Part shown: positions 1 to 64,000 of the stretch, piece by piece
Numbering within the stretch: position 1 is the stretch's first letter
How the letters are laid out: the number at the start of each line of letters is the position of its first letter
Source of the DNA: Marasmius tenuissimus
Lineage: Eukaryota; Basidiomycota; Agaricomycetes; Agaricales; Marasmiaceae
Length of the DNA: 64,000 nt
Direction: 5' to 3'
Assembly: GCA_029532415.1 (NCBI GenBank)
Contig: JAQOTA010000058.1
Coordinates: forward strand, 1,426,001 to 1,490,000
Made by a program: the position numbers and the translations under genes
The notes under the pieces: generated by a model
Told to the model about the DNA's origin: nothing
The model's input: only the letters and a program-made list of their open reading frames with translations
The model's database searches: none

Positions 1-1527
1 CATGCATCGGGACCAATGAAGCAGTTTTTGCGAGGGTGGCATGTCGGGCAATGAACGACCTCGATGTGCCAGTGTAGTTCCTCTGTCACTGTGTACACCT
101 TGCATTCCTTTAGGATCCTCTCCGTTCCTTCCAACGCTGGGGAGAGCCTCGTGTTACACCCGCTTCGCCCTCCTCCTCGCAAGTCGATGGTGTTGGGCAC
201 GCTATTCTTCGGACTCGTTCTAGGATAGTGAGCAGTGTCCGATTGGAGAGAAATCCACTCCGGCGGACGGATAGGAAGGTAAGATATTGACCTCTCTAGC
301 CCTTGGTTTCCATTGACTGGTTCCACTGATAGTTATGCATCAGTATCCACGGCCACCATAACCTGATAAACATTGACTCACCGACGGCCATCTCCACCCT
401 GTCTCCGATAGCATCACCATCTCCAAAGTTCTCCAGCGTGTCGTCCCAGTCGCTGTTAACATCCCCAAAGTCGCTGCCCTCCGCCGTTACCCGTGCATTG
501 AACATCCGAAACGATTTTATCGCCATTTTACGGTGCTCGCAGCTGCTCCACTTCGCATGTCTGTTCGATGAGCACCTCCAATCTCCTCGACCATCATCTG
601 TACTGATGAACAAAACCACAGCTCGTTTATCCAGCTCGCTTTCATGACTTTTCTCTTCCTGCACCGAAAACATATTCAACCACAGGGTCGCCTCAGCGTT
701 CAGCTCGCTTACGCGTTCTCTTCGAAAGAGGACGACGAGGCTCTCTGGAGATCATTCAGCTCGCATACAACGGAACTCTCAGGTAAGAACATACCAGCAC
801 TAGTGTCAGACTCCAGTCGACTGAAATACTCCTTTCTGAACTCCCTATAGCAGTCTTTGTGTACGCATGTCCTTGCGCGGCGACCATCAGGGCAGCGGCA
901 GTCGAGGTCCACATCGCTTCCAACCTTCTGGGCACGGAAGTGATACCAATTGTCCTTCGTATTGTCTGGTACTCAGCACGTTGAAAACGCAACGAGTCAC
1001 TAGTCATGATCACTCACTGTCGGCGCCATTTGCCTTTTATCCCATCCTTGCACGATAAAAACGAATGTTCCAATATGATAAAAACCGGCTCTTCCTTCCT
1101 GAAACTCCTGTAGATATCGCTCCACCTCTTCCTCGCTGCTCCCTTCCGTCGGCGTAGGGGAATGCCCGAAACCTCCCATATCATCTACGAAGTCGCCCGA
1201 CCCTCCCCCCAAGCCCAGGTCCGAAGTCATCTCGCAACTTGCGGTCGGCACCATCTGAGCTTGCTCAGCCCTCATCGACCCCTGAGGCGGTCTCTCTTTC
1301 CCTGCTGCACACTTGCGTTGTGACGACGTTTTCATGCTGGACTTCTTGGATGGGCTCTGGTCCTGCCACCCTTTCTTCCTTCGCTTGACATTGAACTTCT
1401 CCACCTCTAATCCATCCAACGACAAAGCCGTGCTCCTTTTTACCCCCCAACTGTCAATTTCTGAATCTGCCTGTGTTTCATCAAGCTTTTTCGACCAAAG
1501 CGCTTGTTTCTGGGATTTCGAGGACAT
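1..1527 (-). CDS. KDZ-transposase-type protein, N-terminal part (runs off left edge)
   Basis: Four exons on the minus strand (1018-1527, 795-954, 382-654, then 301 to the window edge) join in frame; I start at the ATG at 1527. The first exon is Ser/Lys-rich. The second carries CRCPDGRRARTCVH, a CxCx8CxH arrangement like a SWIM or CxC zinc cluster. The third has another Cys/His pair (SSCEHRK) and an acidic stretch. The fourth contains YLPIRPPEW and then HCPTCHPRKNCFIGPD, which I recognise from the Cys-cluster region before the transposase domain in agaricomycete KDZ (Kyakuja-Dileera-Zisupton) transposases. The catalytic domain would lie left of the window, so activity cannot be judged. The family call rests on remembered motifs, not a search. 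The next gene starts 133 bp away on the opposite strand, so the two may share a promoter. Confidence 0.65.
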
Positions 1528-1660
1528 GATCGTTGCGACCCGGCCAGGCGCTATTTACCCATGCTGGACGGGATTGATATTCTGCTCACGCCGGACCGAT
1601 CCAAATTTTTGGCTGACATATCCTTTTTCCTCTTCCCAAACCTCCCACTTTCCAACACCC

Positions 1661-3420
1661 ATGGCCACCCGGAGGTCACCGCGCAAAGCTGTTCCTGATG
1701 CCCATGCCCCCGCTCGACAGAAAGCCTCCGAACGTCGCTGTCGGCGATGTCCTGATCACCCCCTTCTTAGGGATTGCAAGGTGAAGCACCCACGACAGGC
1801 CAAGAAGGACGCTAGCACAACTGCCGCTGCCGACTCGACATCCTTGTCACTGTCAGGTATGTACCCCCTCACCTTGTTGTTGTTCAGCAATCGACTTCTA
1901 ACCCAATCTTAACCAGGTGCGAGCGCTACGTCTGTAGTGTTGACTTTAGACCGGGATCTGAATGGCCAACAATCGTTGTCTTCATTGCCGCCGGCGTATC
2001 ACGGCGCTCCCCCCTTCGCAGGCAAGATAACAATGTCCCGATTAGATATTGCGACTGACTTCCCCTGTCACTTCAGCTCCTTCGCAATCGCATGGGCCAC
2101 CTCAGACCAGTCCTTTTTACGGTGGGCTCGTACCTTCGTCAATCACAAATATACTCACTGTGCTCGCGACATAGATACGTCTTTGATCCCCACTCATGCC
2201 CTGAATCTCCAACAAGTTTTTCCTTCCTCCATTGTCAATGACATATCATGGCCACGTAAGTTCCTCTGGTTGCTCTGGATCCTGACCGGACGTCCTCTAA
2301 GTGAACACGCTCACCTTACAGAATCTTCTACGCCTTTGGTTCCGTTTCTGACGACCAGCGTCGCTCAGGACTTCAGTGGCAACACCAACCCTCCGCCAGG
2401 GACATCGGGTATGAAAATCTGTGCCCCCTTCCATCTCACCGAATTGCTCACGCTCCAGCTCAACTATCAAGGTGATATTGCTCAGTCGCAGCCACAATAC
2501 AACGTTCACGCCATCCCGACTCCTGGCAAATCTTGCTACCACCACATCGTTCAAGTGACGGCCAGTATTCATGTTGACACGTTCTCTTCTTTTTCGTTCT
2601 CTAGGCTTTACTCCATCAGCCCAGCCAATTGCCAGTCCTCAATTTCAATCCCTAGGTGGCTTGGACGGTCTGGGGACTAACGACGGGTATAGCACGTCAA
2701 ACCTCGGCTCCAGTCCATTCTCCACCCCCTCATGTCCGGCGGGATTTAGAGCATCTCAGGGTAGACAAGCGACCGTTGCAACTCCCCTAGTTTCGCCGCA
2801 CGTGGGGGAACCCTTGGAGGGGGACTTTAGCGACTCAGACGATTCCGATGATGAGGATGAGCCCAGTTCCTCGGGGTCAAAATCGAAACACGTGCGACCC
2901 AATCATCAGTTTCATCCATATGGTAGGGTCGCCAATGTGATGCGGGGCAAAGCTCCTTTCTGTGAGTTCTTTTACACTTTTCCATCGCTCTTGCTGCAGC
3001 CCTTTGGAAGGTGTCTATCGCACAATACCCCCCTGTGGACGTCTCGACACAAAGGAGCAGACAACTCGGCGATTCAACGATACGATAAAGCGGGACGAGC
3101 TGCCGGATGATTACATGGATCGGCTCAGGACCTTGTCTCATCGGTGTTTTGAATCTCTCGTGACTGGAAGGCGACAGGATCTCGCACGCCTTAAATTTAA
3201 GAATTACGAGCTCGAGGACAAGATGAAGCGTACTCAAGAGCAATTAGATAGCTACGCAAGGGTCCTCTGGAGCCAAGGTATTGATCTAGACAATCTCCCC
3301 CCCCGGCCGGCGAGGGCTCAGGCAGGTCATCTTCATCTTCAGGGTCCCAAGAGTGCGATGAGTGATCCATCCATCAGTACCTTTGAACAAATTGTAATTC
3401 CCCTTGAGCCGAATTTGTAG
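1661..3420 (+). CDS. Uncharacterised protein with C-terminal coiled coil, divergent from the KDZ-type gene
   Basis: I do not recognise this family. The first exon (1661-1856) starts MATRRSPRKAVPDAHAP and has a basic RCRRCPDHPLL stretch. An intron at 1857-1916 leads in frame to a long Ser/Pro-rich middle, probably cut by further introns (for example 2261 to about 2322). A Ser/Asp-rich acidic segment (DSDDSDDEDEP) sits near 2835-2865. The last exon, about 3010-3420, encodes a charged helical segment (TKEQTTRRFNDTIKRDELP) followed by a coiled-coil-like heptad region and ends at TAG 3418-3420. The internal exon borders between 2400 and 3015 are not settled. The gene lies 133 bp from the divergent KDZ-type gene and 131 bp before the viroplasmin-like gene, so it may be cargo of the same element. 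That is inference. Confidence 0.55.
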
Positions 3421-3551
3421 ATACTGGTATGATAGATGTTTCCAATTCATGTGCTTCTTCCATCAACGAGTTGAACACCATTGAATTCCGGGCCTTAAGT
3501 GGGATTGCCTTAAAAATCTGATCGTCCCAACCCCCCACGCTCACCTTCACA

Positions 3552-4158
3552 ATGTCCCAGAAGAACAAGCACAGAAGACTTCAAGTCGAGGTGGTAGTTC
3601 CACGTCTCGATGAACTTCCGCACTATGAGAAGACTATCTACTGGCTTGTCCTTGAAGGACCTGATCCTGGCGTCTACAAGTAAGTCCCGCCCTGCTCCCG
3701 ATAGCCGTATGACGTCGAGTCTTGATACTTTTTCACAGTTATTCTCGGGGTAACTTTTCGAAGGGATATGAATTTTATGAAGACGCATGTCGCGATTTCT
3801 GGAAATACCGGGAATGCAGACTGATCAAGCTCCTCAATTGTCCCCTGGCAACATTGGGTGAATGGTCAGTGGTTACGGAGGGATTTCGCGTCGGAGTGTA
3901 TCCCGATAGGTGAGTTGATTCTGCGTCATCTCCAAGGGCACAATGTTGAAGATCTATCCCAGAGTCAGTGCCTTGGTTATTGGACTCAAATGGGACTTCG
4001 GCTCATTTTCTCTGTTCCATACCGAACGTGAGGCACGGGAGTATTTCATCCGGGAGTTGCAATCGGCCCGTGTTCGCACGAAACTGGTCACCGAAGTTAG
4101 GGTGCCACACCTCATGCTGCCGCAGAAAAGGGTCCAATGGGTGATCGAAAGTATCTAG
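3552..4158 (+). CDS. Ribonuclease H1 N-terminal (viroplasmin)-like protein
   Basis: Three exons (3552-3679, 3739-3909, 3963-4158) close in frame as 164 aa from MSQKNKHRRLQVEV. Two segments look like the RNase H1 N-terminal/viroplasmin fold, a small nucleic-acid-binding module with the pattern W-x-V-x-x-G-x-x-x-G-V-Y. The first is IYWLVLEGPDPGVY (about residues 29-42) and the second EWSVVTEGFRVGVYPDR (about 84-100). The second is followed by a segment resembling the later part of the fold (FHTEREAREYF). No catalytic RNase H domain follows. Mushroom genomes carry many stand-alone genes of this type, as far as I recall. The role is unknown; binding RNA:DNA hybrid or dsRNA is a guess from the fold. 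It is convergent with the basic-protein gene, with 42 bp between stop codons. Confidence 0.55.
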
Positions 4159-4200
4159 GCTCTCGAATGACATCTTATCATATCCTATCAGTACCCTATC

Positions 4201-4880
4201 TCAATCCAATCCGCGTTTTTCACGGTATTTTCGGGCATATTCGCGTTGCCTTGCCCTCCGAGCAGCCAAAATTCGCTCTCTGTCCAGGTCTGGAAGTTCA
4301 TTTAACTGAGTTCGTTCGCTGCCAGTCACATATTAGTCCCTCAGGAGGCACATTGGATGCAGAACAACTCACGCGTCGCGTTTGAGTTTCCTTCGACGAG
4401 CAATGTCATCTTTGTGCTCGGAATAATATCGAGCCGATCGAATACGGCTGTGACGGCGGGTTTCCTGTCGTTTCTGACGCTCTGTGGACACTTGCTGCAG
4501 GAGTTCTAGCCGCCTGAGGCCATTTGTGAGACGTGAGGTAGCCGCGTGTTGTGTACCGACCATGGCTTCTTTTTGTTTAGACACTGTGTTTAGTTGCAAG
4601 AGGGTCCCGGCGGTGCAGGCAATAAATACGAATGGTGGTCGAGCAAGGAGTACAGCTACGCACCTTGATTGGACTTGGGTAGTCCCCGACCACTCCGTGA
4701 GTTTGGTTGAGTCGCCTCCATTGGGTATTCGTGCTCACTCCATGGGGGGGACGACGGAGGTAAATTATTGAAAAGACCGTAACGCGGTCCTTGAATGCGT
4801 GAAGTAGGAGAAGGTGTGGGGGTAGCAACGAAAGGCAGCCCATCTTCATCAAAAGAGGGGCATCGACGGAGACGGGACAT
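4201..4880 (-). CDS. Small basic helical protein, unrecognised
   Basis: Three exons on minus (4664-4880, 4373-4583, 4201-4318) close in frame as 181 aa. I start at MSRLRRCPSFDEDGL; an in-frame ATG at 4985 would add about 35 residues that overlap the upstream repeats. The N-terminal third is Pro/Ser-rich (PTPSPTSR, PPSSPPW). The rest is Arg/Lys/Glu-rich and probably helical, with two similar motifs, RSARYYSEHKDDIARRR and ARRARQREYARKYREK. These recall basic nuclear proteins, but no known domain can be named. It is convergent with the viroplasmin-like gene, and a set of direct repeats lies just upstream of its start. Confidence 0.6.
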
Positions 4881-4954
4881 TGTCGCAAAATAGAGCGCTC
4901 GAGTTTGGTTGTGGTAGTGATGTGAGAGACCGTGCCGGGATTTTGTCGAGTTGC

Positions 4955-5062
4955 GTGAGACACTCATCTCATTGACGTGAGACACTCATCTGAAGTTATG
5001 TGAGACGCTCATCGGAAGTGTGAGACACTTACTGTGAACCACATACTTGACCGTGAGACACT
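4955..5062. repeat. Five short direct repeats of GTGAGACACT
   Basis: GTGAGACACT (one copy GTGAGACGCT) starts at 4955, 4977, 5000, 5020 and 5053, spaced 22, 23, 20 and 33 bp; the first three copies continue as CAT. The block lies 75-182 bp upstream of the start of the minus-strand basic-protein gene. It could be a promoter array or a small satellite; the sequence alone does not decide. Confidence 0.75.
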
Positions 5063-5615
5063 CCCCTGTGGCACCAAGTTACCTCTCCCCATCCTTCGTA
5101 TCGTCAGTTTGACCTCTGGGATCGGTTCTGAGAACTAGCCATCACCACCAGGGAGCCATCACTTGAGGATAACAAGGGCCGAAACGACGATCTAGAAAGA
5201 AAGTTACAAGCGTTGGACGTGAAGTACCGAAGAGGTGGCAAAGTCAAGTATGAACTTACTTTCCAGTAATCACCATCCTGAAGCGCGTCTCCAACGTCAT
5301 AGATTAGCTCGAGCATATGTCTGTAGCGAATAGATAATAATGCAATAGATGTACGGCGATCTCAGTGTCGGGCTGCGACTTGTCCGCCATTCTCTGACAT
5401 CTTCAATCATGCGCAACTTAAGAATGTTGGTGATCGTGCCGTCGCGGTAGATATGAGCACTGTCTATCAGATGTCCCTGAGTGCGACACGAGTGAGGTGG
5501 TATGTCGAGACGACCAGGGAAAGAGACATCGCCCATGGTACTCCATGTGCGGCGATGCACTGTTCATCCGAAGCGATCAACAAGTTGATGGTGGTGCCAG
5601 CTCCTAGCACCAATG
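5063..5615. other. Unresolved stretch with possible short exons on minus
   Basis: Short open stretches with plausible splice sites exist on minus. One near 5258-5316 encodes MLELIYDVGDALQDGDYWK and ends at a GTAAGT donor. I could not chain them into a reading frame that closes, so no gene is called here. Confidence 0.3.
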
Positions 5616-6026
5616 CTACCATTTGGGATAGCCTTGTTCATCGTGGTCACTCTCGTAAATCCTGAGCCATCGGTTGGCCTGCAGTAAGCCAACCCATGCT
5701 TTGCGACGAACAAACACTACTCACTCACTGACATACTCAGTTTCTGGACCTGCCATCTCCGTAACTTCCCCAAGTGTTCTCAATGAACAATTTTTGCAAT
5801 GCAAATAATTGAATCCCAGGACGAAATTACCAAAGCTGGACTTGAGTCTTCCAAGATTACGGACAATGTCGCGGGCGCTGACATCTGACACTGGCAACAG
5901 ATATTGAAAAGAGATTTGCGTTTGGCTACTCATGTCGACGGTTACGCAATAGTACATTTGAACGTTTTGAGCAGCAATGCATTGACGATACACGTTTCTA
6001 ACGTGCTTCTGAAGGGCACAGTGCAT
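5616..6026 (-). CDS. Small uncharacterised protein
   Basis: Two exons on minus (5733-6026 and 5616-5678) close in frame as 118 aa, beginning MHCALQKHVRNVYRQCI and ending at TAG with DHDEQGYPKW. A 66-bp stretch inside the first exon has GT and AG ends and keeps the frame, so it may be a further intron. No domain is recognised. The next minus-strand gene ends 38 bp upstream, and the two may be parts of one transcript unit. The call is weak and rests on an open frame plus good splice sites. Confidence 0.35.
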
Positions 6027-6064
6027 GACTGAATGATGAATCAAGAAGGCCTATGAGTCCGATC

Positions 6065-6629
6065 CTAATCCCCCTTCCTGAAGTTGGCTTCGTACTGAAT
6101 CACTCGTTTCGCCTTCACGTTGTTTCTCTTGGAGTCGGATGTGTGGTGGACAATTGCGTTCAAGCTCTGTTCTTCATAGTATTGAATTAACTACCGTTTT
6201 GTTAGCATGATTCTGATCTCGCAAAGAAGACGATGGTAGGATGGAGTGGTAACACACCTTCTGAGGAAGCCTCAACCTCGCCACATCCAATGGCATTCTG
6301 ACATGTACTCCACGTCCTCGAGAATTCCTGCGCATATGTCCCACAAGGATCCTGTTAAGCGGAATTTCGCGTCAATAAAAATTGTCACTTACAAAAGTAG
6401 GTACACTGTGTCACAGTAGCCCATCTGTGTTGGCTCGCGGTGGATATACTCCACACCCTTGACGATTGTATCCCATGTAGCCAGATGTCCAAAGTTCGAT
6501 TTCACGAAGGAAAACTCGTAAACCTCATTGGGATCGAGCAGGGTACTGAAGATGCGCCTGAGTTTGTGTCAATCGTTATCATCGGTGGAAAAGGGCCCAC
6601 GGGTCAGCCTGAGTGATTGCACGGGACAT
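6065..6629 (-). CDS. Small uncharacterised protein with four exons
   Basis: Exons 6601-6629, 6393-6557, 6258-6351 and 6065-6190 on minus close exactly in frame as 137 aa. It begins MSRAITQADP, continues with DPNEVYEFSFVKSNFGH and ends in a basic tail (KRNNVKAKRVIQYEANFRK). All three introns have GT-AG ends and lengths of 41-67 bp, as elsewhere in this window. No family is recognised. The exact closure of four exons is the main evidence that the gene is real. Confidence 0.5.
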
Positions 6630-7068
6630 TCTCTGGTGTTTATGATTGACGATGGGAGATATAATTGACAAGTTCTCTCGTTTCTTCTAGTCTCGGGAGC
6701 GGGTCGTTGTTGGCTGTGGTGGTAGTTGAAGCGACGCTGTGAAGTCAGTTGGTTTGGGTTTTCGCAGCCACCGGTGATTACGGACATTTTTTCGCACGCA
6801 CAGACACAGTCGTTTCGACTTCAAACTTTGTTCGAAACGGTTATATCTAATTATGCACACAAGGCTGACAAGTGCGCGAATATGTATGGGGGCTCACCCG
6901 GCATTGCGTTCAATAGTGACTTGATACAATACTCTAAACAGCTGAACGCGTGCTATGTATACCACAATATCATGAATGCCAAACCGTGGAGGCGTCAGCC
7001 ACATACTTGTAGAGCTGTATGACTGAGTGCTTGATATCATTTTCATTCTGGAGGGTGGGCATCAACGA
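6630..7068. other. Intergenic stretch, nothing recognised
   Basis: Short open frames occur on both strands but none has both a start and splice sites that chain. No repeat or RNA gene was seen. Confidence 0.5.
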
Positions 7069-8163
7069 TCAGCGAGCGGGCGCGCAAATATATTTGAACC
7101 GACCAGCCACCATGTTCTCGGGTATTTGCTTTTGTGTTCGATGATCTACGAACCCCCAAACAGTAAGTAAAACATACATGAAGTCGGGATGTAGCAGGCC
7201 TACCAGTAGGCGACAGAGCTCTTCATGTCCGGGACCACGGGTCAGGGCCATATCATCCACAGCGGTGGCCAGTGCTTCCCAGTTCTTATAACGAGAGGCC
7301 ACCAACTCTGCAAGGTCAGAGGAGAGATCGACTTCGGACTGTAGAGTCCGTTTGAAGGTCTCCTGCGGCAAAGCGGTGCGACCATGTGCAAGGCGCCTAT
7401 ACAGGTGGCCCGGGACGATGGGATCGAGATGGTAAGTGGACGACCGATGTCTCTGGTACGGGGAAACTTACAAACCCTCTGACAGAACTTTGAACAAGAA
7501 CAATGTTACGTTTAGCAAATACAAGTCTGCAGGGGATGTAGATACACACCTTTGGAGATAGACATCAGCTTAAAAATGGCGTTGTCGTCGTCCGTGGCGG
7601 TGATTATTTGAATTCTAGCCGTCAGCTGGGCGTGAATAAGGTCAAGATCGATGTTTTCCTGATCCTTCAATGGTGAACGGGTGTCAAACCCATACAACAT
7701 GATCCAGGTCTGTTGGGACCGATCGATTTGTCGGTGAGCCTTCCGAAATTCCCCCACCAAATCCAAGATACCGTCTCCCGATGTGACCCAGACGAGGTCT
7801 ACGCAGTTCAACCACAATAGAGCGACTTCTGCCCCGACCCCTTCCCATCACACGGTACTGAACCCATCCAGCCATGTTGTGTCGGAAATAACGCGCCAGT
7901 CATCCGAAAAACCCTTGCTTTTAAGCACGCACTGAAACTTTTCTTGAAGTTCTGGGTGCTCTTGACGAAGGCCTTTGGAGAGGACGATTCGAAGCATGGC
8001 AGGCCACTTGGAAGGCGAGCAGGGAGGAACAGTCAGGACCTAAAACCAGATCGGTGAAAATCTAGAGCACGATTGGAAGGAATACCTCCGAATATTGGAA
8101 ATCGGAATACCAGGGTGGAAATGCCGAGCGGTGAAAGATTGATGCCGGTTGAAAGGTAGCCAT
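7069..8163 (-). CDS. Uncharacterised protein of 283 aa with a 16-bp micro-exon
   Basis: Five exons on minus (8086-8163, 7859-8039, 7550-7798, 7472-7487, 7069-7396) close in frame. It starts MATFQPASIFHRSAFPPW at the ATG at 8163. The middle contains VWVTSGDGILDLVGEF and ITATDDDNAIFKLMSI; the C-terminal part contains SDLAELVASRYKNWEAL and HEELCRLLVGLLHPDF. The look is globular and mixed alpha/beta, with no transmembrane segment. I do not recognise the family. A possible extra intron near 7140-7175 was not used because the frame is open through it. It diverges from the coiled-coil gene that starts a few bases away, so both probably share one promoter. Confidence 0.55.
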
Positions 8164-8166
8164 TCT

Positions 8167-10880
8167 GATGGATACGCTGGGAGCCGGTTCAAGGGATCAG
8201 GTATTCCGGAGCCAGAAAAATCGCACCATCCCAGACATCACAAAGCCCCCATCGAGCCCACATCCTTCCCCCCCCGTATAGCTTCTCACCTACAGTCTTG
8301 CTCACCTGAAAAAATTTCCTCCATCAACGTGGAAGCCGCTACCGAAGGTGAGTTTACACACCGACCTATTGGGCTTACTTTCTGACTGTTTCCCCCCCCC
8401 CCCCCCCTAGCACGAGATCGTGTTGCGACCACGTTGCGTGCCCGAGAGGGCGAGATGGTCGCCCTTTATGACAAGCAGAAAAGGCTGCACCACCGCTTGT
8501 CCGAATATCGACAAACCAAAAAACCTAGGGAGTCTTTGAGAAGCCCTGAAACCGAGTCTGAGCTCCTTGTTCTAGACGCAAAGATCAAGGAGGCGGAGTC
8601 GGACGTACGGACGTTGCGTATAGAACATAGGCAATCTAGTCAAGCCCTCAGTATGTGGCTGAGCCTTGAATGAAGGTAGCTCAACTGATCACATTTCGCA
8701 GCCAAAGCCAGGGCGAAAGCCAAACGAGATGCTTCTGTATCGAAGCCCGGGAAGAAGGCGCCTGCGACCCAAAGCAACCAGCCAGCATCTGATGACGCTT
8801 CTTCGGATTTGACACCAGTGGAAGAAGTGGGGCGCCAGTTGACGGTGGCAAAGCGACGGCTACCCCAAGGAGGAGGGGGCACCGTTAAAAAATCGCAGAC
8901 CGTGCCGGAGAAGGGAAAGGTGGGGTGCTTCAGAACTACTTTCAGAGGATATCAACCAATGCACACCTTTCTTCCCTTGACCTCGCAGGACCAGGTCATG
9001 AAGCGACCGACTTCGACATCCAAGTCAGTCAACGTGAGTAGAAAATTCCCACTCCAATGGCCCTCTTTTGCTCATGCTCTTCTGGAAGGGTGTGAGCCAG
9101 GCTTGGCCCCGGACAAGGGCCAGTTCCTGTATCAATGGAGATCCACCGACTGACGCTGGAGCTCCCGCGACTCCAAAGGAGGTCGGTGACCAAGGTATAG
9201 AATTCGGCCTGAATCCCTCGAATTTGCTCAACGAGAGTGCTAGATCTTGTCGTACTGCCGGAAGACGTTAATATGGATGAAGTTCTGGCAAGTGATGGGT
9301 TTAGTGGCGTCCAAGGGCACAACAGCCACGCTGAAGACGAATTCAAGGCGGCGAAAGTCCAGGCATCCCCCATGGGTAAGAGTTTGAGGTGTATCGTCAT
9401 CTGCTGTCAGGCTGATACTGGGACAGAAGCAACGCAACAACTAGCCCCCCTCTCACAGACCAAGAGCAACAACAAAGCAGCATCACATATCCAGCCCTCA
9501 TGCGACCAGAACTCTTCCCAAATTCAGGAAGGCACGGGGTCATCTCCTCATCTGGAAGGGTCCGAAATTGGCTTCGTGAATGAACGTTCGCCCTTAAATG
9601 CGGAGAGCTCAACCTCCCCCAAACTGGCTGCCATGGCAAACGTCTCGACAAGACGTTCGCCCTCATTGCCAACCGCCGCTCTGGGGGATAAAAAGAATGA
9701 TGAACAGAGGACTACGGTTGAGGGAGATGAGACAGGTATCGTTGTCCACTTACTTCATTGAGGGGTTGGATAGCTGATGAAGGGATTTATCTGCTGATCG
9801 AGGAGCAGGAACCAGCAAAACGGAGGAGACACAAGAGGAGCCTACCATCCAGGGGGACAGCGATCAGAGTGACGATGGTAAAATCTTCTCTATTTCGGGA
9901 GGGATGTATACTGAATGCTATCTTTACAGAACCCGATGAGAAGGGTAAACGTCAGTCCCATAAGGGCCTGAAAAACGGAGGAAACGTCAGCGATTTCCGA
10001 GACGAGGAAACCGAAAGTAAGTATAGATGACCCACCAACATACATATACTTTTTACTGACTCTTTTTTGTAGAAGAGGCGCTTGAGGCAATAGACCAGTT
10101 TTTGACGCTTCCTGTCCCCGCCAATTTCCTCCCTGATACTCTGCGCGGTTACATTCAAGGACATGCTTCGCGATGCCCTGCAGCCGCAACGACCTGTTGA
10201 GAGATTGCCATTCAGACATTAGTGAGCAAGCGATCTGACCTGAAGTGCAACTATCACCACCATTCGGGGAAACACAAAGACAGGTCAGTATTGTGAAGAT
10301 GCGGGCATTTGGGACTGAGACTCACAGGCAATTCATTATCCATAGGTACATTCACGACCACTCCAATCCCAACGATGCCTGCCCCAGATTGACCGGGGTG
10401 CCCTTCCTGCCCTCAGAACCCAAGAAATCGGCGGACGCAAAGTCATTCCGGAAGGAGAAGAATGTCGCTGCATCGTTTGAGAGGCTGGAGATCCCAGAGA
10501 AGGATGGGGTCGAGGTATGCCATTGTGGGTGTACTCTGGACGACGCATTGTGGGGATTCTACCTTTGGAAGACCGGGAAGATTGTTGCTGGTGATAGAGT
10601 CGACAATTATCGGACGGACTGGATTGACCCACGCCAGAGAAAGTTCCTGATAACACGGTTGAAGGATCACGGCGTTGAGTTGGAGAACCTGTGGGAATAC
10701 AGGTTGGAGGAAACCGCTGGATACCAGCATTACGTCCCAGTGTCTCGTGCCCAACGTTTGAGAAACCACATTAGCGTCCTGCAGGCCATGTTGGAGGTGT
10801 TGGAGGGCGAAGAGGATGAAGAAGAAGCCAAGTCAGACGACAAGGTGTCCCCGGGGCCTGCCAGCCCGACCATAGTCTAG
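8167..10880 (+). CDS. Large coiled-coil protein, multi-exon, unrecognised
   Basis: Exon junctions that hold in frame include 8347/8411, 8650/8702 and several small introns between 8935 and 10070. The segment after 8411 is a charged coiled coil (LRAREGEMVALYDKQKRL, then KIKEAESDVRTLRIEHR). A Lys/Ala-rich, low-complexity middle follows (AKAKRDASVSKPGKK). The last exon, about 10290-10880, has a Cys pair (CHCGC) and the globular stretch DALWGFYLWKTGKIV before a Glu/Asp-rich tail, ending at TAG 10880. The start is uncertain: the frame of the first exon is open upstream of 8167 but has no clear ATG. The intron at 8348-8410 ends in a run of 16 C before its TAG acceptor. Function unknown; possibly cargo of the KDZ-type region. 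Confidence 0.5.
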
Positions 10881-11106
10881 ACTCTTCAGACAAAGCTGTA
10901 CATATACGTAACTCTTTGAATTTTTTTTACTTGCAATTCAACGAACGCACCTGCATCAGTGACGATGGTGAACCCACGATCAAAAGCATAAGTGTTGTAT
11001 TTTCTGTATTTCTGAGGATTGCCGCTAATCAACCGATGGGACCTTAGTATCTCTGCTAGGCTTCAGGTAAATCTTAGTTTATCAGAATGGCTTGCACTTT
11101 TACTGA

Positions 11107-12537
11107 TCTTCTTCCAAGAATTCGAACCCATTTGACAGACTTTTGGTGGAGGTGATCAAAGAAATCATGTGGAACGGGGAGGAAATTTTTTTCCAGTCTC
11201 TGAGAGACAGTAGTTTCATGAGGGAGGGCGACATCTTTGCGTGGATCCAAATCAGTCAGCGACTACGAACGATTGCAATGGCCAGCGGCAAGTTGTGGTC
11301 CGTAATCAGACTTGAATGCGATGTCGGTTGCAACCCTTCAAAAAGGCGGTCTCCGAATGCACGGAAGATTCAACGAGCACTTCGCAATATCTTGCTACGA
11401 GCAAAAAGTGCGCCCTTGATCATCGAAGTGGTGCTACGAGACATGTGGTGGACGGCGACTGCCACTTCCCACAACGACCTCATCCTGACACTTGCTCAGG
11501 CCCCCAACTCTTGGAAATCGCTCACAGCGAACGTATTGTGCGAGACAACGTTTGCGGCGGGAGCTCTGAAGCCTATCCGAACGAAATTGGCGGGTTTACA
11601 CGAGCTGTCGCTCTGGATCCAGGGATGGGACAACACGTTGGAGGACTTCGTATCGGGTTTGAGACCATTCCAACAGCTCAGGTATCTCAACCTATATATG
11701 GGCACAATCACATTCACCAATGGGCATTTTGCGGACGACAATGACGCCATCATTGACTGGGACGACGCTGGGTCTGTGTGGCCATTAGACGCGCTTTACG
11801 GCTTCAACGAACGCGCCTTATTTCAACCACTGGTACCGGTTGCCCCCCACTGGCCTTCTCCATTCCATCAGTTGACTCGCTTGGACATTACAGCGAGCGA
11901 TGGCAGTCTGTTGAGTGTACTCGGATCCCTCGTTTCACTCCAAGAGCTCCATGTTTTGCTCGTCGCCTCACCAGACTGTGAAGAAATGTTCAGTGAAGAG
12001 GTGGCATATCGCTTGTCAAAGAAGACCAACGGCCCACAATATACTCTCCGCAACCTCCATAGCCTTTCCATGAGGTCGGCAGAGTCAAGACCATCGATGG
12101 CCAATATCCTTTGTGCCTTGGCCTGCCCCCGTCTTCAAAATTTTGCCATCGCGTTACCGAAGTGGAAAGGGTTTGTGGGTCACCTCTCGAAATTCTACAC
12201 ACTTGTAGTGTTGGGCAGCTTCCTCGAGGATTCAGGCAAGAATGTTGATGCCTTCGCAGTATTTCCTCCCCCCGAGCACCTCCTGATGCCTCCATACGCG
12301 GCCTGTCCAACGCTACAGGTTGCATTGAGGGCACCGACGTCACGCGCTCGGGTCAGGGCTTGGCTCAGCGCAAAGATGCCCAACTGTAAACGTAGTTGCT
12401 GGGGCGAGATGCGTGTGGACCCAAATCCTTATCGCGACATATGGGACAGATACACCTGGCCGGAAGCATGGAAAGATTTCCTGGCCGAGTGGCTACCTCC
12501 ATGGCAGCTATGTACTGATACAGAGATACTAGTGTAG
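11107..12537 (+). CDS. F-box-like protein with LRR-type C-terminus, 5' end uncertain
   Basis: A single open stretch of about 475 codons ends at TAG 12535-12537. Near its beginning, DRLLVEVIKEIMW followed by ISQRLRTIAMASGKLWSVI fits the degenerate F-box of agaricomycete proteins, where an SCF ubiquitin-ligase adaptor binds Skp1. The rest is irregular leucine-rich segments (LAGLHELSLWIQGW, QLTRLDITASDGSLLSVLG, LVSLQELHVLL), likely substrate-binding. No ATG lies ahead of the F-box in this frame, because a stop sits at 11104-11106. Either a short upstream exon exists or the ATG at 11170 is used and the F-box is cut. The F-box call comes from pattern and neighbour type; the substrate is unknown. 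Confidence 0.6.
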   Translation, partial: SSSKNSNPFDRLLVEVIKEIMWNGEEIFFQSLRDSSFMREGDIFAWIQISQRLRTIAMASGKLWSVIRLECDVGCNPSKRRSPNARKIQRALRNILLRAKSAPLIIEVVLRDMWWTATATSHNDLILTLAQAPNSWKSLTANVLCETTFAAGALKPIRTKLAGLHELSLWIQGWDNTLEDFVSGLRPFQQLRYLNLYMGTITFTNGHFADDNDAIIDWDDAGSVWPLDALYGFNERALFQPLVPVAPHWPSPFHQLTRLDITASDGSLLSVLGSLVSLQELHVLLVASPDCEEMFSEEVAYRLSKKTNGPQYTLRNLHSLSMRSAESRPSMANILCALACPRLQNFAIALPKWKGFVGHLSKFYTLVVLGSFLEDSGKNVDAFAVFPPPEHLLMPPYAACPTLQVALRAPTSRARVRAWLSAKMPNCKRSCWGEMRVDPNPYRDIWDRYTWPEAWKDFLAEWLPPWQLCTDTEILV

Positions 12538-12883
12538 TAGTATACACGGGCCACGTCGGTAGCTCTGAAAATTTTATATATGTTTTGACCACTCCACTTG
12601 GAACTGCGAGAACAGTTCTCGAAAGCGGTAAGTCAGCATGACTTTCTGAAGAAGATCTGAGAGAAAAAATCGGCACCGTCGGGGAGTCGAACATCGTCAG
12701 GGATGCTGGCTGATTCCAAGCACGTATCAGACCGATACAGTACTACCACTACGCCAATTGAGCTTTCCTTCTCTCCATAAGGAAATTGAATAGAGACACG
12801 ACGATGATTTGCAAGGACCACTTTTCCGGGTTTCTGGAAGACCTGGTTTTTCCCGCATAGGTCCGAACATCTTGCAATAACCC
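12538..12883. other. Intergenic stretch with a tRNA-like relic
   Basis: Between the two F-box genes. Apart from the Pol III-type signals at 12664-12765, nothing was recognised. Confidence 0.5.
12664..12765 (-). ncRNA. Possible tRNA relic or other Pol III gene
   Basis: On minus there is a perfect A-box (TGGCGTAGTGG), a near-perfect B-box (TGTTCGACTCC, 10/11) about 52 bp further on, and a T6 terminator at 12664-12669. The acceptor and T stems do not pair well (the B-box is followed by CCCCG, but the 5' side is not CGGGG). A normal tRNA is therefore unlikely. It may be a decayed tRNA or a tRNA-derived SINE head. Confidence 0.35.
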
Positions 12884-14812
12884 ATGAACATGAACAAAGA
12901 CAATCGAAGGCAGCCTCTTCAATCTCACGACGGTGCGTAAAAACGTCTCAATTGAGCTTCATGAATAATTTCACTAATGATATTAGAAATCGCAGACTCC
13001 GTACAAAGGGCAAGGGTACCGGAGAGGGATGCCATTCTCCTCTGCACTGAGTGTGGTTCTCAGCTCAACGAAGAGTACAGTCCACCCATCGACACACGAA
13101 TTTTTCGAGAACCCCATCTCCTTCACGACTCGCGCAACACGGAGGCCAACGACAAGTGGATTGCAATGGACGAGTCAGCCATTGAGCAATTGGACTGTAA
13201 GATAGAAGAATTGCGGAGGACATTGGGAAATTTGGAGAACCGACGAGAGATGATATCGGTGAATGTGGAGAGGCGGTACTGTTGTGCTGCACCGATTTGG
13301 AAATTACCGCCAGAGCTGCTGGGTAGAATCTTCAACATGGTATGTTGTCCCAAAGGAGATGATGAGGGTCCTGGGGATTCTTCAGAGCGATGGGGGTTGA
13401 GCGATCAGACGCCACGCAGGTTTGCAGAAGAACCTATCGTCATGACCTACAACTGCAAAGAAAATCGACCGGGCGCATTGGAGACGGTGTGTTATTACTG
13501 GTGGCAGGTAGCGATGAATGACCCAGCACTATGGTCAAGAATCACAGTGGAACTCGGGTCTCTTTGCATCCAGGAGGCGAATGCATTATTGAGGGTATTG
13601 CGTCGGGGGTGCGCCCACAAGCGTGTCATACGTCTCGTCGGAGCGGATCACTGGGGCGGCTGGGTTACTAGTGAACTGCGCTCGGAGCTGGGTGGACAAC
13701 TGGGACAGGTACTGGCGGAATACACAGAGAAGCTTATTTGTCCCGTTGGGAACCTCGATGGGTACGGGTTGGATTGTGCGCCGTACTTCAGGTCGCTCAA
13801 AAGCCTGAAGCTGAATCACCACAGCGGGAGATACGGGACACCTAGCCTCGACTATTTGGGACATATTCGAAGACTTATGCTGTCGCCGCAACTGGTGCAT
13901 TTGGAGGTGGATGAAGTCCTGGTGATAGGCAATGATAGGTTCTGCGGATTGAAAACCTTGAAGATTTCGAGGCGGGTGGGCAAGGCGGACTTCCTTTGTG
14001 TGGTGAGGGGCTGTCCCAATCTGGTGTCTTTGGCATTCGACATCGAAGACTGGAACGACGCCGCTGCAGGAGACCAACTTAACACCCCGATAACCGTACT
14101 CAGCCAACTGAGTAGCCTCCTCGCCAGTTTCAGCGGGATGGATGAGCCTCCGTCGAGTCTATTCCTGGAACACATCTCAGCTCCATCGCTCCAGGAACTC
14201 GCACTGCCACTCTCCAGGCATCCAGTAGCGGTGACTTCTGTTCTAAGCTTCCTTCACCGCTCTCAATGCTCGCCTCAAACGTTGTATATCCCGTGCCCCC
14301 TGACAAGTGATCCAGACGTCAGCGCTACGAGGGAGGCGGGAGGACTGTATGATCTGTTCGCGGAGACGCCACGAACAAAATTGATATGTATCACAATGAG
14401 ACGATGGAGACATTGGGGAACAGATAAGGCAGCTGAAGATATGTGGAAAATGCTGAAGAGAGGGATGGTGCTGCCAGAATTACAGTCACTGACAATCCGT
14501 GTTGGAAGGTGGGCGGATGAGCAACTACCGTTTGGGACAGAGAGTGAAACCACACATACCTTCCTTGACATGGTCGAGTCACGGCTGCTCCCATTACATG
14601 AGAAGGGGGGAAGGCTTCGTTCTGCATGGTTGCTTCTGGCCTTGGAGCACAGTTGGTCTCGAAACCCACAAACCTGGAGTCCGTGCGCAAAGATCCACGA
14701 GCGAAGGTTAGAGCTGATGAATCTGGGATTAGAATCCGTCGAGGTCAGAGGTCAGCTGGAGACGTGGGGTACAGTGAGGAATGGGCTGGGGACATGGGGA
14801 TCACAACCATAA
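12884..14812 (+). CDS. F-box protein
   Basis: Exons 12884-12932 and 12987-14812 close in frame as 624 aa. The 54-bp intron has a CTAAT branch-like site. After a Cys pair (CTECG) comes a helical segment (IEQLDCKIEELRRTLGNLE) and then APIWKLPPELLGRIFNMVC. This helix-plus-LPPE arrangement is the usual start of agaricomycete F-box proteins. The F-box ends around YYWWQVAMNDPALWSRITV. The remaining 430 residues carry irregular leucine-rich segments (LKSLKLNHHSG, LKTLKISRRVG, SLQELALPLS). Known role of the family: substrate receptor of SCF ubiquitin ligases. The substrate cannot be told. The reading frame is intact. Confidence 0.85.
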
Positions 14813-14989
14813 CCAACCCTGTGATCGGGCGGTTTTATGTGCATAGCCTGGACGTCAGTGTAGAATTTGCGGTATATATATCATATGTGCAAACGCATCT
14901 AGTGTATGGTATCGACAGCGTCTACAGCGATGCCCCAACGGGCTCTACGGAACTGGGCTTCATTTAGCACATGAGAGGTTCCACATAAC

Positions 14990-16310
14990 TTTACGTCCCA
15001 CCTGAATGGACGTAGCTCCCCAGAGCCAAATTGCCATTGGTTCTGCAGCACCAGCTGCTTGACCTTTGTCCGCCGAACTCTGGAGAGCCAAACCGCCATG
15101 AGCTGTAATTTGGCTCTCAAGAACTGGATGGAACACTCACCTTGAACCATCGAGCTCCTGGGAACCGAACACAAGTACAAACGTTGGTGACACCAATTGC
15201 TTGTCGAGTGCAGGGGAGCTGATGTCTCTCCGTGCAATCAGCTCCTGAGAGCCATACACCTTACCTGGAGACTACCAGCTCCTGAGAGCCAAATCCCTCC
15301 AGCTCCGTGGCACTGTATGCGTTAGCTGCACTCGTCCAGCTCCGAGGAACCAGAACCGTAACCAGTAGAGATGCAGCTCCCGAGAACTCCAGTGCTCACC
15401 ATGAACCATTGAGCTCCTCAGAACCCAAGCCATATCTGAACAGCGGTGACGCCAATTTCCGGTCGAGTTCTGCAGAGCTAGGGCGTCAGTTAGCATGTAT
15501 CCAGTTCCCGAGAGCTAGACCCATCGAGTTCTGTGGCACTGTACGTATCAGCTGCACTCGTTGAGCTCTAGGGAACCGGGACCGTGATCAGCAGAGGCTC
15601 AGCTCCCGAGAACTCCAGTGCTCACCATGAACCATCGAGTTCCTCAGAACCCAAGCCATATCCGAACAGCGGTGACGCCAATTTCCGGTCGAGTTCTGCA
15701 GAGCTAGAGCGTCAGTTAGCGTGTATCCAGTTCCCGAGAGCTAGACCCATCGAGTTCTGTGGCACTGTACGTATCAGCTGCACTCGTTGAGCTCTAGGGA
15801 ACCGGGACCGTGATCAGCAGAGGCTCAGCTCCCGAGAACTCCAGTGCTCACAGTGAACCATCGAGCTCCTCAGAACCCAACCCAAACCCGAACAACGGCA
15901 CAAGAATTCCCGGTCGAGTTCTGCGGAGCTAGAGCGTCAGTTAGCATGTATTGAGCTCCTGAGAGCTAGACCCATCGAGTTCTGTGGCACCGTACATGTC
16001 GGCTGCGCTCGCCCAGCTCTGGGGAACCAGGCTCGTGATCAAGAGAGATGCAGCTCCCGAGAACTCCAGTGCTCACCGTGAACCAGCGAGCTCCTCAGAA
16101 CCCAAGCCAAATCCGAACAGCGGTGACACCAATTTCCAGTCGAGTTCTACGGAGCTGGAGCGTCAGTTAGCGTGTATTCAGCTCCTGAGAGCCATACCCC
16201 TCTAGCTCTGTGAAACCAGACCCCACGGTAAGTATCCATCGGGCCCTCCAGAACTGCACACTCACCTAGACCCAAGCCTTAACGATCGGCATCCAGCTCC
16301 CATGAACCAG
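14990..16310. repeat. 226-bp minisatellite with a roughly 30-bp inner period
   Basis: The phrase CAGCTCCCGAGAACTCCAGT begins at 15374, 15600, 15826 and 16051, giving periods of 226, 226 and 225 bp; a diverged unit begins near 16294 and earlier diverged copies reach back to about 15000. Within each unit a degenerate motif of the form GAGCTCCTGAGAACC recurs about seven times, so the array is a higher-order repeat. Long open frames inside it are repeats of each other and not genes. It lies about 180 bp downstream of the F-box gene. Confidence 0.85.
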
Positions 16311-17644
16311 CTCCTCCGCAACGAGCGAAGCGCGAGCGACAGTGTCGACATCAGGACAGACAGCTTTGGCTCCAGGGAACCGCCCTCAATATTCAAACTG
16401 ATGCATGTTGGCTATCACGTGTCACGAGAACTACTTTACGTCTACAATTCACGTCCCGGCTCACCCCTTCTTTCCCGTGATGGCGCACCATGTGTTAACG
16501 TTGAATGACAAACCTGGTGAGGCCCTGGAAGCTGTCCGGTCGGGGCGATGGTCTGTGAGGATTTCAGTGCAACGCTTCCATTATCTTCATTCTGAACGCG
16601 TTCGACATGTTACATAACCACCTACACTCGCTACCTATGGAGATCGCGTCTCGACACTCTCGGAGCTCATACAAAATCTCCAATCCGACTTTGACGCATT
16701 AAGGTTATGCGGATCAAAGAGTCAGACGAGGGGTGGCATGCTTATGCGGTCAGAGACTACGTTCAGGATGTCGTCAAGGCTGTATGTAGAGGTAGGTTGA
16801 TTTCAACTTGATTGAGCACAAGGCCTGCTATCTCACTCGGTGAACATCCAGGCGAGTAGGAATGCCAGAACCGTGCAGGTCACCATCATAGGTGCCGCCG
16901 GAATTGGTGCGTAATGCGTTTATCCGAGCCGTTTCTCGTTGTGAGTCGAAACTGAGTGCTTTTTATCTCTAGGCTATTTCAGGTTGCGTTCAGGAAGAGC
17001 CCAATAGGAACAGAAACGCTTCACGACTACCCTCAACTGCTGTTATCAGTGGTCCATAGAGAGATAACAATTGGAGTCCAATTGCTCAAATTTCCGTTCG
17101 GTTCTCCTGAGGAATTTCAAGACATCCGAGACAGTCCCGGTCAACCGTGCTGCAAACACTGTAGAGTTGCGTCAAACTCGCACGACTTGAGCACTTGTGG
17201 GGCATATTCGCATTCACGAAACCACGTTTCCTTCCACCACCTTCAGCTTCTCCATCCCATGACTTCCTGCGACTCCAAATCCCTTTTGTCCATTCCCATG
17301 CTCCTCTAGCGCTCATGTTCACCTCATCAATACCACCTGTCTACATCACACTTTAACTTCCTGTCCTCATTTGAAGCAGCACTATTTTTACGTTCATCTG
17401 CCATTGAAGAAGTCACCGATGTCCAGGTGATACCACATAACGGCGCCCGCAGGCTCGAGGTTTCACTCACGAACGTGTTCCTTGCTTCCTTTCCACCAAC
17501 CAACCCCCCTTTCAGTGACAGTCTTCAGTCAAGCAGACAGGACCGAACCCAACCTCTAAAGGGCACGACAATCAGGTTCCTCCAAGGTTGGGACTTGACT
17601 TAAGTTACCTCGAGAGTTTCTGGTTGCTGGTAGCGACTTGCACC
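16311..17644. other. Intergenic stretch, no gene supported
   Basis: Between the minisatellite and the bestrophin gene. A segment near 16,630-16,700 (GAGATCGCGTCTCGAC...) resembles stretches near 22,080 and 27,665, so it is probably a relic of the same duplicated material. No frame with a start, splice sites and a stop was found. Confidence 0.5.
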
Positions 17645-19956
17645 ATGCCCGTCACTATACAGAGTAACAAGTGTGTGCTGGAGAGAATACAGTCTCTAGG
17701 GCCAACAAACACCGAAGCATCTGGATCTCGTTCGCCTTTTGCCTGGCTGCAACGGCATCGGTTCCAGGGAGCAGTAACCGATAAGTTTCAAGTTGGCACA
17801 TCGCTCGATCCGTGCGTTACCGTTAACTTTGAGTTTAAGCAAATGCTCACTCTGCCCCACAGCTTAGCATCCCGCCGTCGTACACGAGACTCGTATCTCA
17901 ATGCGTTATTAGCGACCGCCCTTGTTAGATGCTGGCACATTCTCCTCTTCTTCGGTGCCTGGGCTACCCTGATCACCGTTCTTAACCATCACGGACATAA
18001 TCTTGTCATTGAACCCACGGTGCTGACGGTGATTGGTACCGTTTTGGGGTTCGTTATCTCGTACCGGACGACGTCGTCGTTTGAAAGGTATAATGAGGGG
18101 AGGAGTTTGTGGTCGCAAATCATGTTTGCGACGAGGACTTTTGCTCGGACGGTGTGGTTTCATATTCCGGGTTGGCTCTTCCTGTTAATCTGTTCCCGTT
18201 CGACCGACTGATCTTGATCAGCTTCTGACACAGAACGCGATGGGGATCTGGCGCGAGCGATGATAGAGAAGAAGACCGTGATCAATCTATTGGAGGCGTT
18301 CAGTGTCGCGGTGAAGCATTATCTCAGAGGCGAGGATGGAATTTACTACGAGTTGAGCGAACTTACACTCTCTCCCTTCCCTTGATGCTCAAGCTTTTTT
18401 GTTCCATAGGGATCTATACTACCTTGTCAAATTTCTACCAGCATATGATTTACCCTCGGGTTTGCCCCTCCAACGGACCGACGATGTCCCATCTGGAGCG
18501 ACACACAGGAAAGGATGTTCTACGATCTCCACCGAAACCCAGACATCTCGAGGTGGCGACAGTACAGCTGTTCATTCAAGGAGCCCGACACACGAGTTTG
18601 AGCAAGAACCCGCTCAATCTACAGCGGTTCAGTTTCAGATTCCACCCCCGGTCACTACCCCAGGGCCGAGAAAGACGTTTACCCCGCCGAAAACTCGGAG
18701 TATGGGTGCCGAAGCAAGGACCAAAGTCCACTGTGACAATATTATAACGTCTCGTGAGGACGAAAAGCACTTGCTGCCATCGGAGCTGCCTCCAAAATAC
18801 CATTATTTTGACATCTTCCCGTTCTCTCTGTTGGTGGATTTGATGGTTGCTAGAGGGAAGGAGGTAGGGGGGCAGAAAGCCGCGAAGGTACGGGCAAAGA
18901 TGCGGAACAAGACGGTATCGCATAATCTTCCTTTGGAGATCTCATTATATCTGGTGCGTGCTATGCTTCAATCTGTGGTATTGAGTCTCTTGTCGTTGAT
19001 ATCTAAGTGAATCCAGAGCTCATATATAGCCGCTTTGCAAAAGAGGGGAATAAAAGAGGACCCGACCACGAGTACGTTTTGCTGTTATGGATTCCTTTGC
19101 ATGACGATGTCCTTATTGCTGTTGACAGACACACTGTTACTTTCACTCAATCAATTGGTTGAAAGTCTTACAGGACTCGAGCGTATTCTTACGACTCCGA
19201 TACCCTTTTCGTACGTTCTTCGCTCACATCGACGGAACCACCCATTGACTTCAGTCGCCACTTTACCGTCAGGTACTCGATCCATCTTTGGGTAGTCACC
19301 CACATATACTGTTTCGCTCTCGTAAGGACACGTTTTTTACCCCACATTGTCCACTTATCATCATCTCTTGACACTGGGTCGTGATAGCCCCCGCAAATTT
19401 GGGTGACACTTGGATGGTTGACGATACCGGCAACGGTGATCTTGACGTTCATATTCTTCGGGTTTTTGGTAGCTGGAGAGGAGATTGAGAGTGAGTATTA
19501 TATCACCTTCTGGGGGGCAACATCTCCTTTCCCGATGAACAGTGGACAACTGATGCTTTCTGTCTATCTACTTAGATCCTTTTGGGTACGACAAGAACGA
19601 TCTGGTGAGTGATCTCAGGTCGTTCGTTTGCAATGATTCCGTATTGAGCTTATCATATATTCGTCACCCAACGCACAGAATTTGGATCACTTTACGCACA
19701 ACATTATTCGTAAGTTTCTGACTCTTTTCGCGTAAATGAACAGTGACTTAGGGTCCCGCTAGGCAACGAACTTCGCGCTATTACATCCACCCCGGCGCCG
19801 GATCCCGATGGATGGGTGTTCGACAAGGAGAATGATTTAGTGTTCGCAAGGGAATACAACCTCACGGACGAGCGATTGACTCCGCAGGACTGGATGAATA
19901 AGGGTTATCAAGAGATGCAGAGAGCGTTGACCGTCAAGCCCGCAAGCAGTGGCTGA
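17645..19956 (+). CDS. Bestrophin-family anion channel
   Basis: Ten exons close exactly in frame as 576 aa: 17645-18170, 18234-18351, 18410-18953, 19017-19071, 19129-19210, 19273-19321, 19388-19490, 19576-19604, 19679-19709, 19763-19956. Bestrophin features in order: a first hydrophobic segment (CWHILLFFGAWATLITVL), TVIGTVLGFVISYRTTSSF followed by the family's RYNEGRSLW signature, then ERILTTPIPFSYSIHLWV and a late membrane segment (IPATVILTFIFFGFLV). This runs into EEIENPFGYDKNDL, the acidic cluster that binds calcium in animal bestrophins. A Ser/Thr/Pro-rich loop (about residues 230-330) separates the halves, as in fungal members. Likely a membrane chloride or other anion channel. The second intron uses a weak donor (GTTGAG). 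Nothing looks broken. Confidence 0.9.
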
Positions 19957-20356
19957 ACAAGGGATAATGCTGGGTAATGTCAGGTGAAGCTATGATGATA
20001 GTTGAAAATCGAGAATTACCCCCGTAAAGACCAAACCCCGCTGCTATCACTGTTCCTTCTGTTACTATCTAGGGACTCTTTGACTCGTATAGCGTTCGGA
20101 TTCTGGTATCCTTTTCCCCCTTTCGACTAAAACAAGACCAACGAACTTGTTGTTCAGTGATATATCCGGTACTTTGCCCAAGCGCACGGTCTTTGGAGAG
20201 TGTGCCCTCTGGGTCCCCTCGTTTGTTTTATGCTAGTTTCGCGACCCCTTCAGAATCAAAGTAACTTCTCATCAAGTTGTTGCGTTCTTCCAGTGTACCG
20301 ATCCGTCGCGTGCCTTTCGAATCTCCTGACTTCAATGTCTACGACTAGCCCAGTAA
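19957..20356. other. Intergenic stretch between bestrophin and the small gene
   Basis: Holds the 3' ends of two convergent genes. No further gene or repeat was seen. Confidence 0.5.
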
Positions 20357-20812
20357 TTACATATATCGACTGGGCTGAACGACGAGTATCAATGGTCCCT
20401 TTGTTTCACGCCTATCCTCGTCAATCTCAAGGACGTCATCGATGTGACGCCGAGGCAACACCCTTGTCGCAAATTCCTCCAATTCCTTCGCTTTGAGAAC
20501 CTCCTCAAGGTGGAGTTCATCCATTTCACTAAGGTCGTGAGGCTAGTATGGATACAGACGAGAGCATCAGAACAATGAAGGAGAGACAACTCATCAGAAA
20601 ATACGCACCTTGTAGATATGCATAAGTTCCCCTTTCTCAACAGGACAACGTTCGTCGCGGAGGAACCTTTCCGCTACATCCAGAAGCGAGTCGTCTGGCC
20701 TGTGATGGCTAGAACGGATGTAAATTCGAAGGGAGGAGGCGTTTTCTCTCGTTGGGTGACCTCGGTGACTTGAAATGATGATCGACCAGACTTCAACGCT
20801 TGTGCTGGACAT
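20357..20812 (-). CDS. Small acidic protein, unrecognised
   Basis: Exons 20609-20812 and 20543-bounded 20357-20542 on minus close in frame as 129 aa from MSSTSVEVWSIIISSHRG to a TAA stop. The intron (20543-20608) has GTGCGT and CTAG ends. The C-terminal half is charged and helical (HLEEVLKAKELEEFATR, then DDVLEIDEDRRETKG). No domain is recognised. It is convergent with the bestrophin gene. Exact closure and a good intron make it likely to be real. Confidence 0.55.
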
Positions 20813-21054
20813 GATAGAGATGGTGGTACGTGAGAGAGAGCGGCGGGAGGCCTGAGGGAGGTCCCCCGTTTGCAACTGTCGGTTTTAAGGCGCGCAGGTA
20901 CCCATGAACATTGAGTATGAGGCTGTCATTGTCAAACTTAAGTACGACGTCGGGTCGAGTTCAACTCCGTCCATCGTACAGCCAGTATCGCAGGCTCGCC
21001 GCTCGATGCTTCATTGGTCATTAGTGCCCATTTTGTATTTTGCCGGCGCTGGAT

Positions 21055-24000
21055 TTGAACGTCGGGCTGTTTGGATCTTTGTACGTATCGTGGTCTCCTT
21101 GAGAGGACCTGGGAGAAAACCCATTCTTGTATTTTGCAATTTCCTGAAATTTGACGAGCCAGAGCGCTCTCAGAAATCGGGAACGCGCGTTGGGGAGAGG
21201 GTGGTTATGCATTTATGGGTCACTGCAGTGGGTGTCTGTGTGGGGCCATATTATGGCACCATGGCACCCGTGGTCGAGTTTGCCGACCGCCGGACGGTGT
21301 GCTTTGACCGGAACCAACTTCTTCATCATTCAATCCAACACACACGGGGGTTGACGTCTTTCTCTGGTTTCCTTCAAACACAGAGACGGCAAGTCGATAC
21401 ATATTCTGATATAACATGGTTGATGGAACCCGTCGGGAACTCGACTGGTCTGTTCAATGCCCATACGACTTGAACCCGCGCTGATTAGTTTTTCTGCAGA
21501 GTCCAACATTCAGACGTTCATCCAGCTTTTGCTTTCTAGACCTCAGGTTCCGTCAGCTTTCTCGGAATTGCGCAAACAGTGGCATTTCGATCGCCCTCAA
21601 GTCTTGAAAGTCGCGGGTATCGGATATGGCGATAGGTGGTTTAATAGTGAGCCCAAGCAAAAGTCGCGTGAAAGGTTTGGTACGTTTTACCTCACCTGTT
21701 ATTCGAAAGAGTGTTCGTCTGAAGTTTGAACGTTAGAGATCGAACATTGAAACCCAGACTCCGGACCCACTGGAGGCTTTTCATGCGTCGGATCATCCCC
21801 TTGAGGCATCGCCATCTTCGCTTTGGCCTACTTTTTGTAGCCCCGAGCACCACATTCGGGACTCTTTGGCTTCGGGAGACAGGACAGGCGAAGGAGAAAG
21901 TTAGCGAGGGGGGGAGAGACGTTGGGCGTGTTGGGTGTTTTGGACCGGATATGGGAGGGGCAGCTTGAAGACTAAAACATTGACATATCTTACATACTGG
22001 AGGGGTTGGAGACGTTGACTGTGGACACGGGTGAGCTTCCTCTAACAAACGTTCGGCCATTTTTTGCACATTAGCTTCTGGAAATCGCGTCTCGACGAGC
22101 TTTAGAGCCTTCTGTCAATTCGACTTCATGCTGCTAAACGCATTTACTTAAATCATCGTTACGTCACGTCACATCCATTCTCATCTTACTGAAGACCCTC
22201 CCTTCTCACTCTATCCACTTCCCTCGCGTATACATGGTTAGCTTCCCAGCTTACCGCAAATTGATCATAGCAGCGAGCATGTTCCCCGGCGATACTACAA
22301 TATCCAAATCGATACAAGGATGGTCGTCCAATGGGGTGTACCGTGCGGTGTAAATGCACCCGTGGCGGATCGAGTGCTCGACATTTACCATCGGTTCCGG
22401 TGCAACCAATTGAACCAACAAGCCAAGGCCGTCGAGTACGAAGTTTGCAATACAGTCGAAGTCGCCAATGTCACGCAGGGTGTTTTCGAGGTTACAATCG
22501 ACCGTTTTTCGTTTTGTTTTCTCCCTGCCTCTGTTCGGAGAAATATTCGGGTTCGGAGGCTCTTTGATCGACCTTCAACTGGAGGAAACACTCCCCTGTG
22601 AGTTCCATCAGATGTTCGAGCGCTCTATCGTAGTGTGACACTCATGAAAGTGGTCTCGTATTCAGCCGAACTCTGCAATGCCTCACGGAGGTTTCAGAAC
22701 TCCACTGGGTGGCTGCTTCTCCTCGGACTATCACCAGAGTCGTCTGAACGCAAAGCTGCGAGTGAGCTCCTATACATCGTACTGAGGCCTCTATAAGATA
22801 TGAAATCTGATTCGGCGTCTACAGGAATACAATAGAGTCCAGTTTTGGCGTTGGAATCACAACGCTGTCAGGAGTCTTCTAGTGTGGGATGGAGTACACC
22901 GTGATGATGGTGTGGGGGAAGCGTGTGTTCCACGATCAACGGGCGTCGCTATTCTTTTTGACTCGTGAATCAGAAGGCTATTCAGTGGTGAAATAGTCAG
23001 ATTGATCGTCCAGGTATGCGAAATGAGGTACGTTCACGATCACTGCAACAACCACTCCGTCTCCAGTTACTTATTTCGGTCTTCCTTCCTCAGCTCCTCT
23101 TGACGCCAAACACCTCTACTCTGAGCTTTCAGCGCTCGTGGACGTGGGTGCGAGGCCGCCCTTTCTTTCGTTGCCGATGAATGTCCCGATGCCGATGACA
23201 GTCCACCTCGACGAGCCCGAGGGAGCGTGGGGTAGCAAGCGACTCAGGGGGCTTTCGACGATCGGTTTCTCCTCTAAGACAAATGCTCGCTAAAAGCCTG
23301 AGATTTTTAGGGGCAAGTCGGACAATGTTGATGGGCCTTGGGACAGGCTCATCCTGACATGTGAGAGCAGCTCGGTATTCTATACTTGGATTCTGAACTT
23401 ACTGCCACAGAAAATCATCCTGCTTAGTTCAGTTCGAGTCCGCACTTGGTCACTACCCGATACGAGTCGACTCCAAGCTGTGACTTTTGGATCTAAGATA
23501 CTGCGGGGACTGGGGTTGTAATGTCTCCGTCGCTCATTTGAGGAATAAGGTTTCGCTGGTAAGTATCAGCGCCCGCCCGCGGTTGTTTGAGCGCCAACGC
23601 GACTCCAGCTCGAATGTCGGCCGAAGATCTCAAATCTCTGTGTTTAGGGTATCGCCGTCATTTGTAACTTTTATTGACAACTCGTCGAAATGGACAGCTC
23701 TACTCAAGGCCCCACTCACGATGGCGTCAGATCGAAAACCCTGAAAGCTGCCTACGACAGGTAAGCCCGTGCTCTTTGAGTCCTTGAGAATGTGACTCCA
23801 ACTGTAGCTCTTGGGCGGGTCGGGTTCCAGAGGAGATTCCGCCGGGCCTGGAGGATTTGAACAAGCAAAGAAACGATGAGCTTCCATACTGTCAGTCAGT
23901 CAAGTGATTGTCCAAGTCGTACTTGTGTCGATGTCCGACGACATCGTCCGTGGTCCTAGGGCGTATGATACTCCAATCCTCAAGGTTATTTAGTTGGCGA

Positions 24001-26316
24001 CAATCAGCGCTGAGATCTTGCCATCTCGAGCTTCCTGAAGGCATATTGAACGATATCGATGGGCATAACGCGACTTTGAACAGCTCGAGGATTCGATGAC
24101 CGTCAGCGCCTCAAGGACTTCATTCAAGTCGAGTCATGAGACCACGCCACCAGAATTCAGAAATGGATGCGAAAGTTCAAAGCCTTGTCGCTCCTGCTAT
24201 GTAGAAACGTCATTGTAATTGTATAATGGGAATCGATGCTACCTCTGTTGAGCTACGACCTGTTTTGGGCCAATCATTCAGTTTTTTCTCGTGAGTATAA
24301 GAGTCGATGGAGGATATCTGACATCTCTCGTTCATCCAGCAGTAGACCCTATCGAGAGGATCTGCCCTGACGGTGATTTGCCGGAGGAGGCAGTGTCCAC
24401 GTGCTCATAGAACACCGGAATTATCACTAGTACTGTCAGCATGGTGCCGGAGGGTGCCGGGGATTCAGAGTCAACGCCTTTTGATTTTCTCAAGCTGTCA
24501 CTACAGTACAGCGGGTATACAGCAACGGTAACAACAGCTTGGCCACTTCCAATCTTTCAAGTTTCCAAAAAGCGTTGAGAAACACCTCTTTCTGTGTCAC
24601 CCGACCGCTCTGGAACATCTCTTTGTATTCAACTTCCACCATGCTGACAGCAAACACGTATTCGAGCGCGCGGCGGCAATCAGTCATTTGCCGTGCAAAA
24701 GACGAAAAGCGTTAGCTTTCCCCTCTTCCACCGACTCCATATCGGTAACTGTCGATAATACTGTGTCATCAACGGAACCTTCGAGTCAACAGAGCTATCT
24801 TGCATCTATCACGGAGTTTAGTACTTTCCGTTTTTGTGATCTGTTCGATGCTCGCGGTTAGCTGTAGAGCATAAAAATGAACGCGTTGGACTGGGAAAGG
24901 CAGTAAACTCGACCGTCAAATATGGCTTCAACTACCCATCATCAACACAATAATATCCATGGCGGTAATAACAACAATAACTTTGCCAATGGTATTCAAA
25001 ACATCCACAAAGGAAGAGATTGGCTTCAAAACAACTCCACGGGACAGATTCATGTCAATAGTACGCTAGATCCCTTCGTTCCTTGGGTTCATGTTGTTAG
25101 TCCTGACCACTTTCTTTGAGATTACGGTCACGAGGATTCGGACGACGAAGACGATGAGGGCCGCCCTCTTTTGCCGAAGGAGCTCCAGAAGGAACTCAGA
25201 GCATTCAAACGCCAACGCACTGGCGAGCTTAGCGACGACGAACTTAAGAAGATAGACGGTCAGGAGTACCTGGACAGGTGGCAGCGTGTAAGTTGGAACA
25301 CTTGGACGCTGAAGTATTTGATCCAAATACCCCATCCTCAGATGATTATCAGCGATCTTCCAGGCAATACATTGTCCCCGGCTGATAAAAATGCAATTCT
25401 GGACGCCATGATTCGGCTCTCTAAGGTTTCAGGTCTCTCTCCAAAGTGCCTCAGCATTCAAGACGTTGGCATTAAAGATCTCAACCCTGTTCCGCTTCAG
25501 GCTGCAGAGGACAAAAACGCGGAGTTGGAGACCCTCAAAGGGAAGATTGACAACCTAGACGTGACTGTCAAAGCGCTGAAACAAGCCGGACCTGACGACA
25601 AGGAGCTGGGGGTAGGTTTCTCGTTGGAAAGCTGGCCATGACACTCGCATTTCTTACTAAACTTCTGGACCTACTAGATGCTCTTGAAACATGCCTTGGC
25701 CTGGCAAAAGCTGAATCATAGCAATATCGTACCCTTTCTGGGTTTGTATTACTATGATGAAAGTCGTTCGCGGGTTTGCCTCGTCTATCAGTGGATAGAA
25801 CAGCTCAGTCTTGACGAACACGCCATCGACAATAAAGAAGGATTCGTAAGTTTTCGACTCCCGATACCCGTGATATGTCTAATGCTCGATATAGGCAAAA
25901 GGTATACTTGACGGCGTCAAACATCTCCACAATGAGAATATCATTCATGGTGACTTGCGGCGCGTGAGTCGGGTTTTTACGTTTCTATTAGTCCTTCTCA
26001 TGACCTCTCGAACAGTCCAGCCTGCTGGCACCTCGAGGCAAACCTCCTCGCATAGCGGACTTGGGGCTCACACAAGTTCTGGGCAAGAATGCAAAATCGG
26101 ATAGGTATCAGTGCGCACGCGTATTGTACAAGGAGGTGAGCGCCTTACCAGCGGCGTGCGTCAGTTGTTTTATAATAAATCTCACTTTCTCGTTAGGTGT
26201 TCGGAGGCTTATCAACGAAAAAGCCGCCTACCATACCTCCGGGTATGTCTGACGAAACATGGGAAGTGGTTAAGGAATGGTTGAGGACAGATATGTCCTC
26301 ACAGCCTACTGTATGA
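21055..26316. repeat. Tandem duplication, copy I
   Basis: Paralogous to 26,640-32,540 in the same order and orientation. Shared landmarks: 21,060-21,330 with 26,650-26,910 (GTCGAGTTTGCCGRCCGCC and flanks); 21,725-21,960 with 27,365-27,585; 22,660-22,970 with 29,290-29,600; 23,450-23,960 with 30,435-30,640; the kinase gene 24,922-26,316 with 30,937-32,540. Apart from the kinase gene, the shared parts contain stops in different places in the two copies, so they look like decayed coding or regulatory DNA. Confidence 0.75.
24922..26316 (+). CDS. TKL-type kinase homologue A, probably a pseudokinase
   Basis: Seven exons (24922-25060, 25121-25287, 25342-25611, 25678-25845, 25895-25963, 26016-26135, 26197-26316) close in frame as 350 aa. 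Exon 1 encodes an Asn/Gly-rich head ending in GRDWLQNNSTGQIHVN. An acidic linker follows (DSDDEDDEGR), then a helical region and a kinase-like fold. Visible landmarks: a beta-3-like lysine (VTVKALK), a hinge region (VCLVYQWIEQLSL), a catalytic-loop-like IIHGDLRR and a metal-site-like IADLGL. Missing: a glycine-rich loop before the lysine, the usual Asn after HGDLxx, an APE motif, and most of the C-lobe (only about 50 residues follow). Family knowledge says such a protein should be inactive or regulatory. It has a closer paralogue 6 kb downstream and a fuller one at 56.8 kb. Confidence 0.7.
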
Positions 26317-26639
26317 TATGGCCGTTCGAATAGCTAACCTGGGTTGGATATAGCATGTTGTCAAGTAATCACTATGCTTCACTATGTCGGTCCCCGTCGC
26401 TCTGCTGCACCTGATTTCAGAATACCCGGATCTCGGTGAAGAAGCTTCCGAAAGATATTGTACGACGTGAACTGAGTTCATAGTCGTCCGAATTGGCGAA
26501 TGAAAAGTGACCTTGTACGTGTGTATCAGTTGTATCCGATGAGATGAAGACTCAAGTAGAATCTGGATTATTGAACGCAGCCACCTCAAGGCGACCTTGT
26601 GGCTTCATTTGATGGTGGCCAAACTTCCGTGTGTTTGCG

Positions 26640-29600
26640 ATCGTAACGTCGGGTTGTTTGGATCTTCTGTACGTATTGTGGTCTCCTCGAGAGGACCTGA
26701 GAGAAAGCCCATCCCTCTATTTTGGAATTTACTGAAATTCGACGAGCCAGAACCGTGAGCGCTCTCAGAGATTGGGAATGCGCATTTGAGAGAAGGTGGT
26801 TATGGGTCACAATGGGTGTCTGTGTGGGGCCATAATATGGTACCATGGCACCCGTGGTCGAGTTTGCCGGCCGCCGGACGGAGGGTGTGCTTTGACCGGA
26901 ACCAACTTCATTTCAGTCGTCTTGATTCTTCACCACTCGACAATCAAAGATACGCGAGGATGAACGTCTTCTCCAGCCTTCCTTCAGACACAAAGACGAC
27001 AAGTTGACACATATTCTGATAGAACATGGTTGATGGAATCTGTTGAAACCTCAACAGGTCTGTTCAATGTTCATATAACCTGAACCCGCACTGATTTCTT
27101 TCCCCTAAGTTCGACATTCAAACGTTCATAAAGCGATCGACCTGAGAGTTGGCAATTATATGGATCTCCAGCTTCTGCTACTCAGACCTTGGGTTCTGCC
27201 AGTTTTCTCAGCGCGAACAGTGGTGTTTCGACTGCCCTCAAGTTTTGAAAGTCAGGAATGTCAGATGTGGTGATAGGTGGTCTGATCTGATAGTGAGCTC
27301 GAATGAGTTCGCGTAACAGATTTGGTACGTTTTACTTTACCCATTGCTCGAAAGAGTGTTCGCCTGGAGTTTGAGCATTAAACATTGAACCCCCGACTCC
27401 GGGGCCAGAGGCTTTTCAAGCGTTGGGCTATCCCCTTGAGGCATCGCCAAGCCCACCATTCGGGACTCGGTGGTTTTGGGACACGGACAGGCGGGAGAAA
27501 AAGTCGGCGAGGGGAGTGGGAAGAGACGTTGGGTGTGTTGTGTGTTTTGGAAAATTGGACCGGATGTGAAAGGGGAGGCTCGAAGACAGACGTTGACTGT
27601 GAACGCGGGCGTGCGCTTTCCTTGTCTTCAACAAACGCCTGACTACTTTAGCACATCGGCTTCTGGCAATCACGTCTCGACGAGCTTTGACGCTCCTTAT
27701 ATTCTGACAATCCGACTCTATGCCGCCAAACTCGTTTATCGTCACGCCAGATCCAGTCCTAGTCTACTGAAGACCTTCCCTCCCCACTCATCTACTTCCC
27801 CCGCATATGCGTTGTTAACTTCCCAGCATAAATCAATCATACTAGCGAGTATGTCCCTCGGCGATACTGCAATATTCGAATCGACACAAGGAAGGTCGTT
27901 CATCGTGAGGTGCACCGTACGCCGGTGTAAATGCAGTCCAAGACAGATTAAACGGTCAAAATGCATTCTACCACTTCCAGTTCAACCAACAAGCCAAGGA
28001 AGTCGGATACGGGGCTCGTGATGCAGTCGAGGTGGCCACCAGTGGGCAGTGGGCAGCGTCACCTAAGGTGTTTTTGGGGTACCTTCGAGTATTCAGCGGC
28101 GAAAGAGTACAGTCCGATCGATCGACCGGGCATGAGAAATCAGGTGCTTTCGCGATCAACAACCATTCCGTTTTCAGCAACTTATTCCTCTCTAGGGTCT
28201 TTCCTCCGCTGAGCGGCGCTCCTCTTGACGCGAGACACTTCCACTCTGGACCTTTGGCGTCCATGAACCTGAGTGTGTTGGAAGAGGCCGCCCTTCGTTT
28301 CCGATGAATGTGCCGGTGCCACTGACAGTCCACTGTCGGCGAGTCCGAGGGAGTAGGGCAACAGCCAATTTAGGCGGCTCTTGATGTCCATTTCCTCGGC
28401 GACAAACGCTCAGCGCTAAGTTTTGAGCTTTCTGAGGGCTTGTTGAACAATAACGATGGGTCTTCCGACAGCTTGCTCACTTCAAGTGAGAGCAACCCGG
28501 TATTCATTTGTACCCTCCACTACGAAAGAACCCCAACGAAACGTCTCCGCATGGACATCCACAACTACCATTCTGCCCCCCTGCATATCTTTCCTTCTCT
28601 TCCTCCCAACCGAATACCTCCGTCTCCCACCCATGACCCTCCATGGGGCTCCTCACTGCAATCGTCATGTTCTGAGCGTACAGTTAGTTTCGAGGAGTCG
28701 GGAGTCGGTTGCTGGTGCACCGCCGCAACCATCACCTAAAGATGCCATGGGAACAACTACAATTATCGAGCATCTTTTGTGTTCCGGAGGGAAAGTATAA
28801 AACCCAACCCCGATGTCGACTCAAACAATGTTAGGAGCGCTGAACAAGGAGGTGGAAACACTAATCGCGGTGTTGGATTTTGACGTGATAACTTCCCGGC
28901 TTTCACTAGATGATACCTTAAGCACGTTGCTCAGTTAGATCCCGTTTGCATGTGACCATGGAAATCGCTTCCCGACTCTTCTCAGAACTTATCTAGGTCT
29001 CTCAGACCGACCCTGGCGAACAAAGTCAAAAGCCCTGTTGAAGACTGCGAATGGGCTCCGAACAGACGAGATCACAAAGTGATTCGGGTCGGAGAGTGCC
29101 AAACCTATCCATCCCACCCTCACTAGCTCACTTCTCCCACACCTATTATCGTTGACCTCCCAGTTCACCGCTAATCATTCGGCGGCTTTTTAGCGATATA
29201 CAGGGTGGTGAACCTAGCATCGCCGATTTAGGAGGGAGGGGGGTGTGATTGCGTGGTCAACGCGTCTGCACGGAGGGTCGCATCAGATCTCTGAGCACTC
29301 TATCAGCGGACTTCCATAGAAGGACTGATGAGAGTCTGACTACCTGTCTGGCTCCTCATGAGGCAGCTGCTTCGTCTCAAAAAGTTGCCAAAGCTGTTGG
29401 AACGTAAAGCCGTGAGTGAAGCCCTATACATCATACAAAAATCTCTCAATTGATCAGACGTCCGATTGGGCGCGCACAGAGATGCTATGTGGATACAATG
29501 GAGAGTTCTAGTTTTGGAGCCACAAGGCACTCGATAGCCTTCTAGCACGGGATAGAGTACACCGTGATGGTAGGCGTGTTCTATGTTCATCGGGCGTCAT

Positions 29601-32540
29601 TAACGTCTGGGAACGAAGACCCTTGACTGGTCAGAACCAGAGGAATGTATTGAGATTGATCTTCTAGGCATGCGCAAGGTGGTATGTTCGCGATTTACAA
29701 ATGTGGAGTACCTCCACTCTGTACTTCTGGCGCTCAAGGGTGCTGTTGTGTGGGAGAAGAGGTCGTCGTTTCTTTCGTTTCTGATGAGTGTGTCGGCGAG
29801 CAAGTAACTCGATGCCACGCCCTCGCAGAAAGCGACGGCCAATCGGATGTCAGAAGTCGAAGGGCGTGCCTTTCTGGACAGTTGGTAACCCTCGGTGGCC
29901 GAGGAAATTGGAAGAAGTGGTCTCGGGCGTAGGCACTTACCGTCGCAGGATGGAACGAGAGCGACCTCTATTTCCCTCGTTGGCGCTCGAGGCGGTGTTG
30001 GTGGAGAGGAGGAGGCATCGGTACTCGGACGAATGCGTTTGAGTCGAAGTTCGGATGCACCAACGGTTGTCAGTCAAATCTTATTCCTAGACTGGCACCT
30101 GGGTCTGGGCGAGTGGGGATGAGCTGGTGGTCACTGCGATGGCCAGACATTTCTCCCCGTGCCCCCGCGACGAGTTTCCCTCTACCGTTACTATTACTCG
30201 CCAAAGGCCGTGATAGGTGAGGACTCAGGTGGAGACGATAGAGTGGTTCGGGAAAGTGGCAATGACGCGGAAAATCGGACACGGGAGACGATTGTAGCAA
30301 GGGTGAAGGATGGATGCGCACGCGGAGAGAGATATAGATTGAGACACGAGCCATTAGAATCTCTTTTACCCCTGTTGTACGAGGGGAGGAGACAAGAACT
30401 CAGGCGCCTCGGACGCGAAACTCTGGACCTGACCATCACGATACGAGTCGACTCCAAACTGTGAGTTTCGGATCTGGGACTCTACGACATGATTCAGAGG
30501 AGATTCCGTCGGGCCTGGAGAATTTGAAAAGCAAAGAAAGAACGAGCTTCCATTGTCAGGCAGATGGTGGTCGTCCGAGTCGTACTCAATCTCTGATCCC
30601 CGACGACATCGTCCATTGTCACAGGTTGCACAAACTATGATCCAGGGTTCACGGCCTTCGTGTTGGCGATAAGCGCTGGGCGCCGAAATCTTGAGTCTCC
30701 CAAGGGCTGGTTAAACGATATTAATGAGCACTCACGTGAACTGAACAGCTCAAGAATCTAGACTGATTAAAGTCAGTAGGTACTAAGCGCCCACGCCACC
30801 TCCACATACTAGACTCCCACGGAATATTCGAGTTCTGGCAGCTGTCTTGCATGTATTACATTCCGTTTAAGCGCTCATGAGGACATATAAAGCGAACCCC
30901 ATTGGACTCGGAAAGTAACGAACTCGAAGGCCAAACATGCCAGCTCAAGATCGAAATGCCCCAGGGCCACACTTCACCAACAATTTCACTGGTGGCAACA
31001 ATAACAACAACTGGAGCAATGGTACTCAGAATAACCATAGAGGAAGAGATTTTCTCCAAAATACCTCTACGGGACAGATTAATGTCAAAAGTACGCCAGG
31101 ACGCCTGACGCCTCCCTCACTTCTTGATTGCTTCTTGAGCCTGACTGTTCTCTTTAAGACTACGGTAAAGATGATTACGGTAAAGATGGCTCGGACGATG
31201 AGGACGAAGACGAAGACAGACCTCTTTCCCCGGAGAAGTTCCAGGAGGAGCTTGAGACATTCCTCCGCCAATACCCCGCTTGCTTGGACGAAAAGAAACT
31301 CAAGAAGATAAACGTCCAGGATTTCTTGGACAAGTGGCAGCGTGTAAGTCGAACATCTTTGAACGCTGAAGAAGAATTTGACCAAGCATACCGTACTCAG
31401 ATCATCATCAGTGATCTTCCTGGCAAGGACAGGTTGACCCCAGCCAACAAAAATAAAATTCTGGATGCCATGACGCAACTCTCCAAGTTTTCAAATCTCT
31501 CCCCTAAGTGTCTACGAATTCAGGATGTCGGCATCGAAGCTCTTCATCCTGTCCCGCCTCCCAGCACTACGAACATAGAAGTCTCCAGAGGAAAGGTCGG
31601 GACCCAAGAAGTGATCGTGAAAGCACTAAAGGAGTCGGAGTCTGGACCGGACGAAGCGACGCTGAACGTAGGTTTTACTGTTTATTTTGCTGGAAGGCTG
31701 CCGTTTGTGTTCGACACTCAACCTCTCGGTTTGCTAGATGCTCTTGAGAAACGCTATAGCCTGGCGAAAGCTCGACCATCGCAACGTTTTACCCTTCTGG
31801 GGTTTGTACTATCTTGATGAGTCTCGCTCTCGAATTTGCCTCGTCTATCCGTGGATGGAACACCGCAGTCTCGACGAAGATAAGCCCGGCAAGCCAGAGA
31901 AGGAACCCGGAGAGTACAAGAAATCGGTGGGTACTATTCTACATAGTACGAACGTCGAATGGCTCAAATACATTTGTTCGGTACAGGCCGCAGATAGCTA
32001 CAACGATTTTGTAGGTATCATTTCGACTGCAAACAGTGCTACCATGGCTTAAAACCCCTTGATCCAGGCAAACGGTGCTATTGAGGGCCTCAAATATCTC
32101 CACAGCTTTCCGGACGCTGTTCATGGTGACTTGCACAGGGTTGGTCTGCCTTTCGCGCTGTATTCCAACTGTCGTTTTCATGGACTCTGGAACAGGGAAA
32201 CTTCTTGATCGATCCACCCGACGTTGCTCGCATAGCCGACGTGGGACTCGCACAACTCCTTAGCAAGGCAACAGACAAGACTCAGGACTTTGATAAGGAG
32301 CAGTGCGCATGTGTGCTGTTCAAGGTTAGGGTCTTGCCACCGACAGCGCACATTTTGTGAGTTAACCATCTCACTTGCCAGATGTACGGGGGTACTGGAA
32401 AGGCCTTGAAAAATACGCCGACCCGACCTGATCCCAATATGTCAGACGAAGTATGGGAAGTGATTGAGGAATGGTTAAAACAGAGTTCATCCTCACAGGC
32501 AGAGGAAACCGAGGGACCGTCCCAAGGCGGCAATAAGTGA
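26640..32540. repeat. Tandem duplication, copy II
   Basis: Second copy of the 21,055-26,316 unit, longer by about 0.6 kb. The excess seems to come from an inner duplication: the segment matching 22,080-23,230 occurs twice, once as 28,040-28,440 and once as 28,970-29,830. No intact gene other than the kinase at its right end was found. Confidence 0.7.
30937..32540 (+). CDS. TKL-type kinase homologue B, probably a pseudokinase
   Basis: Eight exons (30937-31090, 31159-31343, 31401-31667, 31738-31926, 31987-32010, 32068-32139, 32196-32324, 32382-32540) close in frame as 392 aa. The Asn-rich head ends in GRDFLQNTSTGQINVK. The acidic linker is DGSDDEDEDEDRP. Kinase landmarks: VIVKALKES, ICLVYPWMEHRSL, AVHGDLHRGNFLI (here the Asn after HGDL is kept) and RIADVGLAQLL in place of DFG. 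There is no glycine loop and no APE motif, and the C-lobe is truncated to about 90 residues. A 24-bp exon (31987-32010) sits before the catalytic loop. Its tail (SSSSQAEETEGPSQGGNK) is low complexity. The left end of the composite transposon begins 252 bp downstream of its stop. Confidence 0.7.
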
Positions 32541-32791
32541 GTTTTATCGGAGTATTGTGAACTCAGCGAATGGGTGGTAGGGTGCGTCAAGTGTGATAAC
32601 TCTGCCGCAACTTCTTGCTTACCACACTGGATTATTTAGAGCACAGAGAAGGGGATTTTATGGGACTAGTTTCCGTCAGAAAACGTACTTTTACATCATT
32701 TACGTGGTTTATTCGCGTACTTGATTGCCAATGTGTATGACCTAGTTGTCAATCCTACTCGGATTCACGCGACGTCTTTATTGAACCTACT

Positions 32792-32821
32792 TACACCAGC
32801 GAACCCAGGCCACCCTGATCA
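32792..32821 (+). repeat. Left terminal inverted repeat
   Basis: Begins TACACCAGCGAACCCAGGCC. It pairs with 54615-54644 with one mismatch (position 28, T versus C). Confidence 0.9.
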
Positions 32822-33445
32822 GTGGCTGACGGGGGTCACAAGTGAGGGTTAGACTTACCGTAGATGGCCGTATACTGTAAATCTAGCATTAGAATTGAAG
32901 TTAATTCTGATCGAACGAGGATCATTTACCGTCAGTATGATTGTAGAATGGTGAGGCGTTGGCCAAGTGTCGACAGAATGGGCGAGTCTGATAAGATGAG
33001 GATCAGCGATTGATGGGATAACAGAAGGCTGAGATAATCTTATCAAATCACGATCAGCCGCTGGGCAGAACACGTGAGACTGGTAGTAGATGGGCCGTGT
33101 CTCGTCAGAACGCGTCAAAATGACAGTGTTTGCCCACAGCCTGTTCAGCTCCTTATCTAGTCTCTCCACCCAGACTACATACGACGACCTTTTTTGTTGA
33201 ATTTGAGTGTCGGTCTGTATGTAGTCTGTTGGCAGGTAGGGGTGTTTTATGCCCAAGCCATTATGCCGTAAAAATGCCTCATATGCATGGCTTTAGCATG
33301 GAGCACCGATCACATGATGATCTGACGCGTCGTCGCGTCTCTGCTCTCACTGTAACCACGACCAGCAGCTCCCATTTCCCTATATTTCGCTCACCAAACT
33401 CCATTATTTCCATACAAATAACTTATAACCTACCATTACTCTCAG
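32822..33445. other. Left subterminal region of the DNA transposon
   Basis: No gene. It should hold the promoter of the DUF6589 gene; no clear TATA box or repeated subterminal motif was found. Confidence 0.4.
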
Positions 33446-36400
33446 ATGTATCGACATCCAGCTGATAATACATCGTCAGTTGACCCCACTTCTCTTCCCG
33501 CACCTCAGAACTCTCGTCATGAAGCCCGCAAGAACTCTCGCAGGGGTCCAGGTCGCCCGCCATCTCAAAGGCTTTCACTTTTAGTTGAACCCATTCTCTC
33601 GACCCCAGCATATTCCATACCAAACTCTCAGTTCCACTCCAGTTCAGCAACGTCTCCTCCAATGAACTTATTACCTGCCGCTTCGCTTCCGAGCCCCATT
33701 ACCCCGTCAAACCTTTCTCTCATGAGTCCGGACCTCAGCACTAACCCATCGAGTTCTCACATTGCTTTTTTCAATCATTTATCTCCAGTCACTCTGATTC
33801 ATTTTGACTCAAAGCCTCGTTCCCGGAAGCCCGGACTCTCGGAACATGAGAAAATCAAGCGTGCTATAAAGTACATCGTTGATGACCTCAAATTCAAGTC
33901 TGTAGCAGATTTTATCCTATCGTACTCTCAGAATATTCCGAAGGAACACTCGAGGAACTTTGGGGCCCGACACAAGCGCTCTTTGAAGTCGTTCTTGCAG
34001 ACAGGAAAGGCAGCACAGTTGATTGAGGTCATTTATTTCCACCGCTATTCCAATCCTTCCTACAAATCCAAAGCTCGCAATGAGCGCTCCCTCGCATTCT
34101 CTCCCTCTGTTTCTCCATTCACCATCAAACATGCTCGCAGCGCCATTTCTAGCTGGGCAGTTCAACTCGTAGGACCCTGCATATACAAAGAAGTCAGAGA
34201 ACTCACAGTAGAAGACAAAGGTGCACCAGCCGAAGAGAAAGGTGTCCGTGCATGGCTAGCTGCTTCAGCAAATGAGTGAAGCCGAGCAAAAGGGGTGCAC
34301 CAAGTAACTCGGGATGATGTTCTTGGGTTCAACTTGGCGGACTGTACCCGCATCTTCAAACGACGAGCACCACTGACTTGGTACCTCACTGAATGCATGG
34401 CTGGTCCCCGTCAGAAAGGACAAGTTATTGCCCGGAAGCGACGTCCTCACTCAATTGTAGGCCTTCCCGTTTTTTCTAAACTTATTTTGATTTGATTAAC
34501 AGTTCGATATGATCTAGTGTCAATTCTCAGCCATCAGCTCATTTGTTCTTGCCCGAAATCAGTATGCGAACGGCTACTTTGCATTGATAGCTGGGGTATG
34601 GCACATAGCTTGCAGCTCGCACATTGACGTCAAATGGTTTTCTTGCCGGGCCGCTATCACTGTTCATGACACTACATCTCATAGAGCTCTGATCACCATT
34701 GTCAACGACTCATTGGCAAAGCTCCGGGAGGAGGTAGAGCTGGCACACCAGTCTGGGAGGGTTTCTCGGCGGTATGTCCTGGACAACACGCAGTGCTTTG
34801 CTGTTGTTCACGAGGGAGGGGCATCTCGCAAGAACCATCTAATATCCGGAATGGCTTGCACTGCAATCCTACTGGAAGATTGTCCCGAAAACGCCTTCAA
34901 ACTCGAACCATTCCTTTCCCGTGTCCTTGCGAACAAGCGAGCGGGCCTCACTGTTACCCAGCTATACAAGAGCATTAATTGGACTCACATTGGACTCACA
35001 CAGTCACTTCATATTCTTCAGGCCCTTGTTCATTATGTTCCAACTCTCAAACCAATGCTGAAACTCATATCAGAGAGGTTCCGGGCGTCTGATGGCTGCG
35101 GGATTCACAGAATGCGGGAGGGACAAAAGACAAGTGTTCAGCCGCTCGGGACCAATGCTGAGAAGGAGATAGAGACGGCGGGTATGATACAAGCTCTTGA
35201 TGACTTCCATACCCAGTCCGGCTCAAAGCCCGAGTTTGCTTTGTCATTCATATCCTGGGTTTCAGGCAATGGAGGCTCGGTGTTGGCTATGAAACAGGCA
35301 AAGAAGTATCTCGCTACGAACTTTGACTCTCAAGATCCGCGATCAGACTGTGAAACCCTCCATAATCTACTCCCGACGGCTGAGCTCTGGCACACTCAAG
35401 CAACCTCACTCAATACAATTGCGGAGAATCATTTCGGTTCTGCCGTCTCCCCCGATCCATCCTCTCTTTCCTGTTGTTCCACTCTCGTGAACTTCAAGTG
35501 ACCAACCAGCTTCAGAGACTGTTCTAACTACTACCCTCTCTCTCGGTGTATGACACTTATATGGGAGACACAAGTGCTCGATTGTTGGAGGTATGTACAG
35601 TCTTGAATCCAATGTCAAACAACAAGACACTGATATCTGAGCTACTTCTAGAATTGAGCTCGGTCTGGCATTGCACCAAGAAGTCATACCTCATTTCGAA
35701 CGGCTTGAGCGTGAAAATAAAGTACCATCATTCTCTGTGCTTCTTGACATTGCTGGAGTTGTGGTCAATCGTTACATTTCCCTCAAAGGCTATGAGCAAG
35801 CTTTATCTCTGAAGGCTAATGAGGCTTCACCGTTGAAAAGCCGCTTCCCTGTCAAACAACCAACCCCGTCGATCCCCCTTTCTGCTCAGACTCCCCAGGA
35901 TGCCGAAATGATAGCTGAAGACAGTGTTGATGAAACTGTAGACAGGCCAGCAGCCTCTACGACGAAGGCCACCAAATCATTCCAGGAGAAGCCAGACTTT
36001 GATGGTGACTGAATGCTCACCAACTCTATTCTATTCAAGGTTGAATTTTCATGGTGGCTAGAAGCATCGTATGCAATCTCAGAGGGCGATGTTGGCCGGG
36101 TTTTTGAGATTGTGAAGGTAAATACTGGCCTTTCCCGCATGGAAGATCCCTCATACTGACATGTAACTAGATCTGGATATTTCTTTTTGCAGGCGCAAGC
36201 AATAGTAACTACTGGGATTTAATGCTTGATCTCTGGTGCTTATTTGAGCTTGAGTGTGGTCCAGCATTGAAGACAGCGTTGTGGAATAACTGGCTTGTTG
36301 ATCTTATGGGAGAAAATGGCAACTGGAACCCGGCAGACTTGGTGCAAGAGCATTTCAATCGATGGCTTGAGGATCTTGTCGAGAAAAGTGGCGCATCATT

Positions 36401-37211
36401 TGACAATACATTCCTCTGGAACACTATCTCACCCAACGTCAATCTCTTCTTGCATCTCAAAAAGCAGTTTGAGGTTGCCTATGATCTTCGGAAGCGGTCC
36501 AACACACACACATCTCCACATCTTCGAGACGAATACCAGATGCTTCTCAGCTTTTTTTGCAGAAGAAGACATCCATACCTTCATTCCGAAATGTTCGTTC
36601 GACCATGCCGCTGTCAACTTAGTAGATTGTGAATACTCGCGCTATGATGATGGCTTACTAGATGAGATATTGGGAAAACACACAGCACAGATCAACGTAT
36701 TGCGGGCAATTGACTCCATCAAAAAGAGAACCAACATTGGGAACAATAATATGGATGTTGATGCAGCCGAGGTACAAGAGACATTACAACCACCTTCGGA
36801 CTCGGGAATCTTATCCTCACCATCCTCCACGTTGCCATCTGCCATTCCTGCCTCACCAGCAGCCTCGCCATCCCCACGGTCATCATTTCCGTCGGAATCT
36901 ATTCGCCAGACTCAGAGCCGGACATAGAAAGTGGTTCAACTGATGATCTAAATGACCATTCTGAAGTGGATGATGTAGAAGTGTACTCACGGTTGAAGCC
37001 CGGGCCTGAAATAATGCCATCCATTGATCAAGAAACAGGCTGGTTGATAGATGATTGGATGGATGATGAAGAGTTAGAGAAAGAGATGGAAGATGATGCA
37101 GAGGAGTGCAAAGAGGATGTAGATGGCAGGGCAGCAAGCAGTGAAGATGATTCAGAAAGTGAAATAGAGGACCAGCAGTCAAAGGAGAGCGACTCTGAAT
37201 ATGAATTGTAA
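33446..37211 (+). pseudogene. DUF6589-family protein, candidate transposase, broken
   Basis: The frame runs from MYRHPADNTSSVD at 33446 through a Ser/Pro-rich basic head (KNSRRGPGRPPSQR) and a helical N-domain. The family core follows: FVLARNQYANGYFALIAG, TVHDTTSHRALITIVND, then VLDNTQCFAVVHEGG. The C-terminal core SEGDVGRVFEIVKIWIFLF, NSNYWDLMLDLWCLFELE and DLVQEHFNRWLEDLVEKSG is what I recognise as DUF6589. It ends in an acidic tail at TAA 37209-37211. Introns: about 34455-34500, 35591-35651 and 36118-36170. Breaks: TGA at 34277, 35499 and 36010, each fitting a former CGA, and a frameshift in a T7 run near 36550, perhaps another near 36880. Family function is not established. As partner of a helicase inside TIRs, a transposase role is my inference. 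Confidence 0.75.
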
Positions 37212-37371
37212 CTCACCGTAGCAATATTAGAATGTTATGGAGCATTTTCCATACGCCGCATGTGTTCTGAATGACGTGTGTTGTACGCTGGCCGATAACT
37301 TGCAGCCACTTCTGCACAACTTTCAGCAGGTTTCTTGGCTTGCCGCGTCCTTTTTGCGGGAGGCTCACTTA

Positions 37372-37827
37372 TGTTGAACATGATGGATATCATGTGATAC
37401 ATATTGACGTGTTGTTTATGCGTCACACTATTTATAGAGCTACACCTCTAGGAGCACTTGCGCTCTCATGCAAGAATGTATCTACGTAGTTATTGCTTCA
37501 CAAATGACACTGTAGATATCTACTACGTATGTAGTTGCATCAAGTATGATGCTTATAGTCCAAAGTGTGAGGCACAACGGACGAAAGACTCATTAGTATT
37601 GGCTAAATACCTACTTCTGGTAGTAGTTTCATACTATTGTAATTACTCTTACATGTACAGAAACTTGTGTATAAAAGCTGATATTCCAAGGCCTTAAGCC
37701 TTAGGACAATCTACTCGATTATCACCTCTTCACAAGCATCTCAAGTCTACAAGAACACTCTGTGTATTACCCATGTGAGGTTTACTTCATTATGCCCACT
37801 GTGCACTTTAACTATGCTGGCTCAACA
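37372..37827 (+). mobile_element. Solo LTR, 456 bp
   Basis: Starts TGTTGAACATG and ends GGCTCAACA, with TG...CA ends, and is flanked by ACTTA on both sides (37367-37371 and 37828-37832). It holds a TATAAAA-like box at about 37672. Removing it with one ACTTA restores the helicase frame, which confirms both borders. It differs in length and sequence from the 312-bp copia LTRs nearby. Orientation follows the TATA box. Left by LTR-LTR recombination of an otherwise absent element. Confidence 0.9.
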
Positions 37828-39885
37828 ACTTACTGACTCGGTAATGACGGCAACAAGTTTAGCAGGCTGTGGCATTACAGGTGTTACAGTTGTGTTCAAT
37901 AGGTCTGTGAACAGCTCAGGTGAGGGGGATGATTCGATGAGAGGCTGTGATTTTGATTTTTTGGACTTGGATTTGCATTGTGAGGAAGTAATACTTCTCT
38001 GTAAGCTCAGGAGTACCTCGAGGAGACTTATGCCCTGCGAATCCTGAAATTGCCAAGAGTGTGAGGAAAGAATTGGGGAGAGCGAGGCGAGGGTAGTGAT
38101 GGAAAAGAATTTTGTAAGTAACATCTTGATGAGGGATTTTGGTAGATATGAGGCACGGAGAATATTACGATGCAAAGCACGATCCCGTTTCTCGAGCCAG
38201 ACCTTCTTCCCATCCTCGCGTAGAGCATCTTGAACGACTGTATTCTCTTTTTTTGATAGCTTGCATGTCTTCTCCATAGATTTTGAAAGGGACTGAGCAG
38301 AGTTTGGGTGGACAAAAAGTGGTAAAGATGGGTTTGACGGCTGTTCAAACATCCGTGAATCATTGGGGATTTGATAGCGCATGCAACAGAGATCACAGGG
38401 AACAGGGCAATCTGCATCAATACAATCAAGAGGGGACACCGACAATAGTGGGTTCTGGTAGATGCGGTTGATGCAGGCCACGCAACAGCCTGTTTCAGAG
38501 AGGAAATACGCCTTGGCGGGATCCATATCTGACTTCTTCTGTGGTTTCGGGAGACCATTTGTAAGGTCAAGATCAGACAGAAATGCTAAGAAATTCTCTT
38601 AATAGCATGTCTACGGATATAATGCACATGAGTATACCATCTACAATGTTCTGTGCAGCTTTGATCTGTGAGGCTGACTCCAACACAATATTCCGCGCGA
38701 AGGTTGAAGGGTCACGTCCAGCTCGCCCCCCTGTCTGTCTCCACCCGTCGACTGTTTTGATGCCCATTGCTATACTGTTGACAATTGGCTTGGCATTCAT
38801 CCCAGTGTTGAAGGCCTTTGTAGTGATCAATACTTGAAACCATGGGTCGTCGTGTATCATCTTGACCATTTTCTTATTGTACTCGGAGCTGGCAAGTGAG
38901 TTATACATTCAAATGCGGTGTAGAGGGTTTGCCATGGTATGTCTGAGAGCAGAGAAGAGATAGAGGAAGATTCGGTGCCTGTACTTGATGGTAGCAGTGT
39001 GAATTACAATCTTGCGTTGACAGTTGAGGTAAGGGAGAAGTTCAGGGAATTGAGTACCGCTGGAGGGAGAGATGAGCTTGCCGACAATAATCTTTGTATT
39101 GGGTCGTTCATTGGAACGCCTGATGAAACTGAAAGAAGGACCCTGCAAGCTGAGACTGGAGCAGACTGAAGATGTAGTGTGACCAGGTTGAAGAGTAGCC
39201 GTGATTGAGAACCTTGATACGGCAGATGGGAGACGTCCGGTGAACAGGGTGCCAATCTGTCTGAAAATTGGCTGGAAAGTGCTACCCCACTCGTTGATAA
39301 GATGTCCCTCTTCAGCGCAGCCATATATCATGTTTGACCGAAAGACGACCAAGTTCATTATCTTCCACCATTCAGGTTCACGAAGGTGCTCTGGATCGAC
39401 ACAGACAATGTTGTAGTTGCAGTTGGTAATCTTCTCGGTCATATTGATACCAGATTTTCGAGCTTTTGTGATGTTGTCATGCGTGTAGGCAAATGCTGAG
39501 AGACCCAAATAACCCATTTCCATGACCTAACAGCAGTATGAGCTCATATTTAGAATAAGAGAATATGCTACGCACTATGTTGTTAGCCAATCCTTTTGTG
39601 GGGGTAACCACAAGTCCAACGGGCTTCCTTCCAATCTCCATGTTGAATTGGGGATAACTCTTTGGATTCCGACCAATTTCACGGTGCACAAGGATAGGAA
39701 TGGCGAACAGAGCTGACTTTCCATCACCAGTTGCTGTGATACACAGGAGTTGCTGATGGTCGAGTATCTTGAGTATTGACTGGTGCTGAAAGTTTTGAAG
39801 ACCCTTAGGCCATTGAGGAACAGATTTTTGCACTATAGAGTTGAGTGTTGAAGCTCCCTGAGGGGAACAAAAGCTGATGTGAGCG

Positions 39886-40197
39886 TGTTGAATCCGTGGA
39901 CTATCATTAGATCCCGGTATATCCAAAGTCCCGGTTCATACTTCCCACCATTGTATTATGTGGGACTATTGTTCCATTTATCATTTCTACTTATGATCAT
40001 ATGTACAATTTTCATTGTCGTCCTTATATGGTATCTACTATAGTCTCTACACGTATATAAGCTCGTAGTTCTCTACCTGAATCTACAGTGTGCTTGAGCT
40101 TCTACGTCTCACCTCTATCTCTCTAAAACTCCTCTCTGGTAAGTAGTAGTGTAGCCATGTTGTAGTCCTCTGCGCTAGGCGTCATGCCGGCTCATCA
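39886..40197 (+). repeat. 5' LTR of copia copy 1
   Basis: 312 bp, from TGTTGAATCCGTGG to GCCGGCTCATCA. A TATATAAG box lies at about 40053. Confidence 0.95.
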
Positions 40198-40212
40198 GGT
40201 TATGGGCCCCGG
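40198..40212 (+). other. Primer-binding site, half-tRNA type
   Basis: GGTTATGGGCCCCGG directly follows the 5' LTR. It is complementary to the anticodon arm of initiator tRNA-Met, as in Drosophila copia, whose reverse transcription starts from a cleaved tRNA half. Copy 2 has the same sequence at 53910-53924. Confidence 0.75.
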
Positions 40213-40495
40213 TTAGCCCGACTACAATAACGAGCGCCCCTAGGCTGCTGTTAGCGACAAGCGCCCCTAGGCCGCTGTCATCGGCTAGCTAGGCTAGACC
40301 TGCATGTTGCCATCGACCTCTTAATTGAGTGTTCGATCTATGGCATGGATGTACGTCCTTCGACGACATCGGATCTCAAGGATCCAATGCTCCTCGTTGA
40401 GCATAGAGCCTTGATGGCTGCTCCCTGTGTTGATTAGACGCATGCTGATGCTGTCTTTTCCAGATCCAACACCAAACTCTAAACCTCTTACTACC
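40213..40495 (+). repeat. Leader of copia copy 1 with tandem repeats
   Basis: Two units of a 27-bp repeat containing AGCGCCCCTAGG lie at about 40232-40282. Copy 2 has one unit more. The leader could fold; no function is shown. Confidence 0.6.
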
Positions 40496-43400
40496 ATGTT
40501 CGACGTTAAGAAATTCTTCTCTGGTCGCTTTGACGGCACTGGTTTCCGCCAGACCTACCATGGTGAAATGGAAGCTGTTACTAAGGCTCAAGGCCTTTAT
40601 TGTCATCTTACTGGTGCGGCTAAGAAGCCTACGTACCCTCTGGGGGAGATTATTCCGACCATTATGGTCACTCCTTCTCCTGGTGCGGCAGCTACGCCTG
40701 CAGTTGCACCTGCTGATTCCGATGAGGAACCTGATCGGGCAGACCCCACTGAAGCCCAGATCACGGCGTATAACACCGCGCTGGAAGCATGGGAGGAGAA
40801 AGACCTCCAGCTCATGGGTATCATTCAGTTGACCTCTACGAAGGAAGTCTTTGAACCTCTCAAGGACATGGATGCTGCCAAAGCCTGGTCCACCATCATC
40901 ACCACCTATGGCAAACCCACCTTGTCTGCCATTTATGGCGACTTTGTCAAGCTGGTGTCCTTCCGGCTTACTACCAGCCATCCCCAGGCTGGCATTGCCA
41001 AGTTCAAACACTACATTGAATGTCTTGCCGAGGTCCGGGTTGAACTCCCCGAGTTGATCAAAGCCCTCCTTCTCATCGCAGCTATTCCTCCCCAATGGGA
41101 CGCCGCTTCCTCCAAGTCTCTTCATGACTTCACCAGGGATCCTGATAGCACCAGCGCCCTCACCGTTGCCGACGTTCATGAAGCAATCATGATCGAATAT
41201 GAGCGCCAAAACCCTCAGCTTGCTAACTGCCTCTCTGCGGTCAAGTGTGCTGGCAACCGTGAGCCATCCTTTGGTCAGCAGCAGCGTCCACCACAGCAAC
41301 GTCAGCAGCGTAGACAGCAGCAGCATGGCCAACAGCGTCAACCACAGCAGCAGCAGCAACGTCCTTCTTCGAACCAGAACAACGGTAAGAAGAAGAAGCA
41401 GCAGCATGGTACCCGCGGTGGCATCAACCAGCACCAGGGTCCCGGCCACGCCGGTGGTAACAACAGTGGTAATAATTGGTCGCATGGTCACTCCCATCTG
41501 GCATCCTATGCATCCGTCGTAGCTTCCCCTGCTCCTACCCGTCCTTATTCCTCGATCACTGACCGCAGGGAACGTATTGCGTTGAACGCAGTCAACAACT
41601 CCTTGCGTGCTGAGATCGCCAGCACCCCTCCTGTTCGCGCTATGGGATCACTGCCCCCAGCTCACTTCACTGGTCACTGGGACAAGTCCTGCGACAGTAC
41701 AGTCCCTCAGCCAGCTGTCAAAAAGAACCCGGCTGCCATGCAGTCCTTCACTGGCTTCAAGCCGTCACAGTCAGTATTTGATGATGTCTGTGAAGTGCGT
41801 TCTCTTGCTGACAGACTTGGTGCCCCTAAGACGGCGCGGTATCTCAAACCCTTCGAACAGATCGTCACGTCCGCCACCAATCGTTCGCTCCAGGATCGTA
41901 TCTCGAAGCCTGGTTCCTCGTCCAAGCGAGTTCTGGAGGACGATTCGGAAGATGAAGGAGCCAGACGTCCTTCTCCTACTTCTTCTAAACGCTCTCGCAG
42001 CATTGATCTTGATGAAGATGTAGAGATGGACTGGGGATCTGACGACGGTATGGAAGACATGACCTCTCTATTCGGTAATGATGTTGACAACGATATTGCT
42101 GAAGCTGCAGGGGTTGAGGACGTCCCGGATGACGTCTCTCTTGGATTGTTCCACAATGACAGGCAAGTTCCCTACCTTGACCTGCTTTCCCAAACTGATA
42201 CGACCCTACAGCGATGCTCACAATTAGTTGGTATCAGTAGTTTGCGGGGTAGTCGTAGTGATCTGGAATCACTTGTATATTATTGTCATGCAATCAGTTC
42301 CCACTTCGTGGGGTGTACACAATGTAAGGGAAAGAAAAGTGTGAACAACGCACAGGGTTGGCTCCTTGATTCTGGTCCCTCCTCTCACTTCACGAATGAT
42401 TTGAATGATTTCGCTGAATATGAATCGCTTGATGGTCCTATCATAAATACTGCGAATAAGGGCAACCCTATTCAGATCAAGGGTAAAGGCACTGTCTTCA
42501 TTAAGCATGATGTTGAAGGACATGACAGGAAACTTACTGAGCGCGTTTCGCGTCTCTATCCTGTCTATTACATACCACAATTGGACATACGTCTACTATC
42601 AATGGGAGAGTTCCTTCAAGATGGTCTTTCAATTTGTGGAAACGCGAAGAAATTGGCTTTCTACTCTTCACAGCGACAACAGTCGCTTGTTTCCTACCCT
42701 CATATGCCTGGTCAAACCATTTATTGGGTACACTCGCGGAAAGCATCTGCTGAGGTTTTAATGGCCAAGTCGGTCGTTCACAACGTCGACTACGATATTG
42801 AGCACAGACGTTTTGGGCATCCATTGGATAAAGCCCTGAATAAAGCTCGGAAACATACGCAAGGTTTCCCACTTGACCTTAAGATGCCTACTAAAAAGAC
42901 ACCTTTGTGTCGTGGTTGTGCTGAAGGCAAAATGCATGAGAAATCGTTCCCCAACTCTACTACAAGAGCTTCTAAACTGTTTGAACACATACATTCGGAT
43001 TTGAAGTCGTACCCAGCTGAATCATATCACCGGTACAAGTACTACATCTCTTTTCTCGATGACTGCACGTCCTACGTTTGGACCTCCAAACTCAAGACGA
43101 AAGATGAGGCAGTACCCGCTTTGAGGGACTTCCTTACTATGGTCAAGACACAGTTCAATGCTGTTGTCAAAACCTGGATGTCCAATGAAGGGGGAGAAAA
43201 CAAAGGAGATAAGTTCAATGCAGTACTGAAAGAGTATGGGATCCAGAGGGATCAAAGCATACCGTATACACCACAACAAAACGGTCGTGCTGAACGGTTC
43301 AACAGGACTATTCATGAGAAGGCTGAAGCTCTTCGCTTTGAAGCTTGTATGCCTCAGTCCTGGTGGGAATTTTGCCATGTGCACGCCGTCCACCTCTACA

Positions 43401-45898
43401 ATCGCACTCCTGTGCAATGTTTGAGCTGGCGAACTCTGTTCGAAATGCTTTACGGCGAAGCACCTGATGTTTCACATCTCCGAGTTATGGGTTGTGCAGC
43501 CTACGTTTTCATTCCTGAAGATTGTAGGAAGAATAAGCTTGCTCCTCGAAGCGAGTTGATGACCTTCATCGGCTACCAAGATGGGATGAAAGGCTTCCTG
43601 TTCATGCGAAGTAATAATTCCGTATTCAAAGGCAGCACTGCACTGTTTGATGAGATGCTGTATAACAAGTGTCCTGATGCCAAAACTCATGGCTTCACAC
43701 CTGTTGGTAGTGAACCTTTTACTTTGGGTGAAAATCCCAACATTCCTTTGGAAGATGAAGACTCTGATGACGACGGTTTTGATACTCCATTGCCAGATCT
43801 CAGACGTCGCTCCAAACCTTCTAAGAGATCAGAACCTCAGGTTGACAAACCTGCAGGTGGCCCTGCGCCAGGGGATATGCCACTCCCTCAATCTGGTCCT
43901 CCGACGCCTCCAGGCGAACCCGTCGTTCCACCGCCTGCACCAGCAGCAGATGGTCCACGCCGGTCTTCGAGGCAGCGGAAGGGTGTAACGCAACCTGGTA
44001 ACATATTTGGTGAACAGCGGAACCCAAATAGACCCTCAGATATTATTTGCGACTTAGAAAATAAGAATACTTGGAGAAACGTCACTGGAGATAAAGAACC
44101 TACACATCCAGTGGATCGCCCTAGCTCTTCGCGATCTAGGAAAGGCAAAGGTGGTAATAAGGGGATTCCTGGTCCACTTCTGCCTCCGCCTGCTCCAGAA
44201 CCCAGTGGAAGCACTGAGTCGCATGAGGAAGACAGCGTAGTCGAAAGACTGACCCAAGAAGGGGGAGTAGGATTCGTGATTTACCTGTTGAACAATGCCG
44301 TTCCAGTTCACGATTCGCTTCCAACGTCCGATACTCCTGATTTCTCTAACATCAGAGAGTGGACACTCCGCGATATTCTAAAGTTGCCTGTTGAGCAACA
44401 GAAGGAATGGAAGAACGCTTGCCACGAAGAACTTGAGGCACTTCGTAAGCGTAAGGTCTTCGAACTCTGTGACTTGCCTAAAGGTCGCAAAGCCATCAGA
44501 AATAGATGGGTCTTCGACGTTAAGTCGAATGGTCGCAAGAAAGCTAGACTTGTTGCCAAGGGTTTCTCTCAGGTCGAAGGTGTTGACTTTGATGAGATCT
44601 TCTCACCAGTTGTTCGTTATGAGACTGTTCGAATGATGCTTGCTCTCGCAGCTCTCAAGAACTGGTACATCACCTCTGTTGATGTTAAGAACGCCTTCCT
44701 ATACGGTGATCTTGTTGAGGAGATTTACATGGAACAACCTGAAGGCTTCAAAGTCAAGGGCCAAGAACGTAAGGTACTACGCCTGCATCGTGCATTATAT
44801 GGACTGAAGCAAGCTGCCCTTGAGTGGTGGCGAACCCTCAGCTCGTCCATGGAAGTACTAGGCTTCAAACGCCTGACTTCTGATGCTGGACTCTTCATCT
44901 GCAAAGATCCGAAGAGTGGTGAAGTTGTGTATGTGATCATCTACGTTGACGATGCACTCTTCATGGGTCCTAACAAAGCTTTTGTTGACAAGAAGAAAGC
45001 TGAGTTCATGGCTCGATGGGAATGCCGCGATATGGGCAATGCTAGCGAGTTTCTCCGCATGAGCATTCGTCGCGAAGGCAATAAGATTATGATTGACCAA
45101 AAGGAATATCTGAAGAAAGTCCTTGAACGTTTTGGGATGCAGAATGCGAAAGGTGCTCCTACGCCCTTACCTGCTGGCTATGTGCCAACTCCCAATGATG
45201 GTCCAGTCAATCCTGCCATTTGCTCCAAGTTCCAGTCTGTGATTGGGTCGCTTCTGTACATTATGCTGGGCACACGTCCTGATATTGCCTATGCAGTTAC
45301 GAAGCTATCTCAGTTCTCTTCTAATCCAACAAAGGAACACCTCGATAAAGCTCTGTATATCTGCCGCTATCTAGCTGGCACATCAGATTATTCACTCGTC
45401 TACGATGGTAACTCTGATGGAGGTCTTCTTGCGTTCACAGACTCAGATTGGGCTGCCGACCCCATCAAACGCTGTTTGATCACTGGCTACTTCTTCAAGT
45501 TAGCAGGTGGCATCTTCTCGTGGCAATCACACGCCCAGAAGACTGTAGCTCTTTCTTCCACTGAGGCTGAGTATATGGCACTGTCGGATTGCAGTCGTCA
45601 AGCTTCCTGGATAGGATCGCTACTCTCTGAACTTGGAATCGACTTGGGTCCTATTCCAATCTGCGGAGATAATCAAGGCTCTATCTTCATTGCATCTAAT
45701 CCGGTTCAAGAACGCCGAACCAAACACATCGACATTCGATATCACTATATTTGATTGTGTGTTGAAGATGGCAAAGTCGAACTGTTCTTCATCGAAGGAG
45801 TCTATAATCCCGCAGACATGTTTACGAAGAATCTCGGACATGAGAAGTTCTTACGGTTCAGAGATCACCTTGGACTTGAATTCTATTCGTCCACTTGA
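40496..45898 (+). pseudogene. gag-pol of copia copy 1, stop near the C-terminus
   Basis: Starts MFDVKKFFSGRFDGTG at 40496; an in-frame ATG further up is absent from copy 2. Order: gag (about residues 1-430) with a Gln/Arg-rich tract (QQRQQRRQQQHGQQRQPQQQ) in place of a CCHC zinc knuckle; protease near 625; zinc-binding HH-CC and integrase core (about 770-1000); reverse transcriptase with SVDVKNAFLYGDL and YVDDALFMG; RNase H with FTDSDWA and SSTEAEY. Damage compared with copy 2: DSGP instead of DSGA at the protease site (42368-42379), WMSNEGGE instead of WMSDEGGE (N at 43184, second catalytic Asp of integrase), and TGA at 45752 where copy 2 has CGA. The natural end would be TGA at 45896-45898. 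Several Arg to Cys changes fit CpG decay. Confidence 0.9.
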
Positions 45899-45927
45899 TT
45901 CGCTCAGATGCACTTTTCAGCTGCACT

Positions 45928-45940
45928 TAGCGAGGGGGTG
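45928..45940 (+). other. Polypurine tract of copia copy 1
   Basis: AGCGAGGGGGTG directly precedes the 3' LTR, the expected primer site for plus-strand DNA. Copy 2 has the same tract next to its 3' LTR (48143-48154). Confidence 0.7.
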
Positions 45941-46252
45941 TGTTGAATCCATGGACTATCATTAGATCCCGGTATATCCGAAGTCCCGGTTCATACTTCC
46001 CACCATTGTATTATGTGGGACTATTGTTCCATTTATCATTTCTACTTATGATCATATGTACAATTTTCATTGTCGTCCTTATATGGTATCTACTATAGTC
46101 TCTACATGTATATAAGCTCGTAGTTCTCTACCTGAATCTACAGTGTGCTTGAGCTTCTACGTCTCGCCTCTATCTCTCTAAAACTCCTCTCTGGTAAGTA
46201 GTAGTGTAGCCATGTTGTAGTCCTCTGCGCTAGGTGTCATGCCAGCTCATCA
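45941..46252 (+). repeat. 3' LTR of copia copy 1
   Basis: 312 bp, from TGTTGAATCCATGG to GCCAGCTCATCA. It is 306/312 identical to the 5' LTR. Confidence 0.95.
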
Positions 46253-46262
46253 GAGCGGACAT

Positions 46263-47830
46263 GATGGTGGTGGGAGGGAAGTGACGTTGATAATCTAATC
46301 TATGTGGCGGTGAAGCGTGGTATTTATTACAGCATTTGGGCTTGGGTAGTTAGACCCCTGCACGTACCACAGGACTACTCCTTATCATACACACGCAGAC
46401 TACCCACTATATCACAATAGACTTACAGGCTGCCTACTGCACAGCATGTACTGCCCACGCCAGTATGTAGGACTGAATGACAGTTAAGTCCAACCAAAGA
46501 CCTCCAAAGAAATGAGAGGACCTTATCACTGACATTGTTGAGACTGCTGTTTTCGATGTACTGTCACTACTGAATACATTGTCAGTAAACCTTGGGTAGA
46601 CCCCAGCGCCAGCGCTTGCGCTGAAATCAGTAGCGCCAGCAGGCTAGTTCACACAGCGCCAATGTGTCAGCAACCCGTACTGCTCTTGCTTCTCACCATC
46701 ATCTCAAATCAGCCGATTATTGACTGTCATCTCCATCTGGCATCTTCCATCCTGGGTCGGCTCCTATTGGACAACAACTCACAAATAAGCACTAAGCTGG
46801 GGAATTGGGATGGGAATCGGGATAGGTCATTGAACTTGAAGACCAAGTGTGTGCTCAAGTTTTCCATTTGACTCGAGCAATAATTTCATCCATTCATACA
46901 GATCACAATTTCTCTCCAACTGGGTGTCAGGCTTGAAAATTGAACAAGATCCGAGCAATCAGCAGATAGAAAACTCGACGTTGAACATCAACATTGAACA
47001 CCAAACACAGGAGCCAGCAGAGGGAACAGACCCGCTGCTATACTCTAACGCGGAGATGGACAATGGCTATAGTGTCAGTGACATATGGATCGTCACCACC
47101 ATCATTCCTCTGGCAGCTTTCACAACAAATGCATGGACCACCCTCCCTGGTATATAAACCTGACACTGTCCAGTGTTTGCCTATTCCCTTCTTTCTCCCC
47201 CCACCGTTGTCTCCCGCAATCCTACTGAGTGTAGCTCAACCCTCACAACTTTGTACATCTCCCTCGCACAACCAATGTTAACCATCAGTGAGAAAGCCAT
47301 TCTACCATCACCCGTTCACCTATTCAACACTCATCTAATTTCCAAAACCGTCAGTAGGAGCTCATTTGTAACATGAGGTCCATCCACACCCCTTCTTTCC
47401 AATCAAGTATGCCCGGCCACTGTGTCTTGGAGCTCAGGAATAGGTATGTTCACAGTGCTTTCATGGCGACGGATATTTAAGCTGACTATATGCACCTTAT
47501 GTGTCGCAGGACTGTCGAACACAACGCAACACTAGAGATCCACCCAGGCGACTGTCACTCTGAACCACCCATCCCAGCACTATGACGGCTGACAGCCTTA
47601 CATGCCTGCCGATGGTGTTTTAGAGGTAGATCATTTTTTCCGCTTGTTGTTGGGTCAGTCTACTGAAATCTTGGTTGTAGGTCATTGTGAAGGGTTGTGA
47701 TGGAATTCTACGTAGTGGGAGTACACTTCAAGCCTGTAGTGGTAGCCCTATAGTACTTGTTTGTATATTTTGTATGGTCGTAATAATACATGTCTGCTTC
47801 ATATTACTACGTGCCAAGCAGGTCTAGCTG
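46263..47830. other. Right subterminal region of the DNA transposon, part 1
   Basis: Upstream of the helicase start. A TATATAAA box at about 47150 points rightwards, but only short frames follow, so no third gene is called. A GC-rich stretch at 46,600-46,660 repeats CAGCGCCA several times. The region continues beyond copia copy 2 at 54,242. Confidence 0.4.
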
Positions 47831-48142
47831 TGATGAGCCGGCATGATGCCTAGCGCAGAGGACTACAACATAGCTACACTACTACTTACCAGAGAGGAGT
47901 TTAGAGAGATAGAGGCGAGACGTAGAAGCTCAAGCACACTGTAGATTCATGTAGAGAACTACGAGCTTATATACATGTAGAGACTATAGTGAATACCATA
48001 TAAGGACGATAATAGAAATTGTACATATGATCATAAGTAGAAATGATAAATGGAACAAATAGTCCCGCATAATATAATGGCGGGAAGTATGAACCGGGAC
48101 TTCGGATATACCGGGATCTAATTATAGTCCACGGATTCAACA
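47831..48142 (-). repeat. 3' LTR of copia copy 2
   Basis: 312 bp; 311/312 identical to the LTR at 53925-54236. Confidence 0.95.
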
Positions 48143-48184
48143 CACCCCCTCGCTAAGTGCAGCTGAAAAGCGCATCTGAGCGAA

Positions 48185-51100
48185 TCAAGTGGACGAATAG
48201 AATTCAAGTCCAAGGTGATCTCTGAACCGTAAGAACTTCTCATGTCCGAGATTCTTCGTAAACATATCTGCGGGATTATAGACTCCTTCGATGAAGAACA
48301 ATTCGACTTTGCCATCTTCAACACACGATCGAATATAATGATATTGAATATCGATGTGCTTGGTTCGGCGTTCTTGAACCGGATTAGATGCAATGAAGAT
48401 CGAGCCCTGATTGTCTCCGCAGATTGGAATAGGACCTAAGTCGATTCCAAGTTCAGAGAGTAGCGATCTTATCCAGGAAGCTTGACGACTGCAATCCGAC
48501 AGTGCCATATACTCAGCCTCAGTGGAAGAAAGAGCTACAGTCTTCTGGGCGTGTGATTGCCATGAGAAGATGCCGCCTGCTAACTTGAAGAAGTAGCCAG
48601 TAATCGAACGGCGTTTGATGGGATCGGCAGCCCAATCCGAGTCTGTGAACGCAAGAAGACCTCCATCAGAGTCACCATCGTAGACAAGTGAATAATCTGA
48701 TGTGCCAGCTAGATATCGGCAGATATAGAGTGCTTTATCGAGGTGTTCCTTTGTTGGATTAGAAGAGAACTGGGAAAGCTTCGTAACTGCATAGGCAATA
48801 TCAGGACGTGTGCCCAGCATAATGTACAGAAGCGACCCAATCACAGACTGGAATCTGGAGCGAATGGCAGGATTGACTGGACCATCGTTGGGAGTTGGCA
48901 CATAGCCAGCTGGTAAGGGCGTAGGAGCACCTTTCGCATTCTGCATCCCAAAACGTTCAAGGACTTTCTTCAGATAATCCTTTTGGTCAATCATAATCTT
49001 ATTGCCTTCGCGACGAATACTCATGCGGAGAAATTTGCTAGCATCGCCCATATCACGACATTCCCATCAAGCCATGAACTCGGCTTTCTTCTTGTCAACA
49101 AAAGCTTTGTTAGGACCCATGAAGAGTGCATCGTCAACATATATGATCACATACACAACTTCACCACTCTTCAGATCTTTGCAGATGAAGAGTCCAGCAT
49201 CAGAAGTCAGGCGTTTGAAGCCTAGTACTTCCATGGACGAGCTAAGGGTTCGCCACCACTCAAGGGCAGCTTGCTTCAGTCCATATAATGCACGACGCAG
49301 GCGTAGTACCTTACGTTCTTGGCCCTTGACTTTGAAGCCTTCAGGTTGTTCCATGTAAATCTCCTCAACAAGATCGCCATAAAGGAAGGCGTTCTTAACA
49401 TCAACAGAAGTGATGTACCAGTTCTTGAGAGCTGCAAGAGCAAGCATCATACGAACAGTTTCATAACGAACAACTGGTGAGAAGATCTCATCAAAGTCAA
49501 CACCTTCGACCTGAGAGAAACCTTTGGCAACAAGCCTCGCTTTCTTGCGACCATTCGACTTGACATCGAAGACCCATCTGTTTCTGATGGCTTTGCGACC
49601 TTTAGGCAAGTCACAGAGTTCGAAGACCTTACGCTTACGAAGTGCCTCAAGTTCTTCGTGGCAAGCAGTCTTCCATTCCTTCTGTTGCTCAACAGGCAAC
49701 TTTAGAATATCGCGGAGTGTCCACTCTCTGATGTTAGAGAAATCAGGAGTATCGGACGTTGGAAGCGAATCGTGAACTGGAACGGCATTGTTCAACAGGT
49801 AAATCACGAATCCTACTCCCCCTTCTTGGGTCAGTCTTTCGACTACGCTGTCTTCCTCATGCGACTCAGTGCTTCCACTGGGTTCTGGAGCAGGCGGAGG
49901 CAGAAGTGGACCAGGAATCCCCTTATTACCACCTTTGCCTTTCCTAGATCGCGAAGAGCTAGGGCGATCCACTGGATGTGTAGGTTCTTTATCTCCAGTG
50001 ACGTTTCTCCAAGTATTCTTATCTTCTAAGTCGCGAACAATATCTGAGGGTCTATTTGGGTTCCGCTGTTCACCAAATATGTTACCAGGTTGCGTTACAC
50101 CCTTCCGCTGCCTCGAAGACCGGCGTGGACCATCTGCTGCTGGTGCAGGCGGTGGAACGACGGGTTCGCCTGGAGGCGTCGGAGGACCAGATTGAGGGAG
50201 TGGCAAATCCCCTGGCGCAGGGCCACCTGCAGGTTTGTCAACCTGAGGTTCTGATCTCTTAGAAGGTTCGGAGCGACGTCTGAGATCTGGGAACAGAGTA
50301 TCGTCCCAATCATCATCAGAGTCTTCATCTTCCGAAGGAATGTTGGGATTTTCACCCAAAGTAAATGGTTCACTACCGACAGGTGTGAAGCCACGAGTTT
50401 TGGCATCAGGACACTTATTGTATAGCGTCTCATCGAACAGTGCAGTGCTACCTTTGAATACGGAATTATTACTTCTCATGAACAGGAAGCCTTTCATCCC
50501 ATCCTGGTAGCCGATGAAAGTCATCAACTCACTGCGAGGAGCGAGCTTATTCTTCCTACGATCTTCAGGAATGAAAACGTAGGCTGCACAACCCATAACT
50601 CGGAGATGTGAAACATCAGGTGCTTCGCCGTAAAGCATTTCGAACGGAGTTCGCCAGCTCAAACATTGCACAGGAGTGCGATTGTAGAGGTGGACGGCGT
50701 GCACATGGCAGAATTCCCACCAGGACTGAGGCATACAAGCTTCAAAGCGAAGAGCTTCAGCCTTCTCGTGAATAGTCCTGTTGAATCGTTCAGCACGACC
50801 GTTTTGTTGTGGTGTATACGGTATGCTTTGATCCCTCTGGATCCCATACTCTTTCAGTACAGCATCGAACTTTTCTCCTTTGTACTCTCCCCCTTCATCG
50901 GACATCCAGGTCTTGACAACAGCATTGAATTGCGTTTTGACCATAGTAAGGAAGTCCCTCAAAGCGGGTACTGCCTCGTCTTTCGTCTTGAGCTTGGAGG
51001 TCCAAACGTAGGACGTGCAGTCATCAAGAAAAGAGATGTAGTATTTGTACCGGTGATACGATTCAGCCGGGTACGACTTCAAATCCGAATGTATGCGTTC

Positions 51101-53596
51101 AAACGGTTTAGAAGCTCTCGTTGTAGAGTTAGGGAACGATTTTTCATGCATCTTGCCTTCAGCACAACCACGACACAGAGGTGTCTTCTTAGTAGGCATC
51201 TTAAGGTCAAGTGGGAAACCTTGCGTATGTTTCCGAGCTTTATTCAGGGCTTTATCCGATGGATGCCCAAAGCGTCTGTGCTCAATATCGTAGTCGACGT
51301 TATAAACGACCGACTTGGCCATTAAAACCTCAGCAGATGCTTTCCGCGAGTGTACCCAATAAATGGTTTGACCAGGCATATGAGGGTAGGAAACAAGCGA
51401 CTGTCGTCGCTGTGATGAGTAGAAGGCTAACTTCTTCGCGTTTCCACGAATTGATAGACCATCTTGAAGGAACTCTCCCATTGATAGTAGACGTATGTCC
51501 AATTGAGGTATGTAATAGACAGGGTAGAGACGCGAAACACGCTCTGTAAGTTTCCCGTCATGTCCTTCAACGTTATGCTTAATGAAGACTGTGCCTTTAC
51601 CCTTGATCTGTATAGGGTTGCCCTTATTCGCAGTATTTACGATAGGACCATCAAGCGATTCATATTCAGCAAAGTCATTCATATCATTCGTGAAATGAGA
51701 GGAGGCACCAGAATCAAGGAGCCAACCCTGTGCATTGTTCACACTTTTCTTTCCCTTACATTGAGTACACCCCACGAAGTGGGAACTGATTGCATGACAA
51801 TATGTTACAAGTGATTCCAGATCACTACTACTACCGCGCGAACTACTGATACCAACTAATTGGGAGCAGCGCTGTAGGTTTGCATCAGTTTGGGAAAGCA
51901 GGTCAAGATATGGAACTTGCCTGTCATCATGGAACGATCCAAGAGAGACGTCATCCGGGACGTCCTCAACCCCTGCAGCTTCAGCAATATCGTTGTCAAC
52001 ATCATTACCGAATAGAGAGGTCATGTCTTCCATACCGTCGTCAGATCCCCAGTCCATCTCTACATCTTCATCAGGATCAGCGCTACGAGAGCGTTTAGAA
52101 GAAGTAGAAGAAGGAGATCCGGCTCCCTCATATCCCTCATCATCCTCCAAAAGACGCTTGGACGAGGACGCACGTGGTTGTTCAATGCGGTCCTGGAGCG
52201 AACGATTGGCGGCGGACGTGACGATCTGTTCGAAGGGTTTGAGATACCACACCGTCTTAGGGGCACCAAGTCTGTCAGCAAGGGAACGTGCTCCACGGAC
52301 ATCATCAAATACTGACTGAGATGGCTTGAAGCCAGTGAAGGACTGCATAGCAGCCGGGTTCTTCTTAACAGCTGGCTGAGGGACAGTACTGTCACAGGAC
52401 TTGTCCCAGTGACCGGTGAAGTGAGCTGGGGGCGGTGATTCCATAGCGCGAACAGGAGGGGCGCTGGCGATCTCAGCGCGCAAGGAGTTGTTGACCGCGT
52501 TCAACGCGATACGTTCCCTGCGATCGGTGATCGAGGAGTAAGGACGGATAGGAGTGGGGGAAGCTACGACGGATGCATAGGATGCCAGATGGGAGTGACC
52601 ATGCGACCGGTTGTTACCACCGTTGTTACCGCCGGCGTTGCCGGGACCCTGATGCTGGTTGATACCACCGCGGGTACCACGCTGCTGCTGCTTCTTCTTC
52701 TTACCGTTGTTCTGGTTCGAAGAAGAACGTTGCTGCTGCTGCTGCTGTGGTTGACGCTGCTGGCCACGCTGCTGCTGTCCGCGCTGCTGACGTTGCTGCG
52801 GCGGACGCTGCTGCTGACCAAAAGAAGGTTCGCGGTTACCAGCACGCTTGACTGCAGAGAGGCGGTTGGCAAGCTGAGGGTTCTGACGTTCATATTCAAC
52901 CATGATGGCTTCATGTACGTCACCAACGGTGAGGGCAGTGTCACTATCAGGATCTCTTGAGAAATCATGAAGAGATTTTGAGGAAGCGGCGTCCCATTCG
53001 GGAGGAATAGCTGCGATGAGAAGGAGGGCTTTGATCAACTCGGGGAGTTCAACCCCGACCTCGGCAAGACGTTCAATGTAGTGTTTGAACTTGGCGATGC
53101 CAGCCTGGGGATGGCTGGTAGTAAGCCGGAAGGACACCAGTTTAACGAAGTCGCCATAAATGGCAGACAAGGTTGGTTCGCCATAGGTGGTGACAATGGT
53201 GGACCAGGCTTTGGCAGCGTCCATGTCCTTGAGAGGTTCAAAGACTTCCTTCGTAGAGGTCAACTGAATGATACCCATCAGCTGGAGGTCTTTCTCTTCC
53301 CATGCTTCCAGCGCGGTATTATATGCCGTAATCTGGGCATCGGTGGGAGGGTGACAATCAGGTTCGTCGTCACTGTCAGTTCCAGCTGCAGGCTGAGCAG
53401 TTCCACCAGGGGGAGTAGTGACCGTAATGGTCGGAACAATAGGTTCCCCCAGCGGGTACGTAGGCTTCTTAGCCGCACCAGTAAGGTGACGATAAAGGCC
53501 TTGAGCCTTGGTTACAGCTTCCATTTCGCCGTTATAGGTCTGGCGGAATCCAGTGCCGTCGAAGCGACCGGAGAAGAATTTCTTAACGTCGAACAT
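48185..53596 (-). pseudogene. gag-pol of copia copy 2 with one in-frame stop
   Basis: One frame of 1,803 codons from the ATG at 53596, interrupted by TGA at 49067-49069 in the thumb region of reverse transcriptase; copy 1 has CGA there. Everything else looks functional: protease DSGASSHF (about residue 628), integrase Asp at HSDLKSY (about 837), second Asp in WMSDEGGEYKGE (about 898), Glu in QQNGRAERFNRT (about 935), YVDDALFMG (about 1486). After the stop come the RNase H motifs FTDSDWA, SSTEAEYMALSD and TKHIDIQYHYIR. Gag again has a Gln/Arg-rich tract and a Gly/Asn/His-rich tract but no CCHC knuckle. A single readthrough or repair would leave a complete polyprotein, so mobility in the recent past is likely. 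Confidence 0.92.
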
Positions 53597-53796
53597 GGTA
53601 GTAAGATGTTTAGAGGTTTGGTGTTGGATCTAGAAAAGACAGCATCAGCATGCGTCTAATCAACACAGGGAACAGCCATCAAGGCGCTATGCTCTACGAG
53701 GAGCATTGGATCCTTGAGATCCGATGTCGTCGAAGGACGTACATCAATGCCATAGATCGAGCACTCAATTAAGAGGTCGATGGCAACATGCAGGTC

Positions 53797-53895
53797 TAGC
53801 CTGGCTAGCCGATGACAGCAGCCTAGGGGCGCTTGTCGCTGACAGCAGCCTAGGGGCGCTTGTCGCTGACAGCAGCCATTAAAGGCGCTCGTCAT
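53797..53895 (-). repeat. Leader tandem repeat of copia copy 2
   Basis: Three units, the last partial, of a 27-bp repeat containing GACAGCAGCCTAGGGGCGCT (+ strand view), one more than in copy 1. The tract lies between the primer-binding site and gag. Confidence 0.7.
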
Positions 53896-53924
53896 TGTAG
53901 TCGGGCTAACCGGGGCCCATAACC

Positions 53925-54236
53925 TGATGAGCCGGCATGACGCCTAGCGCAGAGGACTACAACATAGCTACACTACTACTTACCAGAGAGGAGTTTAGAG
54001 AGATAGAGGCGAGACGTAGAAGCTCAAGCACACTGTAGATTCATGTAGAGAACTACGAGCTTATATACATGTAGAGACTATAGTGAATACCATATAAGGA
54101 CGATAATAGAAATTGTACATATGATCATAAGTAGAAATGATAAATGGAACAAATAGTCCCGCATAATATAATGGCGGGAAGTATGAACCGGGACTTCGGA
54201 TATACCGGGATCTAATTATAGTCCACGGATTCAACA
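53925..54236 (-). repeat. 5' LTR of copia copy 2
   Basis: 312 bp, TG...CA in element orientation; the primer-binding site lies at 53910-53924. Confidence 0.95.
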
Positions 54237-54241
54237 AGCTG

Positions 54242-54614
54242 TAGCTATAGGGTAAGAGTAACAGCTCAATAATAGCCTGCATGTATCCGACAATGACTGC
54301 CAGCCCGACCATGCCTTCTAATCGTCTGTAGATTTGACGGCCTCTGATCATGCCAATGAGTCTGGCGGAGTTTGATCATCCCTGTCATTCTGACACGTCT
54401 TGCCATTCTATCTCAGCGTGGCAGAACTTGGTCGGTAAGTGGTCATCTTATTTCATTTGGAGTGTTACTGATCATTCTTGGGCATACTTATAGCTATGGT
54501 AAGTATACGAAATTATTATGCTACCTGAACAGAAAAGCCATCACCCATCAGCCAGTGCCCAGAGAGCTCCAGGGTGAAGAGTCCTGGTCGTGACTGGCGG
54601 GGCTCATCAACTAG
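54242..54614. other. Right subterminal region of the DNA transposon, part 2
   Basis: Continuation of 46,263-47,830 beyond copia copy 2. No gene or clear repeat seen. Confidence 0.4.
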
Positions 54615-54644
54615 TGGTCAGGGTGGCCTGGGTTCGCTGGTGTA
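54615..54644 (-). repeat. Right terminal inverted repeat
   Basis: Reads TGGTCAGGGTGGCCTGGGTT at its inner end; reverse complement of 32792-32821 with one mismatch. Confidence 0.9.
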
Positions 54645-54910
54645 GTAGTACCGAGATCATACATACTCTTTGCATCTCAAAACTCATTCTACATGGTATA
54701 TAACTGTAAAAGTAGAGACCAGTATCACCTTGTGAACATTCTGACTGGACTCTGGTGAATTTCTTGACTGTCGGGAGGACATTGAGTACGGGTGCGATAG
54801 AAAGTCATCGACGGTCAGTGGGGGCTGCTTCCGGTGCTTCGGCGCTGGAGATTTCGTGATGCGTAGCTTCGGCGTTATGGAAATCTTTTATACAGGTGAT
54901 GCGAAAATTG

Positions 54911-55142
54911 ATGCCGCTTCCTAATATAGAAAATAGCTCCGAAATGCGCGCGGCAGGTGACAGGTGCTCCTCCAGCCCCCTCCAGCTCGTATAACTCAAA
55001 TTCTTTCGTTCATAAAACCATAATATCACAACCTGAGAGCTCATAAAAATTTATGTGAGCTCTACATAAACATTTCGGGATATTGCATACAGCACAAAGT
55101 TTACTTCCCCGCTGTCGGAGATAGTTCCATATTAGGAAGCGG
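54911..55142. mobile_element. Small fold-back element, MITE-like
   Basis: Inverted arms of about 30 bp (GCCGCTTCCTAATATAGAA at 54911 and its near complement ending at 55140) enclose about 170 bp. A palindrome, GAGCTCATAAA..TATGTGAGCTC, sits at about 55037-55064. No target duplication could be fixed. Confidence 0.5.
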
Positions 55143-55185
55143 CTCACCTACATGCCGGCAATGCCGTTCGCAATATTTCACCTTA

Positions 55186-55528
55186 CAGCCGTTTGCATAT
55201 CCCTAGAATAATTTCGCACGACCCCACATACTTGATCTGTTTACTTCCAAACAACTCCACGTGAGCAAACTCAATTGGATGACGCGTCGAGACGCGTCGC
55301 GACTCGCGGCTCATACTGGTTAAGCACTCTCAATCTGACAAGGAACCACGCCGTTGACCAGGTTTGTTTCTTCATCTCGTTCTGAAAGCTTCACCGAGCG
55401 AATAATGGATGAAGGCCACTAGGATTCTACTCGAGAACTGAGGTTCTGGCCATGTGCGATTGTTTGGCCATAAACAGATCAACTGTGTGGAGTCGTGCGA
55501 AATTATTCTAGGGATATGCAAACGGCTG
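55186..55528. mobile_element. MITE of 343 bp, TA-flanked
   Basis: Arms begin CAGCCGTTTGCATATCCCTA and are identical for about 38 bp, then similar for another 40 bp. TA lies on both sides (55184-55185 and 55529-55530). TA target and CAG terminus fit a non-autonomous Tc1/mariner-type element, but the superfamily is not proven. It has no coding capacity. Confidence 0.75.
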
Positions 55529-56801
55529 TAATATCTCTCAGAATCTGTGGCGCCGGAAATGCCGCAAGCCGTTTGCTTTGCAGGAACAGCAGCTCCTATG
55601 CAAAGCCGGGACTTCATACATGATTCATACTGGGACCACACACAAAGCCGCCTATACATCAAAACTGGGAAAAGTGCCTCGAGGCAGGTAAGGGGTACAA
55701 TCGTCCGGGAAGTGGTAGGTACACGAGTATAAGTAGACCAATCTTCAAGGGACCTCGCCCAATGCTGGTACCAATAGGTCGGCCCGTATCCTGGTAGTCG
55801 GGTAGACCAATGAATATTTGATGGAAAATAGTCTTATAGATTTCATTGATTATCGTACACAACATATGTGTCATATTTGTTGAAGCCTTTCGGATCTACA
55901 AATGAAAATGTATAACTCAAAGGTAGAGGAGTGGATCGTCTGTCAACATCCCGCCCGCCAAATCCCCTACGTGTCCATATGTGACCTTGAAGCGGCACCC
56001 CAACCCCCAAGGCCTCACGGCGGTCTGATCAATGACCCAGGGACTGCCAAGTTGATGGCAATGGCAATTTGAACGAATTGGTTTTGTTCTCATCTTACTC
56101 CATCCACTACCGCTGCGTCCAAACTCCTCTTTCCCCGAAGGTAGGGTCGTCTTCGCAGTCTTCAGCATCGACGAATGAAACTTGATGCCATGTGCATGTG
56201 CGTTGCAATTGCTCCTGACTTGAAAGTTGAAACGATTCATTGCGTCCCCCTCGTGCCTCTGGATTGCGGCACGAGGCACGAGAGCGGCGGGTGAATGGCC
56301 TCGAGTCTGCAATTGCTTGTCCTCTAAAAGGAGGCTCAAGCGTAAGCGTCAAGCTCTAAGTCTAGATTTGTCGTGGATGTCTCACCTCAGTCCTCAAGGC
56401 CTCAAGGCCGCTTGTGGCCTTTGTTTAGATTGGTGGTGGGCTTGAGCATTCATTAATATTCATTCGCTGACAAGTTTCCATGAACGCGTGGCCTCAAGCC
56501 TTCGATACAATGCTAACGGCTGCTGATCATAAGCTTCGTTGCAGTGAGATCCGAGTACATTCTATCAAGAACCTGATAATCGATACGAAGGGACCGCAAA
56601 TGCTGCAAACAAGCCAGTATCCTGTCGGCATTCATACACGCGGCATGCTGATCGAACGACCTAAACCGCCCCTTGCTCAAGCGCTCACTATGATCGATCA
56701 ATGGCCCACAATGCGGTATAACCATCGCTCGAAACTTGACTTAAACTCACTGCTCGCCCGCTGACTTGTACCAGATCAGAAACGACGACAAGGTCTTCTA
56801 A
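55529..56801. other. Intergenic stretch, nothing supported
   Basis: Low-complexity runs such as CCTCAAGGCCTCAAGGCCG near 56390 occur. No gene or RNA was recognised. Confidence 0.5.
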
Positions 56802-58618
56802 ATGCAGAACTTGAACTACGGGAGGGACCAGAATCTCAATAATGGTTCCGGGCAAATGACCATAAACAACTGTAAGTACTGGGCGTGTTGATGTTCGTTG
56901 CGTTAAAATTATTTGTAGCGGGGCGATGGAAGGCCTCTTCACCATCTTTTCCTCCGCCACACGCCTTCCCTGCGCTTGGAAACGGTGGTAGAGACCAGAG
57001 CACCAATAGCGGTATCAGTGCTCTCGCCATGAGTAACGGTGAGCGTTTAATCCTCGTCCGTTAAGCCCCAGTGCATGATGCTCACGATAAAACCTTGTTG
57101 AAGACGAGATAGATAGGAGCGAACGGCGCGGGCCCACTGATGTGCCCAGACCGATTCCCAAACTTGTTAATCCTAGGCCATCAAGCGGAAGGCAGCTCAC
57201 ACCCGAGAAGCTCAGACGGGAAGAAAATTCCTTCCAGCAATTGCTTGACAATTCCGAGCAGTATGAAGACATACTGACAGTCGATGGTGAGGATGCACAA
57301 GAGTTACTCAACGATTGGCAACGGGTACGCTTCAGCAGATTTTACGGTGTTTGAGTGGATGGCTAACAAGAATTCTTGATAGCTGAGCGAGTGCACTAAC
57401 GATAAAGAACTCCGATTGCAAATTGTGCATGCGATCGTCAAACTCGCCGACAACAGCGGTCTATTTCCCGAGTGTCTATGGATTGGGGAAATGAAGAACC
57501 TCAGTAAACGTCCAGCGGAGGTTGGGGTTTTTGCGGACATCTGGACGGGGAATCTGAATGGTGCAAAGGTGGCCGTGAAAGTAGTGCGACATCGGATTGA
57601 TGCCCAGAAACGCGAAAGGGTGGTAAAGGTGAGGTCCGCTTTCATATCACCCCTGCGGGCCATTTAATAATCCTCCCAAGGCATCTACACGAGAAGCGAT
57701 GGTTTGGCGAAACCTGGACCACCCCAACATCTTGCCGTTTACCGGGATCTATTGGTTTAACGGTGATCAAGAACAGATATCCTTAGTGTCTCCGTGGATA
57801 GAGAATGGAAACCTTCTTCAATTTCTGAAGGGTCACCCGGAACTTGATGCTGAAAGTCAATTAATATTGGTAAAGGGCTTGTCCGAATCCCTCGTCTTAC
57901 GCTGTCTGACACGTTTCCGTAGGCGAAAGACGTTGCCCAGGGTCTCGCCTACCTCCACGACCTCAAGATCGTCCACGGAGACTTGAAAAGTGTAAGTATC
58001 AGTGCGTCCTTCGATGGATCATTCTCTCACCTCACTCCATCAAAGTACAACGTCCTGATCACACCCGACCGCACAGCATGCATAACCGACCTCGCGCTAT
58101 CGCGTGTTGTCGACGCTGAGGAAGCGACGGGGCTTTCTACTGCGTCAAGTTGCTGGCGACCAATCCGCTGGCTTGCTCCTGAACGACTAACGAGTGGAGG
58201 GAGGTCTATCATCTCTCCAGAGAGTGATATCTACGGCTTTGGCTGCGTTTGCTATGAGGTCAGTCTCCCAATTTCGTGAGCGACGGGTAGTAACCCCTAT
58301 CTGCAGATTTACGCGAAAAGTGTTCCCTTCGAGGACGTTGAGGAGTATAGAATTTACAACGTCGTCGTGGTTCAGAAACAACATCCCAAACCTCCACCCC
58401 AAACGCCAGATGCGATGCGGCGATTGATGGAGGCGTGTTGGAGTACAGAACCGGCTTCTCGTCCCAAGGCAGCGGACATAGTAGAAGAAATCGGATGCAT
58501 ACAGACAGGTCGCCCGGGTCCAATTGGATCTGCAGAAACCCCTATACCTGCTAATGCACAAGGTTTGTTTGGGAGTCTCTACAACTGGCTCTTAGGATGG
58601 TTCACGTCGTTAATTTGA
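56802..58618 (+). CDS. TKL-type protein kinase C, apparently complete
   Basis: Eight exons (56802-56871, 56919-57038, 57104-57324, 57383-57628, 57681-57869, 57923-57991, 58046-58258, 58307-58618) close in frame as 479 aa. Exon 1 encodes GRDQNLNNGSGQMTINN, the motif shared with kinases A and B. A Ser/Pro-rich linker and a helical domain (about 65-185) precede the kinase domain. Landmarks: EVGVFADIWTG (nucleotide loop), VAVKVVRH (lysine), LVSPWIENGNL (hinge), IVHGDLKSYNVLI (catalytic loop), ITDLALSR (DLA instead of DFG), IRWLAPERL (APE), SDIYGFGCVCYEI, ACWSTEPASRPKAAD (C-lobe). The C-terminus is aromatic and hydrophobic (FGSLYNWLLGWFTSLI) and could bind a membrane. Serine/threonine or dual activity is likely from the family. 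Confidence 0.85.
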
Positions 58619-59515
58619 CGGTTACATGTATGGTCGATCGACCAATCAATAGACTACTTATTGTTGCTTGCCCGGTGGCAGGATATGTCCACATGCCTAC
58701 AGCACTGAATGGCCATAAGGACCCGGCGAGAACCTCCTCAAAGTTTCAGATTGAATACGTGACAACCTCTTAGCTCCTCGTTCTACCTCTCATTTATATC
58801 TCGGCGTCCCCCCAACCAGCACTTATTGACGAATCATCCGATCAAAACTGAAGTACTGAGGCGAGCAAGATTTCGGTAGATTGTGTTGTTTTTTGGAATT
58901 GGGTTGGGGGGCTTGCAAGGAGAGCACAGGTACCGATTTCGAGCGCTATGGAGAGGGGCAAGTAAGAAATTAACCATGGTCGTGAATGCGGCTTTGAATT
59001 AGTCCCGTTCGCTCGTGGGGGAAGGAACTCACTCGCCCCGGTCACAGCGTAGTCTTTCCTAATATTATATCGCTCTCAGGATTCGGATCGACACGTTCTC
59101 CTCGAATCTCATGCGCCTTGTGTCCGTATACTAGGAGTAGAAGACGTGGAATGTTGCAACATTGCACGCAGAATTATGCACCTACATCATGAAGCTGGGG
59201 CGTACCGCCTGAGATCAATCGGCAGGGAAAAAAGGCATATTTCAATTGAGTAGTACTAACCAGCCAGTTCTAATGACATGTACGCGCTGCTTCCTCGAGG
59301 CTCGCGATCGGCCTTTCTACAAACTAAAGATTGAAGAGTATTTCGCAATTCGTGAATCGTCGACATAAATCACCGAAGCCGATTGTCGCGAAGATGTTTG
59401 GAATTATTCGGTGAGTGCATCGATATGTGAATAAGAGGATGAGAGGGCGAAGGTCTCGGAGACGACCGTGACGGCCTCTCTCGTGGTTGACTAGTGACTA
59501 GTGACCAGTGGTAAG
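58619..59515. other. Intergenic stretch, nothing supported
   Basis: No gene, RNA or repeat that I can defend. Confidence 0.5.
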
Positions 59516-60693
59516 CCCCAGTGAAAACCGCACCTGCACTGGTCTGGCGATATCTGGGGTTCTCGGAGATAATCTGCATGTGCAGACGCCTTCAGATATT
59601 CCCAGAGTTTGCTCGTCTGTACAGATTATATCTGCGCCTGTCTGGCCCGGATTCCACTCATCCTGCTGGTCTCTGTGCCTATCCGGGCATATCTGCATGT
59701 ATCCGGCGTTTTCTGTCGCTGCTACGGGTTCTCTCTGGGTCCTTCCTTCGGTTTCTTTATAATTGAATCCTTTGTTATTATCCACTATCCTCATGGATAT
59801 ATACACGGGTGACAGAAAGCAGAAGAAAAACTATGAACTAACCACCTCAAAAACATGACAACGGTGATGACTTCGCTTCAGTGGACAACTTACAAACCTC
59901 TTGGCCTGACGACATTCTTCCATCCCACTCAACTCATGCCATCTCCACATGCCACGTCTCTAATCCTGTCCATCCCGCCCAACCGTAATGCGATCCAACC
60001 GATCCTGTGAAAACTATGCTTTTGAGACGCCTGGATGGAGATCAGAAGACAGTGAGCAACGAGTTATGGACGGCGAGTAATAAGAGTACCTGAACACGCC
60101 ATGAAAATCAGAAGGCCCCTGCATAAATATACCTGATTAGGATAATACAAAATGAGCAAGCCATGTCGATGAATGTGATACGGTCTGACACTCACCAGAA
60201 ACCACGATTCTCCGCGTTATCCACGAGCCTGAGTTGACGAGCAGAGAAATTATACGAGTACAAGACGTTGTGGAGATGGGGGGAGGGAAGAAAGAAGCGT
60301 CGTGGTCGACGTCAAGTGTCTTCGAGTATAAGTGACGGGCAGATGATTTGAGAACCCACGCACGGACCAGTTTAGGGTAGGGCATTGAAGGGCACGCGTC
60401 TGAACGCGTTCCAAATTGAATAGTTGGATGTGTTCTTGCGACGACTTTGTCGAGGCTCGAGCTACCATCAATCATTTGAAAAAAACTTCGAAGTCGTCAC
60501 AAACTACGAGCAGAAGATTGAACACTGCAAAGGAATTTGAGAAAATTCGTCCCAAACACCTCCCAGCTTCTAACCATCTCCACAACTCCATCTCCTCGAC
60601 TCCACCTCCTGAGCACCAGGATGCAGATTGATACGGAGAATGCCAGAAGCTCTCAGATATTCCCAGAACGTGCAGGTGCGGTTTTCACTGGGG
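59516..60693. mobile_element. Non-autonomous TIR element, 1,178 bp, TSD GTAAG
   Basis: The ends begin CCCCAGTGAAAACCGCACCT and match for 24 bp without error; weaker similarity (GATATCTGGGGTTCTCGG versus AATATCTGAGAGCTTCTGG) continues to about 50 bp. GTAAG flanks both sides (59511-59515, 60694-60698). No frame of note lies inside. The motif ATATCTG recurs in the left arm. Five-bp duplication with a CCCCAGTG terminus does not match the common superfamilies I know well, so the class is open. Confidence 0.8.
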
Positions 60694-60698
60694 GTAAG

Positions 60699-63600
60699 CA
60701 GTAGGGCTGTGTACAGCCTACAGGCGCCCGCCGCGAGCCGCCGCGTTGATGACAGTGATCATCGACCCGAAACACGTCCGCACCTTGACCTTCGAATGTC
60801 ATGTCACAGCCTCAGAGTCTAAAAACCTCAAGCTCAACCCCCCATCGTCCTCACAAACTCCACAGTCATCGAGTCCATAAACATCAAGCTCAGAGGATCG
60901 AAAAGGTGGAGGAGAGGCTATAAGGCGTCGAAGGGCTCGTTATAGCCATGGGACAGGCGAGGGAGAAAGTCAATGATGGGAATGGGACGAGGCCCTGGGC
61001 GTGCTGGAGACCAAAATCAACAATCTCATGATCAAGGCGTTTGTATTTCGAAGAGCTACAGAAGTTGCAGACATTACTCAGAACGAACGTATTGCAGGAG
61101 ACTTCGCTGAGTTGATCGGAGGTTATTTTTATGGGGAAATGAACGAGTGGATCACCGTAAAGATTTTTTTACCACATGTATAGCTCTGGACGGCGACGTA
61201 TGAACACGTCTCTCTCAAGCCATAATACGCACCATCAGCCTACTCTCTAGACTGACGCCCTCCACGGCATAGTCCAATACTTATCTCAAACGCAATCGCA
61301 CCCGTCATCCTCGCCGTGCCAGTTCTCACTGAAGGTCTCCACTCAATTCACAATTCACCAATCTATTACGACTACGCGAGTGCATGTGCATTCACAACTA
61401 TCGAAGTTGTCCGAAATCAGGTCGGGAACAAGCCGTTACTATGCTGGCTGAATCTAAAGATCTAGCAGGTTATAGAAGGTGAGCGCGGGTATGGCTCTCG
61501 TAGCACTGTTTTTTTTTTTCTCACTGGGTTTGGACAGCGTGGAACTCAGAAGGACTTCACAGCGCAAAGCTAATTGCGATCTGGATTATGGGGAATCTAC
61601 TTTCAGCAGATATGGAAAGAATTATCACATCCGCTGCCTTTCCCTTTACTGTCCTAGTAACGCTTTAACGCCTCACTCCAGGCTGCCTGCCATCTATAAC
61701 GACCACTTCATCTTCAGAAAAATAGTGTCATCGTTAACAATCATATCAACTTCAAAGAAAGAAGGGCTCTGCCGGAGGTGTCGTGTCAATGGCGAATTCG
61801 TCCGCTCGACCTCTGTGTGCTTTCGTGTAGTGGGCTATCGGGGCGAGTGTGGAACGCTTGGTTTCTTGAACAAACGGTACGACTGACAACCTTGCGTCTG
61901 CGGGTTAGTGTCAACCGAGCATCCCCAGCGATATCAATATCGGATAAGCCATCAGCTACCAGAGGTCATCAGAAGAGCACTTAGAAAATGAGCTTTCGAG
62001 AGTGGATACGGAGGTGTAGTGCGTTTCGTTTCGTTTCTTTAGTTCACTTGTTCCCCCCAACTTACGTTGTCGTTCACGGCGGATGCCCACACATCACACA
62101 AAATCTCGCACAAGGACTCACACATCGCACGTAAGTTCTCCGCCCAAAGTCCCGCATTGTACCATATGATCCCCGATTTCGTGGGCGGCGAGCGTCCAGC
62201 GCTTTTCAACAAGAATTTAGGGCCATGAACAGACGCTGAAGGTGGGCGAAAATAGTCTGACCTTTGCCTTCGGAGATTATGAATCAGGCCTCGAGAACGA
62301 CCGGACCGTTGTCGACACGGGCTTGGACCCAGAGACATGTTCGACGTAAGTCATGTAGTCTTCTAAGCGATACATACTACACCAACGATACCTTCTCATT
62401 CATCGAACTATCTACCATAGTGGGGACTCAGGCGACGGGGCGAGGAGGGTTTGCCCCGGTCAGGATCCTTCCCGAGTTCGAGCCGTGAGACCCTAGGGCC
62501 CCACAGCGGCGATAACACCAAATGCATTTGCCCATTCCGGGCTCTAAATCTCCTAAAAGCACCGAGAACTGTCTAAGTTTGCACCAACCATCGGCTCAAT
62601 AACTTTCCTTCGCGCCGAAATAATACATTGTGTGCCTGGCGCCGGTAACCTTCCTCTTTTTCCAAGCCGTCAAACAGCAGCGGCTACACGGCTACGGCAT
62701 CAACGCTCGAAACTTCCAAGATATACTATATAAAATGTGGCGTGTTCGAAATTTCTGTGTACTTTTTTGTACATATCGGTTGTCGACTATTTGTATCTTA
62801 TGAGATTGGAGACTGAAGTGGACTGGACATGAACGTTTGAGCATTGAATATTGAATCGTGGGCCCTGCTATGCGACGGGTCCGGGATACTTGAGCAGACG
62901 CCTCCTTGATTCTTCTTGTCGCCTCATTTGGCAGCTGAACAACTTGTCAAGCTCTAAGCTTTACGGGCTCCTGGCCTTCGGCACCACATAAAGAGCTCAT
63001 AATCGATGCAAAGATGCTACTAGGAAAGCCCGATGATACGATCATGAACTTGTCATTCGGAACGAGGATTCTCTCTCTGAAGCTGGGACAAGCACACTAA
63101 ATCTTACGGCTGTGGAGTTTTTGAGAGAGAGAAACGTCGAGAATGACGGATCCTAGGACTGGAACAAGAACTCTGAAGACGAAAATACCAAAAATTGGAG
63201 TTCGACCCGCAGCGAGGCTCAGCGGCTAGTGCCACCCAAGCACTCGTGGGAATACATGACTCCCCTTGTCCAGCAACCACTACGTCGTTGAACGTTGAGC
63301 TCGCAACGATCCTTCTTGTACTCTTTTAATCTACACCTCTTAACTACTTATCTCTCGACTCGATTCTCAAGAGTACCAATTGATAGTAGATACATGACAC
63401 ACGACAATGTGCCGTCGAGGTTACAGGTACGCTGTGGCCCATACTATCGCCCAGTATTCACTTAAGCTTTCTCTGACGGGGCCATCGACTTGCTATTTTT
63501 CATCCAGGCTCGCCTGTATCCACCGCTCGAATGTCTATCCTCGAAAGAAGCCCATTGCGTTGGTCTTCGAAGAATCGAATCTTCTGTGATTTAGCTCTAT

Positions 63601-64000
63601 CCCTTTCTGCAACGCACGTCCCAAGCGGCGCCCCGCACACTGTGACCTGGTTTAAAGGGTGTCGCGTCTATCATCACTACCAGAATCCGTGGACTTGTGA
63701 TTCGTTGATGTTTATCTGAGGGGTCAGCGGGCGCTGGGAAGCATTTTTCAAAGACTCTACTGGACGGCCTATCCTCACGGTCTGCTTCCAATGCTCGGTA
63801 TGAATCGTTCATTCGACCCGGCTCGTCTTCGAAGGTGTGAAAGGGAAGGTAGCGAAAGTGTACGACAGCGCCGTGCATCGTCTGCCATATCGGTTTAGAT
63901 ATCTCATATGAATGTTCGCGACCTAGCCCTGCCTTTAGCCCCATCTGGGTGTTGTCGCGTTCACGCGTCATCTACGCGTTTTTCTGCAGGTATCTATCAT
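60699..64000. other. Right end of the window, no gene supported
   Basis: A stretch at about 60,890-61,015 resembles parts of the duplicated unit (21,775-21,940 and 27,410-27,540), so relics of that family reach here. A short frame near 62,390-62,485 has a GRGGFAPV stretch, but nothing kinase-like follows. No RNA gene was found. Confidence 0.4.

What the first reader, a model, noticed from the sequence alone, without database searches (positions are those of the whole stretch)
32792..54644. A TIR-bounded DNA transposon carrying a DUF6589 gene and a RecQ-like helicase tail to tail
The sequence shows 30-bp inverted repeats (29/30) 21.8 kb apart. Between them lie only two old genes, whose stops are 23 bp apart, plus three younger LTR insertions with perfect TSDs. 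Removing these gives a compact element of about 8.6 kb. DUF6589 is an uncharacterised family common in mushrooms. Its position suggests it is a transposase whose partner is a RecQ-like helicase. This may be a new family, or a member of the helicase-bearing Academ lineage (AcademH) that I recall.
Basis: partly seen in the sequence, partly recalled or inferred. Interest (0 to 1): 0.92.

Follow-up and report, generated by a model that had tools for sequence, protein, structure and literature searches.

The report
Helicase transposon nested inside Plavaka transposon
The two genes sit in a mobile DNA element of their own (probably an AcademH, with a cut-and-paste enzyme and a helicase) that jumped into an older, unrelated transposon whose ends had been mistaken for its own, and its hairpin-shaped ends seem to be left behind at old insertion sites.

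Summary
The 30-bp inverted repeats and the three LTR insertions are real, but the repeats are not the ends of the DUF6589/RecQ element. They belong to a Plavaka-type transposon: 17 of 17 paired copies in this genome (window included) have CAC..GTG ends and exact 2-bp target duplications, the one 9.9-kb copy scanned encodes a Plavaka transposase, and no listed DUF6589 match falls in a copy other than the window's. DUF6589 and the helicase form a second transposon nested inside it: 33158-46377, ends TAGTC..GACTA, perfect 9-bp duplication CTCCTTATC. The joined flanks align without gaps across the junction to four of six other Plavaka copies. Five further DUF6589/helicase elements have 9-bp duplications; AcademH is reported to make 9 or 10 bp. 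33 of 36 helicase loci lie within 10 kb of DUF6589. A DUF6589 protein of another lineage models as a DDE transposase. The window copy looks dead. Unexpected: the elements end in ~65-bp hairpin units that also occur alone between perfect 9-bp duplications (5 of 21 solo-type loci).

The parts
32794..54642 (.). Outer element: non-autonomous Plavaka/CMC-type transposon, CACC..GGTG ends, 2-bp TSD TA (32792-32793 and 54643-54644); about 2.2 kb without its insertions
   Evidence: relatives of 2.0-2.8 kb colinear at 32794-33147, 46609-47832, 54272-54642
33149..33157 (+). 9-bp target site duplication CTCCTTATC, left copy (nested element)
33158..46377 (.). Nested DUF6589/RecQ (AcademH-like) element, ends TAGTCTCTCC..AGGACTA; about 6.4 kb without its two LTR insertions
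   Evidence: (5 other genomic matches all begin at query base 1)
33158..33221 (+). Terminal hairpin unit 'U' (its arms: CAGACTACATAC 33171-33182 / GTATGTAGTCTG 33217-33228)
   Evidence: z -4.9
33222..33266 (+). Inner TIR copy TAGTCTGTTGGCAGG..GGGGT..CCCAAGCC, imperfectly matching the helicase-side end
   Evidence: by eye
33422..36632 (+). DUF6589 (PF20231) gene, DDE transposase candidate; Pfam matches in 34518-35501 and 36171-36632; the upstream ORF 33422-34279 has no Pfam match and is taken as its N-terminal part by likeness to L044. In this copy the presumed triad reads D/N/E; stops in matched stretches (some may be intronic)
37372..37827 (.). Solo LTR, TSD ACTTA
37828..39885 (-). RecQ-like superfamily 2 helicase gene, stops in the matched stretch; 5' end interrupted by a Copia element
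   Evidence: 54% identical to the L044 copy
39886..46252 (+). Copia LTR retrotransposon, TSD GAGCG, inserted in the nested element
46333..46377 (-). Helicase-side end of the nested element (TAGTCCTGTGGTACG.. read inwards), without the hairpin unit
   Evidence: z -0.2
46378..46386 (+). 9-bp target site duplication CTCCTTATC, right copy
47831..54236 (-). Copia LTR retrotransposon, TSD AGCTG, inserted in the outer Plavaka element, outside the nested one

Best explanation
Two DNA transposons, one inside the other. The outer one (32794-54642) is a non-autonomous Plavaka/CMC-type element, presumably mobilised by Plavaka transposases encoded elsewhere in the genome. A DUF6589 + RecQ-helicase transposon of AcademH type then inserted at 33158-46377, making a 9-bp duplication. 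Shown: borders, both TSD lengths, paralogous empty site, nesting, recurrent pairing of the two genes. Inferred: the DUF6589 protein is a DDE transposase that cuts at TAG..CTA ends and joins to target phosphates staggered by 9 bp; the RecQ-like helicase opens DNA at the hairpin-forming ends or during repair of the gap. Later a Copia element and a solo LTR broke it up, and the window copy is very probably dead. Also inferred: an end can be cut at an inner site (second hairpin arm), which leaves the outer ~65-bp unit behind as a footprint between the two target copies and yields shorter elements that can still move.
Confidence: 0.87

Rival explanations
1. One element: the 30-bp repeats are the ends of a DUF6589/RecQ transposon.
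For: 29 of 30 inverted match around both genes; TA duplication at the outer ends.
Against: The same ends bound 16 other paired copies without a listed DUF6589 match, one of them shown to hold a Plavaka transposase; the genes have their own 9-bp TSD and borders, with empty-site relatives; the five other DUF6589/RecQ elements with both ends found have TAG..CTA ends, not CACC..GGTG.
Confidence: 0.02
2. The DUF6589/RecQ element is a Kolobok (KolobokH) rather than an Academ: KolobokH also carries a RecQ helicase and is reported only from fungi (PMC9587614, passages).
For: RecQ-like helicase gene with a DDE-like transposase in a fungus.
Against: Kolobok duplicates TTAA (recalled); the six elements here duplicate 9 varied bases. 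In KolobokH the helicase is said to lie downstream of the transposase domain; here it is a separate gene on the other strand.
Confidence: 0.05
3. A new superfamily with 9-bp TSDs and a RecQ helicase that only resembles AcademH.
For: No Academ protein could be compared; library searches for DUF6589 and PF20231 found no paper on transposons; hairpin ends and solo ends are not in the passages read about AcademH.
Against: TSD length, helicase and fungal host fit what is reported for AcademH (PMC10045372 and PMC10799480 passages).
Confidence: 0.08
4. Solo hairpin units are tiny independent non-autonomous transposons (56-70 bp) rather than excision remnants.
For: Perfect 9-bp TSDs on both sides in 5 of 21 solo-type loci.
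Against: Their inner ends vary by many bases between loci while the outer end is nearly constant; an element under 70 bp would hardly pair its ends; elements lacking this unit on one side exist (window, L044, C19).
Confidence: 0.25

Closest known systems
AcademH DNA transposons (Kojima 2020; paper not held, known here through passages of PMC10045372, PMC8290104, PMC10799480)
   Same: Helicase-encoding DNA transposon, reported from fungi, 9-bp target duplication (9 or 10 bp reported), separate transposase gene whose modelled relative has a DDE-like fold
   Different: Transposase not compared with Academ references; terminal hairpin units, one-sided loss of a unit and solo units are not mentioned in the passages read; both convergent and divergent gene orders seen here
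Plavaka (PlavakaA/PlavakaB; PMC12730594 passages)
   Same: PF18759 transposase in the 9.9-kb copy scanned; 2-bp target duplications (outer element)
   Different: Ends CACC..GGTG, neither TGT..ACA (PlavakaA) nor CATCA..TGATG (PlavakaB)
KolobokH (PMC9587614 passages)
   Same: RecQ helicase carried by a fungal DDE transposon
   Different: TSD 9 bp and variable here, not TTAA (recalled); helicase is a separate gene
hAT transposases (Hermes) and P element
   Different: About 10% identity; 9-bp rather than 8-bp TSD (8 bp for hAT as in PMC12730594); helicase partner

Membership tests
AcademH (nested element) | Encodes a helicase gene | tested here: met
   (RecQ-family chains RECQ5, BLM, RECQ1, WRN are the PDB sequence matches of the L044 helicase)
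AcademH (nested element) | 9- or 10-bp target site duplication | tested here: met
   9 bp, perfect, at 6 of 6 elements with both ends found, in L044 only if its outer solo unit is counted in; length reported in PMC10045372
AcademH (nested element) | Transposase homologous to Academ transposases | not testable with these tools
   No Academ reference protein or Repbase at hand; defining paper not held
AcademH (nested element) | DDE/D RNase-H-like transposase | tested here: met
   Model of P0001, another lineage of DUF6589; the window lineage only by profile match to it, its own model failed
AcademX | 3- or 4-bp TSD | tested here: not met
   9 bp
KolobokH | TTAA target duplication (recalled) | tested here: not met
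   Six different 9-bp duplications
Plavaka (outer element) | PF18759 Plavaka transposase in the longer copies | tested here: met
   L023:5416-6621, E 3.9e-14; one of five copies of 9.75-9.93 kb was scanned
Plavaka (outer element) | 2- or 3-bp TSD | tested here: met
   2 bp exact in 17 of 17
PlavakaA / PlavakaB (outer element) | Ends TGT..ACA or CATCA..TGATG | tested here: not met
   Ends CAC..GTG, mostly CACCAG..CTGGTG, so not filed in either lineage

The most novel reading that the evidence does not exclude
DUF6589 is the catalytic subunit of a helicase-partnered transposon whose ends are alternative: an end can be cut at the outer TAGTC or at an inner copy in the second arm of a terminal hairpin. 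Inner cutting strands a ~65-bp hairpin at the donor site, flanked by both 9-bp target copies, as a solo end, and the shortened element goes on moving. The RecQ helicase would be needed because the ends fold. This would be a recognisable footprint, by which old excisions can be counted even where no full element remains.
Probability: 0.35. Interest if true: 0.75.

Novelty: new member of a known kind. Interest (0 to 1): 0.5.

Why it matters
It gives a testable function (DDE transposase) to a Pfam family of unknown function that occurs in many mushrooms and at 43 loci of this genome. It corrects the borders of a nested structure that would otherwise enter repeat libraries as a false new superfamily. 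It also supplies markers (9-bp TSDs, hairpin ends, solo ends) with which the role of a helicase in cut-and-paste transposition could be examined.

Tried and rejected
Rejected: 30-bp repeats as ends of the DUF6589 element. AcademX and KolobokH by TSD length. Passenger genes captured by Plavaka: rejected because they have their own TSD and ends and recur elsewhere between other ends.

Led nowhere: the AcademH paper (not held) and Muszewska 2017; literature on DUF6589 (none; one unrelated paper). Pattern TAGTCTCKCN{3,6}CAG gave 75 sites against 76 for its reversed control, so the pattern alone shows nothing; I chose 20 family-like or multi-copy hits from it by eye. 15 of 21 solo-type loci show no repeat of 8/9 or better. 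Second end of L043 not found. The model of the window lineage was poor and not searched. In one search the empty-site BLAST gave nothing (unsupported gap settings, repeated), and the MAFFT part aligned only one sequence and was not used. Not searched: viral folds, PHROGs, NCBIfam, PADLOC, Rfam. No collection of fungal genomes was open to DNA search.

Rows dropped before counts: from 39 rows, 19 repeats of loci already and 17 short matches (23-33 residues, the last part of the query, not near-complete helicases) were left out. L066 and L067 were fetched but not given; of its 27 loci 6 were excluded from the solo count because, by eye, the unit runs on into a longer element end. The right end of the C19 element was picked among TAGTC sites with the help of the 9-bp repeat itself. 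71 of 120 listed relatives were used for A1.
Full report
What was checked first. The 30-bp inverted repeats exist (32792-32829 / 54607-54644). DUF6589 (PF20231) and a DEAD helicase lie between them on opposite strands, with three LTR insertions with perfect 5-bp duplications. The genome is 71 Mb in 70 contigs. It is Marasmius tenuissimus to judge by protein P0001, whose contig length, 6,882,755, equals that of contig C7.

Whose ends are they? Probing the genome with the left and right ends gave 18 and 17 matches. They make up 17 paired elements including the window's (the partner of the C33 copy was found in its fetched locus); two ends, on C10 and C37, stayed unpaired. Each of the 17 has an exact 2-bp duplication (TA, TC, AT, CA, CT, CC, GT, TT, GA, AG) and no longer one. 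Five copies are 9.75-9.93 kb, one 11.6 kb. The one scanned (L023) encodes a Plavaka transposase, PF18759, E 3.9e-14. The compared copies of 2.0-2.8 kb are colinear with the window at about 32794-33147, 46609-47832 and 54272-54642. Of 98 DUF6589 matches in the genome none falls in these copies except in the window. So the outer element is a non-autonomous relative of Plavaka; its CACC..GGTG ends fit neither PlavakaA nor PlavakaB as described in PMC12730594 (passages read).

The nested element. Where the window departs from its Plavaka relatives there is a perfect 9-bp repeat, CTCCTTATC, at 33149-33157 and 46378-46386, with TAGTCTCTCC.. inside one and ..AGGACTA inside the other. Joining the flanks with one copy of the repeat gives a sequence that aligns without gaps across the junction to four of six other Plavaka copies (138, 137, 138 and 137 nt at 86, 80, 79 and 75%); L010 aligned only with gaps and L016 only beyond the junction. 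The first 263 bp of the nested element match five other places, all starting at base 1, two of them beside DUF6589 genes. By arithmetic the outer element is 2,209 bp and the nested one 6,387 bp without insertions, in line with 2.0-2.8 kb for Plavaka relatives and 5.9-7.0 kb for the DUF6589/RecQ elements L044, L051, L068 and L069.

Others of its kind. Both ends and a perfect 9-bp duplication were found for six of six elements where I had both ends: window CTCCTTATC; C7:4950418-4956285 GCGGACATG; C7:5931079-5937524 TGCCTGCTG (CAGCAGGCA on the other strand; counted to its outer solo unit, to the inner border it is 8 bp); C19:2000711 to about 2017513 TTGCAAATG; C11:640509-647543 TCTCGCCAG; C30:1200662-1207696 CCTCAATCA (in one search the script missed the last two because the left flanks were too short, they are read). 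The C11 and C30 copies are 99.4% identical over 7.0 kb, at different sites with different duplications, hence fairly recent movement. 33 of 36 loci matching the helicases lie within 10 kb of a DUF6589 locus, 25 convergent and 8 divergent; 10 of 43 DUF6589 loci had no listed helicase (17 short tail matches were left out).

AcademH or not. PMC10045372 (passages) says AcademH makes 9- or 10-bp and AcademX 3- or 4-bp duplications and that the difference seems related to helicase and nuclease. PMC8290104 (passages) reports putative non-autonomous Academ insertions in Marasmius oreades; PMC10799480 (passages) says AcademH is known as low-copy elements in Basidiomycota. TSD length, helicase and fungal host are met; homology of the transposase to Academ could not be tested, as the defining paper (Kojima 2020) and Repbase were not available. 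KolobokH also carries RecQ (PMC9587614, passages), but its TTAA target (recalled) is not met. No paper in the library mentions DUF6589, and the one holding 'PF20231' is unrelated.

Hairpin ends and solo ends. The ends carry a unit of about 65 bp (longer in the C19 family) that folds on itself: 8 of 8 unit-bearing ends fold better than shuffles (z -1.7 to -6.2, seven at -3.1 or lower), 3 of 3 ends without the unit do not stand out (z -0.2, -1.6, 0.7); the shuffle was simple. The arms differ in sequence between families while pairing is kept. Three elements (window, L044, C19) have the unit on one side only; the other side starts at the place of the second arm (TAGTC there in window and L044, AAGTC in C19), yet the duplication flanks it. 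The unit also occurs alone: of 21 solo-type loci five have a perfect 9-bp repeat on both sides (L045, L047, L049, L060, L077) and one 8 of 9 (L062); 15 have neither. Among control anchors 0 of 1,995 are perfect and 16 of 1,995 reach 8 or more. L044 shows solo unit, duplicate copy, then a complete element in a row. The inner ends of the solo units vary, which fits a break at the inner site followed by trimming and end joining; stalled gap repair at the hairpin would explain them too. I know of no report of this, but the AcademH paper was not available; the mechanism is inferred.

Noticed in passing
L045, L047, L049, L060, L062, L077 (C37:998166, C7:1771305, C7:1699056, C28:3411000, C28:4042044, C35:610592): 56-70-bp terminal hairpin units standing alone between perfect (five) or 8-of-9 (L062) 9-bp repeats. 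For the L045/L047 family one search gave six matches, of which the five besides the window are solo-type.
   Followed up: partly
L044 7055-7125 (C7:5937454-5937524): Tandem arrangement: 9-bp target copy, solo unit, 8-bp target copy, then the complete element; origin unclear (re-insertion at its own footprint or template switching).
   Followed up: partly
L018 (C33:101466-111465) against window 39885-45604: A Plavaka copy sits inside a Copia element of the same family as the window's; the two aligned parts overlap by 3 bp in the window's uninterrupted copy, in keeping with the 2-bp duplication.
   Followed up: partly
window 39886-46252 and 47831-54236: Two Copia elements of one family in opposite orientation, 4.1-kb arms 95% complementary, 2 kb apart.
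   Followed up: no
L068 and L069 (C11:640509-647543, C30:1200662-1207696): A divergent-layout DUF6589/helicase family with two 99.4% identical 7-kb copies and different 9-bp TSDs: candidate for recent or current activity.
   Followed up: partly
window 55183-55263 and 55451-55531: Inverted repeat of 81 nt, 88% complementary, 187 nt apart, just right of the outer element; nature unknown.
   Followed up: no
C7:5349510, C19:2420426, C23:1458624, C29:139724, C37:215740: Five sites with TAGTCTCTCGTAGACAG; the one read (L067, C23) continues like other TAGTC ends and lies 8.6 kb from the helicase/DUF6589 pair at C23:1467227, perhaps a further family.
   Followed up: no
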